Shown here in pieces: positions 1 through 46,582 of a stretch of DNA of 46,582 nt. The notes beneath the pieces were generated by a model that was not told the DNA's origin, searched no databases, and was given only the letters and a program-made list of their open reading frames with translations. Location of the stretch: IMG/VR virus record IMGVR_UViG_3300034817_000007, positions 1 through 46,582 of that record; one strand, given 5' to 3'. The stretch is from a virus. The translations under genes were made by a program, and so were the position numbers. The number at the start of each line of letters is the position of its first letter. Within the stretch, counting starts at the first letter, position 1.

Positions 1-94
1 GTCCTCGTCCCTTGATTACTTTCCGTGATCGACCCGCCCCCCTACCCTCCGTGACCCGGACTGAGCCCGGTTGCGTAGCTGAGAGTGAGGACGT
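1..94. other. Left genome end, probable cos-proximal DNA
   Basis: Non-coding DNA between the window start and the HNH gene stop codon. It contains TCCGTGA twice (22-28 and 48-54, 26 bases apart). In a circle this stretch joins the non-coding right end (46507-46582) and lies between the HNH gene and terS, which is where cos sits in HK97-like phages. I cannot see the cohesive ends themselves, so the cos assignment is inferred from gene order. Confidence 0.4.
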
Positions 95-424
95 TCAGTC
101 GTTCGCGCCTTCGTTGCACGATCCGTGCTCGAGGTGATCGGGCTTGGATGTCGGGTCGACGCGTAGTCCACGACCGATCGGGTGTCCTGCGTGCAGGCGT
201 TGGCTCGGCCACATCGGCTGACCGCAGCGTGGGCATGCGGTGCCAGGCACGAGTGCAGCTAGGAGGGCGTCGCGGATGGCGTCGTGCTGGGAGGTGTAGC
301 CGCGGGCGTGCCGGTTGCCGCGTGCTCTGTCTCGTTCGCGGTTGCGTGTGCTTGAGCAGGCAGGGCAGCGGGATCCTGTGCGGTCGGTGGGCCGGCCGCA
401 GCCGAGGCATGGGCGCAGTGGCAT
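95..424 (-). CDS. HNH endonuclease (packaging-associated)
   Basis: A 109-residue protein with cysteine pairs C6/C9, C20/C23 and C64/C67 and an HNH-like core with H78 and H81 in LHAGHP, then H97, H100, C103 and N104. Small HNH proteins beside terminase genes are known in HK97-like phages to help the terminase cut cos. This gene is the last of the leftward early operon and, once the genome is circular, lies directly upstream of terS, which fits that role. The start has a GGAGG site 6-8 bases upstream. The family call rests on the zinc and HNH residues; the packaging role is inferred from position. Confidence 0.8.
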   Translation of the reverse strand: MPLRPCLGCGRPTDRTGSRCPACSSTRNRERDRARGNRHARGYTSQHDAIRDALLAALVPGTACPRCGQPMWPSQRLHAGHPIGRGLRVDPTSKPDHLEHGSCNEGAND

Positions 425-438
425 GGCCGCCTCCGTGT

Positions 439-475
439 GCTGAGCCCCGGGTCTCGTGAGAACCCCGGGGTCAGC
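439..475 (-). terminator. Hairpin before the HNH gene
   Basis: Inverted repeat with arms GCTGA(g)CCCCGGG and CCCCGGGGTCAGC around a loop holding TCTC-GT-GAGA. It lies just upstream of the HNH gene in the direction of leftward transcription. There is no U-run, so it may be an attenuator or processing hairpin rather than a classical terminator. Confidence 0.4.
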
Positions 476-540
476 TTCTCCACCCCCTGGAGACGACGAA
501 GGCCCAGCTCAATGGCCAGGCCCGGTCGAGTCAGCTTTCG

Positions 541-559
541 GGCAGCCTGCATGGCTGCC
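541..559 (-). terminator. Terminator-like hairpin after the zinc-ribbon/HTH gene
   Basis: Perfect 7-base arms GGCAGCC and GGCTGCC around TGCAT, extendable by TTCG/CGAA with one bulge. It sits about 27 bases past the stop of the 586-1479 gene on the leftward strand. A U-tract is lacking. The rest of 425-585 shows no credible coding. Confidence 0.4.
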
Positions 560-585
560 GAAGTTGACCACACCCTAGCAGCCGA

Positions 586-1479
586 TCACGCGTTTGCCTC
601 CTGCGCTGCCCGTGTCGCGCGGTCGAGTATCTCCCCGAACAGGTAGGCCGGCGCCCCATCCACCTCGCCGTGTGACTCGACCCGGCCACGCTGCGCCCAC
701 ATCACGATGGTCTTGCGTGATCGATCCCGGTTGCCGGTGAGCCCGAAGAACGCCAGCAGCCAGGCCGCCTCGGCGGCGGTGACGAGGTAGCCGCGCAGTG
801 TCTCGCGCAGGTGCTCGCGGGCGTCCTCGACGATCCAGCTCTCGCCGCAGGTTTTGCAGGTGACGCTGGTCGCGTTCTCCCAGGCGTACATCGTGGTGCC
901 GCAGTTGCAGACGCCGGCGATGCGCTGCCCGGGTGGTGAGTCGACGATGCGCCGGATGGTCTCGCCTGCTTCGCGCAGATCGTTGAGCGCCTCGGCCGCG
1001 AACTGCTGGTGCCGGATCCAGTCGAGGTGCTCCTGCAGCCACACCGCAGTGACGGCAACCTGGTGCTCGCCGCGCCCTGCCGCGGGCACGGTGTCGCCGC
1101 GGTCCTCCTCGACGGTCCGGGCCCAGGTGTTGACGTCGTTGAACGCGCCGGCCGCCCGCTGGGATGCGCCGGGGTCGAACGGCAGCCGGGTCGGGCGTAG
1201 TGCGCCGCGCTGTGGTTGCTCGCGGGAGGCGGCCCAGGCGAACACGACAACCCGCTGAGAGCCCCGTAGAGCTTCTGGGGGATCCACGGGTACGGGTTCG
1301 GGCGTTCTCGGGCCGCCACGGGCTGCGTAGCGGGCCAGGAGCGCCACCGTGGTCTCGACCTCGCCCGCCAGTTCGGCGCCCTCGAGCCGGCGGCCGGTCT
1401 CATGGGTGCACGCCTGACACACGTAGGCCGACGACTCGCACGGGTTGCCGCACATCGCGCAGGCGTAGTCGACGGTCAC
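586..1479 (-). CDS. Zinc-ribbon protein with C-terminal helix-turn-helix
   Basis: A 297-residue protein. The N-terminus has a Cys-rich knot (C7, C10, C14, C21, C24). A second zinc ribbon, CNC...CKTC, lies around residues 220-245. The last 60 residues resemble a MerR/excisionase-like winged helix (TAAEAAWLLAFF, then VMWAQRGRVES and a Tyr-Leu-Phe wing). It is likely a DNA-binding protein; no specific target can be read from the sequence. The start chosen is GTG at 1479, which overlaps the upstream stop (GTGA) and has GGAGG 8 bases before it. A longer reading to 1668 would run over the membrane-protein gene and is less likely. Confidence 0.65.
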   Translation of the reverse strand: MTVDYACAMCGNPCESSAYVCQACTHETGRRLEGAELAGEVETTVALLARYAARGGPRTPEPVPVDPPEALRGSQRVVVFAWAASREQPQRGALRPTRLPFDPGASQRAAGAFNDVNTWARTVEEDRGDTVPAAGRGEHQVAVTAVWLQEHLDWIRHQQFAAEALNDLREAGETIRRIVDSPPGQRIAGVCNCGTTMYAWENATSVTCKTCGESWIVEDAREHLRETLRGYLVTAAEAAWLLAFFGLTGNRDRSRKTIVMWAQRGRVESHGEVDGAPAYLFGEILDRATRAAQEANA

Positions 1480-1679
1480 CGGCAGACCTCCGTGTGCTCC
1501 TCGGCGCGCTGCACCAGCCGCCGCATCCACCACCGCAGCACTCCGAGCAGCACTCCGAACCCGACGAAAGCCATGGCGTAGGCCCAGCCGTGGCCGAACT
1601 TGTCCCAGACGACGCGGGTGAACCAGCCGAGGTCGGCGGCGACCCACACGAACAGCAGCGAGAACCACCGGTTGCTCAC
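1476..1679 (-). CDS. Small two-helix membrane protein
   Basis: A 67-residue protein with hydrophobic stretches at about residues 5-22 and 32-52 and a basic Trp/Arg-rich C-terminal side. The family is not recognised. The GTG start overlaps the preceding stop (GTGA) and the stop overlaps the next GTG, so it is translationally coupled on both sides in the early operon. Confidence 0.6.
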   Translation of the reverse strand: MSNRWFSLLFVWVAADLGWFTRVVWDKFGHGWAYAMAFVGFGVLLGVLRWWMRRLVQRAEEHTEVCR

Positions 1680-1855
1680 GCGCCCTCCCTCTCGATCTTG
1701 ACGACGCTGGCGTAGAGGTGGTCGACGCCGTCGACGCGGACGTAGCCGCGCTTGTGTGGTCCGGGGTCGTCGTGGATGTGGACCTCGATGCGCTCGCCTT
1801 CGTGGTCGTCGGGCTGGACGATGCCGTCGAGCAGGTAGATCACGGTGGCCTTCAC
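1676..1855 (-). CDS. Small acidic hypothetical protein, 59 aa
   Basis: Begins VKATVIYLLDGIV and ends KIEREGA. It is rich in Asp, His and Val with an alternating pattern that suggests a small beta fold. It overlaps its neighbours by 4 bases at both ends (GTGA) and has GGAG upstream of the GTG start. No family is recognised, but the coupling makes it a credible gene. Confidence 0.55.
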   Translation of the reverse strand: MKATVIYLLDGIVQPDDHEGERIEVHIHDDPGPHKRGYVRVDGVDHLYASVVKIEREGA

Positions 1856-2103
1856 GCGGGCTCCTCGGGTGCGTCCTCGCCGGTCACGATCGGCGCTCGG
1901 CTTCCGGCGGCCACCAGCAGCGGGGCGCGCTCCACCAGGCAGTCGTCGCAGAAGTCGTACTCGTCGCGGCGTCCGCCTTCCTCGCCTTCGTTGACGCTGA
2001 TCACGACCTCGACGAGGCCCATGAGGTCGATGGCGCCGCAGCCGTCGCAGGTTGCTCCGGCGTAGCTGCGCTGCTCGACGGTGCGGGTCTCGTAGTGCTT
2101 CAC
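1852..2103 (-). CDS. Small zinc-ribbon protein, 83 aa
   Basis: Carries two cysteine pairs, CDGC near residue 19 and CDDC near residue 51, framing an acidic segment EGEEGGRRDEYDF. This is a typical single zinc ribbon of actinophage early operons; its binding partner is unknown. The GTG start overlaps the upstream stop (GTGA). An in-frame reading further upstream exists but would overlap the HTH gene completely. Confidence 0.6.
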   Translation of the reverse strand: MKHYETRTVEQRSYAGATCDGCGAIDLMGLVEVVISVNEGEEGGRRDEYDFCDDCLVERAPLLVAAGSRAPIVTGEDAPEEPA

Positions 2104-2471
2104 GCCGTCCTCCGATCGGGGGTGAGTGCGCCGGCGTTCACAGCACGGCGGTAGGCGGCGCAGACGCCGAAGTAGGTCATGCCGAGGCGTTCGGCGATCT
2201 GCCGCCGGGTGTGGCCTTCGGAGCGCAGCAGCTGGTAGTCGGCGACGAAGTCCTGGCGGGATCGCATGGTGCGCCGTGTGGGGAACTGGGCGAGCGTGCC
2301 TGCCTGCCAGTGCTTCTCGTAGCAGGAGTCGCAGAGGCCGCGGGCGTTGACGGGGCGGTCGGGGTGGCAGGTGGCGGGCCTGGCGTGGACGAGGACGAGG
2401 CGTGTGGGTTGGGTGAGGAGGCGGCGTGCGGTGGCCTCGAAGTCGGCAAGCTGGTCGCGCAGGTCGGTCAC
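2100..2471 (-). CDS. Zinc-finger/HTH DNA-binding protein
   Basis: A 123-residue protein. The centre has C-H-P-D...C-DSC (cysteines near residues 35, 47 and 50), a treble-clef-like knot often seen before small HTH domains. The C-terminal half has a clear helix-turn-helix, EGHTRRQIAERLGMT followed by a recognition helix with YRRAV. It is probably a sequence-specific DNA-binding protein of the early operon. Starts with ATGA overlap. Confidence 0.65.
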   Translation of the reverse strand: MTDLRDQLADFEATARRLLTQPTRLVLVHARPATCHPDRPVNARGLCDSCYEKHWQAGTLAQFPTRRTMRSRQDFVADYQLLRSEGHTRRQIAERLGMTYFGVCAAYRRAVNAGALTPDRRTA

Positions 2472-3094
2472 GGCTTGCTCCGGCAGCTGATGCCCGGGTT
2501 GTCGCCGGGGTAGACGCAGCCGTGGGCCTCGCAGATGTTGCCCGCGCCTCGACGCTCGGCGGCACAGAGGCCGTCAGAGCCGCTGAGATCGTCTGGCCTA
2601 TCCCGACCTACCCCTGAGCCCTGTTCGGCCGCGAGAGGCGTGCGGTGGAGGGCGGACGGGGCATCCTCGATCGCGCGCCACCCCGGCTCCTCGGCGGCGA
2701 GGCGGGCTTGGTGGCCGGCGTCGGGCAGGTTCTTGCGGTCCCAGCGCCGCGACCTCCATCGGCGGCACCTCTGGTAGCGCGACGGCTGGCCGGTGAGCAG
2801 CTCGTGGTCCAGGTCGGCAATCGCCTTGCGTCTCGCTGCCGCAGGGGTGAACCCGCGCCGGGCGAACCGGAGGCTGTCGGATTCGGCCTGCCATGGCCGG
2901 TGGAGCAGGTACTTCGGGTGGCGGGTCAGCACCATGCGCAGGTCGCGCCGGATCTTGCGCAGCCAGCGGCGGCGCTTGACGCGTTGGCCGTCGGCCTGGA
3001 TGCCTCGGGCTATGAGCGGAAGCAGGCGGCGGTACTCGCCGATGAGGCGGGGCAGGCGGCCCCAGCCGATGCGGTACGGCTGGATGTCGGTCAC
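2468..3094 (-). CDS. Hypothetical basic protein, 208 aa
   Basis: Strongly basic over residues 30-125, with Arg/Trp-rich runs such as KRRRWLRKIRRDLR, then a more acidic linker and a cysteine-containing tail (CEAHGC...SC). The basic first half suggests nucleic-acid binding. No family is recognised. The GTG start overlaps the stop of a 17-codon mini-ORF that carries the Shine-Dalgarno GGAGG. Confidence 0.55.
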   Translation of the reverse strand: MTDIQPYRIGWGRLPRLIGEYRRLLPLIARGIQADGQRVKRRRWLRKIRRDLRMVLTRHPKYLLHRPWQAESDSLRFARRGFTPAAARRKAIADLDHELLTGQPSRYQRCRRWRSRRWDRKNLPDAGHQARLAAEEPGWRAIEDAPSALHRTPLAAEQGSGVGRDRPDDLSGSDGLCAAERRGAGNICEAHGCVYPGDNPGISCRSKP

Positions 3095-3144
3095 GGTGTG
3101 GTCCTCCGGCTGTCGGGTGGGTTGGCGCCGGCGTGGCGGCTCAC
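3091..3144 (-). CDS. 17-residue coupling mini-ORF (copy A)
   Basis: Reads VSRHAGANPPDSRRTTP. Its GTG overlaps the stop of the upstream gene (3141-3338) and its TGA overlaps the GTG of the next gene (start 3094), so a ribosome could pass through without a gap. The DNA is nearly the same as that of the mini-ORF at 3801-3851, so the peptide begins with the same 15 residues. It may be only a translational relay carrying the ribosome site for the next gene. Confidence 0.4.
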   Translation of the reverse strand: MSRHAGANPPDSRRTTP

Positions 3145-3163
3145 GGGGTCACCTCGCGGGCGG
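3101..3163. repeat. 63-base direct repeat, copy A
   Basis: Matches 3808-3870 at 59 of 63 positions, with an unbroken identical run of 41 bases (3109-3149). It spans the end of one gene, a mini-ORF and the ribosome site of the next gene, the same layout as in copy B. Confidence 0.9.
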
Positions 3164-3338
3164 CGGCGTCCTCGGCGGCGGCGGGCTCTGCGAAGTCGGT
3201 CAGGATGCCGCGCACGAGAGCGCCGATCGCCCAGACGCTGCGGCCATAGGCCATGTACAGCGGCGGCCAGTCGTCGGCCTTGGTCTTGGCGGTGAGGTTC
3301 CACGCGCCGTTGCCGTCGTCCTTGATTTCGACGATCAC
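3141..3338 (-). CDS. Hypothetical protein, 65 aa
   Basis: Compact protein with many aromatics (WPPLYMAYGRSVWAIGAL) and an acidic/Ala-rich tail ending REVTP. The tail matches REPTP of the HTH protein upstream of repeat copy B because the repeat covers both gene ends. Starts with GTG overlapping the upstream stop. No family recognised. Confidence 0.5.
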   Translation of the reverse strand: MIVEIKDDGNGAWNLTAKTKADDWPPLYMAYGRSVWAIGALVRGILTDFAEPAAAEDAAAREVTP

Positions 3339-3511
3339 GACGGCTTACCCCAAGCGCCGTCCAGGGCTGATCGGACCAGCTCGGCCAGCGCCTCGATCTC
3401 GTATTCGTCCAGGTCGTAGCTCTCGAGCATTTCGCCGAGGCCCATCCAGTCGTCGAGGGCGTCGGACCCCTGCTCTTTGGCGATCTTGAGGGCGAGTTCT
3501 TCGATGGTCAC
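3335..3511 (-). CDS. Small acidic helical protein, 58 aa
   Basis: Begins VTIEELALKIAKEQG and is largely helical and acidic (DDWMGLGEMLESYDLDEYE). AGGAG lies 7 bases before the GTG start, which also overlaps the preceding stop. Such small acidic early proteins often act as inhibitors or mimics in phages, but nothing here identifies a target. Confidence 0.55.
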   Translation of the reverse strand: MTIEELALKIAKEQGSDALDDWMGLGEMLESYDLDEYEIEALAELVRSALDGAWGKPS

Positions 3512-3804
3512 GTGGTTTCTCCTGACGCGAGGCGGGCTTGGTGCTCGGCGGCGGGCGGGCGCAGGTAGGCCACGCTGGCGTCCATGACCTCGCGCGCCTT
3601 CGCCTCGTCGATGACGTCGTGGATGGGCAGTCGGTGCGGGGCGTACGCGGCTGGCCACTTCGACCGCTTACCGGGCGTCACGTCAGGCGGCACCGACGCA
3701 CGGACGTACTTGGGCCGGGGGTTCGAGAGTGGGCGCGCCGACCTGTCGAGCAGGCGGTAGACGACGCCGCGAACGAGAACGAGCGGGGGTGGCAGCGTGC
3801 TCAC
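3508..3804 (-). CDS. Hypothetical protein, 98 aa
   Basis: Starts VSTLPPPLVLVRGVVYRLLD and contains a Pro/Arg/Lys-rich middle (SNPRPKYVR, TPGKRSKWP). No family recognised. The GTG start overlaps the stop of mini-ORF copy B, which supplies the AGGAGG ribosome site. Confidence 0.5.
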   Translation of the reverse strand: MSTLPPPLVLVRGVVYRLLDRSARPLSNPRPKYVRASVPPDVTPGKRSKWPAAYAPHRLPIHDVIDEAKAREVMDASVAYLRPPAAEHQARLASGETT

Positions 3805-3851
3805 AAGGTCCTCCTGCTGTCGGGTGGGTTGGCGCCGGCGTGGCGGCTCAC
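3801..3851 (-). CDS. 16-residue coupling mini-ORF (copy B)
   Basis: Reads VSRHAGANPPDSRRTL. As in copy A, its GTG overlaps the upstream stop and its TGA overlaps the downstream GTG. The repeat of both the DNA and the double-overlap geometry suggests a duplicated translation-coupling element. Confidence 0.4.
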   Translation of the reverse strand: MSRHAGANPPDSRRTL

Positions 3852-3870
3852 GGGGTGGGCTCGCGGGCGG
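3808..3870. repeat. 63-base direct repeat, copy B
   Basis: Second copy of the element at 3101-3163, about 707 bases away in the same orientation. The only differences are one base near the ribosome site and three bases at the upstream gene end. Confidence 0.9.
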
Positions 3871-4084
3871 TGGTGCGGTCGACCAGCGCGACGTCGTAGC
3901 CGAGCGCGTTGGCGTAGCGGATGAACGTGGCCGCATTCGGGGTGCGGTGTCCCATTTCCCACTCGGACAGGCGCACGGTGCGGGTGCCGACGCGATGGGC
4001 AGCGCCGAGCAGGGTGTGGCCGCGTTCCTCGCGGCGGCGGCGCAGGACCTGCCCGATCTCGCTTGGGGTGCGGATGATGATCAC
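3848..4084 (-). CDS. XRE-family helix-turn-helix protein
   Basis: A 78-residue single-domain Cro/CI-like protein. Residues 7-60 follow the XRE pattern: SEIGQVLRRRREERG, LLGAAHRVGTRTVRLSEWE, then NAATFIRYANALGYDVALV. It probably regulates transcription of the early operon or of the replication genes just upstream. It follows the primase gene with a 4-base overlap. Confidence 0.75.
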   Translation of the reverse strand: MIIIRTPSEIGQVLRRRREERGHTLLGAAHRVGTRTVRLSEWEMGHRTPNAATFIRYANALGYDVALVDRTTAREPTP

Positions 4085-5652
4085 GATGATCCCTTCATGT
4101 CCTCAGCCGTGAGGAAGACGTCCCAAGGCCATCCATCGGGGTCGCCCCACATCAGTTGCCTGGGCCAGTCCCGTTCGTCGCGTGGCCCGCGCCATGGCCT
4201 GAGGTGGACGCGTTTTTTGTCCTTGTCGACCAGGGCGAGGCCGTAGCCGAATTCGGGCCAGCGCAGCAGCAGGCTCGATCCGACCGGGCGGACGTCGCGT
4301 TCGTTGATGGCGTTGCCGTGGCCGGCATGGGCTTCGATGACGAGCGCGCAGCCGACCGAGTTGCGTGCCTGGTCGAGAACTGCGACGGTGCGCCGGGCGG
4401 GTAGTTCTTCGTTCATGTTGGCGTTGTGCAGCCGGTAGAACGGGCCGATGAAGAGCACGTCCGGCTGGTGGGCTGTGACGCGTTCCAGCAGCCACGCGGC
4501 GTCTTCGCCCTTGGTGAGGTCGAGGCCGTTCGGTTTGTGGATGAGTCGCATTCCGCCGTCGGGGACGCGGTGTCGGGCGCGTTCGGAGGCTGCGGCGAGT
4601 TTCCGGAACTTGCGTCGCGACTGGCGTTCGGAGTTCTCGCAGTCGATGTAGAGCACGCGCCGGGGCTCGAAGGTCACGACCCGTTGGAACGGGTGGACGC
4701 CTGCGGCCATCATGACGGCGAGTTGGCGAGTGAGCATGCTTTTGCCGAGCCCTTCAGCGCCGGTGAGCATGAGCCGATCGCCGCGTTCGAGCAGGCCGGG
4801 TACAAGCCAGTCGTATTCGTCGTCCTCGGTCGCGAGGAACTGCCATAGGTCGGGTGCGAGGTCTGGCGCGGCCTTGACCGAGCTTGGCCAGATACGCACC
4901 AACTGGTCGATCCGGTGTCCCTTGCCGATGTGCTCAGTGACGTCCTTGCATCCGTCTGCGGCTTCGACGATCTCGATGTCGTCGGTGACGGTGAGCAGGG
5001 CGTCGCGGACCTGCCGCGCATGCGCCTGTCCGGGTTCGTCCTTGTCGGCGATGATCCAGATATGGGCGTCGCGGAAGTGCTCGGTGTATTCCTCGCGCCA
5101 CTTCCCGGCTCCGCCTGGGTTGCAGGTGGCGACCAGGCCGTGCGCCTCGATGGTGTGGACGTCCTTCTCGCCCTCGCAGATGTAGACAGGCTCACCGCCG
5201 GTCACGGCCTCGATGACCTGCGATAGCCGGTAGAGCACACGCCGGACGTCGCCGAGCTTCCAGCGGTAGCCGCTCTTCGTTGTGGCGTCGGGCACGCGCT
5301 GGCGGAAGTCCTTGTTGGCTGTCCGGCAGACCTGGAACAGCAGTTGGCCGTGCTCGTCGCGGTAGTCGTAGACCGCGGTCGCGGGGCCGGCCGGCGTCCA
5401 CACTTCGTCATCGACGCGGGATTTGGGTTCGCTGAGGTCGGCCCAGGTGAGGTCGAGCCGGGCGAGGATGTCGATCGGGTCGCAGTTGGCGTGGCAGTGA
5501 AGCACGACGGGCTGGTCGCGACCGGGACTGACGGACAGGCTGGCTTTGCCGTCTTCGTGGGCCGGGCACCGGGCCATGAACCCGGTGCCGGACTTCTTGA
5601 CCGCGTCGAGTCGAGGCAGCACCAGTTCTCGCATTACGTCGGCGGCGGCCAT
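4081..5652 (-). CDS. Bifunctional DNA primase/helicase
   Basis: A 523-residue replication protein that should make primers and unwind phage DNA. Visible domains: a CHC2-type zinc finger (C29, H32, C53, C57); a TOPRIM domain (E160 in CEGEKD, then D203 and D205 in ADKDEPG); and a RecA/AAA ATPase with Walker A GAEGLGKS at 298-305 and a hydrophobic Walker B strand near 370 (VLFIGPF). The chosen ATG forms a TGATG stop/start with the upstream gene; a GTG five codons earlier (5667) is an alternative. The neighbours upstream are a replisome-organiser-like protein and an endonuclease-like protein. Confidence 0.85.
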   Translation of the reverse strand: MAAADVMRELVLPRLDAVKKSGTGFMARCPAHEDGKASLSVSPGRDQPVVLHCHANCDPIDILARLDLTWADLSEPKSRVDDEVWTPAGPATAVYDYRDEHGQLLFQVCRTANKDFRQRVPDATTKSGYRWKLGDVRRVLYRLSQVIEAVTGGEPVYICEGEKDVHTIEAHGLVATCNPGGAGKWREEYTEHFRDAHIWIIADKDEPGQAHARQVRDALLTVTDDIEIVEAADGCKDVTEHIGKGHRIDQLVRIWPSSVKAAPDLAPDLWQFLATEDDEYDWLVPGLLERGDRLMLTGAEGLGKSMLTRQLAVMMAAGVHPFQRVVTFEPRRVLYIDCENSERQSRRKFRKLAAASERARHRVPDGGMRLIHKPNGLDLTKGEDAAWLLERVTAHQPDVLFIGPFYRLHNANMNEELPARRTVAVLDQARNSVGCALVIEAHAGHGNAINERDVRPVGSSLLLRWPEFGYGLALVDKDKKRVHLRPWRGPRDERDWPRQLMWGDPDGWPWDVFLTAEDMKGSS

Positions 5653-6434
5653 CAGAAGACGTCCCACGGCATGACCGGGCCAGGCTCGCGTGGCTCGGGG
5701 TCGGGCACGTCATCCCAGCGTTCGCCGTTGAGCCAGGTGCTCGGGTGCGGCGTGAACTTCGGATCCTCGTTGCCGCGTAGGGCCGCGAATCGGCCGGCCC
5801 GCTCGATGATTACCTCGGGGTCGGCGGTCTTGATCGCTTTGGCCCAGGCCTTGCGTGCCTGCCCCTTGCCCTGACGGCGTGGATAGGCAGCCCAGAAGCG
5901 GACGAACTGGGGGCTGTCCGTCAACGGCGCAGCCGTTGATGAAGAGGTTTTGATGTTGTTCTTCAGGGACGGGTCGGGACGGGACGGGGGATTCGCCCCC
6001 GATTCGGGTGGGGCATCGGGTAGGTGATCGCTACCCGACTCGGGAGGCGATGGCTGTTTGCCCTGGCAGTAGCGGCACGACGCGTTCTTCCTGCCCTTGT
6101 CGACGTGCCACCGGCGGTGGTTACCCAATGCGCCACCCGATGACATTCCATCGCGTGCGGCGGTCGCTTCTTCCTTGGTCGGCTGGTACTCGGTCCAGTC
6201 GTGGAACTGGTGTCCTCCCCGGACTCGACGCCACAGCCCGGCGGTGACGAGCTTCCGCGCGAGAGCCACCGAGCCGGGGAGCAGCCGCGGCAAGGCGTGG
6301 TCGGGCACGAACCCTTCAGTCAGGTGCGCGCTAGACCAGGCCCCAGCGACTACCCACAGCCCGATCGCGTCCGCGTCGGTTGCGAGCACCTTGGGGTGAG
6401 CGTGGAACGAGTCGTCCACCTTGAACCACGTCAT
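5652..6434 (-). CDS. Replisome organiser / replication initiation-like protein
   Basis: A 260-residue protein. The N-terminal part (MTWFKVDDSFHAHPKV to about residue 90) is the winged-helix-like domain typical of phage replication organisers. A Ser/Pro-rich linker with CRYCQGK follows, and the last 80 residues (FVRFWAAYPRRQGKGQARKAW) match the DnaD/DnaT-like C-terminal pattern seen in such proteins. It probably loads the primase/helicase encoded next, with which it shares TGATG. The origin it would recognise may lie in the leader at 7270-7392. Confidence 0.7.
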   Translation of the reverse strand: MTWFKVDDSFHAHPKVLATDADAIGLWVVAGAWSSAHLTEGFVPDHALPRLLPGSVALARKLVTAGLWRRVRGGHQFHDWTEYQPTKEEATAARDGMSSGGALGNHRRWHVDKGRKNASCRYCQGKQPSPPESGSDHLPDAPPESGANPPSRPDPSLKNNIKTSSSTAAPLTDSPQFVRFWAAYPRRQGKGQARKAWAKAIKTADPEVIIERAGRFAALRGNEDPKFTPHPSTWLNGERWDDVPDPEPREPGPVMPWDVF

Positions 6435-7120
6435 GCAGCTGCCTCGCCATGCTCGAAGCGAGCGCTGCGGGCTGCACCGTACGCGTTGAGGATGCGGGTG
6501 TCGTTGCCGGTCCGGTACCCGTCGCCGAGGATGCGCGGGCACCCGCAGGCGATCCGGCCCCCACGGCCCTGGAATTGGATGTCGAAGTGATCGCCCGACG
6601 GGCAGGCACACCATGCAGTGTGCCAATCACCGAGCATCACAATTTTCTGCTCGTACCATTCGTACGCGCGGGGCGGGCCGAGTTCGTCGACGGTTTCCGG
6701 GTCGGGGATTTGGCCGATCATCATGGCCGTTCGGCCACGGTCCCATTCGATGGCGACCTCGCCCGCGAAATGCTGCCACCGCTTGACGCCCTCGGGGTCG
6801 ATCAGGTGGGGACTGGCCGGCTTCACTTCGAGGTACAGGCCGAGCACAGGCAGGTGAAAGTCAGGGAGATAGCGAGTCCGGCCAGGGGCCTTGGCTACGT
6901 GTCCGGGAGGCTGGTGAACCTCTGGCCACGCATCGACCGCGCCGTTCGGGTGAGCGGAGATCTTTGCCGCGTGGCGGACGTCATAGCCCTGCTCTTCGTA
7001 CTCCCAGTCGAGTCCGAGGCGGGTGAAGAACACGGCCCAGCGGGCCTCTATGCGGGATCGGAACCGGTACCCGGCGTAGCGGGTTTCCAACGGAGCGATA
7101 CCGGAGTTAAGCTGCTTCAT
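6431..7120 (-). CDS. PD-(D/E)XK-type endonuclease-like protein
   Basis: A 229-residue protein. YRFRSRIEARWAVFF (about residues 17-31) followed by YLPDFHLPVLGLYLEVKP (about 83-100) gives the E...PD-x(n)-E-x-K arrangement of PD-(D/E)XK nucleases. A Cys/His cluster (WCACPSGDHFD ... CGC) follows. It may process replication or recombination intermediates. The start at 7120 has GGAG about 11 bases upstream; longer readings run into the next gene. Confidence 0.65.
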   Translation of the reverse strand: MKQLNSGIAPLETRYAGYRFRSRIEARWAVFFTRLGLDWEYEEQGYDVRHAAKISAHPNGAVDAWPEVHQPPGHVAKAPGRTRYLPDFHLPVLGLYLEVKPASPHLIDPEGVKRWQHFAGEVAIEWDRGRTAMMIGQIPDPETVDELGPPRAYEWYEQKIVMLGDWHTAWCACPSGDHFDIQFQGRGGRIACGCPRILGDGYRTGNDTRILNAYGAARSARFEHGEAAA

Positions 7121-7269
7121 GGCAGCAGGGGCTCCTTCCCGTAGTCGGAAGTGGCTGCCGGGGCAGGATTCGCCGGAAGTGTTACCAGCACTTCCGCCTG
7201 CCCAGCCCGTCCATTCTCCCGCTTCTTGATCTCTTTTCCAAGCGGCTGCGGGCAGAAAGCCTGGGACAT
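7117..7269 (-). CDS. Small hypothetical protein, 50 aa
   Basis: Starts MSQAFCPQPLGKEIKKRENG and ends DYGKEPLLP; a basic first half and a Pro/Ala-rich tail. The start is supported by AAGGAAG 8 bases upstream. It overlaps the endonuclease-like gene by 4 bases. No family recognised. Confidence 0.5.
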   Translation of the reverse strand: MSQAFCPQPLGKEIKKRENGRAGQAEVLVTLPANPAPAATSDYGKEPLLP

Positions 7270-7392
7270 CCGGTGGACTTCCTTCCATGCGCTGTGGATA
7301 AAGCTGTGGACATCCTGTGCAATTCGCCGGGGATGGCCGAATAGGCCGGGCATGACACGCCCGGCCACAATCGCCGAATGGTGCAGCCGGTG
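7270..7392. other. Leader with DnaA-box-like sites; candidate replication origin
   Basis: This 123-base gap precedes the replication genes. It holds TGTGGATAA at 7293-7301, the exact complement of TTATCCACA, and TGTGGACAT at 7305-7313, one base from the Streptomyces-type box TTGTCCACA on the other strand. The two sites are 12 bases apart and in the same orientation. It also holds a hairpin at 7344-7366. Origin function is an inference. Confidence 0.45.
7344..7366. terminator. Hairpin in the replication leader
   Basis: Perfect 8-base arms GGCCGGGC and GCCCGGCC around ATGACAC. It lies between the 46-residue protein gene and the replication genes. It may end or attenuate transcription, or be part of an origin structure. 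Confidence 0.4.
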
Positions 7393-7533
7393 TCAGGCAG
7401 CCCCTTTCTCGTAGCAGCAATCGGCTTCGGGGTCGTCATACCAATGGACGCAGTGGAGTCCGTCAGGGCTCTGAGGGCAGGCCGTTTCCCATTCCGCCTG
7501 CGGCTCTTCGCTGGACTCTTCGGGCTCGCTCAC
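7393..7533 (-). CDS. Small acidic Cys/His protein, 46 aa
   Basis: Begins VSEPEESSEEPQAEWE and contains CPQSPDGLHCVHWYDD and DCCYE, a Cys/His arrangement that could bind one zinc ion. GGAGG precedes the GTG start, which overlaps the upstream stop. The type is familiar from actinophage early regions, but I know of no function. Confidence 0.5.
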   Translation of the reverse strand: MSEPEESSEEPQAEWETACPQSPDGLHCVHWYDDPEADCCYEKGAA

Positions 7534-7724
7534 GCCTCGCCTCCGTTCTCGCCGGCGCGTAGCTGCTGCACGTCGAGCCCGGCCGGTGCGGTCTCGGGGT
7601 GGTGGGCGTCGTTCGGCTCACCGACCAGCCCGCAGCGGCAGGTGAGACGCCCGTTGTGGTCGGGTGGGAGGCCCCGGTCGGGCTGGAAGACGCCGCCGCA
7701 GGCGAGGTGCAGGGCGGGCTTCAC
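7530..7724 (-). CDS. Small zinc-ribbon-like protein, 64 aa
   Basis: Contains C10 and the pair CRC near residue 31 with His residues in DAHH. GGAGGG precedes the GTG start, which overlaps the stop of the upstream gene. Function unknown. Confidence 0.45.
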   Translation of the reverse strand: MKPALHLACGGVFQPDRGLPPDHNGRLTCRCGLVGEPNDAHHPETAPAGLDVQQLRAGENGGEA

Positions 7725-7993
7725 GACGGCCCTCCAGCCGCGACCCTGCGGTACTTCGCCGAGGACTGGGCGTTGGCCAGCTTGCACGTCAGACAGCGGC
7801 AGGAGTGGTTCTGATACGCGTACAGGCCGTGCTTGACGACGGCGGCGACGTACTCCCGCCCTTCCGCGCGTGCCGCGTCACGCCTGGCCCTGGCCAGGGC
7901 GCGGCGGTTGCGGCCGTAGGCGCGCTTCGCCGCCTTGCAGACGTCACACCGGCAGCCCGTCGTGTAGCGGCCGTAGCCGTGGTCGGCGGTCAC
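7721..7993 (-). CDS. Double zinc-motif protein, 90 aa
   Basis: Two related Cys motifs: HGYGRYTTGCRCDVCKAAKR near residues 5-24 and HGLYAYQNHSCRCLTCKLAN near residues 55-74, separated by an Arg/Ala-rich helix. The H-G-x(n)-CRCxxCKxA pattern is common in small actinophage and actinobacterial proteins, and here it is duplicated. Probably nucleic-acid-binding. Confidence 0.6.
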   Translation of the reverse strand: MTADHGYGRYTTGCRCDVCKAAKRAYGRNRRALARARRDAARAEGREYVAAVVKHGLYAYQNHSCRCLTCKLANAQSSAKYRRVAAGGPS

Positions 7994-8187
7994 CGGGCAC
8001 CTCCGCGGTCCGGGTCGTAGCGCACGACGATCCGTTCGATCCGCCGATACATGCGCTGCTCGCCGGGGACGTGGACGTAGCCGCGGCCGGCGTCGGAGAC
8101 GATGCCCGCGTTGTGCTGGCCGCTGGTCTCAACCGTGTCGGTCTGCATGACGCCGTCGATGCGGTAGTCGATCTCGATGCGGGTCAC
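7990..8187 (-). CDS. Small hypothetical protein, 65 aa
   Basis: Begins VTRIEIDYRIDGVMQTDTVE and has an alternating beta-type pattern with a basic C-terminus (YRRIERIVVRYDPDRGG). AAGGG lies upstream of the GTG start. Coupled by 4-base overlaps on both sides. No family recognised. Confidence 0.5.
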   Translation of the reverse strand: MTRIEIDYRIDGVMQTDTVETSGQHNAGIVSDAGRGYVHVPGEQRMYRRIERIVVRYDPDRGGAR

Positions 8188-8312
8188 GACGGCGGCCCTT
8201 GGTCGGTGTCGTCCGTGCGACGGCTGAGGCGGTCGGCGTAGGCGGTGAGGGCGTAGCCTGCCGCTCCGGCCGCGATCCACAGCACGCCGGCGACCAGCAA
8301 CGTGCGGACCAT
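8184..8312 (-). CDS. Single-pass membrane peptide, 42 aa
   Basis: MVRTLLVAGVLWIAAGAAGY forms one transmembrane helix, followed by a charged tail. GGGAGG precedes the ATG and the start forms TGATG with the upstream stop. Function unknown. Confidence 0.5.
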   Translation of the reverse strand: MVRTLLVAGVLWIAAGAAGYALTAYADRLSRRTDDTDQGPPS

Positions 8313-8635
8313 CAACTACCACCTCCCGCGCGGAATGTGGCGATGGCGTCGTCGAGCTGGGCGCGGGCGAGGTCGCGTTCCTGCATGGCAGCGATGGCAA
8401 GGTCCCGCCAGGCGCACGGCTCGCTCTTCTGGGCCTCGGCCAGGTCGGCCCGGAGGGACATCACGCGCAGGGTCAGCGCATCGCCCTCAGCCAATGCCGC
8501 CTCCCACTTCGCGGCCATCCGGCTGAGGTCCTCCTGCGACGCGGCGAGGTCCCGCTGGGTCTGCCGTAGCCGCTCCGAGGTGGACTCGCCGACCGCCTCA
8601 CGCCAGGTCTCGGTCGACGGGTCACCGGCGGTCAT
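8312..8635 (-). CDS. Coiled-coil hypothetical protein, 107 aa
   Basis: Almost wholly helical, with heptad-like Leu/Ala spacing from about residue 20 to 100 (RLRQTQRDLAASQEDLSRM, TLRVMSLRADLAEAQ). No enzyme motif. Probably a small structural or regulatory coiled coil. Confidence 0.55.
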   Translation of the reverse strand: MTAGDPSTETWREAVGESTSERLRQTQRDLAASQEDLSRMAAKWEAALAEGDALTLRVMSLRADLAEAQKSEPCAWRDLAIAAMQERDLARAQLDDAIATFRAGGGS

Positions 8636-8708
8636 TGCTGCTCCCGTTCCAGAGCAAGATCGCGACGACGGCCAGGCAGAGCAGCAGGACCACGCCGCCC
8701 GCGCTCAC
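8622..8708 (-). CDS. Membrane micropeptide, 28 aa
   Basis: VSAGGVVLLLCLAVVAILLW is one hydrophobic helix followed by NGSSNDRR. Its GTG overlaps the upstream stop (GTGA) and its end overlaps the next gene by 14 bases. Very short, so support is moderate. Confidence 0.4.
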   Translation of the reverse strand: MSAGGVVLLLCLAVVAILLWNGSSNDRR

Positions 8709-8944
8709 GACGACCGCCCGGGCACGACGGGCACCAGCTGCTGCGTCAGCCGCATGCGCCGGTCGAGCAGCCGATCCAGCTCGTCCCACTGCTCCTCGGT
8801 GCGCCGCCACGGCGGGATGCCGGCCAGTTCGGCCAGGCGGATGTCGACGCCCATGAGCGCGGCCAGCCTGGACACGCCGGGCGACTCCTGTGGCGGGACG
8901 TCATAGTCGACGCGGCCCTTGCCGCGCAGCCAGGCCCAGATCAT
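8705..8944 (-). CDS. Hypothetical protein, 79 aa
   Basis: Begins MIWAWLRGKGRVDYDVPP; the second half is helical and charged (TEEQWDELDRLLDRRMRLTQQ). No known domain. Coupled to the preceding gene by a 4-base overlap. Confidence 0.5.
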   Translation of the reverse strand: MIWAWLRGKGRVDYDVPPQESPGVSRLAALMGVDIRLAELAGIPPWRRTEEQWDELDRLLDRRMRLTQQLVPVVPGRSS

Positions 8945-9198
8945 CGGTCCCGCCTCCGATCGGTCTGCCAGCCGTACTCGACGACCTTGCCGCTGGTGAT
9001 CCGCAGGTCGTGTGCCTTGAAGTTCGCGATGCCCCAGCGGCGCCGCAGGTAGCGGAAGACGCGGGTGGCGATCGGCAGGTGATCTACCGGGCCGTGGGCC
9101 AGGTAGTAGGCGAAGCGGAAGACCTCCGCACCGCCGGTCACGCGGATGGTCAGCACGGGCTCGCCGTGCTTGTTCTGGCGCAGGCTGGCCTCGGTCAT
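8941..9198 (-). CDS. Hypothetical protein, 85 aa
   Basis: Starts MTEASLRQNKHGEPVLTIRV and has a basic, mixed alpha/beta appearance (VFRYLRRRWGIANFKAHDLRI). The ATG overlaps the preceding stop (ATGA). No family recognised. Confidence 0.5.
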   Translation of the reverse strand: MTEASLRQNKHGEPVLTIRVTGGAEVFRFAYYLAHGPVDHLPIATRVFRYLRRRWGIANFKAHDLRITSGKVVEYGWQTDRRRDR

Positions 9199-9353
9199 CG
9201 GCCCGCCCTCAGCTTGCGGCTGGAGTGCGGCTCCTCGGCCTCGACGGCGATGGTCACGCTGCCCTCGGCCACGAAGCCCGACATCTTCAGGCACGGCTTA
9301 CCCAGCTCGGCGGGACACACCGGGCACTTCTGGAACGACTCCCAGACGGTCAC
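9195..9353 (-). CDS. Small zinc-ribbon protein, 52 aa
   Basis: The N-terminal motif KCPVCPAELGKPCLKMSG is the CPxC-x(n)-GxPC knuckle found in many small actinophage and actinobacterial proteins. Its GTG start overlaps the ERF gene stop. Probably binds zinc; its target is unknown. The place right after ERF suggests a link to recombination. Confidence 0.55.
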   Translation of the reverse strand: MTVWESFQKCPVCPAELGKPCLKMSGFVAEGSVTIAVEAEEPHSSRKLRAGR

Positions 9354-10111
9354 TCGGCACCGCCCACCGTGCGCTCCTTGCGCTCACGCAGCGCGGCGAT
9401 CACCTGGTCGGCCTGGCTGCGCGTCAAGTTCGCGCTTGAGTTGAGAGTGCGGTCGTCGATGCCCAGGATCTTCGCGGTGATGGTCAGCCGGGTGTCCCGA
9501 TTGGCCTCGCCGTCGTAGCCCAACTCGCGCCACAAGGCGTGCATGTGACGGTGCTGGTCCTGGCCGACAGGATCGTTCGGGTCGGCCTCACCAGGCAGCG
9601 GCGGGCGGGCACCACGCGGGCGCTGAGCGGCGCGCTGCGCGGTCCGGCCGCCTTCGGCCGGCTCCTCGGCAGGGCGCTGCTGACGCGGGCGCTGAGCGGC
9701 GCGCTGGGCGTACCGGCCGCCGGACGCCGCGTCCCCGTCGTCGTCCTCGTCCTCGGCTGCAATGCCGGTCACCGCGAGCAGCGCGTAGCGGCGGGCGTAG
9801 GTGATCGCCGAGCCCATCTTCTGCGGCTCGGACAGGTTCAGGGGATAGTCGCCGGTCAGGTACTCGCCGGACGGGACGTGCGCCAGGGTGTAGCGCAGGA
9901 CGAACCGCTCACCGGCCATGGTCGGCAGGCACTTCCAGATGAAGCCGAGTTGGTTCAGTCGGGCGAGGACCACCTTGTTGACCTCGACGAGGTCCGCGTA
10001 CTTGGTCTTCTGGTTGCCGACCTGGCCGGCCTTGCTCTTGGTCAGCACGGGCGGGTCTGCCTGAAGGGCCAGCAGGGCGTCTTCGAGGCTCTCGTGTGCG
10101 GCGTCGGCCAT
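9350..10111 (-). CDS. erf: ERF-family single-strand annealing protein
   Basis: A 253-residue recombinase mediator. Residues 15-135 match ERF, including GSAITYARRYALLAVTGIAA followed by the acidic EDEDDDGD. The middle is a low-complexity linker with two copies of AQRAAQRPR; the C-terminal 80 residues form a separate helical domain. Such proteins anneal single strands made by an exonuclease, which fits the RecB-like nuclease encoded directly upstream (TGATG junction). Together they would form a lambda Red-like pair. Confidence 0.85.
   Translation of the reverse strand: MADAAHESLEDALLALQADPPVLTKSKAGQVGNQKTKYADLVEVNKVVLARLNQLGFIWKCLPTMAGERFVLRYTLAHVPSGEYLTGDYPLNLSEPQKMGSAITYARRYALLAVTGIAAEDEDDDGDAASGGRYAQRAAQRPRQQRPAEEPAEGGRTAQRAAQRPRGARPPLPGEADPNDPVGQDQHRHMHALWRELGYDGEANRDTRLTITAKILGIDDRTLNSSANLTRSQADQVIAALRERKERTVGGAE
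9614..9706. repeat. In-frame direct repeat inside the ERF gene
   Basis: A 24-base identical run at 9614-9637 and 9683-9706, 69 bases apart (23 codons), encodes the repeated AQRAAQRPR of the ERF linker. Its length in frame suggests a simple tandem duplication of linker sequence. Confidence 0.85.
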
Positions 10112-10953
10112 CAGAACGGCACCTCCTCGGCCGCCTTGGTCAGCACGTACTGCGAGGCGGTCGGCGGGACGATGACGTCGCCGACCAGGTCCCGCAGGCC
10201 GCCGACGACCCGGGCCACTTCTTTGATGTAGAGGAAGTCCCGGTACACATCGTCACTGGTGTCCAGCGGCACGAAGCTGTAGCCGTTGGGTCGCAGGTGG
10301 ATGCCTGCGGTGAAGTCGACCTCCGGCATGCCGACGACCTCGCCGGCCTCGGTGATCAGCCACTCGGAGTGCCGGTAGGCGACCAGCTGCAGGGCGACGT
10401 CGCCGAAGATCCCGGACTTGGAGGTCTTCCAGTCGAGCAGACCCCGGGAGTAGCCGTCGGCGTCGCGGCCGATGTGCTCGTACTCCGGCATGTCCGGCAG
10501 CAGCACGTCGGCGATCAGGTCGCAGGTGCCGACGTGGCGCTGCGTCTCGGAGTAGACGACCGCCTCGACGTGCACCGCGCGGACGTCGAAGTCGTCGAGG
10601 AAGTGCACGCAGGCATCGACGTAGCCGGTCAGCTCGTCGGGCACGGTGACCTTCTCGCCCGCGATCAGCCGTTCGGCCATGGCGTGCACGGCGGTGCCCT
10701 TGTTCGAGGCGGCGTCACGTTTCTCGTACCGGCCGCCCTTGATCTTCTTGAGGCGTTCGGTCAGCGGCAGCGGGGCGAGGGCGTCCCAGTTGTCGACGGC
10801 GTATTCGGCGGTGGCCTCGCCTGCCCAGTTGAGCAGGGCGGGTTTGGGCATGCCGTCGCCGACGATGGTGGTAACGCCGGGCACGCGCTCGTTCCCGGCG
10901 TCGGCGTCCACGTAGTAGTGGCCCTTGGCGGTGTTCTTGCGGACGATCTTCAC
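10111..10953 (-). CDS. RecB/Cas4-like PD-(D/E)XK exonuclease
   Basis: A 280-residue nuclease. KGTAVHAMAERLI (about 88-100) is the conserved helix before the active site; GTCDLIADVLL (about 145-155) gives the catalytic Asp, and GLLDWKTSKSG (about 172-182) the D-x-K motif; a Q-x-x-x-Y motif follows in LQLVAYRHSEW. It probably resects DNA ends for the ERF protein. The GTG start has AAGGAG 8 bases upstream. Confidence 0.85.
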   Translation of the reverse strand: MKIVRKNTAKGHYYVDADAGNERVPGVTTIVGDGMPKPALLNWAGEATAEYAVDNWDALAPLPLTERLKKIKGGRYEKRDAASNKGTAVHAMAERLIAGEKVTVPDELTGYVDACVHFLDDFDVRAVHVEAVVYSETQRHVGTCDLIADVLLPDMPEYEHIGRDADGYSRGLLDWKTSKSGIFGDVALQLVAYRHSEWLITEAGEVVGMPEVDFTAGIHLRPNGYSFVPLDTSDDVYRDFLYIKEVARVVGGLRDLVGDVIVPPTASQYVLTKAAEEVPF

Positions 10954-11147
10954 GCGGTGGGCTCCTTGGATTTGCGGGGGAAGGCGAGCGCGCCGGCCCA
11001 GACGAACGCGACGGTGCAGACGCCCGCGCCGAGGACGTCGCACCCGCCGCCGTCGGGGCTGAGCGCTCCGGTGACGAACCAGGCGGTGCCGTATGCGCAG
11101 CTGGCGGCGGCGGCGACGGCGGCGAACGCATTGGCGGCGGCCCTCAT
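10950..11147 (-). CDS. Small membrane protein, 65 aa
   Basis: Two hydrophobic helices (about residues 5-28 and 37-57) with Ala-rich composition and a basic tail (FPRKSKEPTA). Coupled to both neighbours by 4-base overlaps. Function unknown. Confidence 0.55.
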   Translation of the reverse strand: MRAAANAFAAVAAAASCAYGTAWFVTGALSPDGGGCDVLGAGVCTVAFVWAGALAFPRKSKEPTA

Positions 11148-11437
11148 CGGGGATCACCTACGTAGCGCGCGAACACGGTGCGGACGCCCGCGTCCATCCG
11201 GGCCACTGCCTCGAACGAGCCGGTCGGGCGGCAGCACGGGTAGACGCCGCTGTTGATGTTCGCGGCCATGCCAGTGCCCGTGTTGCCGGTCGTTTCCAGG
11301 ACGACGCCCCACATGCCCGGCATCTGGCGCAACTCCTCGGCTGCCTCGGCGAACTTGCTGGGGCGGCCGTGGTGGCCGCCTTGCGGTTTTCTGGGCGTCG
11401 GGTTCTGCCAGCGCAGGACGTGCAGCGGCTCAGGCAT
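11144..11437 (-). CDS. Hypothetical protein, 97 aa
   Basis: Contains a basic N-terminus (QNPTPRKPQGGHHGRPSKF), then MPGMWGVVLET and GSFEAVARMD...VFARYVG, a pattern I associate with small actinophage proteins of unknown role. It overlaps the XRE gene by 8 bases. No function assigned. Confidence 0.5.
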   Translation of the reverse strand: MPEPLHVLRWQNPTPRKPQGGHHGRPSKFAEAAEELRQMPGMWGVVLETTGNTGTGMAANINSGVYPCCRPTGSFEAVARMDAGVRTVFARYVGDPR

Positions 11438-11714
11438 CGCGCACCGCCAGGCCGCGCTTGAGCAGGTCGCCCGGCTTCAACCCGAGCGCCTCGGCCAGCA
11501 CGACAGCTTCACCGATCGCGACCCTCCGGCGTCGTCCCGGGGGGCAGCCGTGCCCGGTCTCGATCTTCTCGATGGAGGGGAAAGGGATTCCGGTGCGCTG
11601 GGCCAGCTCGCGCCGGGAGATGCCGAGACGCTTGCGGGCGGCGTGGAGGTTGTCGGCGTACAGGTCGTCGAGCGCGGCGATGCGTTCGGGGCGCTCGTAC
11701 TGGGTGCCACCCAT
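11430..11714 (-). CDS. XRE-family helix-turn-helix protein
   Basis: A 94-residue Cro/CI-like protein: LHAARKRLGISRRELAQRTG, then SIEKIETG and EAVVLAEALGLKPGDLL. Probably a transcriptional regulator. The insert CPPGRRRR between the helices is unusual. The ATG forms TGATG with the upstream stop. Confidence 0.75.
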   Translation of the reverse strand: MGGTQYERPERIAALDDLYADNLHAARKRLGISRRELAQRTGIPFPSIEKIETGHGCPPGRRRRVAIGEAVVLAEALGLKPGDLLKRGLAVRDA

Positions 11715-11941
11715 CAGGCGCTCACCGCCGCTATCGCCCACTGCATCCGCTCGGCGGCCCGCTCCGGGTGCTCCCCGAACTCGGCGGCCATGACCGCGGC
11801 GCAGCCCTTGACGCCGTTGTAGTCGCGGACGGCGGCGGCGATCGCGGCCTTCAGCTCGGCCCGGTCGTGCGGTTCGGCGGCGGACAGGGTGGAGGCGAAC
11901 AGCGCCTCGGCGCGGGCAACGGTGAAGTCCAGGGCGGTCAC
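11714..11941 (-). CDS. Small helical hypothetical protein, 75 aa
   Basis: Ala/Glu-rich helices with the segment DYNGVKGCAAVMAAEFGEHPERAAERM. No family recognised. Coupled at both ends. Confidence 0.5.
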   Translation of the reverse strand: MTALDFTVARAEALFASTLSAAEPHDRAELKAAIAAAVRDYNGVKGCAAVMAAEFGEHPERAAERMQWAIAAVSA

Positions 11942-12267
11942 AGGACTCGCCTCGCACCCGGGATCGGCGTCGCGTACCGCTTACAAACTGCGGCGATGTC
12001 GACGACCCGGCCGGGCTTGTAGTCCTTCGCGTGGACGCGCGGGGCGGTCGTGATGGTGCCGTCGTGGTCGAGCTCGAAGTAGTCGTAGGTGATCCCGCGG
12101 CTGTTCCCGGTGATCGTCTCTGAGCGGACGACGCGGATGCCGTACCCGTGGGCGGTTTCGGCCACAGCCGGGCACCAGCGCTCGCCGAACCAGTAGCTGG
12201 CCAGCTCGAACTGCTGCTCGATCTCGGCGACGGTGATGGCGCGGGGCTCGCGCTTGCGGGCGGTCAC
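11938..12267 (-). CDS. Hypothetical protein, 109 aa
   Basis: Begins VTARKREPRAITVAEIEQQF; mixed alpha/beta with a beta-rich middle (YGIRVVRSETITGNSRGITY). No motif recognised. The GTG start overlaps the stop of the membrane-anchored gene upstream. Confidence 0.5.
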   Translation of the reverse strand: MTARKREPRAITVAEIEQQFELASYWFGERWCPAVAETAHGYGIRVVRSETITGNSRGITYDYFELDHDGTITTAPRVHAKDYKPGRVVDIAAVCKRYATPIPGARRVL

Positions 12268-12770
12268 CGGAACACCACCACGGCAGCCAGGACCAGGCCC
12301 GCGTAGGCGCCGGCCAGCACGACAACGCCCGCAGCGATCGCCAGCCGCACCACCCACGGCGGAATCGTCTTGGCGTGCCGGGCACGCGACCACCGGCGGG
12401 CATCGGCCGGGATCACGTACGGCACCGACTTGCGCAGCAGCAGGCGCTCGGTGACCTCCCCCGGGCCGGCCGGAGCCAGCTCGCCGTCGACTGTCGCGGT
12501 CATGTCGTACTTCGGCGGGACGGGCTGCGGAGGCAGGGGCGGAGGCGGGTCCTGCGGCCCGGCCAGGCCGATGGTCTCGGGCATGTAGACGACGGTGTCG
12601 TCGATGTTGATCGTCTTGCGCAGGTAGCCGAACGGGGCGTCGGGCCGGAAGTACTTGCCCAGGTTCTGGGTGTCCTCGCCGGTCGTGTCGCGGCGGTGGA
12701 TGAATATGCGGTCCTCGCCGATGGGGCGGTGGATGTCGCCGGAGTCGGCGCGGTCAATCAGGTCGGTCAT
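12264..12770 (-). CDS. C-terminally anchored membrane protein, 168 aa
   Basis: A soluble acidic N-terminal part, a Pro-rich linker around residue 80 (QDPPPPLPPQPVPPK), a basic stretch, and one C-terminal transmembrane helix (about 145-167). The topology suggests a tail-anchored protein facing the cytoplasm. No family recognised. Confidence 0.5.
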   Translation of the reverse strand: MTDLIDRADSGDIHRPIGEDRIFIHRRDTTGEDTQNLGKYFRPDAPFGYLRKTINIDDTVVYMPETIGLAGPQDPPPPLPPQPVPPKYDMTATVDGELAPAGPGEVTERLLLRKSVPYVIPADARRWSRARHAKTIPPWVVRLAIAAGVVVLAGAYAGLVLAAVVVFR

Positions 12771-13168
12771 CGGTCCGTCTCCTTGGCGGCGAGGTAGCGG
12801 GCAACGGGGCCATCGGCAGCAGGCTCTCCGGCGAGCGGGAAGCCCGCGATGGACCGCTCGGGCTTGTCGCCATCGGCGGGGAGGACGATCTCCCAGGGGC
12901 CACGGAACAGGCCGTAGGCGGCCCAGTCGCAGCCCTTGCGGTTGATCCCGGCGGCGGCGCGTTCCGAGGCGGACGCGCGGCCGATGCAGTCCTGTCCGGC
13001 GCGGGCCTGGTCGCCGATGGCCTGCCACTCGCTCAGGGTGGCGACGTCTTTGCAGGTCGGGCACTGGAAGGCGAACTTCATCGGGTCGTCGCCGAAGCGG
13101 AGCTTGGCCTCGGCCAGAAGCTCATCGACGGTGAGCCGAACGAGTTTGAACGTGTGAACGGCTGGCAT
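12767..13168 (-). CDS. VVA0879-family zinc protein
   Basis: A 133-residue protein with FQCPTCKDVATLSEWQAIG, CIGRASA and GCDWAAYGLFRGPWEIV, the signature order of the VVA0879 family, small phage-borne proteins of unknown function. The CPTC pair plus later cysteines probably hold zinc. No strong ribosome site; it follows a GC-rich hairpin. Confidence 0.75.
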   Translation of the reverse strand: MPAVHTFKLVRLTVDELLAEAKLRFGDDPMKFAFQCPTCKDVATLSEWQAIGDQARAGQDCIGRASASERAAAGINRKGCDWAAYGLFRGPWEIVLPADGDKPERSIAGFPLAGEPAADGPVARYLAAKETDR

Positions 13169-13205
13169 CTCTTATGTCCTTCGATCAGAGCTTTGCGAAG
13201 TAGGT

Positions 13206-13243
13206 GGCCCGGGGCGCGGTGCTGGGGGGACGCGCCCCGGGCC
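13206..13243 (-). terminator. Strong GC hairpin in the early operon
   Basis: Perfect 13-base arms GGCCCGGGGCGCG and CGCGCCCCGGGCC with a 12-base loop, between the 31-residue gene and the VVA0879-type gene. There is no U-run on the leftward strand, so it may attenuate or protect mRNA rather than stop transcription. The remaining bases of 13169-13283 show no credible coding. Confidence 0.45.
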
Positions 13244-13283
13244 GGTCAGCCGGTACGGCAGGTGTCAGGCCGCCGCACCGGGG

Positions 13284-13379
13284 TCAGCGGAGGTGGAGCA
13301 GGCGTCTCCACCACGGGCGAGGCGCGGGCCGGTAGTTGCGGCAGTGCGGGAAGCCGCAGGCGCACACGAGGTCGGCCAT
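13284..13379 (-). CDS. Micro-protein with C-C-H-C cluster, 31 aa
   Basis: Reads MADLVCACGFPHCRNYRPAP then WWRRLLHLR. The CxC-x(n)-HC cluster suggests zinc binding. The ATG forms TGATG with the preceding gene, the same coupling as its neighbours. Support is moderate because of length. Confidence 0.45.
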   Translation of the reverse strand: MADLVCACGFPHCRNYRPAPRPWWRRLLHLR

Positions 13380-13837
13380 CACGACTCGCCGACTGCCTCG
13401 CGGTAGAGCGCATCGAGGACGGGCACCACCGGGCACCGGTCGTCATGCCAGGCGCGGTTCAGGCCGGTCGGAGCGCCGGGTATCGCCAGCGCGTCGCACT
13501 CAGGCGAGCACTCGATCGTCGCGACCGTCTCTTCGACCAGGCCGCCCTCGGTCACCTCACCGGTGTGCAGCGGCTCGCGGACGCCGATCGCCTGGGTGAT
13601 CTCGCCGTCGTCGGCGGGCAGCACCTTGACCTCGCCGTTCGGGAGGTAGTACGTGCAGTTCCGATCGCCGTCAGCGCAGGCGAACGCGACGAACACCCAG
13701 TCGGCGCCCTGGAAGGCGTACCGGTCGACGAGCATCACCCGCGCCTCGCCGCTCCGTGCGTACGCGGGCAGGTAGCCGGGCTGGATGCGGTCGCCGACGA
13801 CGAGCTGGTCGGCGCGCTTGGCAACCGGAGCGGTCAT
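13379..13837 (-). CDS. Hypothetical protein, 152 aa
   Basis: Begins MTAPVAKRADQLVVGDRIQPG, and residues 10-90 look like a small beta barrel (DQLVVGDRI ... WVFVAFACADGD ... YYLPNGEVKVL). The last third has an acidic, Cys-containing segment (ECSPECDAL ... DDRCPVV). No named family. Confidence 0.5.
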   Translation of the reverse strand: MTAPVAKRADQLVVGDRIQPGYLPAYARSGEARVMLVDRYAFQGADWVFVAFACADGDRNCTYYLPNGEVKVLPADDGEITQAIGVREPLHTGEVTEGGLVEETVATIECSPECDALAIPGAPTGLNRAWHDDRCPVVPVLDALYREAVGES

Positions 13838-14190
13838 CGCCCGGCCTCCAACTCGGCGACGCGGGCGCGGAGGCTGGCCAACTCGTCATCACGCGGGTCC
13901 GGCGGGCCGGGAATCAGGGCGTGGATGGACACGTAGAGGTCACTGCCCGACGAGCAGCTCTCCGCCTTGTGCCGCCACCCGTCACTGTCCTTCTGGGTCT
14001 TGCCGGGCTTGCCACCGATCGCAACGCCGAGCATGTCGACCTCCTCGACCGTCTTGACGCGCGGGAGAATCGAGAGGCTCAGGTACGGCGGGCGCTCGCG
14101 GGGCGGCAGGGTGTCGAGAGCATCGGCGATACGGCGCAGCTCAGCGGCCGCGGCCTGGTAGCCGGTCAGTTCGGGTACCGTCTCGTTCAC
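13834..14190 (-). CDS. Hypothetical protein, 118 aa
   Basis: A helical N-terminus (YQAAAAELRRIADALDTLP), a middle beta-type region, and a short C-terminal coiled coil (DELASLRARVAELEAG). No family recognised. It follows a hairpin at 14225-14259, so its start is not coupled to the upstream gene. Confidence 0.5.
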   Translation of the reverse strand: MNETVPELTGYQAAAAELRRIADALDTLPPRERPPYLSLSILPRVKTVEEVDMLGVAIGGKPGKTQKDSDGWRHKAESCSSGSDLYVSIHALIPGPPDPRDDELASLRARVAELEAGR

Positions 14191-14224
14191 GGATCGAGTC
14201 CTTTCTCTGGGAGGGTTTGATCCG

Positions 14225-14259
14225 GCGGGCCGACCCGAGGGGCATTCGGGCTGGCCCGC
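14225..14259 (-). terminator. Interrupted hairpin between early genes
   Basis: Arms of 14 bases with two central mismatches (GCGGGCC-GA-CCCGA against TCGGG-CT-GGCCCGC) and a 7-base loop. It lies between the Pro-rich gene and the 118-residue gene. Likely attenuator or mRNA-stability element; no U-run. Confidence 0.4.
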
Positions 14260-14264
14260 ATCTG

Positions 14265-14657
14265 TCAGGGGATGAGCCGAGGCGGCGGAGGCCCGGGCCG
14301 CGGCGGCGGAGGCGGACCCGGGTGACCCGGACGCGGCGGGCCATCACCGGCCTGCGGGCCCGGGTCAGGCGGCGGTGTCGGCGGAGAGCCAGGGAAGGGG
14401 CCATCCGGCGGGAACACCGGCAGCGGCTTGGCCCGCGGCAGGGTGAAGGGAACCGCGCCGGGAGCGCGTCCAACGCCCCCGGTGCGGCCCTCCGAGTCGG
14501 CGGCCTGAGCCGTCGGCTCACCCGTGACCACTGCCGCGCCACCAACGACGGCGCGCGCGGAACGCCGGAGCTTCTCAGCGATCACGGGAGTAGGGACCGG
14601 CACGGCTGTGCCGGAGTCATGCAGCGCGTCGGCCAGCGCCATCAGGTCGTCGGTCAT
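14265..14657 (-). CDS. Proline-rich protein, 130 aa
   Basis: The first 50 residues are helical (MTDDLMALADALHDSG ... IAEKLRRSARAVVG). The last 50 are a Pro/Gly-rich tail with runs of up to five prolines. The tail might bind partners or be a simple linker. Its start overlaps the stop of a 23-codon mini-ORF (ATGA). Confidence 0.45.
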   Translation of the reverse strand: MTDDLMALADALHDSGTAVPVPTPVIAEKLRRSARAVVGGAAVVTGEPTAQAADSEGRTGGVGRAPGAVPFTLPRAKPLPVFPPDGPFPGSPPTPPPDPGPQAGDGPPRPGHPGPPPPPRPGPPPPRLIP

Positions 14658-14725
14658 GCCGCGAACCCCGCCTTCGGGCCGGACGGCGGCGGCGGAGTGG
14701 ACGGGCCGGCAGGCGGATGCGTCAC
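14654..14725 (-). CDS. 23-residue Pro-rich coupling mini-ORF
   Basis: Starts VTHPPAGPSTPPPPSG and ends FAA. Its GTG overlaps the excisionase-like stop and its TGA overlaps the ATG of the next gene. This is the same double-overlap geometry as the mini-ORFs at 3091-3144 and 3801-3851, with a different sequence. Confidence 0.35.
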   Translation of the reverse strand: MTHPPAGPSTPPPPSGPKAGFAA

Positions 14726-14949
14726 GACGCCTCCAGCAAGCTCTGCTGGTACGCCTCGATGGCGTCGACCGGGACGACCCGGCGGGAGCCGATCTTGATC
14801 GACTTGATCTCTCCCTGGTGGACGAGCTGCCACATTTTCGTTTTGCCGACGCCGAGCTTTCGGGCGGCTCGTGGCACGGAGAGGTTCAGGGGCAAGTCGC
14901 CCCCGCTGTTCCCGTCCGCGCCGTTCCGGTGCGTTCCGTCTGCTTGCAT
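14722..14949 (-). CDS. Excisionase-like DNA-binding protein
   Basis: A 75-residue protein whose residues 24-70 form an excisionase/MerR-type winged helix: VPRAARKLGVGKTKMWQLVH, then GEIKSIKIGSRRVVP and DAIEAYQQ. It probably bends attP and directs the integrase to excise, or regulates the divergent repressor gene. It is the first gene of the leftward operon. There is no Shine-Dalgarno; TACTGT (14961-14956) lies 6 bases before the ATG, so the mRNA may be leaderless. Confidence 0.7.
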   Translation of the reverse strand: MQADGTHRNGADGNSGGDLPLNLSVPRAARKLGVGKTKMWQLVHQGEIKSIKIGSRRVVPVDAIEAYQQSLLEAS

Positions 14950-15167
14950 GCAGTCACAGTAGGCTGACTGCGCACATGGCGCACCTCGTCCTTTCGGATG
15001 ATTACCGGTAGGTATTTCGTCGGTACCGTGAGGGCATGCAACGCTACGCAAAGCAGCGATACGCAACGGAACGGGAGCGCCATAGGCGTCGCCCCCTGCG
15101 TCTGCACATGCGGGACCAGAACCGGCCGCGGGACAATCGCCCCGCAAACGGCACTTACCGTGACCGC
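14950..15167. promoter_or_regulatory. Divergent lysogeny control region
   Basis: Lies between the leftward excisionase-like gene and the rightward repressor-like gene. A dyad CAGTCA/TGACTG (14951-14956 and 14965-14970) covers the leftward -10-like TACTGT. TACCGTGA occurs at 15024-15031 and 15156-15163 as rightward -10-like boxes. The palindrome TACCGGTA sits at 15003-15010, and TACGCAA is repeated at 15045 and 15060. These are good candidate operator and promoter sites. Confidence 0.6.
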
Positions 15168-15602
15168 GTGGCAGGCTCCCCACTAACCCCCGAGGTCGCC
15201 CGCGCGAGGTTCTCGGCATGGGTCGAGCGCGCCCTTGAAGGCGCCCGCGCACAAGGACTCACCGACCGGGAAATCCAGCGCATCAGCGGCGTCTCGACCA
15301 GCACCTTCCACCGCTGGCGCCTCGCCGGGATCAAAGGCTTGCCGAAAATGCCCCAGGTCCGCGCTTTCGCCGCCGCGACCGGAGCCCGCGTTGAAGACGC
15401 CATGAAAGCACTCGGCATGACCGACGCGGACCCGGAACCCACCCCCGAGCCGCCGTTGCCCCGCGACGTCGTGACGATCATGCGTCGCCTCTCCGACCCG
15501 AACACCCCGGAGTCTGAGCGCGAGTTCATTCGCATGACATTGCAGATGCTCGCCGAACGCGCCGGCGGCAGGCGGCGTGACAGCGGCCAGGCAGCCGGGT
15601 GA
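15168..15602 (+). CDS. Repressor-like helix-turn-helix protein
   Basis: A 144-residue protein. Residues 10-60 hold an HTH: WVERALEGARAQGLTDREIQ, RISGVSTSTFHRWRL, and QVRAFAAATGARVEDAM. The C-terminal half is a Pro-rich linker and a short helix. Its place, divergent from the excisionase-like operon and joined to the integrase gene, suggests the immunity repressor. The GTG has no ribosome site but has TACCGT 6 bases upstream. An ATG at 15036 with its own TACCGT would add 44 mostly basic residues, so two forms are possible. Confidence 0.65.
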   Translation: MAGSPLTPEVARARFSAWVERALEGARAQGLTDREIQRISGVSTSTFHRWRLAGIKGLPKMPQVRAFAAATGARVEDAMKALGMTDADPEPTPEPPLPRDVVTIMRRLSDPNTPESEREFIRMTLQMLAERAGGRRRDSGQAAG

Positions 15603-16864
15603 TGGCGCGCAGCAGATACCCGGCGGTCAGCAAAGGTGAAGACGGGCTCTGGCATGCCTGGGTGACCGTCGGGACCAAGGGCAACGGGCGCCCCGACCAG
15701 CGGCACGTGAAGCGGGCCACCCGCGCCGAGGTCGAGGACCGCATCGACGAGCTGCTGGAGCAGAAACGCGACGGCGCCGTCGTCAAGGCGGGCCGTCCGG
15801 GCACCGTCGCGCATTGGCTGACCACGTACCTCGACACGGTGCTGCCCAGCACCGGCCGATGCGACCCGGGGACCATCCGGGACTACCGGTCGAAGATCAC
15901 GCACTGGGTGCTGCCGGTCATCGGCAACATCCGCCTCGACCGGCTGCAGGTCGACAACCTCGACGAGGTGTATCTGCGGATGCGTCGTGCCGGCCGGGCC
16001 GACTCGACGGTGCTGAAGGTGCACCGGATCCTGTCTCGTGCGTTCGAGGTGGCGCTGCGCCGGCGGCTGGTGCCGTTCAACGTGGCGAAGCGGCGGGATT
16101 CGCCGACGTTCGTTCCCGCGGATCAGTCGCCGCTGAGCCGGGAGGATGCGGCGGCGGTGCTCGCCGTTGCCGGTAGTGCCCGCTGGTCGGTGGCGCTGGC
16201 GCTCGGGTTGCGTCAGGGTGAGGCGCTCGGGTTGCGCTGGTCGTTCGTCGACCTGGACCGGGGTGAGATCCGGGTGTGGTGGCAGTTGCGGCGCCGGGCG
16301 TTCGATCACGGCTGCGGCGGGACGTGCGGGAAGCGGCGGGGCGGCAATTGCCCGCAGCGGGTGATGCCGCTGCACACCGGCGAGGTGACCGTGCTGGACC
16401 TGTCGAAGCCTGCGGACTCCGATCGGCGGACGGGGCTGGTGCTGAAGCGGCCGAAGGGCAACGGGCGGCGGACGGTGCCGCTGCCGGACGAGCTGGTCGC
16501 CGAGCTGCGCGCCCGCCTGGCCGCGCAGCAGGTCGAGCGGGCGCTGGCCGGGTCGCTGTGGCAGGACCACGGGTTCGTCTTCACCCGGCCGGACGGGCAG
16601 CCGATCGATCCGAAGGTGGACTACGCCGCGTGGCAGTCGATTCTGGCGGCGGCGGGAGTTCCGGCGACGAAGCTGCACAACGCACGGCACACGGCGGGGA
16701 CGATCATGACGGTGCTCGGCGTGCCGATCGAGGTGGTGCAGGAGGTCCTCGGTCATTCGGACGTGCGTACGACTCGGGGGTACGTCCACGTTGCCTCGGA
16801 GATGGCGAAGTCGGCTACGGGGCGTATCGGCCGGGAGTTGCTCCGGCGGGCGGATACACCCTGA
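15602..16864 (+). CDS. int: Tyrosine integrase
   Basis: A 420-residue tyrosine recombinase that should join attP to a tRNA-Thr attB. An N-terminal arm-binding region (1-65) and a SAM-like core-binding domain (about 66-165) precede the catalytic domain with R204 in LRQGEALGLRW, a Lys in the KRPKGNGRR hairpin near 285, H359-x-x-R362, H385 in LGHSD and nucleophile Y394. An inserted Cys-rich loop (CGGTCGKRRGGNC, about 238-250) may bind zinc; such inserts occur in actinomycete integrases. The ATG forms TGATG with the repressor stop; a GTG at 15599 is also possible. attP follows directly. Confidence 0.95.
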   Translation: MARSRYPAVSKGEDGLWHAWVTVGTKGNGRPDQRHVKRATRAEVEDRIDELLEQKRDGAVVKAGRPGTVAHWLTTYLDTVLPSTGRCDPGTIRDYRSKITHWVLPVIGNIRLDRLQVDNLDEVYLRMRRAGRADSTVLKVHRILSRAFEVALRRRLVPFNVAKRRDSPTFVPADQSPLSREDAAAVLAVAGSARWSVALALGLRQGEALGLRWSFVDLDRGEIRVWWQLRRRAFDHGCGGTCGKRRGGNCPQRVMPLHTGEVTVLDLSKPADSDRRTGLVLKRPKGNGRRTVPLPDELVAELRARLAAQQVERALAGSLWQDHGFVFTRPDGQPIDPKVDYAAWQSILAAAGVPATKLHNARHTAGTIMTVLGVPIEVVQEVLGHSDVRTTRGYVHVASEMAKSATGRIGRELLRRADTP

Positions 16865-16897
16865 CGTACACCCTTGATCTCCATGGAGATTGCAGAG

Positions 16898-16941
16898 AAA
16901 GGCCCCGTGACCTTGGCTTTACGCCTGGTCACGGGGCCTTT
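16898..16941 (+). terminator. Integrase transcription terminator
   Basis: Perfect 15-base arms AAAGGCCCCGTGACC and GGTCACGGGGCCTTT with a 14-base loop, starting 34 bases after the integrase stop and ending in a short T-run (CCTTTCT). It lies between the left arm sites and the attP core. Confidence 0.8.
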
Positions 16942-16951
16942 CTGTGTGCCG

Positions 16952-16994
16952 AGCCGCCTGACGGAATCGAACCGTCGACCTACGCATTACGAGT
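16952..16994 (-). other. attP core: 3' fragment of tRNA-Thr(CGT)
   Basis: On the minus strand the 43 bases begin in the anticodon loop (ACTCGTAAT, anticodon CGT), carry a full T-arm (GACGG-TTCGATT-CCGTC) and end with the 3' acceptor strand AGGCGGCT. The bases upstream (GAGAG) cannot pair with the anticodon stem, so the 5' half of a tRNA is absent and the identity stops there. On integration this piece would restore the host tRNA gene. No intact tRNA is present. Confidence 0.85.
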
Positions 16995-17114
16995 CTCTCG
17001 GTCCGTATGCCGCTGTATACCGCTAGCTGCCGTTGCGGCACTTCACGGCACCATCCGGAACGTTACGGCGTACACCCTGAGGCACACCCTGGGCCATGCA
17101 CGGAGAGTGACATG

Positions 17115-17459
17115 TCAGCGGTTCCATCGGGCAAGAAGCCGGGCGATGCGCCGCGCCGCCGCCACCGACTCCTCATCCAAGCCCGACGGGATGGGGTCAC
17201 TGCCGTCGACGATCTCCTGCACCCGATCATTCGACCAGTTCGCATTCCCCGGCCGGCTCGCCTCCGACGGGATCCTCATTGCCCGCCGCGCTTCCATGAG
17301 TGCGACGGTCGGCGACTCGTCGAACGGGGCGGCCGTTTCCGGCTCGGAGCGATACTCATGCCCGGGGAAGGCGACACGACCGATGCCGACGGTCTGCAGG
17401 TAGTCCAGGATGGCCTTCAGCTGCGTTCCGTTGTGCACCTGCATGATCACCGTGTGCAT
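17115..17459 (-). CDS. Hypothetical protein, 114 aa
   Basis: Begins MHTVIMQVHNGTQLKAILDY and continues LQTVGIGRVAFPGHEY; the C-terminal half is helical (ALMEARRAMRIPSE, ESVAAARRIARLLARW). No family recognised. The ATG at 17459 has GGGGAGGGG 4-5 bases upstream, one of the best ribosome sites in this block. It reads toward attP and stops just beyond the right arm. Confidence 0.5.
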   Translation of the reverse strand: MHTVIMQVHNGTQLKAILDYLQTVGIGRVAFPGHEYRSEPETAAPFDESPTVALMEARRAMRIPSEASRPGNANWSNDRVQEIVDGSDPIPSGLDEESVAAARRIARLLARWNR

Positions 17460-17495
17460 GCGATCCCCTCCCCTGAATCTTGAACAGGCCTCCAC

Positions 17496-17510
17496 TTAAC
17501 GCCCCGTTAA
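17496..17510. promoter_or_regulatory. Operator-like palindrome
   Basis: TTAACG-CCC-CGTTAA is a perfect 6+6 dyad in an AT-richer intergenic stretch, upstream of the leftward 17459 gene. A binding site for one of the small regulators is likely; which one cannot be said. Confidence 0.5.
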
Positions 17511-17613
17511 CCTGTATCGCCTCCCCGTAGCGTCCCAGTAAAAATGCATGATGTAGTAAAGCCTTCAACCGAACGTACGACCCCATCTGTGCAGGTCCGC
17601 GCAATGCGGATCA

Positions 17614-17653
17614 CCGTGCGATCGGACGGTGAGACCGCACGGCAATACCGTGC
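17614..17653. promoter_or_regulatory. Control region of the AlpA-like gene
   Basis: Inverted repeat CCGTGCG (17614-17620) / CGCACGG (17636-17642), with ACCGTGC repeated directly at 17613 and 17647. TACCGT at 17646-17651 is a TANNNT -10 candidate 8 bases before the ATG at 17660, so the mRNA may be leaderless. Confidence 0.45.
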
Positions 17654-17659
17654 AGGCTC

Positions 17660-17851
17660 ATGGCAGCGCCGCGCGTGGTCGGGCTCGCCGAGATCGCCCA
17701 GCGGCTCGGCATATCGAAGTCCTACGCGCGCGAACTGTCCCAGCGGCGCGGCTTCCCGCCCGGCACGAAGCTCACGCAAGGCTGGGTCTGGACCACCGCC
17801 GACGTCGAAGCCTGGATCGCCAAGCATCGGCCGCCGAAGGATCCGCACTAG
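17660..17851 (+). CDS. AlpA/excisionase-like DNA-binding protein
   Basis: A 63-residue winged-helix protein: GLAEIAQRLGISKSYARELS, QRRGFPPGTKL, then GWVWTTADVEAWIAKH. It is of the same kind as the 18608-18823 protein. Candidates for its role are regulator of the transfer-like genes or an accessory excisionase. Its stop codon TAG shares CTAG with the stop of the convergent gene. Confidence 0.7.
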   Translation: MAAPRVVGLAEIAQRLGISKSYARELSQRRGFPPGTKLTQGWVWTTADVEAWIAKHRPPKDPH

Positions 17852-18219
17852 AGCCGCACCGGGCGCTGACCAGGATGCTGCAGGCACCACGCGCAGATCT
17901 TGAGGCCATGGATGTCGTACTCGTGCTCCGGCACACCCTCGGCCATCCGCTCGGCGAGCTCCTCCACGCTGGTGCGGAAGATCTCCGCGCGGTGGTAGCT
18001 GCCCTCATACTCCGCACAGAAGCCGGCCGGCCGCTCCCAGCCGGCCGCCGCGTTCTCGGGCATCCACCACACGTGCCAGCCGGGATGGCGGTCTTCGAGG
18101 TCGGCGCACGCCCGCAGAGCACCCTCAGGCCACCCGGTGCGTCCGGCGACCAGGAGCCGGTTGTTCTGGATGCGGGCCCGGTCGGACGGCCACTTTGGGA
18201 CCGGCGGCTGCGGCATCAT
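17848..18219 (-). CDS. Hypothetical protein, 123 aa
   Basis: Begins MMPQPPVPKWPSDRARIQNN; contains Trp/Pro-rich HPGWHVWWMPENAAAGWERP and ends near a CAWC pair (LKICAWCLQHPGQRP). Probably a small zinc-binding protein. It is coupled (ATGA) to the gene upstream. Its stop and that of the AlpA-like gene overlap in CTAG. Confidence 0.5.
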   Translation of the reverse strand: MMPQPPVPKWPSDRARIQNNRLLVAGRTGWPEGALRACADLEDRHPGWHVWWMPENAAAGWERPAGFCAEYEGSYHRAEIFRTSVEELAERMAEGVPEHEYDIHGLKICAWCLQHPGQRPVRL

Positions 18220-18443
18220 GCCCGCCACCTGCCCGTGTCGTCGCGCCAGCCGTGGGCGAGCCGCTCGGCGGGGAACGGGCCGAACTCCTCGCCCGGCGGC
18301 CAGACGTCCGACAGCGTGACCATGAATCCGTCGTCGACCCGGCGGGCAACGCGCGCGTAGTGCTGGAAGGCGAGGATGTACACGTCTTGGTCGTAGGGCG
18401 GGAGCACCGTGACGGGCTCGCCCACTTTCGGTAGATCGGCCAT
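18216..18443 (-). CDS. Hypothetical protein, 75 aa
   Basis: Starts MADLPKVGEPVTVLPPYDQD; a beta-rich small domain with RVDDGFMVTLSDVWPPGEEF, reminiscent of SH3-like folds, but no family can be named. AAGGAGG precedes the ATG at a good distance, which fixes the start. Confidence 0.5.
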   Translation of the reverse strand: MADLPKVGEPVTVLPPYDQDVYILAFQHYARVARRVDDGFMVTLSDVWPPGEEFGPFPAERLAHGWRDDTGRWRA

Positions 18444-18607
18444 CAGGCCGCCTCCTTCGCTGCGTCGAAGGGGGAGGCCCGGGCCGGGCGGTCGCAGGCA
18501 CCGACCCGGGCCTCCTTCACGCGGCACCTTACGCGCTGACATGTCGCAGTGACAGGTGTTCATGCCTATGGCGTACGGTCAGGTAATCGGCACATAGCGT
18601 GCGAGAC
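18444..18607. promoter_or_regulatory. Intergenic control region
   Basis: No coding seen. TGACATGTC (18537-18545) and TGACA are repeated near the middle; a related TGACATGTCA palindrome occurs at 17108-17117. TAGCGT at 18595-18600 lies 7 bases before the ATG at 18608, a leaderless-type -10 box identical to that of the 19084 gene. Confidence 0.45.
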
Positions 18608-18823
18608 ATGGCAGACCGGCGGCAGCTACCCCGACTTATGGGGCAGCAGGAGATCCGCGAACGCCTGGGCTACTCCCGCCAGCACACCGGCGTCATCATC
18701 GGCGCGAAGGGCTTCCCCGACCCGGCGTACGTGCTGGCCATGGGCCGCATCTGGCTCGCCGAGGACGTCGAGGCGTGGATTCGCGAGCACCGGCCCGAGT
18801 TCGCCGGAGACACGGAGAGCTAG
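18608..18823 (+). CDS. AlpA-like DNA-binding protein
   Basis: A 71-residue winged-helix protein: LMGQQEIRERLGYSRQHTGV, KGFPDPAYVLAMGRIWLAED, VEAWIREHRPEF. It looks like a paralogue of the 17660 protein. The start at 18608 is chosen because TAGCGT sits exactly 7 bases upstream; an earlier in-frame start at 18599 would overlap that box. Its stop shares CTAG with the convergent ribbon-helix-helix gene. Confidence 0.7.
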   Translation: MADRRQLPRLMGQQEIRERLGYSRQHTGVIIGAKGFPDPAYVLAMGRIWLAEDVEAWIREHRPEFAGDTES

Positions 18824-19059
18824 GCGTCGCCCTCGCGTCGCGTCGAACGCTCAGGTAGCTCCGCGCCGGGCTTGCCGAGGTACCACCGCATGAAGTCGCG
18901 CAGGATCCCGGAGCGGCCGTCCGGCTCGCTCTCGGTCGCCTGACCGAACTCATCCCAAAGGTCAGGCTCGACCCGGATGGTTCGGCGGTCGGTACCTCTC
19001 GACGTCACGCCCATCAGGGTGTCATGACCGACCGAGGGATGGTGTGTTGTAGGTGTCAT
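18820..19059 (-). CDS. Ribbon-helix-helix regulator
   Basis: A 79-residue protein. Residues 24-62 (RTIRVEPDLWDEFGQATESE, then SGILRDFMRWYLGK) fit a ribbon-helix-helix fold with the beta strand RTIRVE. It probably binds the GTCATGAC palindromes that overlap its own start and that of the divergent gene. The chosen ATG lies inside such a palindrome, with TAACAT 7 bases upstream. Starts at 19068 or further in at MGVTSRG are possible. Confidence 0.7.
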   Translation of the reverse strand: MTPTTHHPSVGHDTLMGVTSRGTDRRTIRVEPDLWDEFGQATESEPDGRSGILRDFMRWYLGKPGAELPERSTRREGDA

Positions 19060-19091
19060 GACACCCATGTTAGCGTAGGTGTCATGACACC
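19018..19091. promoter_or_regulatory. Mirror-image leaderless promoters with start-codon operators
   Basis: GGTGTCATGACACC occurs at 19052-19065 and 19078-19091, and a partial copy GGTGTCATGACC at 19018-19029. The centre of the first holds the leftward ATG (19059) and the centre of the second holds the rightward ATG (19084). Between them are back-to-back -10 boxes: TAACAT leftward (19072-19067) and TAGCGT rightward (19071-19076). Each is exactly 7 bases from its ATG. Binding would block both promoters at the transcription start. Confidence 0.75.
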
Positions 19092-19272
19092 CGGCAACAC
19101 GATCCTCTTGCTTGGTGGCTTCCTCGTCGAGGGCGTCGTCTTCTACCTCGTCATGCGCTCCGTCCGTCGCCTCACGAAACCGCCGCCGCGCGAGCCGCAG
19201 CAGCCGATACGGATGATCGCCACCGTCCGCCGTGAGCTGCCCGCCCCACCCCGGAAGGAGATCGCCAGATGA
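19084..19272 (+). CDS. Single-pass membrane protein, 62 aa
   Basis: MTPGNTILLLGGFLVEGVVF followed by YLVMRSVRRLTK gives one transmembrane helix and a basic Pro-rich cytoplasmic tail. It is the first gene of the rightward transfer-like operon and overlaps the DUF2637 gene by 4 bases. The ATG sits inside an operator palindrome, pointing to repression by the divergent RHH protein. Spd-like roles are possible but not shown. Confidence 0.55.
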   Translation: MTPGNTILLLGGFLVEGVVFYLVMRSVRRLTKPPPREPQQPIRMIATVRRELPAPPRKEIAR

Positions 19273-20000
19273 GGCTGCCAGGGATTCGCTGGGGTGTGCG
19301 CGGCGTGCTCATGCTGGGCGTCGTCGCGTCCACGGTCGCGAACGTCCTGCACGCCGAGCCGAACGGGATCAGCCGCACCATCGCCGCGTGGCCGCCGCTC
19401 GCGCTGCTGCTGACCATCGAGCTGATCTCCCGCATCCCGGTCCACCGGCTGTGGCTCGCCGCGACCCGGCTGTGTGCCGCGGCAGCGATCGCCGGGATCG
19501 CCGCTTGGGTCTCCTACTGGCACATGGCCGGCGTCGCCGCCCGCTACGGCGAGACCGGCTCGAGCCCGTACCTGCTGCCCCTGTCCGTGGACGGGCTGAT
19601 CGTTGTCGCGTCGATCTGCCTCGTCGAGCTGGGCGGCCGGATCCGCACGGCCGAGAGCGCAATGCCGGAACAGCCGCTGCGGGTCGCGGTTCGGGTTGGG
19701 CCGATATACGACCACCGTCGGCCGATCGGTCCGATGCCCGCCCCGGTCAAGCCGCGATCTGGCACAGCGGGCGGCGATGATTCCGCAGCTCAGCGGCAGC
19801 GTGCGGACGAGCGGTCTGCACAGCAGAAGGAAGCCGTGGTGCGTGCGGTAAAGACGACCGACCCTGGCGCGTCGCTGCGGTGGATCTCCGCCGCGACGCT
19901 CGTGCCGGTGTCGACCGTCCGGAACATCTTGAGCACGGCGGCGGAACAGCCGCCGCCGGAAGTCAACGGCAAGGTGCCGGACCTGGAAGGAGTCAAGTAA
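19269..20000 (+). CDS. DUF2637 (SpdB-like) membrane protein
   Basis: A 243-residue protein. Four hydrophobic helices within residues 8-120 (RGVLMLGVVASTVANVLHAE, WPPLALLLTIELISRI, AAAAIAGIAAWVSYWHMAGV, PLSVDGLIVVASICLVEL) match the DUF2637 pattern. The tail is charged and ends in an HTH-like segment (SLRWISAATLVPVSTVRNIL). DUF2637 proteins lie beside FtsK-type transfer genes in AICEs and Streptomyces plasmids, where SpdB proteins help spread DNA through the mycelium. Here too it is followed by an FtsK-type gene. Confidence 0.8.
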   Translation: MRLPGIRWGVRGVLMLGVVASTVANVLHAEPNGISRTIAAWPPLALLLTIELISRIPVHRLWLAATRLCAAAAIAGIAAWVSYWHMAGVAARYGETGSSPYLLPLSVDGLIVVASICLVELGGRIRTAESAMPEQPLRVAVRVGPIYDHRRPIGPMPAPVKPRSGTAGGDDSAAQRQRADERSAQQKEAVVRAVKTTDPGASLRWISAATLVPVSTVRNILSTAAEQPPPEVNGKVPDLEGVK

Positions 20001-20137
20001 TGACCAAGCAGGAGCAGGCCGCGCGAGCCCAAGCGGAACGCGCCGCGGCACAGCAGCGCGAGTTCGAGCGGCTCCAACGCGAGGGCAACTCGCCGCTGAT
20101 GAGCCTGGAAATCATGAAGGGCCGGGGACGTAGCTGA
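20000..20137 (+). CDS. Small charged helical protein, 45 aa
   Basis: Starts MTKQEQAARAQAERAAAQQR and is one long Gln/Arg/Glu helix. TAATG couples it to the DUF2637 gene. Similar tiny genes are common between spd and tra genes of actinomycete elements; no function known. Confidence 0.5.
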   Translation: MTKQEQAARAQAERAAAQQREFERLQREGNSPLMSLEIMKGRGRS

Positions 20138-20145
20138 CTGGCCAG

Positions 20146-20183
20146 GCGCGGCCGAGCCCCTCTTCCCCGAGGCTCGGCCGCGC
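20146..20183 (+). terminator. Hairpin between the SpdB-like and translocase genes
   Basis: Perfect 13-base arms GCGCGGCCGAGCC and GGCTCGGCCGCGC with a 12-base loop, 30 bases before the translocase ATG. There is no T-run. It could attenuate translocase expression or mask its ribosome site (AAGGAGG at about 20200). Confidence 0.5.
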
Positions 20184-20212
20184 ATCCGCGTCTAACCAGG
20201 AAGGAGGCGGGC

Positions 20213-21823
20213 ATGGCGGACCTCTTCCGCGTCTGGCTCCCCGTCGCCGGCGCCGTGGCAGCCGTAGCGGCCGACGAGGGGCACATGACCGGCGCCGGAA
20301 TCGCCGCCGTGGCGCTCTGGCGCGCCCGCCGATACCTGCACGAGCGGCGATTCAGGCGCGAGTACATCGAGCCGACGCTGGCCGCGATGTCCCCCGCGCT
20401 CGGCCTGCACGAATCCCACGTCAGGCTGCACGTCGACCCGTCGCTAGGGAACTTGACGCCCAGGCTTGCGAAGCCGCTGTCGCCCACGGAGAAGTGGATC
20501 CGGCTGCAGTACGGCGAGCACGTCGAGCCGGTGTTGCGGTGGTTGCCCGAGCGGGCGCAGCGTGGCGCGTGGAAGGTCCAGGCGTGGGCACGGCCCGTGA
20601 CGGCGAAGGCCGCACTGCTGCGCCGGCCGCGGGAGGACGCCGGCCCGCGGATCGAGCTGGTGGCGCGGACCCCGTATCTGACGAGCGAGCAGCGTCAGCT
20701 TGTGTCAGCGATCGTCAAGGCGAAGATCCCCGCCGGTGACCTGCTGGACTCCTGGCACCAGGTCGGGCCGCGGGTCCGGGTCGTGTGGACCGTACGGAAG
20801 CGGCCACCGTCGGCCGTCGGCCTCGACCACGTCCTGACGCAACTGCCCAACCTGAAGGAGTGGGAGTTCTACATCGGCCAGGCCGCCGGGGACGTCCCCG
20901 TGGTGGTGTCGCTGCGCGACGACTCGCCGCACATCTCGGAGAGCGCCGGATCGGGCGCGGGCAAGAGCGTGCTCGCCATGCTCATCGCCGTGCAGGTGCT
21001 GAACCGCGGCGGCCGGGTGCTGCTGCTGGATCGGAAGGGCTCGCACCGGTGGGCGCTGGGCATGCCGGGCGTCGACTACTGCACCAAGGCACCCCAGATG
21101 CACGACGCGCTGCTGCAGGTCTCGGCCATGGCCAACGAGCGCAACGACCTGGCCCTGCACGAGGAGGAGGACTGGGATCCAGGCCCGCGCACGCTGGTGA
21201 TCGCCGAGGAGTTGAACGCGACGATCGCGCAGCTCGCGAACTACTGGGCCGACGTCCGGGAGAAGGGCGAGCCGAAGAAATCCCCGGCGATTGCGGCGCT
21301 GGCCGATCTGCTTTTCATGGGCCGCTCGGCGAAGGTCAACGTTCTGGCCATTGCGCAAATGCTCACCGCCCGGGCGATCGGTGGCCCGGAGGCCCGGGAG
21401 AATTTCGGCATTCGCTGCCTCGCTCGCTATACGGCGAACAACTGGAAAATGCTCGTGCCCGAGGCTGCGATGCCCCGCGCGTCGCGGACTCTGGGCCGCT
21501 GGCAGGTCGTGATCGGCGGAACAGCCATAGAGGTACAAGTCGCCTACCTCACCACAAAACAGGCCCGCGCCCTCGCGAACCCGGGCGCGGGGCTTGATAG
21601 CGCATTGAGCAGGGAAGTTACCGGTGACGGTAACAAGGTGACCTTGCGGGAGGCCGCAGACGCCAGGCTGATCCCCTGGTCGTACGAGGCGGCGAAGCAG
21701 CGGCTGTATCGGCGCGTCGGGAATCTGCCGGAACCGCGCGGCACGAAAGGCAAGTCGTTCCTTTACGAGGAAGCGGATTTGGTGCGCTGGGTGGAGAGCG
21801 TGAAGTCGGAGTCGGTGGGATGA
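20213..21823 (+). CDS. FtsK/SpoIIIE-type DNA translocase (Tra-like)
   Basis: A 536-residue ATPase. A weak hydrophobic N-terminus (10-38) may touch the membrane. Walker A SGAGKS is at 247-252 and Walker B TLVIAEE at 327-333; an FtsK-like LLDRKG follows the first strand. The C-terminus (about 480-536) is a MerR/AlpA-like winged helix (LREAADARLIPWSYEAAKQR ... GKSFLYEEADLVRWVES) in place of the FtsK gamma domain. In AICEs such proteins move double-stranded DNA between cells. In a phage the role is unknown: conjugal spread, or moving phage DNA within the host. The ATG has AAGGAGG. Confidence 0.85.
   Translation: MADLFRVWLPVAGAVAAVAADEGHMTGAGIAAVALWRARRYLHERRFRREYIEPTLAAMSPALGLHESHVRLHVDPSLGNLTPRLAKPLSPTEKWIRLQYGEHVEPVLRWLPERAQRGAWKVQAWARPVTAKAALLRRPREDAGPRIELVARTPYLTSEQRQLVSAIVKAKIPAGDLLDSWHQVGPRVRVVWTVRKRPPSAVGLDHVLTQLPNLKEWEFYIGQAAGDVPVVVSLRDDSPHISESAGSGAGKSVLAMLIAVQVLNRGGRVLLLDRKGSHRWALGMPGVDYCTKAPQMHDALLQVSAMANERNDLALHEEEDWDPGPRTLVIAEELNATIAQLANYWADVREKGEPKKSPAIAALADLLFMGRSAKVNVLAIAQMLTARAIGGPEARENFGIRCLARYTANNWKMLVPEAAMPRASRTLGRWQVVIGGTAIEVQVAYLTTKQARALANPGAGLDSALSREVTGDGNKVTLREAADARLIPWSYEAAKQRLYRRVGNLPEPRGTKGKSFLYEEADLVRWVESVKSESVG
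21617..21646. promoter_or_regulatory. Candidate translocase recognition (clt-like) site
   Basis: Inside the translocase gene, GTTACCGGTGACGGTAAC (21617-21634) is a dyad with 7-base arms, followed by CAAGGTGACCTTG (21634-21646), itself a palindrome. Together they hold GGTGAC, GGTAAC and GGTGAC spaced 6-8 bases apart. Streptomyces tra genes are known to have their cis-acting transfer locus near the 3' end of tra, so this is a plausible recognition site for the winged helix encoded next. Confidence 0.4.
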
Positions 21824-22056
21824 CGACCGCATTCCTGCTCGGCTTCATGGCCGGCGGCTTCGTGTTCTGGAATGTCTCGGTGGCGGTGGAACGGTTCCGG
21901 CGTGCCCGGCTGGACTTCAGCATGACTCGCCGCGGACTGCGCACGCTGGTCAAGATGATGTGGGCCCGCGGCGTCCAGGCGGCGAAGGGCTGCCTGCTCG
22001 CCGCGGGCGTCATCGCCGCCGTGGTGCTGGTCTGGCGAGGCCAGCACTTCCGGTAG
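21820..22056 (+). CDS. Small membrane protein (Spd-like position), 78 aa
   Basis: Two hydrophobic helices (MTTAFLLGFMAGGFVFWNVS and CLLAAGVIAAVVLVW) with a basic loop between. It overlaps the translocase gene by 4 bases (ATGA). Small membrane proteins downstream of tra are typical of actinomycete conjugative elements and often assist spread; here that is inference from position. Confidence 0.55.
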   Translation: MTTAFLLGFMAGGFVFWNVSVAVERFRRARLDFSMTRRGLRTLVKMMWARGVQAAKGCLLAAGVIAAVVLVWRGQHFR

Positions 22057-22161
22057 GCGCGATCCGATCATCCATGCCGGGCCGCCGATCATCGGATTGA
22101 CCGGGTTGCATGGATACCTCACCCTGTGGTCGCCCCATCACTCACCGATCAGGGACCGACC
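22057..22161. promoter_or_regulatory. Intergenic region before the anchored protein gene
   Basis: Holds the dyad ATCCGAT (22062-22068) / ATCGGAT (22091-22097) and a -35-like TTGACC at 22097-22102, with no convincing -10 at standard spacing. The gene downstream may have its own promoter, as lysogenic accessory genes often do. Confidence 0.35.
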
Positions 22162-22581
22162 ATGGACATCACCACGCCCGACCCCGCACCGACGAAGCGC
22201 CGCACCTGGATGTGGATCGCGCTGGCCGGCGCCCTGGTCGCCGTGCTCGGCTTCGGCGCCTACCTCGCCCTCGGCCGGAGCTCCAGCCCGTCGCTCGCCG
22301 ACGCCGAGAAGTCCTGCAACGACGGCCGCACCGATACGACCGTCGGCGACGGCGGGAAGACGCTGATCATCAACGCGTCCGGCGACCCGATCAAGACCAT
22401 CGTCGACACCCAGACCGAGGCCTGCGTGCTCGACTACCTCAAGACGCCGGCGGCCGTGCGGGCGCACATCGAGTCGACCCGGGCGCTCGACGGGCGGCAG
22501 ACCGACGCCTGGGACGGCTTCACCGCGGCATGGACGTTCCACCCGGACAACGGCTTGGACATCACCATCCAGGCGAAGTAG
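22162..22581 (+). CDS. Membrane-anchored extracellular protein, 139 aa
   Basis: A short basic cytoplasmic start (TKRRTW), one transmembrane helix (about 16-37, MWIALAGALVAVLGFGAYLA), then an exported domain with two cysteines (ADAEKSC; TEACVLDYL) that could form a disulphide. AGGGA lies before the ATG. It is set apart by its own intergenic region and ends at a strong terminator, like a lysogenic-conversion or superinfection-exclusion gene; no family recognised. Confidence 0.6.
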   Translation: MDITTPDPAPTKRRTWMWIALAGALVAVLGFGAYLALGRSSSPSLADAEKSCNDGRTDTTVGDGGKTLIINASGDPIKTIVDTQTEACVLDYLKTPAAVRAHIESTRALDGRQTDAWDGFTAAWTFHPDNGLDITIQAK

Positions 22582-22596
22582 TCCGGACACGCAAAA

Positions 22597-22634
22597 GCGC
22601 GCCGCCCCTCCCGGAGGAAGGGGCGGCGCTTTGT
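22597..22634. terminator. Bidirectional terminator between convergent operons
   Basis: An 11-base stem GCGCCGCCCCT / AGGGGCGGCGC (22599-22609 and 22619-22629) with a 9-base loop, flanked by AAAA on the left and TTT on the right. It lies between the rightward anchored-protein gene and the leftward late operon, so it can end both. Confidence 0.8.
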
Positions 22635-22668
22635 GTCGGTGCCCGGCGCTAAGCTCGCCGGATCGGTG

Positions 22669-23022
22669 CTAGGCCTGCTTGGTGCCGACCGCGCTGACCG
22701 GTGCGACGACCTGGGTGCGCACGAACGCCGCGGCGACGGCGCCGACGAACGACATGATCACGGCCTGGTTCTCGGCGCTGACGTGCAGCCCGAAGCCGAT
22801 GGCGAGTGCGAGCAGGGCCTGGGCGACGCCGAGGAGGGCGGCGACCTGCCCGTCCCGCTGAACCCACACGGCGACGATCATCGCGGCGATGGCGGTGGCG
22901 GCGGCGTTGAGGACGGCCTGCTGCTCGCCGGTGAGGTGGAAGACGAACGCGCTGGCGAGCCGGGCCGCGGTGGCTACGAGCGTCAGCCAGAGCGCCGGGT
23001 CGCGCGAGAACTTGAACGACAT
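22669..23022 (-). CDS. Holin-like membrane protein, 117 aa
   Basis: Three to four hydrophobic helices: WLTLVATAARLASAFVF, AVLNAAATAIAAMIVAVWV, VAALLGVAQALLALAIGFGL, AVIMSFVGAVAAAFVRTQV. GGAGGTAAGCC precedes the ATG. The place downstream of the lysin and other membrane genes fits a holin or holin partner. It is the last gene of the late operon. Confidence 0.65.
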   Translation of the reverse strand: MSFKFSRDPALWLTLVATAARLASAFVFHLTGEQQAVLNAAATAIAAMIVAVWVQRDGQVAALLGVAQALLALAIGFGLHVSAENQAVIMSFVGAVAAAFVRTQVVAPVSAVGTKQA

Positions 23023-23033
23023 GGCTTACCTCC

Positions 23034-23051
23034 GAACGTGTGTTCTAAGGT
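23034..23051 (+). promoter_or_regulatory. LexA-type SOS box and -10 element
   Basis: GAACGTGTGTTC (23034-23045) fits the actinobacterial/Gram-positive LexA core GAAC-N4-GTTC exactly and is preceded by C as in the fuller consensus. TAAGGT (23046-23051), a TANNNT -10 box, follows at once, 6 bases before the GTG start at 23058. LexA bound here would cover the promoter. Confidence 0.65.
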
Positions 23052-23057
23052 GCGAGG

Positions 23058-23312
23058 GTGGAGCGGGTCTTCGAGACGCCGATGCGCGGTGCGGTACGGC
23101 AGTGGTGGCGCAACGGTGACCCGTGGGATCAGCGCGCTACGCAGGTGTTCGTCGGTGAGCGCGACGGATGCTGGTATGCGCGCTGGCACGGCAGGCCGGG
23201 GGTTCTGCGCCCGGGCGCTGCGGTGTACGCCGGGCTGCACGCCGAGTGGTACGCGCGGGCCACAGCCAGGCGGTGGATGCGGACCGTCGGAGGCGATTGG
23301 GTCGAGGCCTAG
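23058..23312 (+). CDS. SOS-box-controlled small protein, 84 aa
   Basis: A Trp/Arg-rich protein (eight Trp in 84 residues), beginning MERVFETPMRGAVRQWWRNG and including GCWYARWHGRP and EWYARATARRWM. It is the only rightward gene within the leftward late block and appears to use a leaderless, LexA-controlled promoter. Its TAG shares CTAG with the stop of the convergent late gene. No family is recognised. By position and control it could be an antirepressor or another induction factor, but that is hypothesis. Confidence 0.6.
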   Translation: MERVFETPMRGAVRQWWRNGDPWDQRATQVFVGERDGCWYARWHGRPGVLRPGAAVYAGLHAEWYARATARRWMRTVGGDWVEA

Positions 23313-23665
23313 CGCCCGTTCGCGGCGGCCGCGGGCGGGTCTATCGGGCCGATCAGCTCCCGCAGCCGCTCGATCGTCATGCCCGGCCGCCACGTGTGCC
23401 GGCGCATCGTCTGATGCTCGGCGATCCAGTGGTCGGCCTCGCGGGTCACCGCGTCGAGCTGGCGGCGCAGCTCCCGGACCTGGGTTCGCAGCTGCTCGAC
23501 TTCCTCGCGGGCGTCGATCGCGTCCTGCCGTAGCTCCTTGACCCAGCCGAGGTTCGCTGCCTGCTGGTTGACGTCGTTGGCCCGCGACGAGGACCGGTAG
23601 ACCAGGTACGCGGCGACCAGGCCGGGCACGCCTGCGATCAGCGCAACGACGATGGTTTTGTCCAC
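23309..23665 (-). CDS. Membrane-anchored coiled-coil protein (lysis block), 118 aa
   Basis: One N-terminal transmembrane helix (TIVVALIAGVPGLVAAYLVY), then a long coiled coil (about 40-78, LRQDAIDAREEVEQLRTQVR) and a basic tail with RPGMTIERLREL. This topology is typical of proteins in actinophage lysis cassettes that act as holin partners or spanin-like proteins. The GTG start overlaps the upstream gene by 28 bases. Confidence 0.6.
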   Translation of the reverse strand: MDKTIVVALIAGVPGLVAAYLVYRSSSRANDVNQQAANLGWVKELRQDAIDAREEVEQLRTQVRELRRQLDAVTREADHWIAEHQTMRRHTWRPGMTIERLRELIGPIDPPAAAANGR

Positions 23666-24051
23666 GTCGTCCCCTTCTCGTCTCCCGGCTCCGGCCAGCT
23701 CGCGATCACGCTGACCGCGTAGGCGAGGCCGAGCCAGATCGCGGCTGATACGTACCCGCGGTCGACGCCGCCGAACAGCCACGCGCCGAGGGTGACGACG
23801 CCCCAGCAGATCTTCAGGCAGATCGCCGCGGCGTACCCGATGCCGTCGCGCCGGCAGAACGCCTGCCACAGGCACGTCACGCCGACGCCGCCCCAGGCCA
23901 GCGCCCACACCCACAGCGGCGCGATCTGCGCCAGCCACACGAACATCGGGACACGCCGGGTCACTGCATCCGGCGCCGACAGGCTCACCGCGTACACGAC
24001 GTCGAGCGCGCCGAAGAACAGCAGCATCCGGCCCCGCTTGCCGACATGCAT
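23638..24051 (-). CDS. Four-helix membrane protein, putative holin, 137 aa
   Basis: Hydrophobic helices at about residues 8-25, 37-62, 70-92 and 100-118 (FVWLAQIAPLWVWALAWGGV, AAICLKICWGVVTLGAWLF). It lies directly after the lysin gene, the usual place for a holin. The C-terminus is charged. Confidence 0.6.
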   Translation of the reverse strand: MHVGKRGRMLLFFGALDVVYAVSLSAPDAVTRRVPMFVWLAQIAPLWVWALAWGGVGVTCLWQAFCRRDGIGYAAAICLKICWGVVTLGAWLFGGVDRGYVSAAIWLGLAYAVSVIASWPEPGDEKGTTWTKPSSLR

Positions 24052-24054
24052 GGG

Positions 24055-24792
24055 CTACGGCTTGGCCAGCAGGCCGAGCGCGGTCTTGACAGCGGTCAGG
24101 TCGCATTGGAGCCGCTGCAGGTTGACCCAGAACAGCGACCGCTCGGCGTCCGGCTCAGCCGGGTAGCTGGAGTTCAGCACCCCGTCTCCGACCGGCGAAT
24201 GCTGGCCGCCGCCGCTGGCGAAGGCCACGGTCGCAGCCTGCTTCTCGATCAGGGCCGTGATGTCTTCCAGGTCCTCGCGGGCGCGCTGGTCGAGCCGCGA
24301 TTCGATCCACTCTTTGTCTGCTGCGGTGAGTGCCACGGGGATGTCCTCCAGGCGCCAGGAGGCCGTGCTGGCCTCAAGAAGGGTTTCGTACGAGGCGGAG
24401 AAGTGGCCGTGCTCGGTATGCGGCGACGCGCCCGTGTAGGTCTTCTGCACCCAGCCGGAGCTCGCCGACCAGATGCGCCGGTTGTAGATCATGTAGCGCA
24501 GGCGCTTCTCGGCGCCGGACCGGCAGCGGGCGAGCAGGAACTGAACGACCTTCTCCATGGTCAGGTCGGATTCGCGCAGGTTGTTGTCGACGTCGATCGC
24601 GTGGACCTCGTTGATATGGTCCGCGTCGTGGATCGGGACGCTGCCCTCTTCATCCCGGTTGTGGTCTGACACCTCGTTCTGGTGCGCGAGGTCCCCGATC
24701 GAGCCGTCGCTGGCGTGGTCACGGGACGGCGCGATGCGGTCGAACTCGGCGAACAGCACCTTCAGGCAGGGAATGAGAACCCAGTCGGCCAT
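24055..24792 (-). CDS. Endolysin, M15-type peptidase
   Basis: A 245-residue protein. The zinc peptidase signature of the M15/LAS group is visible: H44 in VSDHN, H64-x-x-D67 in VHAIDVD, and H128/H130 in EHGHFS. It probably cuts the peptide stems of host peptidoglycan (D-Ala-D-Ala or L-Ala-D-Glu type). The C-terminal 100 residues are helical and may bind the wall or multimerise. There is no signal peptide, so release would need the holins encoded next. TGATG couples it to the tail gene upstream. Confidence 0.8.
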   Translation of the reverse strand: MADWVLIPCLKVLFAEFDRIAPSRDHASDGSIGDLAHQNEVSDHNRDEEGSVPIHDADHINEVHAIDVDNNLRESDLTMEKVVQFLLARCRSGAEKRLRYMIYNRRIWSASSGWVQKTYTGASPHTEHGHFSASYETLLEASTASWRLEDIPVALTAADKEWIESRLDQRAREDLEDITALIEKQAATVAFASGGGQHSPVGDGVLNSSYPAEPDAERSLFWVNLQRLQCDLTAVKTALGLLAKP

Positions 24793-25157
24793 CAGTGGCT
24801 CCCGTTGTAGGCGTCGATCTTCGCCTTGAGGACCGCGGGCGAATCGGTCTCCGTCGCCCCGTACATCGCGAGGTCCTCGGGCGGGATCTGCAACATCACC
24901 CACCCCGGCCAGTCCTTCGCCCCGCCGGGCCCGGTGTCCAGCGCGAGCCCCAGCCGCTGCGCGAACGCCGCGTCAGTGGCCAGATCCGGATGCAGGTCCT
25001 GGATCACCTTCAAGACCATCGAGATCAGGGCAAGCAGCTCGAGGATCTGCAGGTAGCGGGACCGCTCCGTGCCCAGCACGCCGGTCCCCACCACGGTCCG
25101 GGAGTTGTGCATCGCCTTCAGCAGCGGCGGCACGAACAGCGCGGAATAGTCGGCCAC
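24792..25157 (-). CDS. Hypothetical tail-region protein, 121 aa
   Basis: Begins MADYSALFVPPLLKAMHNSR; mostly helical with a hydrophobic central helix (LELLALISMVLKVIQDL). It lies between a fibre-like gene and the lysin. It may be a minor virion protein or a lysis accessory protein; the sequence does not decide. Confidence 0.5.
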   Translation of the reverse strand: MADYSALFVPPLLKAMHNSRTVVGTGVLGTERSRYLQILELLALISMVLKVIQDLHPDLATDAAFAQRLGLALDTGPGGAKDWPGWVMLQIPPEDLAMYGATETDSPAVLKAKIDAYNGSH

Positions 25158-25166
25158 GGCAACCTC

Positions 25167-25712
25167 CTAGAACGGGATCACGGACAAAGTTCTCTGCTGG
25201 AAGGAGCCGGTGCCCGTGGAGACCTTGTACTGGGCCTTGAACGTCGTGCTTCCGGCCGTCAGGCCGGTGTGCAGATAGGCGCGTCCCGAGGCGGTGTAGA
25301 GACCCGACGCCGATCCAGCGGGCTGGAACGAGGACGACGTCAAGTCCTGCGCGGCCGCCGTCGTCGCCCCGGACATCGAGTACGACATGAGCGCCCGGGC
25401 GCCGCCGGTGTCGTTGGACAGCCAGCCGGAGAAGCACACCAGCGCGGCAACGCCAGTAGTCACCGTCACCTGCGGACCGACCGTCGTGAGGTCCGCGTAG
25501 CTGGTGGAGGTCGTGGTTTGGTTGGTGGCGATCGCATCCGAGGCCGGCACCCGCTGCGCGATCGCGTTGGAGCCGGTCGCGACGAAGATGCCCGTGGCTG
25601 TCGTGGCTTTCGCCGGCGCCGTCTCGAGGAGGTTGTCGCGTACAGAGGCGTTCCACTGCGCCGCGGTCAACGTCGCGTTGCTCACCGCGGTGAGCGGCAC
25701 CGACCAGGCCAT
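25167..25712 (-). CDS. Minor tail / fibre-tip-like protein, 181 aa
   Basis: Thr/Ser/Ala-rich, beta-type protein starting MAWSVPLTAVSNATLTAAQW and then NASVRDNLLETAPAKATTATG, a pattern frequent in distal tail or fibre proteins of actinophages. It ends SFQQRTLSVIPF. Likely on the virion surface near the tail tip, perhaps receptor-facing. Confidence 0.6.
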   Translation of the reverse strand: MAWSVPLTAVSNATLTAAQWNASVRDNLLETAPAKATTATGIFVATGSNAIAQRVPASDAIATNQTTTSTSYADLTTVGPQVTVTTGVAALVCFSGWLSNDTGGARALMSYSMSGATTAAAQDLTSSSFQPAGSASGLYTASGRAYLHTGLTAGSTTFKAQYKVSTGTGSFQQRTLSVIPF

Positions 25713-26122
25713 CAGATCTCCTTGCGCAGGTCGTTGACGATCTCGTCATCGGTGCCGAGCTCGCGAAGCTGGGCGATAAGCTGAGCACGCTTGTCAGCGA
25801 CCATCTGGGCGTCGGCCTCCTCGCCGGCGGCGGTCTCCGCGCGCAGATCGTCAGGCGCCTGGCCGTGCGGGTAGCCGCCGGCGAGCGCCAGCGGATGGCC
25901 CGGAGGAAACCAGTTCTTCCGCTTATTGCTGGTCCGCTCGGCGAGCGCGGCGAGGATCGCAGGCATATTGCCCGGCCAGGCCAGATCGCTGACGTGGCCT
26001 GGGCAGCCGTTGCCGATACAGCAGGTCATCTGGGTTTGGCCGATCTCCACCGTCCGGGCGTCACCACACCAGCAGTCAGCGATCGCCCTTCCCCAGTTGA
26101 CATAGACCTGCGCAGTCGGCAT
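25712..26122 (-). CDS. Cys-rich tail-region protein, 136 aa
   Basis: The first 50 residues carry a Cys/Trp-rich cluster (DCWCGDARTVEIG, TCCIGNGCPGH) that may hold zinc; the C-terminal half is a charged helix (EEADAQMVADKRAQLIAQLR). Probably a minor tail or tail-associated protein. The stop overlaps the next ATG. Confidence 0.55.
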   Translation of the reverse strand: MPTAQVYVNWGRAIADCWCGDARTVEIGQTQMTCCIGNGCPGHVSDLAWPGNMPAILAALAERTSNKRKNWFPPGHPLALAGGYPHGQAPDDLRAETAAGEEADAQMVADKRAQLIAQLRELGTDDEIVNDLRKEI

Positions 26123-26139
26123 GAGACCCCTTCGATCTG

Positions 26140-27690
26140 CTAGGAGGCGAACACGCCGTCGTTGAAACCGCGCCCGGCGACGTCGAAGACGAAGGCCGTG
26201 GCCGCGTTGTCGATACCGTCGGCGACGAACGCGCCGTCGTTGAAGCCCTTGCCCGCGACGTCGAAGGTGAGCGCGTTGGCGGCCTGGGTGGGCTGCGGCG
26301 GCTCGCAGGTGATCGTGAGCCGTGAGCTGATGCCCAGGCTGGTTATCTCCCGCTGCACGCGTTCCACGATGAAGTCGCCGCTGACGCCGATGATGTCCTC
26401 GCGGACGGTGATCCGGTCGGAGATCGTGCGGGCGGCGAATTCCTGCAGGTAGGTCGTGTTGATCGCGCCGTCGATGGTGAAGGTGATCACCGGCCGGGCC
26501 GTGGCGTAGGTGGAGACGATCCGGTTCGCGATAGCTTGCGCGTCGTACGGTCCTGCCCACGGGAGCGGCTGGTCCCACGTCTTGCGGCCCTTCGAGAGCA
26601 CCGACCCGGCATCCTCTGCGGTGACCTTCACCGTGCGGGCCACCGTGAGCGGGTACGCGCGGACCTGCAGCGTCGCCACCGTCGCGTCCGTGCCGCCCGC
26701 GGTTACGGAGATGGTCAGCGACTGGCCGGAGTCACGGTCGAGGGTGACCGTGATGCTGCCGCCGAGCAGCGTGTAGTCGGTCTCGTCGGGGGTGAACGCG
26801 CTGATGAAGGGGTCGTTGGACTGGGCGAAGATCGTGGTGGTGGTGCCGGCCGGGACGACGAACGGGGAGTCCGTCGACCACACTGCCGCGACCGCCCCCG
26901 GCGCGCGAACGTCGATCTGGAAGGTCGCGGAGTTCACGATGTTGCTGCGGCCGTGGTCGTAGCTGATCGAGTCGCGGAGCATCTTGAAGTCCCCGCCCGG
27001 GCCGGTGCCCTCGGGGTAGATGTGCGTGTAGGTGGCCTGACTGGCCGTAGAGCGGCTGTTGAACATCCGGTGGTGGCGGTCCTCGAAGACGCACACACCC
27101 TGGCTGACGTAGGCGATCGCCGGTGGGCCCTCGCTGTCGGCCAGCTCCTGGATTGCGTCGGCCGCGGTCTTGCCCTCGGCCCACCAGTACTGGACCGCAG
27201 TGGCGCCCGGGTCGATGGAGCGTTTGCCGGCGGGCCAGCCGACCTCGTCGAGAATCGCGTTGATCAGGTCGCCGGTCCGATAGCCCTGGTAAACCTGGGT
27301 GGAGATGGTCTGATTGGCGACGAGGCCCCAGGCGTCGATCAGCTTGCCGGACAGCGACCAGTCGCCCGGGTTGTAGGTGAACTTGTCGAGGGAACCGTCG
27401 AACAGGTTCGTCGTCGACCCGGAAACGGTGAGATCCAGGCGGCCCGGCACCCCCGGCACGACCTTGCCGTACAGCGGTGAGGCGGTCCGGTCCGGCGCGT
27501 ACACGCGGGCCGAATCGTCGATCTTGAAATCGAGGGTTCCTGTGGGCAGGTCCGCGGCGGCGCGGGAGGTATCCCGCCCGACCGCGATCGTGATGTCGGC
27601 GTCGGCCGAGACCGAGGCGTCCTCGTACGGGTTGGCGAAGGTGCCGGCCCGCGACCAGTCCAGCCCCAGACGGTATCCACGGACGGTCAT
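26140..27690 (-). CDS. Minor tail (baseplate/hub-like) protein, 516 aa
   Basis: Follows the tape measure gene, the usual place of the distal tail and hub proteins. Residues 1-110 describe a coordinate-type beta domain (MTVRGYRLGLDWSRAG ... DFKIDDSARVYAPDR); the middle is beta-rich. The C-terminus has two copies of FDVAGxGFNDGxF separated by about 20 residues, a small duplicated end module. It probably links the tail tube to fibre proteins. Confidence 0.7.
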   Translation of the reverse strand: MTVRGYRLGLDWSRAGTFANPYEDASVSADADITIAVGRDTSRAAADLPTGTLDFKIDDSARVYAPDRTASPLYGKVVPGVPGRLDLTVSGSTTNLFDGSLDKFTYNPGDWSLSGKLIDAWGLVANQTISTQVYQGYRTGDLINAILDEVGWPAGKRSIDPGATAVQYWWAEGKTAADAIQELADSEGPPAIAYVSQGVCVFEDRHHRMFNSRSTASQATYTHIYPEGTGPGGDFKMLRDSISYDHGRSNIVNSATFQIDVRAPGAVAAVWSTDSPFVVPAGTTTTIFAQSNDPFISAFTPDETDYTLLGGSITVTLDRDSGQSLTISVTAGGTDATVATLQVRAYPLTVARTVKVTAEDAGSVLSKGRKTWDQPLPWAGPYDAQAIANRIVSTYATARPVITFTIDGAINTTYLQEFAARTISDRITVREDIIGVSGDFIVERVQREITSLGISSRLTITCEPPQPTQAANALTFDVAGKGFNDGAFVADGIDNAATAFVFDVAGRGFNDGVFAS

Positions 27691-30320
27691 CGCTTGATCT
27701 TTCGTTCGCTGACCGCCGTGTTGTAGGCCTCGACGACCAGGTCCACGGCCTGCCGCTTCGACGTGATCACCGCGTTGTGCAGGTGGATATGGACGTCACC
27801 CCCGGCCCCTGGGGTCACGGTCTCCGCGCCGTGCTCACCGAATGAGTACGTCCGGCCGCTCGCGCCGATGCCCACGACCGGCTCGCGGATGACACCGCCG
27901 TTCGCCATCGCGATGTGGTCGTGCGGGTTGCCGCCCGCGAAGTTGTGCTGGTTGTAGACGAGCGGGCTGTACGCGTGGCGGCGGCCGTTCTGGATGTTCA
28001 GGTCCTGCCAGGGAGAGATCAGCTCCTTGGTGCGCGACATGTACCGCTGGTTCCACACCTCGGCCAGCTTGCGGTTCCAGTGGAAGTCGACCGCCCGGCC
28101 CAGCGCGTGATAGGACACGTTCCCGGTCAGCGTGCGGGCCCCGGGCCGATCCTGCGACAGCACCTCGATGCCGGGCACGATCTGCCGGGCCGCGCGGACG
28201 ATCCAGTCCGACGTGCGGCCACCCGCCGGGACCGGCAGCACGACCTTCGCCTCGACCTCGGACCTCGGCGGGATACGCGTGCCGGCGGCGTTCGTGGTGA
28301 CCTTGAACGGCCGCTGCTCGACCGGGTAGTAGCCGCCCGCCGCGAAGCCGTTGCGGCCCGCGTTCAGGTCCTCGAGCATCTCCCGGTGCTTACCGGTCTG
28401 CTGGGCGTTGACGATGAACTCGCCACCCGCCAGGCCAAAGCCGTCCCCGCCCGGGCCGTGGCCGCGCAGGTTGTCGACGCCCGACGGCGGGCCCGGAAGC
28501 CTGCCGGAGAACGGCGCGTATTGGCCACCCTGCGCGTAGCCGCCGTACCGCTTCGCCGGGCCCTTCTCGCCCTTCAGCTTCGCAATCTCGGAGGCAATCG
28601 GGATGCCGTCGGCCAGCGACCGCTGGAAGACGTACAGGTCCCTCAGGGCGGAAACGATCGAGTCGACGCCGGCCACGACGAGTTTGGTGGTCTTGCCCTT
28701 CGGGATCGACCCGTACGTCGTGACCAGCTTGTCCGTCTCGGTCTTGCTCAGGTGAGACTTGGCCGCCTCTTCCTTCAGCGCGGCGATGCGGGCGTTGTGC
28801 TTCTTCGTCGCCTCAGCGATGCCGATACCCGACTGAACGTCGGCGAAGTACATGTCCTTCGACGCCGACGCGACCGCCTCGAGCGCGTCCCGGTTGGACC
28901 GGCCCGCCGCCGAGTGGATGTTGAGGGTGCGGCCGTTCTTCTGGATCGAACCGGACAGGGCGTCCCAGCTGGCCTCGTACGCCTCGTTCGCGTCGATGGC
29001 GGCGATCTGCGCCCCGTACAGGTTCTGAGTCGCCTTACGCAGCCCGTCGACGATCGCCGCGGCCCGGCCACCGGCCGGGGCCAGGGCGGCGAGCGAGTCG
29101 TTGTAGGCCTTCTGCGCCTGGGTGGCGACGTCCTGGACGGCCTTGACGTCATCCTGGGTTGCCACGAACAGGCCGTTGGCCCGGGCCGCCGCCGCGGCAG
29201 CGTCGCTGTTCTTGGCCAGCGCGAGGACCTGCGCGGCAATCGCCGTGGCCGCGCCGGCCGCGCTTTCGGTGACGTTCTTGTTGATGCCGACCAGGCCGGC
29301 AGCGGCGAACTCGAGCTCCTTGAACTTGCCCGGCAGGTAGGCGATGATCCCGTACAGCTCGGTCAGGCCGCGGACCAGATAGGCGGTCGCCTCGATCAGC
29401 ACGCCGGCGACCTTGGCGATGTTCGTCAGCGCACTGGCGGCATCATCCGAGTCGCCCGAGATGATCGAGAATGCCTTGCCGACGGACTCGCCGATGATCG
29501 AGAACGACTTGCCGAGCGCGTCGATCACCGGCTTGCCCTTGGTGACCAGCGACTCGAAGCCCTTCAGGATCCCGTCCACGCCGTCGAGGGCACCGTTCAC
29601 CAGCGGCTGCACGAAACCGGACGAGTCCGAGAAGATGTGCTTGATCCGGCCTTCCGCCGAGTCGAACCGGGCCTCGATCTGCCCGATCGCGGCCAGGACC
29701 GGCTCGACGAACGGCTGGGCATCGTCCTTCAGGCTGCTGAGCAGCTTTTGCCCGATCTCCGCGCCGGCCGCCTGGACCCGCGGGTCGTCCTTGACCAGCA
29801 GCAGGCCGCCGATCACGCCGCCGACGCCCGCGCCGCCGATCACCGCGGCCGAGATGCCTGCGGCGACCACAGGGGCCGCGGCCACCGCGGCGATCACCAG
29901 CTGAGGCGAGACCGGCGCCGACTCCAGCAGAGACCCGAGCTTCGACGAGAACCGCGTGGCGAATCCCGCCGCGGCCTCGCCGCCTCCGTCGCCGCCGACA
30001 TCGCCGAGCTTCTTCTTGAAGCGGCTGAGCTCCCCGAGTGCCCGCTCGGTCTTGATCTTCACCTCGACGGTGGCCGAGTCCCGGGACAGCCGCCGCAGCT
30101 TCTCCTCGGTGGCCTCGATCGCGGCGAAGGCCTTCTTCGGGTCGGCCTTGATGTCGATCGGATCCAGGTCGAGCCGCTTCAGCGCCCGGTTGAGCTGCCC
30201 GCCGACCTGCCTACCGGCCTTGCCGCCCGGGTCCTGCTTGGCGAGGTCGGTCTTCAGCTTGTCGTCGAAACCCGTGACATCAGGCTCGACCGGAACGTAG
30301 GCGCGACGCAGGACGGTCAC
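27687..30320 (-). CDS. Tape measure protein with peptidase-like domain
   Basis: An 877-residue protein that should set tail length. Residues 1-115 are charged helices, then hydrophobic Ala/Gly-rich stretches near 130-175 and 260-320, as expected for a tape measure. Near the C-terminus H738-x6-D745 in SYHALGRAVDFHW and H800-D-H802 in NPHDHIAM resemble the zinc site of M15/LAS peptidases, suggesting local wall digestion during DNA entry. It ends with a His-rich beta segment (GGDVHIHLHNAV). Confidence 0.85.
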   Translation of the reverse strand: MTVLRRAYVPVEPDVTGFDDKLKTDLAKQDPGGKAGRQVGGQLNRALKRLDLDPIDIKADPKKAFAAIEATEEKLRRLSRDSATVEVKIKTERALGELSRFKKKLGDVGGDGGGEAAAGFATRFSSKLGSLLESAPVSPQLVIAAVAAAPVVAAGISAAVIGGAGVGGVIGGLLLVKDDPRVQAAGAEIGQKLLSSLKDDAQPFVEPVLAAIGQIEARFDSAEGRIKHIFSDSSGFVQPLVNGALDGVDGILKGFESLVTKGKPVIDALGKSFSIIGESVGKAFSIISGDSDDAASALTNIAKVAGVLIEATAYLVRGLTELYGIIAYLPGKFKELEFAAAGLVGINKNVTESAAGAATAIAAQVLALAKNSDAAAAAARANGLFVATQDDVKAVQDVATQAQKAYNDSLAALAPAGGRAAAIVDGLRKATQNLYGAQIAAIDANEAYEASWDALSGSIQKNGRTLNIHSAAGRSNRDALEAVASASKDMYFADVQSGIGIAEATKKHNARIAALKEEAAKSHLSKTETDKLVTTYGSIPKGKTTKLVVAGVDSIVSALRDLYVFQRSLADGIPIASEIAKLKGEKGPAKRYGGYAQGGQYAPFSGRLPGPPSGVDNLRGHGPGGDGFGLAGGEFIVNAQQTGKHREMLEDLNAGRNGFAAGGYYPVEQRPFKVTTNAAGTRIPPRSEVEAKVVLPVPAGGRTSDWIVRAARQIVPGIEVLSQDRPGARTLTGNVSYHALGRAVDFHWNRKLAEVWNQRYMSRTKELISPWQDLNIQNGRRHAYSPLVYNQHNFAGGNPHDHIAMANGGVIREPVVGIGASGRTYSFGEHGAETVTPGAGGDVHIHLHNAVITSKRQAVDLVVEAYNTAVSERKIKR

Positions 30321-30652
30321 AGGCCACCGCCGGCGATGGTGGCGCCGTTCTTGATCGCGGCGGGAACGAGGTGCGGACGCGGTACTGGGTGCTGTTCGGT
30401 GCCTTCCTCGACCATCTGGCCGTAGAAGGCCTTGTCCCCCCAGCCGACCGCGAAGCCCTCGATGCCGGTCTTCAGGTCGGTGATCTCCTCGACCTCGATG
30501 TGCCGCGCCAGGTTGCCGGTCCGCTTCGGCGCGAGGGCGCGGGCGTCCTTCTGGATCGCCTTGGCGAGCTGGCGGCAGACCTCCTGCGCCTGCTCCGAGT
30601 TGGCCAGTTCGCGCAGCGCCCTCGGGTCGGTCGGCCGCTTGTCCACTTCCAT
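30317..30652 (-). CDS. HK97 gp10-like tail/joining protein, 111 aa
   Basis: The helical N-terminus and the segment GWGDKAFYGQMVEEGTEQHP followed by VPRPHLVPAAI match the HK97 gp10-like pattern of head-tail or tail-completion proteins. It lies unusually late, between tail chaperones and tape measure. The ATG at 30652 has GAGGTGG upstream; a start six codons earlier is possible. Confidence 0.6.
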   Translation of the reverse strand: MEVDKRPTDPRALRELANSEQAQEVCRQLAKAIQKDARALAPKRTGNLARHIEVEEITDLKTGIEGFAVGWGDKAFYGQMVEEGTEQHPVPRPHLVPAAIKNGATIAGGGL

Positions 30653-30666
30653 GACCGCCACCTCTT

Positions 30667-31352
30667 TCACTCGCCGCGGCCGAAGGAGTTGAAATGCTCG
30701 GCGAACGCCCGGAACCGCTCCTCGCGGGCCTTCTCCTCGGCGATCTCCGAGGTCAGCACCGGCGACGCCAGCGCCTCACTGAACGCCCGCACCGGGCAGC
30801 CCCCGGCGCACTTGCCGCCGCACTCGGCGTCGTGATGGACCGGGCGCAAATGCTGGTAGGCGATGTTGATGAGCAGGCGTCCGGACACGTCGCTCAGCCA
30901 GGCGAGGCCGCGCCGGCCAGGGGTCAGGCCGGCGAGGCCGGGGAGTCCGAGGCAGAGCCGCTCGAACTCGTCGAAGTTGGCGACGATCCAGTGGAGGAGG
31001 TGGACCGTCGCCCGGTAGGGCGGCCCGCTTCTGCGCCGAGGATCACGTACGCAACCTCGGCGAGATCCTCGGTGTCGACGCCACTCTCGAGGGCCAGCTC
31101 ATAGAAGCGCTGCCACTCGGAGTCGTCCTCAGAATCGGGCGCGGTCAGGGCGCGGCGGATTACTTCCCGCAGGGCTGCCGCCCCTTCATTGCCGCCGACG
31201 ACGCCGCTGAACCAGGCGCCGACGGTCAGCTGAAGCATGCCCGGGATCCGGCCGCGGACGGTGAAGGTTTCGCCGCAGAATTCGAAGGTGTCCGGCTCGG
31301 CGGATGGCTCGTGCTCCCGTTTCGCTGCGGCGAAGCTGCCAAGTGATGCCAC
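30667..31352 (-). CDS. Tail assembly chaperone fusion (gpG-T like) by -1 frameshift
   Basis: The reading one base back from the gpG-like frame is open to 30667 and encodes a Leu/Arg-rich sequence (TVHLLHWIVANFDEFERLCL ... FAEHFNSFGRGE), while the 0-frame end looks like a shadow (SSTGSSPTSTSSSGSAS). A -1 shift at about 31015-31040, just before GGGCCGCCC on the minus strand, would make a fusion of about 228 residues. Long-tailed phages commonly make such a fusion just before the tape measure gene. The exact slip site is not clear. The -1 part has a Cys cluster (CGGKCAGGC). Confidence 0.6.
30924..31352 (-). CDS. Tail assembly chaperone (gpG-like), 142 aa
   Basis: Starts MASLGSFAAAKREHEPSAEP; DTFEFCGETFTVRGRIPGML and the helical middle are typical of gpG-like chaperones that bind the tape measure. 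Conserved-looking sequence ends at about residue 112 (VILGAEAG); the remaining 30 residues are Ser/Thr-rich and probably an untrimmed 0-frame tail. It lies after the major tail protein and terminator hairpins. Confidence 0.7.
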   Translation of the reverse strand: MASLGSFAAAKREHEPSAEPDTFEFCGETFTVRGRIPGMLQLTVGAWFSGVVGGNEGAAALREVIRRALTAPDSEDDSEWQRFYELALESGVDTEDLAEVAYVILGAEAGRPTGRRSTSSTGSSPTSTSSSGSASDSPASPA

Positions 31353-31381
31353 TGTTTCTCCAGCCCCGATGTCCCGATGAA

Positions 31382-31443
31382 GTGCCCGGCCGCCGTCGGG
31401 ACGAGCGGCGGCCGGGCACGAAAAAGCCCCGCGGTCGGCGGGG
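31382..31443 (-). terminator. Tandem hairpins after the major tail protein gene
   Basis: Reading leftward, the first is CCCCGC-CGACC-GCGGGG (31443-31427) followed by C and five U, a proper intrinsic terminator. The second has 14-base perfect arms (31382-31395 and 31406-31419) around a 10-base loop. Partial termination here would let the abundant tail tube protein be made in excess over the chaperones. Confidence 0.75.
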
Positions 31444-31464
31444 GCGGCGAAATGGTGCGGCAGG

Positions 31465-32052
31465 TCAGCCGAGCGCCAGGTTGCCGGCGGTGAAGCGGTG
31501 GTACGGGGTCGTATAGCCGGTCGCCGGGATCTCGGCGTTGAACTCGAAGCTGAGCCCCGCCTTGGTCTCGAAGTTGCCGCGCACGTACTCCATCGAGCCG
31601 ACCTGGAACACCTGCGGCCACACGATGATCTCGTCGTCGCCGTTGCTCTGGAACGCCAGCATCACGCGCACCTCGGAGCCGGCCAGCGGCGGCGTGTACT
31701 CGGACATCTTGGTGCCGGTCGTGCCGGTGATGGCGATCGTGCCGCCGTTACCGACCAACTTCCAGTTGATGTCGGTGATCTCGTTGAGCACGCCGGCGAC
31801 GCGGCTCGACTTGCTGGTGACGACCGTGCGGACCGGGTAGAGGGACTCGGCGACCTTGATGTCGGACGTCTCGGTCCCCTCGGTGTAGGTGATCCCGGCG
31901 TCGGTCGATCCGACGTCCACCCAGTTCGTCCAGGTCGGGCTGAACTTCGAGGCGGCGACGGAGAACGTGGGGATAGTGGTGCCCAGCGGCGCGTAGCGGA
32001 TCCGGCCCGGGCCGGTCTGGACGGCCGCGGAGGTGATGGGGTTGATGGCCAC
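31465..32052 (-). CDS. Major tail (tube) protein, 195 aa
   Basis: Begins MAINPITSAAVQTGPGRIRY and is beta-rich with conserved-looking DVGSTDAGITYTEG and EVRVMLAFQSNGDDEII. Size and position (after tail terminator, before chaperones and tape measure) fit the tube protein, and it is followed by a strong hairpin pair as expected for a highly expressed gene. Confidence 0.8.
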   Translation of the reverse strand: MAINPITSAAVQTGPGRIRYAPLGTTIPTFSVAASKFSPTWTNWVDVGSTDAGITYTEGTETSDIKVAESLYPVRTVVTSKSSRVAGVLNEITDINWKLVGNGGTIAITGTTGTKMSEYTPPLAGSEVRVMLAFQSNGDDEIIVWPQVFQVGSMEYVRGNFETKAGLSFEFNAEIPATGYTTPYHRFTAGNLALG

Positions 32053-32055
32053 GGG

Positions 32056-32289
32056 TCAGCCCTCCGTCTGCTTCGCGCCGGCGCGGGCCGCCGGGGTGGT
32101 CTTGCCGCCGAAGTCCTCGGCGGGACGGCCGGTGATCTCGGCCTTGATGGCGGCGGCTTCCGGGCTGTCGTCGACGACGACCAGGTCCTGCCAGCCGTTG
32201 GCCTTGACGGCGTCAGGTTCGATGCGCTGCCCCCGGGTGTAGGCGAGGACGCCACCCCAGGGGATGTCTTGCTTGGCGACGTACGCCAC
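32056..32289 (-). CDS. Small head-tail region protein, 77 aa
   Basis: MAYVAKQDIPWGGVLAYTRG at the start and a Lys/Ala-rich tail. It sits between tail terminator and tube protein. The first half resembles short strand-rich phage accessory proteins; no function can be named. Confidence 0.5.
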   Translation of the reverse strand: MAYVAKQDIPWGGVLAYTRGQRIEPDAVKANGWQDLVVVDDSPEAAAIKAEITGRPAEDFGGKTTPAARAGAKQTEG

Positions 32290-32304
32290 GGGTTACCTCC
32301 GGAA

Positions 32305-32706
32305 TCAGGGCATGACGGTGAGTGCGATGTCCGAGCGGTATCGGGCCCGCCCGGTGTCCTCCGCGGGCGTCCACAGCCCGGACAGGCGGATCGCGACGCC
32401 GGTCACACGGCCGCCGGTGACGGCTTGACCGACGAGGTCGAAGACGGCGGCACAGACTGTGAGGTCGAGTGTCTTGGCGTCGGCCTTCGCGCCGACTCCG
32501 CTACCGCCCCACGATGCGATCGAGAACTCCGGCGCGGCTTCCCATGGCCAGGGCTGCGGGCCGCCGAGGACGGTCACCTGCAGGCACGCCAGGTCCGACT
32601 GCAGCTCGGTGCCGACGCGCGCGCCGTGCAGCGGGACGAGGCTGGCGTGCGCGGCGAGGAAGGCAACCAACGCGGCCTCGGCGTCCGGAAGCGGGGTGAA
32701 CGTCAC
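32305..32706 (-). CDS. Tail terminator-like protein, 133 aa
   Basis: The pattern PDAEAALVAFLAAHASLVPL near the start, then beta strands (LACLQVTVLGG, LDLTVCAAVFDLVGQAV) and a terminal strand RYRSDIALTV, resembles small tail-completion proteins of the gpU/HK97 gp10-neighbour type. Position directly before the tube protein block supports it. Confidence 0.6.
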   Translation of the reverse strand: MTFTPLPDAEAALVAFLAAHASLVPLHGARVGTELQSDLACLQVTVLGGPQPWPWEAAPEFSIASWGGSGVGAKADAKTLDLTVCAAVFDLVGQAVTGGRVTGVAIRLSGLWTPAEDTGRARYRSDIALTVMP

Positions 32707-32709
32707 GGC

Positions 32710-33042
32710 TCAGTCCTTCGTCGCGACACGGCGCAGGTAGGCACGGACGTGATGCAGCTGGCCGCGGACGTATGAGTGCATGACCTCGCCGTCCACCTCG
32801 TAGGTGAACCCGTCTGGGCCGACCACCCGATCCGTCGCCTCGAGATCCAGGTCGGGATTGCCGAAGACATAGGCGCGGGTGATCGTTCGCGGCTCGTCTC
32901 CGATCACCTCGGCGACCGACTTGTGCGACCACTTCACGCTGAAGTCCGTGCTCGTCGCGTTGCCCCAGTCGCGGGCCTGGTTGCCGTAGCCGCCGGAGGC
33001 GAGTGGTGCCCGCAGGCGGGTGATCGTCTCGTGCAGGATCAC
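32710..33042 (-). CDS. Head closure / stopper-like protein, 110 aa
   Basis: Starts VILHETITRLRAPLASGGYG; DWGNATSTDFSVKWSHKSV and DRVVGPDGFTYEVDGEV fit the small beta-barrel head-closure proteins that seal the portal after packaging. The GTG lies two bases after the upstream stop; a longer form would run into that gene. Confidence 0.6.
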   Translation of the reverse strand: MILHETITRLRAPLASGGYGNQARDWGNATSTDFSVKWSHKSVAEVIGDEPRTITRAYVFGNPDLDLEATDRVVGPDGFTYEVDGEVMHSYVRGQLHHVRAYLRRVATKD

Positions 33043-33044
33043 GA

Positions 33045-33524
33045 TCAGACCGTGACGCGCAGGATGCCGTTCGCCGACCACACGATCGTGAACGTTCCCG
33101 CCGTCACCGACTGGGAGCCGCCGAAGTAGTTGAAGCAGACACCCTGATCGGCCACGGTGCCCGCGGTGATCGTGTCGTCATAGACGAAGCACCCGAACAC
33201 GCTGGCCAGGGTGACGTTGCCGCCGCCGGCCAGGTCGGCCGCGTCGAACATGGCCACGCCGGAGCTGGGAGTCGTGAAGGTCTTCGACGCCAGCGCCCGG
33301 CCGCCGCTGACCCAGTTGGTCGCGTCCGTGACCTCGTTGGTGGTCGTCCACACGCCGGTGTTGAAGCCGGTCGAGGCGACCGCGGCGTCCTTGTCCGGGG
33401 TGATGGAGTTGTTGTGCAGCGACACCTTCACCGTGTCGGAGTCCAGGCCGGTGAAGCCCGTCCCGGCCGCCTGGTAGGCGGTAATGAGGAACTCGCGGAA
33501 GATCGCGCTCGCGGACCAGGCCAT
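33045..33524 (-). CDS. Virion decoration-like protein, 159 aa
   Basis: Begins MAWSASAIFREFLITAYQAA and contains LDSDTVKVSLHNNSITPDKD, then Gly/Thr-rich beta strands. This type lies among connector genes in several actinophages and is probably a head or neck surface protein; the assignment is by likeness and place. Confidence 0.55.
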   Translation of the reverse strand: MAWSASAIFREFLITAYQAAGTGFTGLDSDTVKVSLHNNSITPDKDAAVASTGFNTGVWTTTNEVTDATNWVSGGRALASKTFTTPSSGVAMFDAADLAGGGNVTLASVFGCFVYDDTITAGTVADQGVCFNYFGGSQSVTAGTFTIVWSANGILRVTV

Positions 33525-33805
33525 CAGTTATCTCCATCTTCGGCGCGCAGACGCGCGAGCTCCTCGCGGGCTGCGGCCAGGGATTGCCGCATCCCCTCCA
33601 GCTTTCGATCCGCACACTCGGGGTCGTCGACCAGCGCCAGGTCGACGCCGGCAACCTTCTCCTCCATTGCGGCGACCGCCTTCTGGGCTTCCTCGATCGC
33701 GGTGGCGCGCTGCCAGACCAGCAGTTCGCGTTCCTCGGCCGCCGACAGGGGCGCGCCGACCTCGACGGCTGCGTTGAACGCGCCTCCGCCCGCGGTGGAA
33801 TGCAC
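33524..33805 (-). CDS. Coiled-coil protein, 93 aa
   Basis: Residues 20-90 form a long charged coiled coil (EERELLVWQRATAIEEAQKA, GMRQSLAAAREELARLRAE). It may help assembly of the surface proteins encoded around it. No family recognised. Confidence 0.5.
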   Translation of the reverse strand: MHSTAGGGAFNAAVEVGAPLSAAEERELLVWQRATAIEEAQKAVAAMEEKVAGVDLALVDDPECADRKLEGMRQSLAAAREELARLRAEDGDN

Positions 33806-33806
33806 G

Positions 33807-34118
33807 TCAGCTCCTCAGGTTCACGGTGGCCGTCGGGGCGTAGACCGCCGCGTCCGTGCCGTCGTCTCGGGTCGTGACCACGCTCATCACCGGGCGGCCA
33901 TCGCCGTCGGTCTGCACGAGCTGGCCGCCGATGTAATCGGCGCGCTCGACCGCCTCGACCTTGCAACGCGTCCCGGCCGGAACCATCGGCGCGCTCAGCC
34001 CGGCCAGGCCCCGGCAGTTGTGGAACCGGGTGTGCGGGGATGCCTCGTGGGTGACGTCGGTGTGGTCGCAGTTCGGGCACTCCCAGCGCCGCTCGGCGGC
34101 GAGCGCGAACACGCCCAT
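33807..34118 (-). CDS. Zinc-ribbon virion-region protein, 103 aa
   Basis: CPNCDHTDVTH near residue 14 with C at FHNC and TRCKVEAVER indicates one zinc site; the rest is beta-type. The ATG at 34118 has GGGAGG 4 bases upstream; a GTG one codon earlier is too close to it. Confidence 0.55.
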   Translation of the reverse strand: MGVFALAAERRWECPNCDHTDVTHEASPHTRFHNCRGLAGLSAPMVPAGTRCKVEAVERADYIGGQLVQTDGDGRPVMSVVTTRDDGTDAAVYAPTATVNLRS

Positions 34119-34127
34119 CACGCCTCC

Positions 34128-34934
34128 CTAAGGCCGCAGGGTGACGCCCGCGTACGGGCGAGACGTGGTGCCGGTGTTCGGGCGAGACGTGGTGCCGATG
34201 AACGGCCGCGGGATGATCTTGCGGACCCGCGCGTCGTACGCCGTTCCGGTCGCCGAGGCCACCCCGGCGTTGGCCGCTCCAGGTGCACCCAGAACGACCG
34301 TGGCGTCGTACGCGGCCGACGTAGCGGCCGCCACGCCCGCAAGCGTGGTGATGGTGATCGTCGCGTCGAACGCCGCGCCGGTCGCGGCCGCCACACCTGC
34401 CGGCGCGTCGGTCTGGGCGGCCGTCGACACCGTGGCGTCGAGCGCGGCGCCTGTTCCTGTAGCAGCCCCAGGCTGGACGGCCAGGGCGGCGGTTGCGTCG
34501 TTCGCCGTGCCTGTACCGGTCGCCTCGGCCGCGTTGATTCCGAGCGCGACGGTGGTGTCGGCCGCCGATCCTGAGCCGGTGGCTTCGGCGGCGTTGGCGT
34601 TGACCGCGCTGGACGTGGATACGGTGGCGTCGTTGGCGACGCCTGTGCCGTCGGCGGAGCCGGGGAAAGCCGCGATGGAGCCGACGGCATCCGGCGCGGA
34701 TCCCGTGCCCGTCGCCTCGACCGCATTGACCGCGAGGGCGGCGGTGGCTGCGAGGGCGGATCCGGTGCCGGTCGCTTCGGCGGCGTTAGTGCCGATCGCA
34801 GCAAGGGCGTCCTGGGCAGATCCGGTTCCCGCGGCAACATCGGCCGGCGCATTCGTTGCTCCGCCGACGCCGTGGATGAACCGGCGGCGGACGACGGGTC
34901 GGCGGCGCTGCGGGCCGCGGCGCGGCCAGCCCAT
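34128..34934 (-). CDS. Repeat protein with about ten 20-24-residue units, 268 aa
   Basis: After a basic start (RRGPQRRRPVVRRRF) the protein is a chain of units like AAEATGTGSAxDATxALxxN, roughly ten copies over residues 30-225. It ends with RPFIGTTSRPNTGTTSRPYA, itself a short repeat. Ala/Thr/Gly-rich repeats of this sort suggest an extended virion surface fibre or spacer, possibly a glycosylation target because of its Thr/Ser content and the nearby glycosyltransferases. Only the repeats are seen; the role is inferred. Confidence 0.6.
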   Translation of the reverse strand: MGWPRRGPQRRRPVVRRRFIHGVGGATNAPADVAAGTGSAQDALAAIGTNAAEATGTGSALAATAALAVNAVEATGTGSAPDAVGSIAAFPGSADGTGVANDATVSTSSAVNANAAEATGSGSAADTTVALGINAAEATGTGTANDATAALAVQPGAATGTGAALDATVSTAAQTDAPAGVAAATGAAFDATITITTLAGVAAATSAAYDATVVLGAPGAANAGVASATGTAYDARVRKIIPRPFIGTTSRPNTGTTSRPYAGVTLRP

Positions 34935-34937
34935 CGG

Positions 34938-35414
34938 CTAACCCTGTTCTCTGACGTACAGCGTCCCCGACATCGTCAGGGAGTCAGCGGGGGCTGCGGC
35001 CAGCCGGACGACCAGGCTCGTGTCAGCCTGCGTAACGCCCCACTCGCAGCCGTCCGGCAGCCACAGCTTCTCGCCCGAGGCGACGTGGAAGGAATCGGCG
35101 TGCACGGTCGCCGTCGTGCCGGTGTTGGCTGCGGTCGTGTTGCACGTCTCGGCCGAGAACCCGGCCGCCGTGTCCGACCGGCCGAGCGGACTCGGGGTCG
35201 GGGTTGCGCCGCCGGATCCGGAGGTCGTGAAGCCGCGGATCACCGTGTACGGAAGCAGCTCGGCCTGGGCGTCGCCGAAGTCGGAGGACTGGCCGCAGAA
35301 GAAGCCGATGACCTCGAGCGGCTTGTCGTCGGCCGGGCGGATCTCGAACAGGTCGACCGCCGTGGTGACGGCAACCGCCGAGAAGGTGACCGTATAGATC
35401 CGGCCCTGCGACAT
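34938..35414 (-). CDS. Virion surface-like protein, 158 aa
   Basis: Beta-rich: MSQGRIYTVTFSAVAVTTAV, DLFEIRPADDKPLEVIGFF, later SGEKLWLPDGCEWGV and a final VRLAAAPADSLTMSGTLYV. It resembles small decoration or minor virion proteins of actinophages. It stands in a run of four such genes between the connector and the head-closure genes. Confidence 0.55.
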   Translation of the reverse strand: MSQGRIYTVTFSAVAVTTAVDLFEIRPADDKPLEVIGFFCGQSSDFGDAQAELLPYTVIRGFTTSGSGGATPTPSPLGRSDTAAGFSAETCNTTAANTGTTATVHADSFHVASGEKLWLPDGCEWGVTQADTSLVVRLAAAPADSLTMSGTLYVREQG

Positions 35415-35423
35415 GTGCCGCTC

Positions 35424-36188
35424 CTATCGCATGGTGAGACCGCGCGACGGGCGGCGCGGGAAGACGTGCTCGGCCGAGGCGGCGCTGGCTTGGCGGATCT
35501 CGACGGCGGCCGCGGCCATGTTGAACAAGGCTCCGCCGCCGCTGCGCAGGTCGTCCCAGCTGACCGACGTCGAGGCGACCCCGGCGCGGATCTCCGACTC
35601 CAGGCCGCCCCAGTCGCTGTTGAACATCGAGTCGTGGACCTCGGTCCACGTCGTCGGCGACGACCCGGGCGTCGCGCCGGCAGCACTCTTGTCCATCGCA
35701 ACTGCCGCGTAGCACTCCGACGTGCTCGACGGCGCCGCCGACAACGTGATGCTCGCCGGAGTGGGCGGGCCTGCGAACCCGCCGTTCTGCTGGCCGGTCG
35801 CCGTGGCGCCCGTCGGGGTGCCCGTGTCGTACCCGGTGTACGCGACGACCGAGACGGCGTACATACCCGCCTGACGGCCGCCGGCGCCCAGCGCCAGCGT
35901 CATGCTCGCGCCGGTCGACACCTGCGCGATCCAGATCTTCATCACCGTCGGGAAGCTCGTCGGCGCACTGGTGATCGACACCGGGCTTGACCAGGACCAG
36001 CCGCCGCCACTGAGCGTCAGCGAACTGGCCGGATCCGTGGTGGTGCTGGCGTTCTCCATGTAGCCCTCGCCGACCACCAGCAGCGAACTGGACGGCGGGG
36101 TGAAGCTGCTGCTCGTGAACGTGCCGGTGCCGAAGTTCCCCGAGGTGCCGGAAATCTGCTGCAGCAGGTCGGTGCGGGCCAGCGCCAC
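35424..36188 (-). CDS. Ig-like / decoration-like virion protein, 254 aa
   Basis: Ser/Thr/Gly-rich beta protein (SGTSGNFGTGTFTSSSFTPP, VMKIWIAQVSTGASMTLALG, GGRQAGMYAVSVVAYTGYD), ending FPRRPSRGLTMR. It is probably an exposed capsid or tail protein. No enzymatic motif. Confidence 0.55.
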   Translation of the reverse strand: MALARTDLLQQISGTSGNFGTGTFTSSSFTPPSSSLLVVGEGYMENASTTTDPASSLTLSGGGWSWSSPVSITSAPTSFPTVMKIWIAQVSTGASMTLALGAGGRQAGMYAVSVVAYTGYDTGTPTGATATGQQNGGFAGPPTPASITLSAAPSSTSECYAAVAMDKSAAGATPGSSPTTWTEVHDSMFNSDWGGLESEIRAGVASTSVSWDDLRSGGGALFNMAAAAVEIRQASAASAEHVFPRRPSRGLTMR

Positions 36189-36208
36189 AGGTCAGCCCTC
36201 CGGCCTGG

Positions 36209-36523
36209 TCAGCCGCCGTAGTTGACGCCGGTCAGCAGCTTCGCGTTCGCGAAATAGTTCGATGCGCCGGACGGGGCGAACGACCCGTGCGCGACCGCCC
36301 ACAGCCCCGACGCGCCGCCCAGGTCGGCGAAGCTGTTCCGGATGATCGTCAGATCGGCGCTTGTTACACCGACACCCGACGGGCCCAGCGCGGTGTCGTT
36401 GTGGGAACTGTCGTCGAGCCACAGCTTGAACGCGTGGACGTCGTCCAGCGCCTTCCACAGCGCGTACGTAAGGGTGCCGGCCCGCGAGTTGATGTCGGAC
36501 GCGGTCAGGGTGAAGCCAGCCAT
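36209..36523 (-). CDS. Hypothetical structural-region protein, 104 aa
   Basis: MAGFTLTASDINSRAGTLTY is followed by ALWKALDDVHAFKLWLDDSS and a Gly/Ala-rich end. No known family; it is in the block of surface-protein genes after the connector. Confidence 0.5.
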   Translation of the reverse strand: MAGFTLTASDINSRAGTLTYALWKALDDVHAFKLWLDDSSHNDTALGPSGVGVTSADLTIIRNSFADLGGASGLWAVAHGSFAPSGASNYFANAKLLTGVNYGG

Positions 36524-36561
36524 CGATGACTCCCGGTCGGGGGAAGGTGAGGCGTTGGGGG

Positions 36562-37098
36562 TCAGGCGGCGAGAGTGCCGCGGTACATGCGCGCGAGGTC
36601 CCGCGCTGATGGGGTCAGCTGCAGGCCGCCGCCGGTCGTGGCGTACCTGACTGCGTAGTCGTCGATGGTCTCGGCGACCAATGCGGCGACCGGGATGTCG
36701 TAGGCCTGGGCGGCAACATCGAGCACTTCGGCCTTGACGTCGTCCGGCACCGTTGTCTCGCCGTGCATCAGGTCGATCTCGACCTTGTCCGGCGGGATCA
36801 GGCACGAGCTGCCGAACCCCTGCGGCCGCCACACCGTCCGCTTGATCAGCGTCCAGCCCGTGACCGTCACACCGTTGATTCGCACGGCGGTCACGGAGAT
36901 CACCGGCCGGAACGGGAGATCGATCGACGGGCACGGCGTGCCGAGCACCGTGTAGGTGGCCGCGGTCGGCTCGAACCACGTGTCCGCCTCGCGGGAGAAC
37001 AGCGCTGACGCGAGGGTGAGCACCTGGTTGGCGCTGTAGGTGTCGAGGTCCTTCTGTAGTTTCCCGGCCAGCTCGACGTCCGTCGCGTACTGCACCAC
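36562..37098 (-). CDS. Head-tail connector protein, 178 aa
   Basis: A helical N-terminus (ATDVELAGKLQKDLDTYSAN), then strands (PVISVTAVRINGVTVTGWTL) and a helical C-terminus (VKAEVLDVAAQAYDIPVAAL) fit the gp6/gp15-type adaptor under the portal. It follows the glycan cassette and begins the connector block. Confidence 0.65.
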   Translation of the reverse strand: MVQYATDVELAGKLQKDLDTYSANQVLTLASALFSREADTWFEPTAATYTVLGTPCPSIDLPFRPVISVTAVRINGVTVTGWTLIKRTVWRPQGFGSSCLIPPDKVEIDLMHGETTVPDDVKAEVLDVAAQAYDIPVAALVAETIDDYAVRYATTGGGLQLTPSARDLARMYRGTLAA

Positions 37099-37107
37099 GG
37101 CCGCCTC

Positions 37108-37992
37108 CTATGCCTCTGCTGCGAGCGCCCGCGCCACGCCCTCGGCGAGGGTGACGGTCGGCTTGTAGTACTGGTGGAACCGGGACGGGTCACCGACCCG
37201 GTAAGCGACGCCCGCGGGCTTGTCGAGGCGGAACTCGAACTCCGGCTGATACCCGGCCTGCTCGCAGGCCAGCTGCGCCAGCTCGACCATCGACGTGCCG
37301 ATCCCCGTGCAGAGGTTCACCGGGTCCTCGGTGCCGGACTCGACGACCGCGAGCGCGCCGGCCACGACGTCGTCGATGTGGATCCAGTCGCGTACCTGCT
37401 GGCCGTCGCCCCAGATGACGAACGGGTCCTCGCGGCGGCGGCCCCGCTCGACGAGGGCCCGGAACGGGAAGTTCTCGGTCTGATCCTCGCCGTAGCCGGA
37501 GAACGGCCGCACGACCGTGACGGGCAGGCCCTCGCGGCGCGCGGCCGCGGCGAGGCGCTCGCCCGTGAGCTTCGTCCAGCCATAGGCCGCGTCCGGGTTA
37601 CCGATGTTCCGGCGGCCTTCCCAGCGGATGTCGTCCTCACGCAGTTCGCGCGCGGTGGCGTGATCGTCTTGCAGGTCGATCGGGTAGGCCGCCGAGCTGG
37701 ACAGGTAGAGCACCCGGCCCTGACCGGTGCGGGCCGCCCAATCGAACATCGCCGCGTCGAGCTGCGCGTTGCGGGCGAAGTGCTCGGCCTCGCCGTCGAT
37801 CGCCGCCCGATGCGGGGCGGAGGCGGCCGCATGGACGACCAGGTCCCAGCGCTGCGTTCCGTGCCGGAAGTAGTCCAGGGCATCGACTCCGGTCATGACG
37901 TCCAGGCCTGCCGTCTCCCAGCCACGACGGTCAAGCTCGACAGCCATGTGCCTGCCAACGAAACCGGCCGAGCCGGTCACCAGGGCCTTCAC
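37108..37992 (-). CDS. NAD-dependent sugar epimerase/dehydratase
   Basis: A 294-residue extended short-chain dehydrogenase. The nucleotide site GSAGFVGRH is at residues 6-14, a Ser-rich strand (YLSSSAAYP) near 96-104 and the catalytic Y-x-x-x-K in YGWTK near 140. Later GDGQQVRDWIHIDDVV is the conserved substrate-side motif of nucleotide-sugar epimerases. It probably modifies a nucleotide sugar for the glycosyltransferases upstream. The GTG at 37992 overlaps the methyltransferase stop (GTGA). Confidence 0.85.
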   Translation of the reverse strand: MKALVTGSAGFVGRHMAVELDRRGWETAGLDVMTGVDALDYFRHGTQRWDLVVHAAASAPHRAAIDGEAEHFARNAQLDAAMFDWAARTGQGRVLYLSSSAAYPIDLQDDHATARELREDDIRWEGRRNIGNPDAAYGWTKLTGERLAAAARREGLPVTVVRPFSGYGEDQTENFPFRALVERGRRREDPFVIWGDGQQVRDWIHIDDVVAGALAVVESGTEDPVNLCTGIGTSMVELAQLACEQAGYQPEFEFRLDKPAGVAYRVGDPSRFHQYYKPTVTLAEGVARALAAEA

Positions 37993-38552
37993 CGGCACGC
38001 CCAGATCTGATAGGCGTAGACCCCGCCTGCCGGACGCAGATCGACAGTGGCGTGGATGTCCGGGATGAAACCCGCCTCACGCAGCATCTTCTCAACCGCC
38101 TCGGCGTCCCAGCCCCAGATGTGCTCCGGGTTGGAGTCGTCGTCTTCGCCGTCCGGAGTTGACAGCAGCAGGCGGCCTGCCTTCGGACGGATCTTGGCAA
38201 GCGCCGCGTCCGGGTCGTCGAGATGCTCGATCGTCTCCGAGCAGATGAACAGGTCGGCCGGCTCGATGTCGCCGATCGTCTGCTCGATCGGGCCCGTGTG
38301 CTCGTAGCCGGGCGCGTAGTCGCCGAGGATCAGGCGGGCGCCGTGAGACGCCTTCAGCCGGCGGGCGATCAGCGCGTTCCCGCACGACAGGTCCGCGACC
38401 GTGCCGCCTTGGGGCATCAGGTGGTGCGCGATCGCCGAGGTCACGTCGACCCGGAACAGGTGATCTTCCCACCGCCGATGATCGTGCGGGACGGCGTACA
38501 GCTTCGCGAGCTCGTCGGCCGGCGGCATCGGGCGCAGCCGCTTACGCATCAT
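37989..38552 (-). CDS. SAM-dependent methyltransferase, 187 aa
   Basis: Class I fold signs: VADLSCGNALIARRL near residues 52-66 (motif I), ARLILGDYAPG (acidic ribose binder), DLFICSETIEHLDDPDAALA near 100-120, and LLLSTPDGEDDD. It probably methylates a sugar, given neighbours on both sides, rather than DNA. It overlaps both neighbouring genes by 4 bases. Confidence 0.75.
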   Translation of the reverse strand: MMRKRLRPMPPADELAKLYAVPHDHRRWEDHLFRVDVTSAIAHHLMPQGGTVADLSCGNALIARRLKASHGARLILGDYAPGYEHTGPIEQTIGDIEPADLFICSETIEHLDDPDAALAKIRPKAGRLLLSTPDGEDDDSNPEHIWGWDAEAVEKMLREAGFIPDIHATVDLRPAGGVYAYQIWACR

Positions 38553-39232
38553 CGCAGCGCCTGCACTTTCGCCAAGTCGGCCGCGAAGTGCTCGGTCACG
38601 TACCGGCCGTACGCCTCCGCGTCGCGCTGGTACATCGCCTGGGCGTTGACCCGCTTGTGACCCTCGTCCCAGTCGGCCTTGCCGGCGATCGGGTGCATGT
38701 GCTCGACTACGACGTCGGGCAGGTAGCTCAGGCAGCCGGCGGCCTCGCCGAGGTCCCGCCAGTAGTTGTCGACGTACAGGTGAGTCAACGTCGGCGGAGC
38801 CATGTGACCGAGCGCCCGGACGATGTCCGCGGTCATCGCGACCTGGGTCGGGATGCGCTCGCCCTGCAGCAGGTCGTCGCCATAGACGATGCCGGTGCCG
38901 AGTTCGCGCAGTGCCTCGACGTAGAGCTTGTCCCACTTCCGGGTACGCGGGCGGTGGTCGTCGCCCATGAAGCCGATGGCGTACGCCTCATTGGCGAACA
39001 GCCCGGCGGTTACGTTCAGGGTCTTCACCATGGTCGACGGCGACGGGGCGAGGTGCACCGTGGTCCACGGGTAGGAGTTCAGCGCCTCGGCGTAGGAGAA
39101 GCGAGTGGGGTCGTCCGCATCGACGGCGAACACCAGGCGAGCGGTGGCGACCGTATCGGTGAATGCCAAGGCAAGCTCTCGCGCCGCCTCTGGGCGGCCG
39201 CGGGACGGGACGATCACTACGAGATCGGTCAC
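38549..39232 (-). CDS. Glycosyltransferase-like protein, 227 aa
   Basis: GT-A type start DLVVIVPSRGRPEAARELAL, acidic VFAVDADDP near residue 36 (DxD-like), AIGFMGDDHRPRTRKWD near 87, and VYGDDLLQGE. These fit a family 2-like transferase using a nucleotide sugar. It is joined by GTGA to the other glycosyltransferase upstream and by ATGA to the methyltransferase downstream, so the four genes form one translational unit. Confidence 0.75.
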   Translation of the reverse strand: MTDLVVIVPSRGRPEAARELALAFTDTVATARLVFAVDADDPTRFSYAEALNSYPWTTVHLAPSPSTMVKTLNVTAGLFANEAYAIGFMGDDHRPRTRKWDKLYVEALRELGTGIVYGDDLLQGERIPTQVAMTADIVRALGHMAPPTLTHLYVDNYWRDLGEAAGCLSYLPDVVVEHMHPIAGKADWDEGHKRVNAQAMYQRDAEAYGRYVTEHFAADLAKVQALR

Positions 39233-40017
39233 GATGCCACCTCGGCGGGCTCCTCGCCCTGCTCGGCCAGTTGGGCGGCGATGGCCTCCTGCGCCTGGCG
39301 CAGGGCCCGCTGCTCCATGTACTGCTCTTCGCCGAGCCACAGGTGCTTGAAGTGGGTGGTCGGGACGCCGGTGTGCACGTAGATCGGGATGCGAAGCGCG
39401 CCCGCCCGCAGGCAGAACGACAAGTCCTCGCCAATGAGCTGCCCGGTCGTCGTGTTTGGCACCCGGTCGTACCAGACCCGGCCGTGCTCGGCCTCGATCT
39501 TCTCGAAGACGGAGCGGTGGATCAGGATGCAGGCCGCCCCGGTGCCGCCGACCTGGGTCAGCGTGTTCAGCGCGTAGTCCCAGCGGATCTGCCACCCGTA
39601 CTGGCCGTCGACCTTCGCCCAGTCCATGACCGTCGGCGTTGCCGTGGTGCGGTAGCCGCCCAGCTGGTCGGGATCATCCTCGCGCTGCGAGAAGCACAGC
39701 GCGCCGACGATCGGCCGCTCGATCGGGTCGGCCGCCTCGAGAAGCCGGTCGACCGTATCCGGACGGAAGCCCATGTCCGTGTCGACCCAGAACAGCCAGT
39801 CCGCCCGCTCGTACTGCAGGAAGTTCCGCACCGCCTCGTTGCGGGCGGTCACCAGCCCATCGGTGCCGCACCGCATCGCGATGTGCCCGCCGGCGTGGAT
39901 CCGGCCGGAGTTCGCAGTGTCGTACTCGAGCAGCTCGATCAAGCTGCGGACCCAGGAGTAGATCACCGTGTTGCCGCACACGTAGGCGACGGCCACAGCT
40001 TCGCTGCGATCAACCAC
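39229..40017 (-). CDS. Glycosyltransferase family 2-like protein, 262 aa
   Basis: TDGLVTARNEAVRNFLQYER then ADWLFWVDTDMGFRPDTVD gives the GT-A fold with a DTD metal site near residues 78-80; GGTGAACILIHRSVFEKIE and GEDLSFCLRAG match later conserved elements. It probably transfers a sugar onto a virion protein. First gene of the four-gene glycan cassette; an acidic Gln/Glu-rich helix closes the protein. Confidence 0.8.
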   Translation of the reverse strand: MVDRSEAVAVAYVCGNTVIYSWVRSLIELLEYDTANSGRIHAGGHIAMRCGTDGLVTARNEAVRNFLQYERADWLFWVDTDMGFRPDTVDRLLEAADPIERPIVGALCFSQREDDPDQLGGYRTTATPTVMDWAKVDGQYGWQIRWDYALNTLTQVGGTGAACILIHRSVFEKIEAEHGRVWYDRVPNTTTGQLIGEDLSFCLRAGALRIPIYVHTGVPTTHFKHLWLGEEQYMEQRALRQAQEAIAAQLAEQGEEPAEVAS

Positions 40018-40246
40018 GGCGGTTCCGCCTCTCGCCCGGCGCCGCCGTCGCCTGCTCCACCGGGGCGTCGAAGCCCGCGGGCTCGACGGTGAAGTTCAGG
40101 CCGTACCGGGCATCCGCCGAGAACAGCGAAGGCTGGGCCTTCACGATCGGGTCATCGGCGGGCCAATGCGAGCCCTGAACGACGCGCCGCTGCGCGCCGC
40201 CGGGGGTGGCTACGACGGCGTTCGCCGTCGCGTAGACGATCTCCAT
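40010..40246 (-). CDS. Small head protein, 78 aa
   Basis: Contains RRVVQGSHWPADDPIVKAQP followed by SLFSADARYG. The W-x-A-D-D-P-x-V motif is common in small proteins encoded after the capsid gene in actinophages. Role unknown; probably structural. Confidence 0.55.
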   Translation of the reverse strand: MEIVYATANAVVATPGGAQRRVVQGSHWPADDPIVKAQPSLFSADARYGLNFTVEPAGFDAPVEQATAAPGERRNRRG

Positions 40247-40268
40247 CTGAATCTTCTCCCAGGTGTGC

Positions 40269-40304
40269 GGAAGCCCCCGAGAACCTGGGATCCCGGGGGC
40301 TTCC
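40269..40304 (-). terminator. Hairpin between capsid block and glycan cassette
   Basis: 11-base perfect arms GGAAGCCCCCG and CGGGGGCTTCC with a 14-base loop. It may lower transcription after the heavily expressed capsid genes. There is no long U-run. Confidence 0.6.
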
Positions 40305-40335
40305 TGACCTGCGGTGCGCTACCGCAGGTTGCGTG

Positions 40336-40557
40336 TCACTCGTAGCCGAACTTCCGGAGCTCGTCGCTCGCGGCCTTCTCGGCGTCCTTGTCGTCGTTCA
40401 TTTGCGCCGTCTGGATCTCGGCGAGCAGCTGGTGCACGGCCGGGTCCGAGGACTCGGCCGCCGGCGCGAGGCTGGCCCGCGGCGCGGCACCGGCCGCGGG
40501 CTTGTCGGTCGGCTTGCTGTCGGTTGCGGTGCTGGTCTTGCTGGTGGCGTCGGCCAT
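40336..40557 (-). CDS. Small Lys/Ala-rich protein after capsid, 73 aa
   Basis: Begins MADATSKTSTATDSKPTDKP; the second half is an acidic helix (QLLAEIQTAQMNDDKDAEKA). AAGGGAAG precedes the ATG. It may be a minor head or assembly protein. Confidence 0.5.
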   Translation of the reverse strand: MADATSKTSTATDSKPTDKPAAGAAPRASLAPAAESSDPAVHQLLAEIQTAQMNDDKDAEKAASDELRKFGYE

Positions 40558-40608
40558 CAGGCTTCCCTTCAGGTGCGGGACATCGGTCGTAAGCACCGAT
40601 ACCCGTTC

Positions 40609-42087
40609 CTACGTGTTGACCAACAGCCGGAAGCCCAGGTCGTTGACGCTGTTGCCTCCGATTCGTGCGTACGCGAACCAGCCCCGCTGACCGGTGGGCC
40701 GGTTGTTGGTGACGTCGAACAGCTGCGGGACGAGTTCGACGCTCATGCCGCCGCGGCGGGCGATCACGTAGTTCGACCAGTCGCCGACGACCGCGAGCTC
40801 CGTGGTCGCCGAGGTGGAGCTGGTGATGTCGTTCATGTAGGGCGACTCGTAGACGCCCTTGCCGAACAGGGTGTCCGCCCACTCGGCCGGAAGGTTGTCG
40901 GTGAACGCGTGGAACACGTTCGCCGTGCCCAGCTGCCGGATCGCGTTGTTCACGCCGACCGACATCATCCAGTTCGCGCCGCGGCGGAACCGCTGCGGCA
41001 GGGCCTTCCACACCGCGTACGGGTCGGCCGTACCCAGCGCGCCGGAGGTCGTCACGCGCACCCGGACGTTGGTGTTCGCCGACAGCTGGGTGACGATGCC
41101 GTTCGGCTCGCCCGTGCCGGAGCCGCGGGTGAACTTGTCGACCAGCAGCTCGTCGTAGCCGGACGCCAGTAGGGTCTGCATCTCGTCGGCGAAGCCCGGG
41201 TAGTCCTGCCCGACCTCGATCGAGTACGGGATGAAGCCGCGGGCCATGTAGACCTGCACCGTCGGCTGGGCCAGCGTCGGGGAGTTGTCGGTGACCGCGA
41301 CACCCTCGGACTGGAACGCCCAGGAGACGCCGGCGCTCGAGACGCCCTTCCACATGTTGGTGTTGACGTCGACCTGCTTGGCCAGGGTCAGGAACGGGTT
41401 CCCGGAGCCCTGCGCGGTCAGGATGATCGACGGGTCGATGAACACCGGGATGCCGAAGCCGCCCGCGGTGGTGGTGCCCTCGGACATTGCCCGGTACTCG
41501 TTGTAGGCGAGCACGGCGTTGCGCTCGTCGTCGGTGAGCATCGGGTGCGGGTCGGAGACCAGCTTCATCCACGCCGACCGGTAGTCCTCGTTCTCGGTGA
41601 CCAGGATCCGGCGGGCGATGTCGGTGTTGCGGCGGACCGCCTTCTCGACCTGGTCGATCTGGTCGGTGGCCAGGTGCCGGGTCGAGTTGCGGTCGTCGAG
41701 GATCCGCAGCGCCCGGTCCCGGGCCTCCGGCACGGTGAGCCTGCGGACGTCGGCGCCCGGGTCGTCGAGGCCGTAGCGGATGTTCGCCAGGGCCCGCTCG
41801 ACGGCCTTCGGCTTGCGCCGGAAGATCTCCTGGATGTTGCGGTGCTCCTCGATCTTCGAGATCGCCTTGTCGCGCAGCTTCAGGCCGTAGTCGAAGGCCT
41901 TCTGCTCCTCGGGGGTCTTCTCGCGCAGCTCGCCCTCGTCGGTCTGGTGGATCGACCGCAGGTGCGCGTCGAGCACCGTCACGTACGCGGCCAGCTCGTC
42001 GGGGGTCTTGCCACGGAGCTCGTCGGGCATGGTGTCACCGAGGTCCGCGGGGTCCTTGCCGCGCAGCTCCTCGAGGATGTCCGTCAT
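40609..42087 (-). CDS. Major capsid protein, HK97 fold with N-terminal delta domain
   Basis: A 492-residue capsid protein. Residues 1-200 are charged helices (ELRGKDPADLG, ELRGKTPDELAAYVTVLD, KAISKIEEHRNIQEI), the internal scaffold-like delta domain expected to be cut by the protease. From GTTTAGGFGIPVFIDPSI (about 204-221) the HK97 capsid fold begins; NPFLTLAKQV, GSGTGEPNGIV and the final GFRLLVNT are typical. It follows portal and protease directly. Confidence 0.9.
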   Translation of the reverse strand: MTDILEELRGKDPADLGDTMPDELRGKTPDELAAYVTVLDAHLRSIHQTDEGELREKTPEEQKAFDYGLKLRDKAISKIEEHRNIQEIFRRKPKAVERALANIRYGLDDPGADVRRLTVPEARDRALRILDDRNSTRHLATDQIDQVEKAVRRNTDIARRILVTENEDYRSAWMKLVSDPHPMLTDDERNAVLAYNEYRAMSEGTTTAGGFGIPVFIDPSIILTAQGSGNPFLTLAKQVDVNTNMWKGVSSAGVSWAFQSEGVAVTDNSPTLAQPTVQVYMARGFIPYSIEVGQDYPGFADEMQTLLASGYDELLVDKFTRGSGTGEPNGIVTQLSANTNVRVRVTTSGALGTADPYAVWKALPQRFRRGANWMMSVGVNNAIRQLGTANVFHAFTDNLPAEWADTLFGKGVYESPYMNDITSSTSATTELAVVGDWSNYVIARRGGMSVELVPQLFDVTNNRPTGQRGWFAYARIGGNSVNDLGFRLLVNT

Positions 42088-42887
42088 CGGATGATCCTTC
42101 TGATTCGAAGCGCCTCGGAGTCGTGGCGCTGACGGGATGAGAGGGCTGGTCCGCGGCCGTTTCCTGGCTCGGTACCGGATTCACCGCCACCCGCACCCTG
42201 TGCGGGTCGCCCGGTGAGGTCTTCGATGCCCGCGGCCGTCGCGCGCCGCAGGTCGGCGGCGAGTTCGCGGATCATGGCGCGGTGCTCGTCGGGGGTCAGC
42301 TGCGCGAGCAGCGACCGCACGCCGACGGAGGTGGAGTCGTAGGCGGGGAAGACGACCGGGCCCAGCTCGTACAGCGGGTCGACCCGCAGGATCGTGCGCT
42401 TCAGCGGCCCGCGCTCGCCCGGGTTCCACAGCAGCTGGTCGAGCTCGCCCGCGTTGACCTTCACGCCGGCGGCGTCGGTCCACTTCTCCTCGGCGACGGC
42501 GAACCGGAACGACATGCCGGTGATCGCGCGGCCCTCGATGGCCTGCCGGATCGGCTCGACCAGGTCGTTGTCGAACAGCCGGGCCTGCACGAACAGGCCC
42601 TGCTCGTCCTCGTTGAGCTGCTCGATCGAGCCGATCGGCACCGACCCGGTCCGGGCGTCGCGGCCGTGGTCGAACTGCAGCACCGGCATCCGGGAACGCA
42701 GGGTCCGCTTGAACGCGCCGGGCGCGATCTCCTCGTCGAACTCGCCTTCCCACGACTGGATCCGGGTCGGCGTGTTGAACACCGCGCCGTATCCCTCGAG
42801 CGTCCGGCCGTCGCCCGCGGGCCCGGTCGAGCGGAACTCGGCGGCCCGCAGCAGAATCGGGGCCTTCTCGGTCAGGGTGCTGGTCAC
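42084..42887 (-). CDS. Prohead protease, HK97 type
   Basis: A 267-residue serine protease of the S78/HK97 group that trims capsid precursors. The usual catalytic residues are visible: H74 in LQFDHGRD and S126 in GMSFRF. The GTG start overlaps the portal stop (GTGA) and has GGAGGG 6 bases upstream. The last 60 residues are low-complexity (GGGESGTEPGNGRG). A longer reading upstream would be the shadow of the portal gene. Confidence 0.85.
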   Translation of the reverse strand: MTSTLTEKAPILLRAAEFRSTGPAGDGRTLEGYGAVFNTPTRIQSWEGEFDEEIAPGAFKRTLRSRMPVLQFDHGRDARTGSVPIGSIEQLNEDEQGLFVQARLFDNDLVEPIRQAIEGRAITGMSFRFAVAEEKWTDAAGVKVNAGELDQLLWNPGERGPLKRTILRVDPLYELGPVVFPAYDSTSVGVRSLLAQLTPDEHRAMIRELAADLRRATAAGIEDLTGRPAQGAGGGESGTEPGNGRGPALSSRQRHDSEALRIRRIIR

Positions 42888-44254
42888 GCTGACCCTCCTG
42901 TCGGGGCGGTGTTGGGTGGCGTGGAACCAGGCGCCTGCAGCTGGACGCTGACCAGGCCGGAGTGGACCAGCAGCGACATGTTCTGGCCGATCACGGCGGC
43001 CTTGGCCGACTCGGGCGTGAAGCCCTCGCGGACCAGCTGCCCGATCGTGGTGGCGTTGATCTGCGCGATCTCGGCGGCGTCCTTCGCGTCTTCGCGCAGC
43101 AGCGGCATGTCGCCGGTATCGGTCCAGAGCTCGGCGTCGGACGGGACGCTGACGATCGGCGACACCGCCGCGGACAGGTCCTGCAGCGACGGGTAGACCC
43201 AGGTGTCGGCGAAGATCCGCCGGGCCATGCCGAAGTTGCCCGCGTTCAGCGACGACCCGGCCAGGCCCTCGGAAATCTGCAGCAACGGCGCCGGAACACG
43301 GCCCAGCATCGCGATGCGCGTCTCGCCCGCGCCCTGGGTGGCCTTGAAGTCGAGCTGCTTCAAGTCCGCGCCGACCACGGTCGCGTCCGCGCCGGCCGCC
43401 AGATACAGCGTCCGGTAGGCGTTGGCGACACCGGCGTGGTTGTCCTCCATCGCGTCGACGATCTCTTTGAACTGCTCTTTGGTCGCCGCGGTGATGCCCT
43501 TGACGACCATGTTCGGGGTCGCGCCGTTCTCGAAGAACCGCAGCTTGTGCTGGGTCGCCGCACGGTCGCCCTGGATGTCGTGCAGCGCCGCGGTCACCCA
43601 CGACTGGCCCATGCCGGGCCGCTCCGGGTCGGGCAGCGGCGACCAATGCGCCATGTCCTGCGGCAGGATTGTCTGCGGCTTGGACCGGCCGGAGCCGATA
43701 CCGCCGTTCTGGTAGACGTAGCCGATGATCTCGCCGTCGAGGGCAGCCGCCGCGTCCTCGGGCTCCTGTTGCGACCCGTAAACGACGGCGCACCAGTCCG
43801 GACGCAGGACGCGCAGCCGAGTCGGCTGGCGAATGACGAACGCGTTGCCGGCCAGCCCGGCGTGCCACTCCATGAGGGCCAGCAGCTCACCGGTTGTCGC
43901 GTTCGGCCACGGACGCTCAAGGATGCCGAGCTCCGTCGTCCCGAACAGCCGCCGCGGCGTACGCGACGACGGCCGGTTGCGGAACACGAACCGGGCCTGC
44001 GAAAGCACCAGCGCCCGCACCATCTGCGCGGCGAACGCCGGCGGGCAGGCCCGGAGGGCGGCCGCGTAGCCGGGCAGGGTCGCTGCGACCGCCTGGACGC
44101 GCTGGCCGGCCAGGGTCTGGTTCAGGCCGAGCGGGTAGGTGTTGCCGTTGTAGTTGAACTGGGACGGGATCAGGTACTCACCGAGCCACTGATCCGTCGA
44201 GAAGCGGCTCTCGTCGCGACCGCGGGCAGCGGCGATCCTCTCGAGCAGGCCCAC
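42884..44254 (-). CDS. Portal protein, 456 aa
   Basis: Matches the HK97/SPP1-type portal pattern: LLALMEWHAGLAGNAFVIRQ near 125-145, a central helix with GDRAATQHKLRFFENGATPN and VVKGITAATKEQFKEIVDAM, then ISEGLAGSSLNAGNFGMARR and a helical clip region. It forms the ring through which DNA is packed, with the terminase encoded upstream. Confidence 0.85.
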   Translation of the reverse strand: MGLLERIAAARGRDESRFSTDQWLGEYLIPSQFNYNGNTYPLGLNQTLAGQRVQAVAATLPGYAAALRACPPAFAAQMVRALVLSQARFVFRNRPSSRTPRRLFGTTELGILERPWPNATTGELLALMEWHAGLAGNAFVIRQPTRLRVLRPDWCAVVYGSQQEPEDAAAALDGEIIGYVYQNGGIGSGRSKPQTILPQDMAHWSPLPDPERPGMGQSWVTAALHDIQGDRAATQHKLRFFENGATPNMVVKGITAATKEQFKEIVDAMEDNHAGVANAYRTLYLAAGADATVVGADLKQLDFKATQGAGETRIAMLGRVPAPLLQISEGLAGSSLNAGNFGMARRIFADTWVYPSLQDLSAAVSPIVSVPSDAELWTDTGDMPLLREDAKDAAEIAQINATTIGQLVREGFTPESAKAAVIGQNMSLLVHSGLVSVQLQAPGSTPPNTAPTGGSA

Positions 44255-44271
44255 CGGTCACTCCGTTCGTT

Positions 44272-44487
44272 TCAGGGACGAGTGCCGGTACGGGCCTCCT
44301 GCCAGCCCACCCTGACGGCAACGCCGATCCATGCCGCCACGAACCAGAGGACCGCGAACGCCTTGTAGGTGATCCAGCCGAGCCCGAACAGCAGTCCCGC
44401 GATCACCGTCAGGACCGTGCGCCAGAAATGCGTCTCGCGGGCCTCGGCGGTAATCCGCTGGGTCACCGCCTCGTTGAAAACCGTCAT
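44272..44487 (-). CDS. Small membrane protein between terminase and portal, 71 aa
   Basis: A charged N-terminus (TVFNEAVTQRITAEARETHF) then two hydrophobic helices (TVLTVIAGLLFGLGWITYKA, FAVLWFVAAWIGVAV). GAGGAG precedes the ATG. A membrane protein at this place in the packaging operon is not usual; function unknown. Confidence 0.6.
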   Translation of the reverse strand: MTVFNEAVTQRITAEARETHFWRTVLTVIAGLLFGLGWITYKAFAVLWFVAAWIGVAVRVGWQEARTGTRP

Positions 44488-44497
44488 CGAGGTCTCC

Positions 44498-46099
44498 TCA
44501 CCGCCAGGACGCGAAGAACGGCTGCACCTGATCCGGCGCGAGCGCACCGTCCTCGATCGCCTGCCCCCGCGCCGCGTACGCCAGTACCGCGGCCACCGCG
44601 GCGTCGATCAGCTGGCCGGTGCCGCGCTTGGCCATCTTCAGGTAGTGCGAGGCGATGTCTTCCTCCTCGCCCGGCCGAAGCTTCTTCTTCGACCCCTTCA
44701 CCAGCACCGCGTTCTTCGCGTGCCGGGTCAGTGTCTCGTCACCGTCGTGCTCGAGCTGGCCGGCGGCGAACGCGGTCGTGAACCGCTCGATCGCCTTGTC
44801 CATGCGCTGCTCGACGTTCGTCGGGAACTCGACGACCTGTTTCGGCCAGCGGCCGGCCCAGGCGTCGAGGTAGTCCTGCCACCGATACGGGTCGGCGAAC
44901 ATCAGCGACACGCCGTACGCCTCGAACGTGTCCTGCACGACCTGGTCGACGTCGGCCGACGGCACCCGCCACTGGATCGCGTCCGCCGGGCGCTCCCAGG
45001 TGCGCAGGTTGAACAACTTGCCGTCCGACAGGCGGCAGGCGATCAGCGAAGTGGCGTCCCGGGCCTTCGAGCCGTCGAAGCCGAGCGCGATCGCCGTACC
45101 GGGCGCGAGGGTCTCCTCGGCGGCCAGGGCGTCCCAGCGGATCGGGTCGACGAACACGGACTGCCCGACGACGATCTCGTTCAGGAAGAACCGGCGGCGG
45201 TCGGCTTCCATGTGCTTGGTCGAGCGGGCCTCGCCGAAGATGCGGCCGCGGATGTTCACCCAGCCGCCCTTTTCGCGGGCGCTGTCGCCGTACTGGCGCA
45301 GCAGCTCCGCGTAGAGCGCCTCGTCGTCGTTCAGGTCCTCGACACGGAGCGGCTCGATCGCGTCCACGTAGGTGCGCTCGTCCGGGTTGTCGCCGGTGAC
45401 CTGCGCCTCGGACCCCTCGGTCGGATCCCACGCGTTCGTGAGCTCCAGCCAGCGGCCGTCCATGCCGGCCACGTTCCGCTTGACCGCGCCGGCGACCCTC
45501 CGGAAGCCGCCCTGCAGCGTGAACAGGTGAGACTCGGTCATCGTCAGGAACGTCAGCGGCGCGCCGAGTCGGGCGCGGGCCGACGTGGTGACCGGCTCTA
45601 CCTTCCCGCCGCCGGGCAGCAGGCACCGGGTCAGGCCGACGTCGAGGCCGATCGTGTTCCCGACCGGGCCTTCCTGGCCCATGGCGACGAACGGCCGCCA
45701 CGTGTTGTCGGTCTGCTCCTCGGACGTGCCGAGGCAGACGATCAGCGGCGTCGGATAGGGCGCGCCGACCGGGTCGCCGTCGGCGTTCCAGCCGTCGAAC
45801 CGGGTCGGGCCCAGCGCCTCCGCCCAGATGATCGCCGCGCCGAACGGGTCCTTGCCCCACTTCTGCGACCGCCGCAACTGCCCGCCGGTGTACCGCAGCG
45901 AGTCCGGCGCCGGCCAGGGCGCGGCGTACGGATACAGCCGGTAGAAGTGGATCAGGAACGTCCACATCTCGTCGGTGAGCCGATACGGCTCGCCCTTGAG
46001 ATAGCCGTCAGGGACGACGCAGTGGGCCTCGATCCACTCGCCGACGTCGTAGCCGAGGGTCGGGAACTGGATGTCCTCGGTCGGCCCGCGCCACGGCAT
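44498..46099 (-). CDS. terL: Terminase large subunit
   Basis: A 533-residue packaging motor. The ATPase part has RRSQKWGKDPF at about 76-86 as Walker A, with Asp instead of the usual Ser/Thr after GK, and a hydrophobic strand ending FLTMTES near 184-190 as Walker B. The nuclease part shows D342 in GFDGSKARDAT, D403 in FADPYRW and a C-terminal Asp in QLIDAAVAAVLAY. It cuts and packages DNA together with terS and perhaps the HNH protein. TGATG joins it to terS. Confidence 0.9.
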   Translation of the reverse strand: MPWRGPTEDIQFPTLGYDVGEWIEAHCVVPDGYLKGEPYRLTDEMWTFLIHFYRLYPYAAPWPAPDSLRYTGGQLRRSQKWGKDPFGAAIIWAEALGPTRFDGWNADGDPVGAPYPTPLIVCLGTSEEQTDNTWRPFVAMGQEGPVGNTIGLDVGLTRCLLPGGGKVEPVTTSARARLGAPLTFLTMTESHLFTLQGGFRRVAGAVKRNVAGMDGRWLELTNAWDPTEGSEAQVTGDNPDERTYVDAIEPLRVEDLNDDEALYAELLRQYGDSAREKGGWVNIRGRIFGEARSTKHMEADRRRFFLNEIVVGQSVFVDPIRWDALAAEETLAPGTAIALGFDGSKARDATSLIACRLSDGKLFNLRTWERPADAIQWRVPSADVDQVVQDTFEAYGVSLMFADPYRWQDYLDAWAGRWPKQVVEFPTNVEQRMDKAIERFTTAFAAGQLEHDGDETLTRHAKNAVLVKGSKKKLRPGEEEDIASHYLKMAKRGTGQLIDAAVAAVLAYAARGQAIEDGALAPDQVQPFFASWR

Positions 46100-46506
46100 C
46101 AGCCGACGGCCTTGATCCGCTCCCGGGCGCCGCGGGCGGACTCCTGCCGCTTCTCGGCGACCTCGTCCGGGGCGATCTGCCACATCAGCATCCGCATCGC
46201 CTTCGGCGTCAGGCCGAGACGATCCTCGAGCTGCCGAGACTCCGAGAGGGCGTCCTTGTCCATGCCCTCAGCGATGATCACGCACCGGACGTAGCGGGCG
46301 ACGACGCGGGTCCATCCGAAGCGCTCCCAGGCCACCGCCTGCGGCGTAGCCCAGAGTTCCCGCCAGAGTTGCGCCTCGGAAGCGCTGAGCAGGTCGAGCG
46401 GCCACGCCGGCGGGTCGCCCTCGCGGCCTTTCGCGGGCAGCATCGTGATGCCGGGGCGGGCGTTGCGGCGCGCGGCGTTCGGGTTCGGCGGCACGGTTTG
46501 CGGCAC
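46099..46506 (-). CDS. terS: Terminase small subunit-like protein
   Basis: A 135-residue protein directly upstream of terL. A Pro/Arg-rich N-terminus is followed by helices (PLDLLSASEAQLWRELWATP, ESRQLEDRLGLTPKAMRMLM). The last part, LGLTPKAMRMLMWQIAPDEV, matches the small-terminase pattern seen in actinophages. It should recognise the packaging site near the window ends. Starts at GTG. Confidence 0.75.
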   Translation of the reverse strand: MPQTVPPNPNAARRNARPGITMLPAKGREGDPPAWPLDLLSASEAQLWRELWATPQAVAWERFGWTRVVARYVRCVIIAEGMDKDALSESRQLEDRLGLTPKAMRMLMWQIAPDEVAEKRQESARGARERIKAVG

Positions 46507-46582
46507 GGAGAGTCACCGCCTCTCGATATCACGCAGCGTAGTGGATCTTGGATCAGGATGGCCGTACAGACTGCGGGGAGCA
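46507..46582. other. Right genome end, probable cos-proximal DNA
   Basis: The 76 non-coding bases upstream of terS contain two direct GATCC-type repeats (GATCTTGGATC) and no clear promoter. In a circular molecule they join bases 1-94. This is the expected place for cos and terminase-binding sites. Confidence 0.4.

Follow-up and report, generated by a model that had tools for sequence, protein, structure and literature searches.

Can a temperate tailed phage of actinomycetes carry, beside its virion genes, a machine of the conjugative kind that pumps double-stranded DNA (dsDNA)? The question is raised by an operon of IMGVR_UViG_3300034817_000007 (46,582 nt, the window). A sequence-only reading had described there the transfer module of an actinomycete integrative conjugative element (AICE) inside a full tailed-phage genome. 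The phage part of this description is borne out, since head, connector, tail, holin and packaging genes are all encoded on the same molecule. With its terminase, portal, capsid, tail, lysis and integration genes, the record has what defines a tailed temperate phage and is one of Micromonosporaceae. The integration functions are indeed close to the operon: a tyrosine integrase gene (15599-16864, plus strand; PF00589, E = 4.9e-24; phrog_1, E = 5.7e-54) adjoins an attP whose unstranded core (16946-16994) is the 3' half of a tRNA-Thr(CGT), with 49 bp identical to the tRNA-Thr(CGT) of a Micromonospora genome. Since attP is internal to the record, an integrated copy or host DNA was rejected and the record is the excised, circular or virion form. 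An assembly chimera is unlikely, as the same operon is found with TerL in independent contigs.

The operon (19084-22581, all genes on the plus strand) encodes successively a one-TM protein, a DUF2637 protein, a tiny protein, an ATPase, a two-TM protein and a membrane-anchored protein; all the genes formerly attributed to the module are in place, including the small membrane proteins flanking the translocase. The same operon occurs in three further IMG/VR contigs (L003 to L005), which come from other metagenomes, with ATPases 82-91% identical and conserved neighbours. This recurrence, joined to the dN/dS of the ATPase (0.13-0.24, purifying selection), shows that the arrangement is not due to chance. 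The first gene (19084-19272) encodes a 62-aa protein with a single predicted TM segment and has homologues in L003 to L005. The tiny gene expected between those of DUF2637 and the ATPase (20000-20137) is an open frame whose ATG overlaps the DUF2637 stop; its 46-aa product is charged and probably helical, and different small charged ORFs occupy its slot in L004 and L005. The gene of the 78-aa protein with two TM segments (21820-22056) is translationally coupled to the ATPase gene and has homologues in L003 to L005 (78-86%) and in L007 (49%). The last gene (22162-22581) encodes a small membrane-anchored protein with one TM segment, a homologue of which (52%) lies behind the ATPase gene of L028. 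A 14-pair hairpin (22599-22629, unstranded) separates the operon end from the convergent holin gene; its score is terminator-like for the minus strand, and no named RNA element reached the gathering threshold.

The assignment of the 536-aa ATPase (20213-21823) to the FtsK/TcpA branch is based on profile, fold and motif evidence. The protein comprises a hydrophobic N-terminal part, a motor and, in the predicted model, a C-terminal winged-helix domain (residues ~475-533). Its Walker A motif (244-SAGSGAGKS-252) includes a GKS that is invariant in 43/43 sequences, and the Walker B position (E332-E333) is EE instead of DE in all 43. The protein had been called an FtsK/SpoIIIE-type translocase with a fused winged helix; the FtsK branch and the winged helix stand, but the Pfam model PF01580 (FtsK_SpoIIIE) does not match. 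The Pfam match is to DUF87/HerA (E = 5.4e-5, just over the cut-off), and a distant relative from pPSED03 passes PF01580 (25.3 vs 24 bits). The best PDB match by sequence and fold is TcpA of the Clostridium perfringens plasmid pCW3 (E = 3.4e-8 with the family profile). Foldseek with the predicted model gave TcpA (E = 5e-18) and FtsK (E = 1e-13), not terminases; the sequence-only reading had itself named a placement with terminases as speaking against the module, and the search did not give it. By hhalign, TraB of pIJ101 aligns with the ATPase in a stretch of 165 columns that takes in the region as far as the Q-x-x-T motif (probability 75, E = 2.5e-5), and the phage's own TerL reaches a probability of 0.1; a terminase or packaging motor was therefore rejected. 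By sequence and predicted fold, the closest relatives of the ATPase are thus TcpA, a conjugative coupling protein, and FtsK. Its C-terminal winged helix, conserved across phage, element and plasmid relatives (18 sequences), appears excisionase/HTH_17-like with no recognisable FtsK gamma domain, and is predicted to recognise DNA. On the conjugative plasmids of Clostridium, TcpA has a relaxase and a secretion apparatus as partners; neither was recognised in the phage.

For the FtsK-like protein of another phage, Geonosis of Streptomyces, a different role has been put forward, namely in DNA replication or recombination (PMC11536984). In the same way, the ATPase could serve replication or recombination of phage DNA during the lytic cycle, the membrane genes being incidental, and the short family member of Dagobah, beside which no TM or DUF2637 neighbour was found, fits such a role. 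However, the replication genes found in the window are phage-type, with a primase/helicase carrying a Zn ribbon and AAA_25 as the main gene, an ERF and an exonuclease. This block is on the opposite strand and away from the operon, which is on the attP side. The operon also has its own predicted repressor and several TM proteins inside or adjoining it, the N-terminus of the motor is hydrophobic and the family is found in conjugative plasmids. A replication role is accordingly rather improbable.

The DUF2637 protein (19269-20000; PF10935, E = 2.9e-10, 40.7 bits for a cut-off of 22.8) is built of four TM helices, a linker, a C-terminal HTH and the tail VNGKVPDLEGVK. Its predicted structure (pLDDT 76) displays four long helices followed by the HTH, a domain that adds to the earlier description of this protein. 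A PDB fold search with this model gave no significant whole-length match; short partial matches to HTH regulators had high probability. The protein had been presented as SpdB-like: DUF2637 is confirmed, but its profile reaches a probability of 0.4 against pIJ101 SpdB, which is no detectable homology, and no Pfam family matches pIJ101 SpdB itself; homology with SpdB was thus not found. The predicted DUF2637-HTH architecture nevertheless resembles that of SpdB2, a membrane protein of pSVH1 which binds DNA and interacts with TraB (PMC4170104).

Is the element an AICE? Ghinet et al. recognise AICEs by a Tra protein matching PF01580. As in AICEs such as pSAM2 and pMEA300, the phage has a tyrosine integrase (and an attP in a tRNA gene), adjacent small membrane genes and its own repressor and, as in these AICEs and in pIJ101 TraB, an FtsK-branch motor that ends in a winged helix. 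However, this C-terminal domain is HTH_17-like and not MarR-like, the repressor is RHH and not GntR, and the complete set of head, connector, tail and holin genes disagrees with the lack of a virion that characterises AICEs. Furthermore, no RepSA, RepAM (DUF3631) or Prim-Pol was recognised among the phage genes scanned, a subset of the ORFs. The claim that the locus has the make-up of an AICE is thus not upheld; judged from its sequence, the element would fall short on three points (no AICE-type Rep found, PF01580 missed, DUF2637 not detectably SpdB). A search of 16800-24000 for a clt-like tandem array of short repeats was negative, and some AICEs (pSAM2) are likewise without a described clt.

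Relatives of the ATPase are carried by at least nine other phage genomes, by small mobile elements and by plasmids. They are found in 11 other IMG/VR contigs, and the presence of TerL on nine of these indicates that the phage context is real. The survey of related phages called for by the sequence-only reading shows that the ATPase does not always accompany DUF2637. Some phage copies have a different HTH-TM protein in the place of DUF2637, and other phages have DUF2637 without the ATPase family, so that the pair is not obligatory; in phages VWB and Gilgamesh, no FtsK-type motor was found next to DUF2637. Other relatives lie in Micromonosporaceae chromosomal elements devoid of TerL. For example, two small Micromonospora elements (L050 and L048) carry an integrase, an AAA_25 primase/helicase, DUF2637 and an ATPase 65-71% identical to that of the phage, whereas no TerL is present within ~30 kb on the contig; a search of flanking repeats gave no exact borders with confidence. 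Among Streptomyces linear plasmids, pFRL6 Tra and pRL2-11 belong to the same ATPase family (~42% identity over the motor and beyond) and share the conserved C-terminal winged helix, but their context is that of plasmids without phage particle genes. The pFRL6 Tra gene is preceded by a DUF2637 gene, and the next gene is annotated "conjugal transfer protein". Tandem Tra paralogues are frequent in Streptomyces genome loci.

In the tree, phage and element copies of the ATPase interleave, and well-supported branches force at least three label changes: the module has moved between phages and other elements. Such interleaving would also be expected if the operon were non-functional cargo taken from a conjugative element. 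This explanation, already disfavoured, is very improbable given the purifying selection on the ATPase gene and on the two-TM gene that follows (dN/dS 0.13-0.34), the active-site motifs intact in 43/43 sequences and the recurrent operator. Because of its phage, element and plasmid relatives, the interleaved tree, the selection and this operator, the operon can be regarded, from its sequence, as a real and exchangeable transfer-type module.

The regulators announced next to the operon are present. Two HTH_17/AlpA-like genes lie on the plus strand: an AlpA/HTH_17 excisionase-like regulator gene (17660-17851; PF12728, E = 1.4e-7; phrog_66, E = 1.9e-9), conserved in L003 to L005, and a second small HTH_17-like one (18599-18823; phrog_66, E = 8.7e-5), conserved in L003 to L005, L025 and L028. 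The RHH regulator is found as a putative Arc-like repressor gene divergent from the operon (18820-19014, minus strand), with a weak match to phrog_6506 (E = 0.011) and counterparts in L028 (78% identical), L025 and L007 (45% in both). Its start is probably 19014 and not 19068, although the open frame reaches that position. A candidate divergent promoter/operator (19018-19091, unstranded) holds perfect palindromes GGTGTCATGACACC at 19052 and 19078 and a third, incomplete copy at 19018. TTGTAG (19047-19052) and TAGCGT (19071-19076) could be read as -35 and -10; a sigma-70 scan called no promoter in the divergent region. As the first ATG of the operon (19084) lies within the second palindrome, the mRNA may be leaderless. 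Beside their RHH genes, L028 has this palindrome as a pair in the corresponding position, 26 bp apart, and L025 a pair of a 13-base version, 24 bp apart. This recurrence in two divergent relatives suggests that a repressor-operator pair would control the operon.

A putative promoter of its own and a position at the prophage end could also suit a lysogenic-conversion or defence cassette, for instance membrane superinfection exclusion, and the motor has a weak match to PADLOC mad8 (E = 7.7e-8, 30 bits). However, this likeness is restricted to the shared ATPase core, the scanned genes yielded no match to a further Mad component and the relatives found sit in transfer and mobility loci, which makes such a cassette improbable.

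The reading to which we give an even chance is that the operon encodes a membrane-anchored, conjugation-type dsDNA pump (FtsK/TraB/TcpA branch), silenced by its own RHH repressor. This pump would most likely move excised circular phage DNA from the hypha of a lysogen to a recipient cell or compartment, a second route of spread without virions. Once RHH repression is lifted, the ATPase would form a hexamer at the membrane and its winged helix would select the substrate DNA. The membrane-bound DUF2637-HTH protein could tether the DNA and its motor where the cross-wall or the cell contact is, as has been proposed for SpdB2 and TraB. The dsDNA would then be pumped across, and the integrase would insert it into the tRNA-Thr(CGT) of the recipient. 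Transfer by the phage is unproven.

The pump could instead be confined to one mycelium and move phage DNA, as prophage or after replication, through the septa of vegetative growth or sporulation, compartments and spores thus keeping or regaining the phage without mating. The FtsK/SpoIIIE-type predicted fold and the mycelial Micromonosporaceae hosts agree with this, as does the role of spd genes, which serve intramycelial spread and can stabilise plasmids (PMC4170104). However, the nearest solved relative of the ATPase is a conjugation protein and an integrated prophage is inherited with the chromosome anyway; we consider this alternative unlikely.

If the pump works, phages of this family could spread through soil mycelium without particles or lysis and could transport host DNA by conjugation. 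More tentatively, and with some doubt, a whole family of tailed phages that integrate in mycelial actinomycetes might have two independent routes of horizontal spread, one as virions and one as naked circular dsDNA pumped from cell to cell through their own repressor-controlled FtsK-branch conjugation machine, exchanged with integrative elements and sharing common descent with that of conjugative plasmids. A working pump would also break the boundary that usually separates phages from conjugative elements, here in an integrating tailed phage. One published case was found, and it is the nearest precedent: the Streptomyces plasmid-phage pZL12 (NC_013420), whose tra gene is required (PMC3583192), also joins phage genes and a conjugation function on one molecule; its gp071 is annotated as FtsK/SpoIIIE, and its gp073 is a membrane protein. 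It differs as a 90-kb circular replicon with ParAB, whereas the phage described here integrates at tRNA-Thr(CGT) and carries DUF2637. A Tra protein common to both is not detectable (hhalign probability 1.5 for the FtsK-like protein). Even if no transfer takes place, there remains a membrane DNA-pump cassette that travels between phages and integrative elements, with relatives also in conjugative plasmids. The defined operon, the predicted repressor and operator and the att site make a direct test possible. Among the other elements compared, L048 bears a phage capsid gene, and one is also known from plasmid pWTY27 (PMC3583192).

The operon read rightward between attP and the lysis genes (19084-22581, + strand) is best interpreted as a temperate-phage operon, under a repressor of its own, for a conjugative-branch dsDNA pump anchored in the membrane. 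In Pfam, DUF87/HerA was the sole match of its ATPase (20213-21823, +), and a marginal one. A PDB search with a 10-row profile placed TcpA, the coupling protein of the conjugative plasmid pCW3, at the top (E 3.4e-8), followed by TrwB, HerA and FtsK. In the same way, a structure search with an AlphaFold2 model (pLDDT 82, from 43 rows) retrieved TcpA (E 5e-18), FtsK (1e-13), then EccC and HerA. The pIJ101 transfer protein TraB aligned over 165 columns (prob 75, E 2.5e-5). Terminase identity was rejected, as the phage's own TerL fails to align with the ATPase. By sequence and predicted fold, the protein thus belongs to the FtsK/TcpA branch, in line with the FtsK-type translocase proposed by the sequence-only reading, and the fused winged helix it described is also found in the model: the C-terminal ~60 residues fold as a small domain of this type, kept from phages through plasmids. 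Walker A is intact in 43/43 relatives, and all 43 have EE at the Walker B position, a mark of the family. The ATPase has a dN/dS of 0.13-0.24; the DUF2637 protein evolves faster (0.55-0.71). The weak PADLOC match to mad8 is explained by the shared ATPase core.

Upstream of the ATPase lie a one-TM protein (19084-19272, +), the DUF2637 protein (19269-20000, +; Pfam PF10935, 2.9e-10) and a 46-aa gene (20000-20137, +); a two-TM protein (21820-22056, +) and a membrane-anchored protein (22162-22581, +) follow it, adjacent frames overlapping or almost touching along most of the operon. A perfect 13-bp inverted repeat (20146-20183), which may damp ATPase expression, separates the tiny gene from the ATPase. 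In the predicted DUF2637 structure (pLDDT 76, low pTM), a disordered linker connects four long helices to an HTH. In the related contig L003, alignment reveals a swapped TM part with the HTH and the tail VNGKVPDLEGV retained, while other relatives carry at this position a different protein, HTH-like at its N-terminus and with C-terminal TM segments. The theme that recurs ahead of the motor gene is therefore an HTH domain joined to a membrane anchor.

The interval separating the operon from a divergent RHH gene holds GGTGTCATGACACC twice in perfect form (19052 and 19078) and once incompletely (19018). Despite diverged coding parts, palindrome pairs persist in two other contigs: L028 has an identical pair (spacing 26 bp) adjoining an RHH gene 78% identical to that of the window, and L025 a 13-base version (spacing 24 bp) adjoining one 45% identical. 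This recurrence suggests that the operon is controlled by its own predicted RHH repressor. In conjugative plasmids, Kor repressors occupy the corresponding place. TTGTAG (19047-19052) and TAGCGT (19071-19076) form a predicted promoter, which a sigma-70 scan did not call. The first ATG falls within the second palindrome, and the mRNA is possibly leaderless. L003-L005 carry neither the RHH gene nor the palindromes.

The window (46,582 bp, the entire IMG/VR record; G+C 69%; no end repeats) encodes TerL (44498-46183), a portal (42884-44254), a head maturation protease (within frame 42084-43868), a major head protein (40609-42087), a holin (22669-23022) and a primase/helicase (4081-5667), as well as head-tail connectors, a tail terminator, an ERF recombinase and an exonuclease; the major tail protein gave a weak match only. 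A tyrosine integrase (15599-16864) adjoins the attP core (16946-16994), which matches the 3' half of tRNA-Thr(CGT) from a Micromonospora genome at all 49 bp. The sequence therefore represents a temperate phage in its excised or virion form, and its host most likely belongs to the Micromonosporaceae. AICEs are defined by an integrase, a RepSA, RepAM or Prim-Pol protein and a PF01580 Tra protein (PMC3218068). The AICE make-up initially attributed to this phage holds for the integrase, found beside complete phage genes, but the ATPase does not match PF01580, and no RepSA, RepAM or Prim-Pol protein was seen among the genes scanned. The Streptomyces pZL12, as cited in PMC3583192, joins phage genes and a conjugative function on one molecule, whereas the present phage integrates and has a different motor. 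What is new is an integrating phage family whose different motor is conserved and exchangeable.

The operon and its surroundings recur in L003, L004 and L005, L003 also retaining the integrase and attP core. The full-length ATPase was found in 11 other IMG/VR contigs examined, nine of which also encode TerL. In 11 Micromonosporaceae genomes, 15 ATPase loci were found, only two with a strong TerL match (<=30 kb, same contig; some contigs are short). Among the remaining loci, L050 of Micromonospora has an AICE-like set: integrase, Toprim/AAA_25 primase-helicase, DUF2637 and ATPase. L048, in Micromonospora parastrephiae, adds to this type of set a capsid gene (10283-11674, -; PF05065, 3.4e-42), with no TerL near the element. 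A capsid gene was likewise reported on plasmid pWTY27 (PMC3583192), and L048 is possibly a capsid-carrying satellite or hybrid. On Streptomyces and Pseudonocardia plasmids, the ATPase family is represented by the pRL2-11/'Tra' protein; in pFRL6, the 'Tra' adjoins DUF2637. In the maximum-likelihood tree, clades mix phage and element copies, and the starred branches force at least three changes, each of which may have gone either way. In Streptomyces loci (L059-L070), paralogues often stand two or three in tandem. In Micromonospora elements, iteron-like arrays with a period of 75-105 bp separate the ATPase from the genes that come next (L053:9817-10208, L042:11142-11437, L045:10632-11194) and are candidate origins or transfer sites.

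The DUF2637 and FtsK-type genes, initially viewed as a set, do occur as a pair in the window and in several relatives, but eight contigs have a DUF2637 relative without the window-type ATPase. Furthermore, DUF2637 proteins occur across actinophages without an FtsK-type motor (L011-L018), including the known phages VWB (gp24) and Gilgamesh (gp79), where no such neighbour is recognisable. The pair is therefore not obligatory, the DUF2637 family has its own role in phages, and its presence is no proof of transfer. Its supposed likeness to SpdB was not borne out, the profile comparison giving no resemblance to pIJ101 SpdB. No clt-like repeat array was found in 16800-24000 of the window. We hold with moderate confidence that the putative pump would transfer phage DNA between hyphae, its most likely use; septal spread or maintenance ranks next and seems rather improbable. 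In the phage contig L016 (9938-15091), the gene after DUF2637 encodes a different P-loop protein of 678 aa, whose C-terminal domain is MarR-like; this protein is unrelated in sequence to the window ATPase and is possibly a second motor type at the same place.

As for the particle, we read the long tail gene (27687-30320) as the tape measure; at 877 aa, its product is smaller than those of L003-L005, the closest relatives (about 1,100 aa), suggesting that the tail is shorter here. The head genes are interspersed with genes for a nucleotide-sugar epimerase and a glycosyltransferase (37108-37998 and 39229-40017); particle proteins are possibly glycosylated. A match to phrog_226, labelled 'minor tail protein' (46099-46506), stands immediately ahead of TerL, as does the similarly labelled gp32 of VWB (L090:13886-14365); in L053 (15088-15537) and L042, a similar gene is placed after an HNH-like gene. 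This type of gene may encode a small terminase.

Follow-up and report, generated by a model that had tools for sequence, protein, structure and literature searches.

A putative LexA-controlled accessory gene beside the holin of a temperate phage with probable Micromonosporaceae hosts

Among the leftward late genes of a soil phage (IMG/VR record IMGVR_UViG_3300034817_000007, positions 1 to 46,582, all 46,582 nt of which are referred to here as the window), a short gene read in the opposite direction is preceded by a palindrome of the SOS-box type. This raises the questions of whether the host repressor LexA controls the gene and of what its product would do for the phage. A prior sequence-only reading had described an exact match to the LexA core, followed directly by TAAGGT and, six bases further on, by a GTG start codon; the positions of all three elements (23034-23045, 23046-23051, and 23058) were verified. 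The encoded protein is Trp-rich as described (84 residues including 8 Trp, with a TAG stop codon at 23310-23312), and its gene is the sole rightward one in this region, all other called ORFs from 22669 to the right end of the window being leftward. The locus comprises the following features:

23033-23047: extended conserved block CGAACGTGTGTTCTA around the box core
23034-23045, + strand: LexA-type SOS box core GAACGTGTGTTC, of a type also found upstream of Micromonospora lexA
23046-23051, + strand: putative -10 element TAAGGT, abutting the box; several chromosomal relatives share TAAGGT 6-7 nt before ATG
23058-23312, + strand: SOS-box gene, 84 aa, likely a remote relative of a Micromonosporaceae small-protein family
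22669-23022, - strand: holin (phrog_9752, E 4.6e-22), divergent from the SOS-box gene
23309-23665, - strand: late gene converging on the SOS-box gene, with weak spanin-like matches (searched as 23309-23668)

A gap of 35 nt separates the start of the 84-aa ORF from that of the holin, and at the other end the ORF and the convergent gene overlap by 4 nt at their stops.

The first question is whether the palindrome is meaningful at all. GAACN4GTTC occurs once in the window, as GAACGTGTGTTC, with 0.63 occurrences expected by chance and at least one present in 48 of 100 shuffles, so a single box is not significant by itself. Rather, the box is taken as real because it is conserved across relatives. 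A protein search of IMG/VR recovered loci L001, L004, L005, and L008 as well as a truncated locus, L006. The pattern CGAAC[AG][CT]GTGTTCTA was present in 5/5 protein-found phages with upstream DNA (the window plus the other four loci, the truncated one not being counted), and the distance from the end of the core to the start codon was 10 nt in the other four and 12 nt in the window. A scan with the box pattern added two loci with the family gene (L011 and L015) and one (L017) that shares box and holin but carries a different, 61-aa ORF; two further pattern matches (L010 and L014), from AT-rich contigs where the ORF has 17 aa, were discarded. Among seven copies of the protein, dN was lower than dS in 21/21 pairs, the ratio being high in distant pairs. 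A chance palindrome next to a non-coding ORF would agree with the expectation of 0.63 per window and with the outcome of codon-usage scoring, in which the ORF at 23058-23312 was not called. However, box, spacing, and protein are conserved in independent contigs, and an accident of this kind, already unlikely given the relatives, is scarcely credible.

Would a host LexA recognize this box? The hosts are probably Micromonosporaceae, as indicated by one line of evidence, the relatives of an FtsK-like protein encoded at 20213-21823 of the window, which in named genomes belonged to Micromonospora, Plantactinospora, or Salinispora at 11/11 loci. This FtsK/HerA-like protein has 536 aa, and its relatives in Micromonosporaceae genomes (48-71% identity) suggest exchange between the window phage and integrative elements. 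In six Micromonospora/Plantactinospora genomes, each of which carries a gene for a LexA DNA-binding domain, CGAACRNNYGTTC gave 133 matches versus 33 for its backward control (strand counts summed). Only this broader box is enriched; the exact phage 15-mer CGAACRYGTGTTCTA, which includes the TA, was found in 0/6 of these host-family genomes. Further, GAACGCGTGTTC precedes lexA of M. veneta, and the identical core is present in four of the phage loci (L001, L005, L011, and L015). Twenty chromosomal box sites were fetched and 18 were read, several of them lying inside genes; one, from M. andamanensis (L083), was taken further. The actinobacterial -10 consensus is TAnnnT, a form that TAAGGT takes. 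By sequence, then, a LexA-consensus palindrome lies at the promoter of the 84-aa gene and abuts its putative -10 element, with transcription predicted to start at or adjoining the GTG at 23058; because only six bases separate box and -10 element from the start codon, the mRNA would probably be leaderless.

The box in M. andamanensis precedes a 75-aa gene, the product of which begins MEQRKHLWNGKWGRL. Matches to this 75-aa family, paralogues included, were found in 109/150 Micromonosporaceae genomes and in 38/249 genomes of the order. A phylum-level search that scored at most 18 candidates per genome found the family in 2/296 genomes (G006 and G009), both of which are also in the set of 150. The family, named WWNG in this analysis after its motif, is likely restricted to Micromonosporaceae. 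In the best 30 chromosomal loci, GAACN4GTTC was perfect in 22 and had one mismatch in 8, and TAnnnT and then a start codon always followed the box, the hexamer being TAAGGT in several cases. Among 20 further chromosomal loci the box was perfect in 2, had one mismatch in 7, and was missing from 11, these box-less genes being more distant paralogues. The phage genes and the chromosomal SOS subfamily therefore share a closely spaced series of LexA box, TAnnnT, and start codon. The claim that a LexA-type box and promoter serve the 84-aa gene holds up on these data, with a conserved box, a near-fixed spacing, and a layout shared with the chromosomal family. Separately, paralogues L119 and L122-L131 (VRVERHWWNG...) lack a LexA box, and in most of them a motif resembling TGCTATACCGT lies immediately ahead of the start codon; this is possibly a second leaderless promoter class within the family.

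The chromosomal loci also bear on the idea that some regulator encoded by the phage itself, rather than LexA, has the palindrome as its operator. The window phage does encode several small HTH proteins that might fill such a role. Yet the core is of the same type as that before M. veneta lexA, the identical layout recurs at the chromosomal gene family, and the box agrees with the inner portion of tCGAAC-N4-GNNCGa, the LexA motif of Streptomyces (PMC9380542). A phage-encoded regulator is therefore very unlikely.

The relationship between the phage proteins and the WWNG family is distant. The two align over WW-NG-W...RW.V...GG...W.E, and hhalign comparisons returned 57% (E 1e-4), 78% with more diverse sets (E 1.8e-5), and 15.9% with one choice of rows. 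BLASTP gave E 0.006, and 32 of the 52 rows of the chromosomal set outscored the best of 1,240 shuffled decoys. The 84-aa phage protein is thus likely a remote homolog of the roughly 75-aa Micromonosporaceae proteins. Searches of the window protein against Pfam, NCBIfam, PHROG, and PADLOC gave no match at the limits used, in keeping with the earlier description of a protein without a known family. Nothing convincing came from the 'phages' and 'plasmids' collections; the former had no relative, and the matches in the latter, to a hypothetical protein and to TraN, reached 31-32% identity at E 0.6 and were not retained. Profile matches in the PDB to alphaRep proteins (best E 4.6e-5) and a trypsin inhibitor looked compositional, no alphaRep stretch passing alone, and were likewise set aside. 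Two AlphaFold models of modest confidence (pLDDT 69 and 63) share a predicted b-b-b-a core, and a Foldseek search against the PDB gave no match below E 0.2. In a structural second look, WGR domains of PARP, the type that binds DNA breaks, made up 10 of the 12 top rows at Z 4.9-5.6, a range that the tool calls common and that was obtained with a low-confidence model; the same look with the model of another phage protein (L139) gave nothing above Z 3.9. At the sequence level the WGR domain was rejected, hhalign returning 0.1% and 0.4% and the WGR profile giving no support. The chromosomal neighborhoods offer no functional clue, since mscL adjoins the family gene in 3/7 loci scanned (near L090, L105, and L106) and no repair gene was seen in these seven loci.

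What, then, is the standing of the gene in the phage? A search based on the holin, and hence blind to the box, gave nine loci, or ten with the window. The box was present in 7/10 (the window, L142, L143, L146, L147, L148, and L149) and absent from L144, L145, and L150, the slots of which hold no family ORF. Within the seven box-bearing loci the family gene is intact in three (the window, L142 on the contig of L011, and L148 on the contig of L015), replaced in one (L146, on the contig of L017), and lost or frameshifted in three, being absent from L143 and L149 (the latter on the contig of L030) and shortened with its end out of frame in L147. Overall, 7/10 holin-related loci have a slot from which the gene is absent or in which it is replaced or damaged. 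The 61-aa ORF that occupies the slot in L017 (9793-9978) appears ribbon-helix-helix-like by eye and had no match in the family searches. Close relatives of the window thus lack or replace the 84-aa gene while its flanks are kept, and, as read from sequence, its box, -10 element, and opposite strand provide a promoter independent of the late operon. Taken together, the gene behaves like an exchangeable, dispensable accessory cassette (a moron), the promoter of which appears to outlive its cargo.

A promoter that outlives its cargo could also mean that the LexA site serves the lysis genes, either as a roadblock or by blocking a holin promoter, such that lysis would be licensed by removal of LexA and the small gene would be a secondary passenger. 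The box touches the ribosome site of the holin, and the core is intact in 3/3 holin loci in which the gene was lost or broken (L143, L147, and L149); it is this retention of the palindrome that keeps a LexA gate on the holin under consideration. Arguing against it, unrelated types of leftward membrane protein adjoin the identical box (a search found no match between those of L001 or L005/L008 and that of the window), and three holin relatives (L144, L145, and L150) have no box. Moreover, the conserved TA lies on the side of the small gene and, in L149, was mutated together with the loss of that gene. A gate on lysis is accordingly judged quite improbable as the main role of the site.

Family members also occur in phages outside the group of the window. 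The contigs L139 and L140 encode clear WWNG-family proteins, closer to the chromosomal members, with the late genes opposed to them and with one-mismatch boxes (GAACAGATGTAC and GTACAGTTGTTC, respectively) in front. As read from translations, the neighbor of the family gene in L140 looks holin-like, and a lysozyme-like gene is nearby in L139. No relative emerged when genomes were scanned with the first phage alignment; a later profile search found three chromosomal copies of the phage type in 300 genomes. In L158 a perfect box and then TAATAT precede the GTG; L157 has no box; and L156, also without a box, lies in a prophage (tape-measure and integrase genes) and is divergent to a holin-like gene. 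The L158 gene is about 5 kb from an FtsK-like gene (L161 738-2852), perhaps within an integrated element.

The sequence-only reading had gone further and cast the gene as an induction switch. The genes relevant to this proposal lie elsewhere in the window:

15036-15602, + strand: repressor-like protein (phrog_5301, E 2.4e-7), overlapping the integrase gene
15599-16864, + strand: phage integrase, indicating a temperate phage

The window also encodes an ERF recombinase (9350-10111) with a C-terminal stretch that weakly resembles Mu GemA. According to the switch proposal, a protein made under SOS conditions would bind the phage repressor, with the protein at 15036-15602 as the candidate partner or another in its place, and trigger the lytic cycle. 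The LexA-type promoter and small size of the gene are compatible with this, as is the report that the Gifsy antirepressor genes lie outside the immunity region under LexA control (PMC3121763). Repressor-like relatives were detected in 3/14 related records, all with the family gene (L001, and L139 and L140, which are unrelated to the window phage); counting the window, this makes 4/9 records with the family gene versus 0/6 without, although the co-occurrence reaches only P=0.09 in a one-sided Fisher test. Against the proposal, the gene is intact in three records of 37-49 kb (G797, G798, and G799) with no detectable repressor-like relative, and the losses and replacements described above affect 4 of the 7 box-bearing holin loci. 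Further, its relatives are found on the chromosomes of probable hosts, where they have LexA boxes of their own, and in a PHROG scan the window protein matched no family, antirepressors included. The role as induction switch is thus not supported, and an antirepressor is considered an unlikely, if reasonable, identity for the protein.

The explanation favored here, with somewhat better than even confidence, is that the 84-aa protein is a phage-borne SOS effector that acts on host physiology in the damaged lysogen. It is held to be the most likely because the chromosomal relatives carry the identical promoter layout. In this model, a temperate phage would keep among its late genes an accessory gene controlled by the LexA of its host, and LexA sitting on 23034-23045 would mask the DNA immediately 5' of the TAAGGT element and so block RNA polymerase. 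Upon DNA damage, removal of LexA would permit synthesis of a leaderless mRNA from at or near the GTG, and the prophage would produce the protein without need of the late promoter, to act on the host before or during induction. Several observations weigh against an effector: the homology is remote, L156 and L157 lack boxes, those of L139 and L140 have a mismatch, and the hosts are suggested only by FtsK-like relatives. The gene appears to be a divergent copy of an SOS gene from the chromosomes of the probable hosts, which suggests that these phages borrow the damage response of their hosts. A broader scheme is doubtful: that an SOS-effector family concentrated in Micromonosporaceae chromosomes has repeatedly been carried by phages into the lysis cassette with its leaderless LexA-box promoter, that the LexA site also gates the holin such that the LexA state of the host licenses lysis, and that the slot swaps cargo while keeping its promoter.

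In the literature searched (titles and abstract openings), nothing was found on the 84-aa/75-aa protein family or on LexA-controlled genes in Micromonospora phages, and to that extent neither the family nor its chromosomal relatives nor the holin slot has been described so far. The locus provides a concrete, testable case of actinophages in which one accessory gene next to the holin would be placed under host LexA; it also points to a LexA-box small-protein family that matched no family model, in a major family of antibiotic-producing bacteria. Should it prove to be an SOS effector, the protein would offer a way into the handling of DNA damage by these bacteria and their prophages.

Phage morons are accessory genes that sit among late genes and bring a promoter of their own. 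The 84-aa gene is like them in having its own promoter, in lying on the strand opposite its neighbors, and in being gained, lost, or swapped while the flanks stay; it differs in that its promoter has a LexA box, is probably leaderless, and persists after loss or exchange of the cargo. Likeness to the S. venezuelae LexA regulon lies in the fit of the inner box to that motif, while the host group is a different one; one target of that regulon (pvnz_37140) has its site at -14 (PMC9380542). LexA-controlled antirepressors include Tum of phage 186, AntC of N15, and GfoA, GfhA, and GftA of the Gifsy prophages. The Gifsy LexA operon also carries a homolog of the host SOS gene dinI (PMC3121763). Given these antirepressors and the fit to the S. 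venezuelae motif, a LexA-controlled accessory gene is of a known kind. The window gene would share with the antirepressors a small phage protein, host LexA, and a position outside the immunity region, and an antirepressor role, if it had one after all, would make it an actinophage equivalent of Tum. It differs from them in standing alone next to the holin, in being dispensable to related phages, and in its likely relationship to a chromosomal family of the probable hosts.

Follow-up and report, generated by a model that had tools for sequence, protein, structure and literature searches.

The window, by which we mean the entire stretch of 46,582 nt analysed, comes from a soil actinophage. Between its capsid block and its head-tail adaptor gene lie four translationally coupled open reading frames on the minus strand, encoding GT1 (39229..40017, 262 aa), a predicted GT-A glycosyltransferase and the constant capsid-linked enzyme of the locus, GT2 (38549..39232, 227 aa, start GTG), a second predicted GT-A glycosyltransferase, MT (37989..38552, 187 aa), a putative SAM-dependent methyltransferase, and EPI (37108..37998, 296 aa), a putative NDP-sugar epimerase/dehydratase of the extended SDR type. 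GT1 and GT2 overlap by 4 bases (GTGA), GT2 and MT by 4 bases (ATGA), and MT and EPI by 10 bases, or by 4 should the next GTG (37992) be the start of EPI, while GT1 overlaps the upstream small gene g78 by 8 bases; the overlaps of 4-8 bases reported in the first-pass annotation are close to these values. That annotation had also placed the cassette between capsid and connector genes, which is borne out: upstream on the same strand are the portal gene and the gene of the HK97-type major capsid protein (40609..42087; PF05065, 1.4e-28), and the right border is formed by the head-tail adaptor (36562..37098, minus strand; phrog_442, 4.5e-23). Contrary to what had been stated there, the cassette and the Thr/Ser/Gly-rich repeat proteins (34128-36188) are not directly adjacent: the adaptor gene and a 110-codon ORF separate them.

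The interval between the capsid gene and GT1 holds two small genes, also on the minus strand: g86 (40336..40557), encoding a Ser/Thr/Ala/Pro-rich protein missing in many relatives that keep GT1, and g78 (40010..40246), encoding a head-tail-connector-like protein (phrog_9538, 8e-4) with the C-terminal sequence VEQATAAPGERR. Two RNA hairpins with no T-run are predicted on this strand between the capsid genes and g78-GT1 (40241..40336; MFE -49.9 kcal/mol, z -5.1), and a hairpin-like sequence occupies the corresponding gap in 42/70 loci, a raw count made without background control. No sigma-70 promoters were found in the region.

GT1 matches the glycosyltransferase family phrog_34859 (2.2e-16), and GT2, which has relatives in 69 phage records, matches the glycosyltransferase family phrog_14945 (2e-48) and phrog_2675. 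Their AF2 models (pLDDT 90.9 and 96.8, respectively) had 161 and 310 matches in the PDB at E<=0.001, led by GT-A enzymes; Foldseek matches include STIV A197, Mnn9, SpsA, ppGalNAc-T, and GlfT2 for GT1, and K4CP, PcManGT, WrtF, and TarS/TarP for GT2. GT1 residues D79, D81, E197, D198, and H222 are kept in all distinct domains covering these positions, and GT2 residues D91-D92 and E177-H178 in at least 90% of 41 alignment rows. Both proteins combine the modelled fold with a DxD metal motif and a late conserved acidic residue, and are confidently predicted to be GT-A enzymes with intact catalytic residues. Sequence homology between GT1 and GT2 was not detected, and a PDB sequence search with the GT2/GT2b profile returned a single weak glycosyltransferase match. 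EPI matches PF01370 (1.7e-35; 123 bits against a cutoff of 20.9) and carries the motifs GSAGFVG at position 9 (GxxGxxG) and YGWTK at position 139 (YxxxK), which mark it as a good candidate for an extended SDR NDP-sugar epimerase; its PDB relatives, including UDP-glucose 4-epimerase (7.5e-18), MoeE5, and GDP-fucose synthase, span several activities. MT contains the motif DLSCGN and matches PF13489 slightly under the Pfam cutoff of 27 (1.5e-5, 25.2 bits), with no sequence match in the PDB or in the phage collection; it is probably a SAM methyltransferase acting as a sugar O-methyltransferase.

To compare related loci, genes were called with our own codon-score script and labelled with profiles seeded with the window proteins. 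A capsid-seeded scan yielded 53 loci, 11 of which end before 700 bp past the capsid gene; in each of the 42 loci that extend 700 bp or more past this gene, GT1 lies downstream of it (7/42 are on contigs also found by the GT1 scan, and several others are near-duplicates), and g78 is present in 43/43 loci with at least 300 bp. Among prophage loci, a related capsid gene was found upstream of GT1 in 12/16, as well as in 5 further genomes; none was seen at two GT1 loci (L120, L144), and one GT1 relative (L115) lies in non-phage surroundings. GT1 is rare in chromosomes, occurring in at least 6/341 and at least 3/390 genomes of two families, counts that may be low, with 7-8 first-look candidates scored per listed genome. 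Seven cultured relatives, with capsids about 33-41% identical, have no annotated glycosyltransferase after the capsid gene, judged from the deposited annotation and, for Kita and Eyre, also from a profile search. The four genes are real and their association with the capsid is not due to chance, because they are under purifying selection (dN/dS 0.10-0.48, window versus four related loci) and because GT1 and the capsid gene co-occur in 42/42 loci; the linkage itself could reflect operon inheritance. All four classes recur in the order seen in the window, with the MT class in the same place, at L006, L007, L056, L057, L065, L077, and the Spongiactinospora prophages L112 and L113.

In other loci, the slot after GT1 is filled differently, by second glycosyltransferases, O-, C-, or FkbM-type methyltransferases, epimerases, and, in one locus, a UDP-arabinopyranose-mutase-like gene; GT1 is constant and the other enzymes are swapped from phage to phage. 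The second glycosyltransferase is fused to GT1 in one protein in 19/42 loci. Where 2.5 kb are available after GT1, at least one further glycosyltransferase, methyltransferase, or epimerase gene precedes the connector in 19/21 capsid-seeded and 24/32 GT1-seeded loci, a tally that also counted u22, whose scanned fragment has no Pfam match, as a possible methyltransferase. Each of the clusters u3, u13, u14, u16, u28, u37, u69, and u70 was assigned from a single Pfam-scanned representative, the matches of u16 and u28 lying under the Pfam cutoff. We give slightly less than even odds to the broader idea that this uncultivated actinophage lineage joins a universal capsid-linked glycosyltransferase to a hot-swap slot exchanging whole sugar-building and methylating sets, by which capsids would differ in glycan type like bacterial O-antigens, gene exchange determining the coat glycotype. 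Such sets would comprise a second glycosyltransferase, a deoxysugar C-methyltransferase, a rhamnosyl/CmcI or FkbM methyltransferase, an epimerase, and a UDP-arabinopyranose-mutase-like enzyme. The made-to-order sugar of the first-pass annotation is strengthened by the swapped enzymes of the relatives, although the single epimerase in the window defines no sugar.

The best-supported reading of the locus, given the capsid linkage, the precedent of phage Corndog, and the intact catalytic residues, is that virions are glycosylated with a tailored sugar, which is probably methylated. We put at about 0.7 the probability that the capsid-linked locus decorates the virion head with a glycan tailored by the phage and usually methylated. 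The general idea of the first-pass annotation, that virion proteins carry a methylated sugar, is supported. Late in infection, coupled translation would yield GT1, GT2, MT, and EPI; EPI would convert a host NDP-sugar, GT1 would attach the first sugar to a serine or threonine of a head protein (the major capsid protein being the likeliest), GT2 would extend the glycan begun by GT1, and MT would O-methylate the sugar, with GT1 fixed and the downstream enzymes forming a swappable set that may alter the glycan. We infer the acceptor, the sugar, the linkage, and the order of steps, as well as the presence of the glycan on the head. The major capsid protein, the constant partner of GT1, is most likely the acceptor or the acceptor neighbourhood. 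Its C-terminus is not Ser/Thr-rich, and the capsid alignment contains no clear GT1-specific Ser/Thr site, T396 and T425 being weak candidates only. The motif VExATAAPGE[KR]R at the C-terminus of g78 was considered as a GT1-specific acceptor tag and rejected because the Gordonia phages Kita and Eyre, which lack the glycosyltransferase, also carry it.

The first-pass annotation had instead seen the acceptors in the repeat proteins, and glycosylation of these rather than the capsid appears unlikely. They contain 20-27% Ser+Thr versus 13% in the capsid, and different large Ser/Thr-rich proteins lie nearby in other loci, with a lectin-like LamG protein at this place in L112; however, among the closest relatives that share all four genes, rep254 has a weak homologue (29-30%) or none and rep158 has none, and in the freshwater loci L031-L040 connector and tail genes come after GT1 and a protein of this kind is absent. 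GT1 likewise stands beside the capsid gene in L049-L052 and L060, where repeat proteins are absent or unrelated. Because relatives can retain GT1 while lacking these proteins or carrying divergent versions, the repeat proteins were rejected as obligatory partners.

It is also quite unlikely that the enzymes modify a teichoic-acid-like host wall polymer and so alter the surface of the lysogen or infected cell, as TarP or Gtr systems do. Such a role would be consistent with the integrase encoded by the phage, with the hydrophobic, probable membrane protein u12 found directly after GT1 in five relatives, and with the wall-teichoic-acid glycosyltransferases TarS and TarP among the fold neighbours of GT2, although GT-A enzymes resemble one another in fold generally. 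Against it, the genes form part of the late head operon, GT1 accompanies the capsid gene universally, and neither a membrane glycosyltransferase nor a flippase partner of the Gtr/TarP kind was found among the four proteins (hydropathy scan; maximum Kyte-Doolittle 1.32, no membrane-like stretch) or the neighbouring window ORFs, where no flippase-like gene was seen beside the cassette. An improbable alternative is that GT1 acts on the head and that GT2, MT, and EPI form a passenger moron of unrelated role; the constancy of GT1 against a variable remainder fits this, as does the lack of any further enzyme before the connector in 8/32 and 2/21 loci, but the frequent fusion of the second glycosyltransferase to GT1 does not, and most scanned fused or neighbouring proteins are glycan or methyl enzymes. 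Modification of phage DNA, which is glycosylated in some phages, is exceedingly improbable: phrog_2675 is labelled DNA methyltransferase, but the family is a glycosyltransferase fused to an O-methyltransferase-looking domain (cf. phiAsp2 pas34, L011), a partial scan of 10 other window proteins revealed no base-modification gene, and the cassette position is late.

If glycosylation of the virion head is the function of the locus, a broad lineage of actinophages from soil and freshwater would glycosylate its heads as a rule and diversify the sugar by enzyme swapping, whereas the literature, in the excerpts available, establishes virion glycosylation for only a few cultured mycobacteriophages. 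The locus would then offer naturally occurring enzymes with which HK97-type capsids could be decorated. It would also allow the role of capsid sugars to be studied in the absence of an animal immune system, with grazers, desiccation, soil adhesion, and attachment to the host surface as possible factors. The reading can be tested on the prophages of Spongiactinospora rosea (L112) and S. gelatinilytica (L113).

Several known systems resemble parts of the locus. STIV A197 (PDB 2c0n), which we take to be a GT-A protein, is virus-coded and the best PDB fold match of GT1, and the STIV capsid is glycosylated; it belongs, however, to an archaeal virus and is 16% identical to GT1. In Tetrasphaera phage TJE1, orf9-orf14 unite an epimerase, a methyltransferase, and a glycosyltransferase in one block upstream of terminase and portal, but in another order and place and with an epimerase only 23.5% identical. 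The overlapping genes pas33-pas35 of Actinoplanes phage phiAsp2 encode a glycosyltransferase, a protein annotated as a methyltransferase and related to GT2 in its N-terminal part (40.5% identity), and another glycosyltransferase; this block lies after the tail genes, lacks an epimerase, and has a putative function. Che8 (Cluster F) has tandem glycosyltransferases (gp108-gp110) at the right end of its genome, distant from the capsid gene, and the excerpts available name Che8 gp110, together with Corndog gp38, as essential for capsid glycosylation (PMC12363180). No sequence relation could be detected between GT1 or GT2 and either Che8 gp110 or the Cluster O glycosyltransferase compared, gp36 of the Corndog relative Firecracker, nor between the glycosyltransferase alignment A3 and Che8 gp109 (hhalign probability <3% throughout); on this sequence evidence, we do not claim them as members of the Che8 gp110/Corndog gp38 family. 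As far as the excerpts describe it, Corndog (Cluster O) carries an O-methyltransferase and glycosyltransferases (gp35-38) within its head operon, between portal and capsid protease (PMC4351075), its glycosyltransferase gp38 is essential, and its virions are reported to be glycosylated (PMC12363180). The window shares with this block glycosyltransferase genes linked to head genes, an accompanying methyltransferase, and, on the window's side, phage-coded glycosyltransferases with intact active sites. It differs in that its glycosyltransferases follow the capsid gene rather than preceding the protease, that it includes EPI, whereas the excerpts describe no epimerase for Corndog, and that its relatives form a lineage with swapped enzymes rather than a cluster of closely related phages. 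The best reading is that the locus works like the Corndog O-methyltransferase/glycosyltransferase block, with enzymes of no detectable sequence relation.

The 46,582 bases constitute a complete IMG/VR virus record, whose minus-strand structural operon runs in the order terminase, portal, HK97-type capsid gene (40609-42087), the small genes g86 (40336-40557) and g78 (40010-40246), GT1 (39229-40017), GT2 (38549-39232), MT (37989-38552), EPI (37108-37998), head-tail adaptor and tail genes. The first-pass annotation had described a cassette of two glycosyltransferases (GT1, GT2), a methyltransferase (MT) and a sugar epimerase (EPI), and open reading frames and family matches confirmed all four. 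Successive cassette genes overlap by 4 (GT1/GT2), 4 (GT2/MT) and 10 or 4 (MT/EPI) bases, and g78 overlaps GT1 by 8 bases. EPI clearly matches Pfam PF01370, MT matches PF13489 below threshold and carries a motif-I-like DLSCGN, and both GT1 and GT2 match PHROGs phage glycosyltransferase families. On the plus strand, a HerA/FtsK-like ATPase (DUF87; 20213-21823), unusual cargo in a phage of this kind, accompanies a tyrosine integrase (15599-16864).

AlphaFold2 models built with relatives' alignments were confident (pLDDT 90.9 for GT1 and 96.8 for GT2). Foldseek against the PDB placed GT1 near STIV A197, Mnn9, SpsA, polypeptide GalNAc-transferases and GlfT2, and GT2 near chondroitin polymerase, PcManGT, WrtF and TarS/TarP. 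The DxD aspartates, ED pair and late histidine of GT1 are invariant in all covering domains among 96 distinct ones (the last three residues were lost by a cut in one GT1-seeded and one capsid-seeded domain). Compared with four related loci, dN/dS was 0.27-0.48 for GT1, 0.10-0.34 for GT2, 0.13-0.16 for MT and 0.26-0.37 for EPI, values resembling those of adjacent structural genes.

A GT1-seeded scan of viral contigs returned 50 loci (numbered with the prefix L, like those of the other scans), and in nearly every one a related capsid gene lies directly upstream. To escape seeding bias, a second scan was seeded with the capsid protein; it gave 53 loci, 42 extending at least 700 bp past the capsid gene, and GT1 lies downstream in 42 of these 42. 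Since seven were already in the GT1-seeded set, 35 contigs are new. In bacterial genomes, a related capsid gene directly precedes GT1 in 12 of 16 loci, the exceptions being L115, L120, L122 and L123. At L122, by our own reading of the translations, GT1 adjoins terminase-like and portal-like genes, and at L123 terminase and portal genes follow it; L115 (6383-8687, Rugosimonospora africana) lies outside a phage, and there a GT1 relative neighbours a ThiF-family protein and ABC transporters in what may be a peptide-modifying cluster. Two family-wide searches found GT1 in 6/341 and 3/390 genomes; among the new loci, the capsid gene is present at L138-L141 and L143 but not at L144. GT1 has the capsid gene upstream in most viral and bacterial loci and is therefore mainly a phage head-module gene. 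Seven cultured relatives whose capsids show about 33-41% identity (Gordonia Kita, Eyre and Mcklovin; Mycobacterium Sbash, Brujita and prophiGD90-1; Rhodococcus REQ1) have no annotated glycosyltransferase between capsid and connector. In one of these, prophiGD90-1, the region separating the adaptor from the capsid gene (L135, 2592-3735) codes for a capsid decoration protein and an oxidoreductase.

The slot after GT1 varies. The order GT1-GT2-MT-EPI recurs in L006, L007, L056, L057, L065, L077, L112 and L113, and L006, L065 and L077 add a further methyltransferase, as a domain or as a gene; L034 and L041 have GT1-GT2-EPI-MT, and the L010 sequence ends after MT. GT1 is fused with a second glycosyltransferase in 19 of the 42 capsid-seeded loci. 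Slot content already diverges at 72-77% capsid identity, where it may be an RMNT/CmcI methyltransferase (L062), a zinc-finger C-methyltransferase and epimerase (L066), an FkbM methyltransferase with GT1 attached (L070), a GT2 carrying a Methyltransf_24 domain (L011, L074), or a glycosyltransferase, epimerase, UDP-arabinopyranose-mutase-like RGP and methyltransferase (L061). The RGP gene (L061, 11100-12059) belongs to the reversibly-glycosylated-polypeptide family of UDP-arabinopyranose mutase type (PF03214, 8e-46). Where 2.5 kb or more of sequence follows GT1, at least one further glycosyltransferase, methyltransferase or epimerase gene precedes the connector in 19/21 capsid-seeded and 24/32 GT1-seeded loci. 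None does in L031, L032, L033, L038, L039, L040, L044, L049, L095 and L099; L044 and L095 represent one contig counted twice. The gene directly after GT1 in L031, L033, L035, L040 and L099 encodes u12, a hydrophobic, probable membrane protein with no Pfam family above cutoff. On a bolder reading, to which we give a probability of roughly 45%, these phages would bear exchangeable capsid glycotypes, with sugar-building sets swapped between them.

The first-pass annotation had the cassette place a methylated sugar on virion proteins, perhaps the repeat proteins at 34128-36188. This interpretation is partly supported: a virion glycosylation locus beside the capsid gene is the probable reading, but the proposed acceptors are absent or weak in relatives keeping the enzymes. 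Although 20-27% Ser/Thr, the repeat proteins are the region's least conserved part: relatives with all four enzymes have rep254 at 29-30% or not at all, no rep158 and partial rep268, and no homologues were found in freshwater loci carrying GT1. Neither g86 nor g78 is universal among GT1 loci; no g78 was found in L049-L052, L124 and L126. As the most constant partner of GT1, the capsid protein would be the first acceptor candidate; no Ser/Thr site stands out in its alignment, and its C-terminus is not Ser/Thr-rich. In most loci, the connector-like g78 ends in the motif VExATAAPGE[KR]R, perhaps a docking peptide; in L068, L071 and L076 it is absent from g78 and present instead in neighbouring g86, and it also occurs in Gordonia phages lacking the glycosyltransferase. 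The head-tail region of a Spongiactinospora prophage (L112, 11566-12768) encodes a LamG/ConA-like lectin protein (PF13385, 9e-10).

As we picture it, the enzymes would be made late by coupled translation, EPI would reshape a host NDP-sugar, GT1 would move the first sugar onto a head protein, GT2 would extend the glycan, and MT would methylate it. A strong double RNA hairpin without a T-run (40241-40336; z -5.1) separates the capsid genes from g78-GT1 and may hold enzyme levels below capsid levels; hairpin-like sequences, differing in sequence, occur in 42 of 70 matching gaps of relatives, a count with no background control.

Literature searches turned up no account of a locus like this one; with most subscription papers outside coverage, that argues weakly for its absence from the record. 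The swapped sugar-building set behind GT1 is apparently new, at least to us. No sequence relation of GT1 or GT2 to Che8 gp110 or Firecracker gp36 was found. Between its portal and its capsid protease, Corndog carries an O-methyltransferase, two glycosyltransferases and a putative GlcNAc-transferase; the authors did not detect these proteins in twice-purified virions, detected them in other material, infected cells among it, and saw few capsid peptides (PMC4351075). According to a further source, proteins of Che8, Corndog and Myrna are glycosylated, and Che8 gp110 and Corndog gp38 are essential to the glycosylation of the capsid (PMC12363180). The present cassette occupies a different place from those of Corndog and Che8, but its anatomy suggests that it works in the same way.
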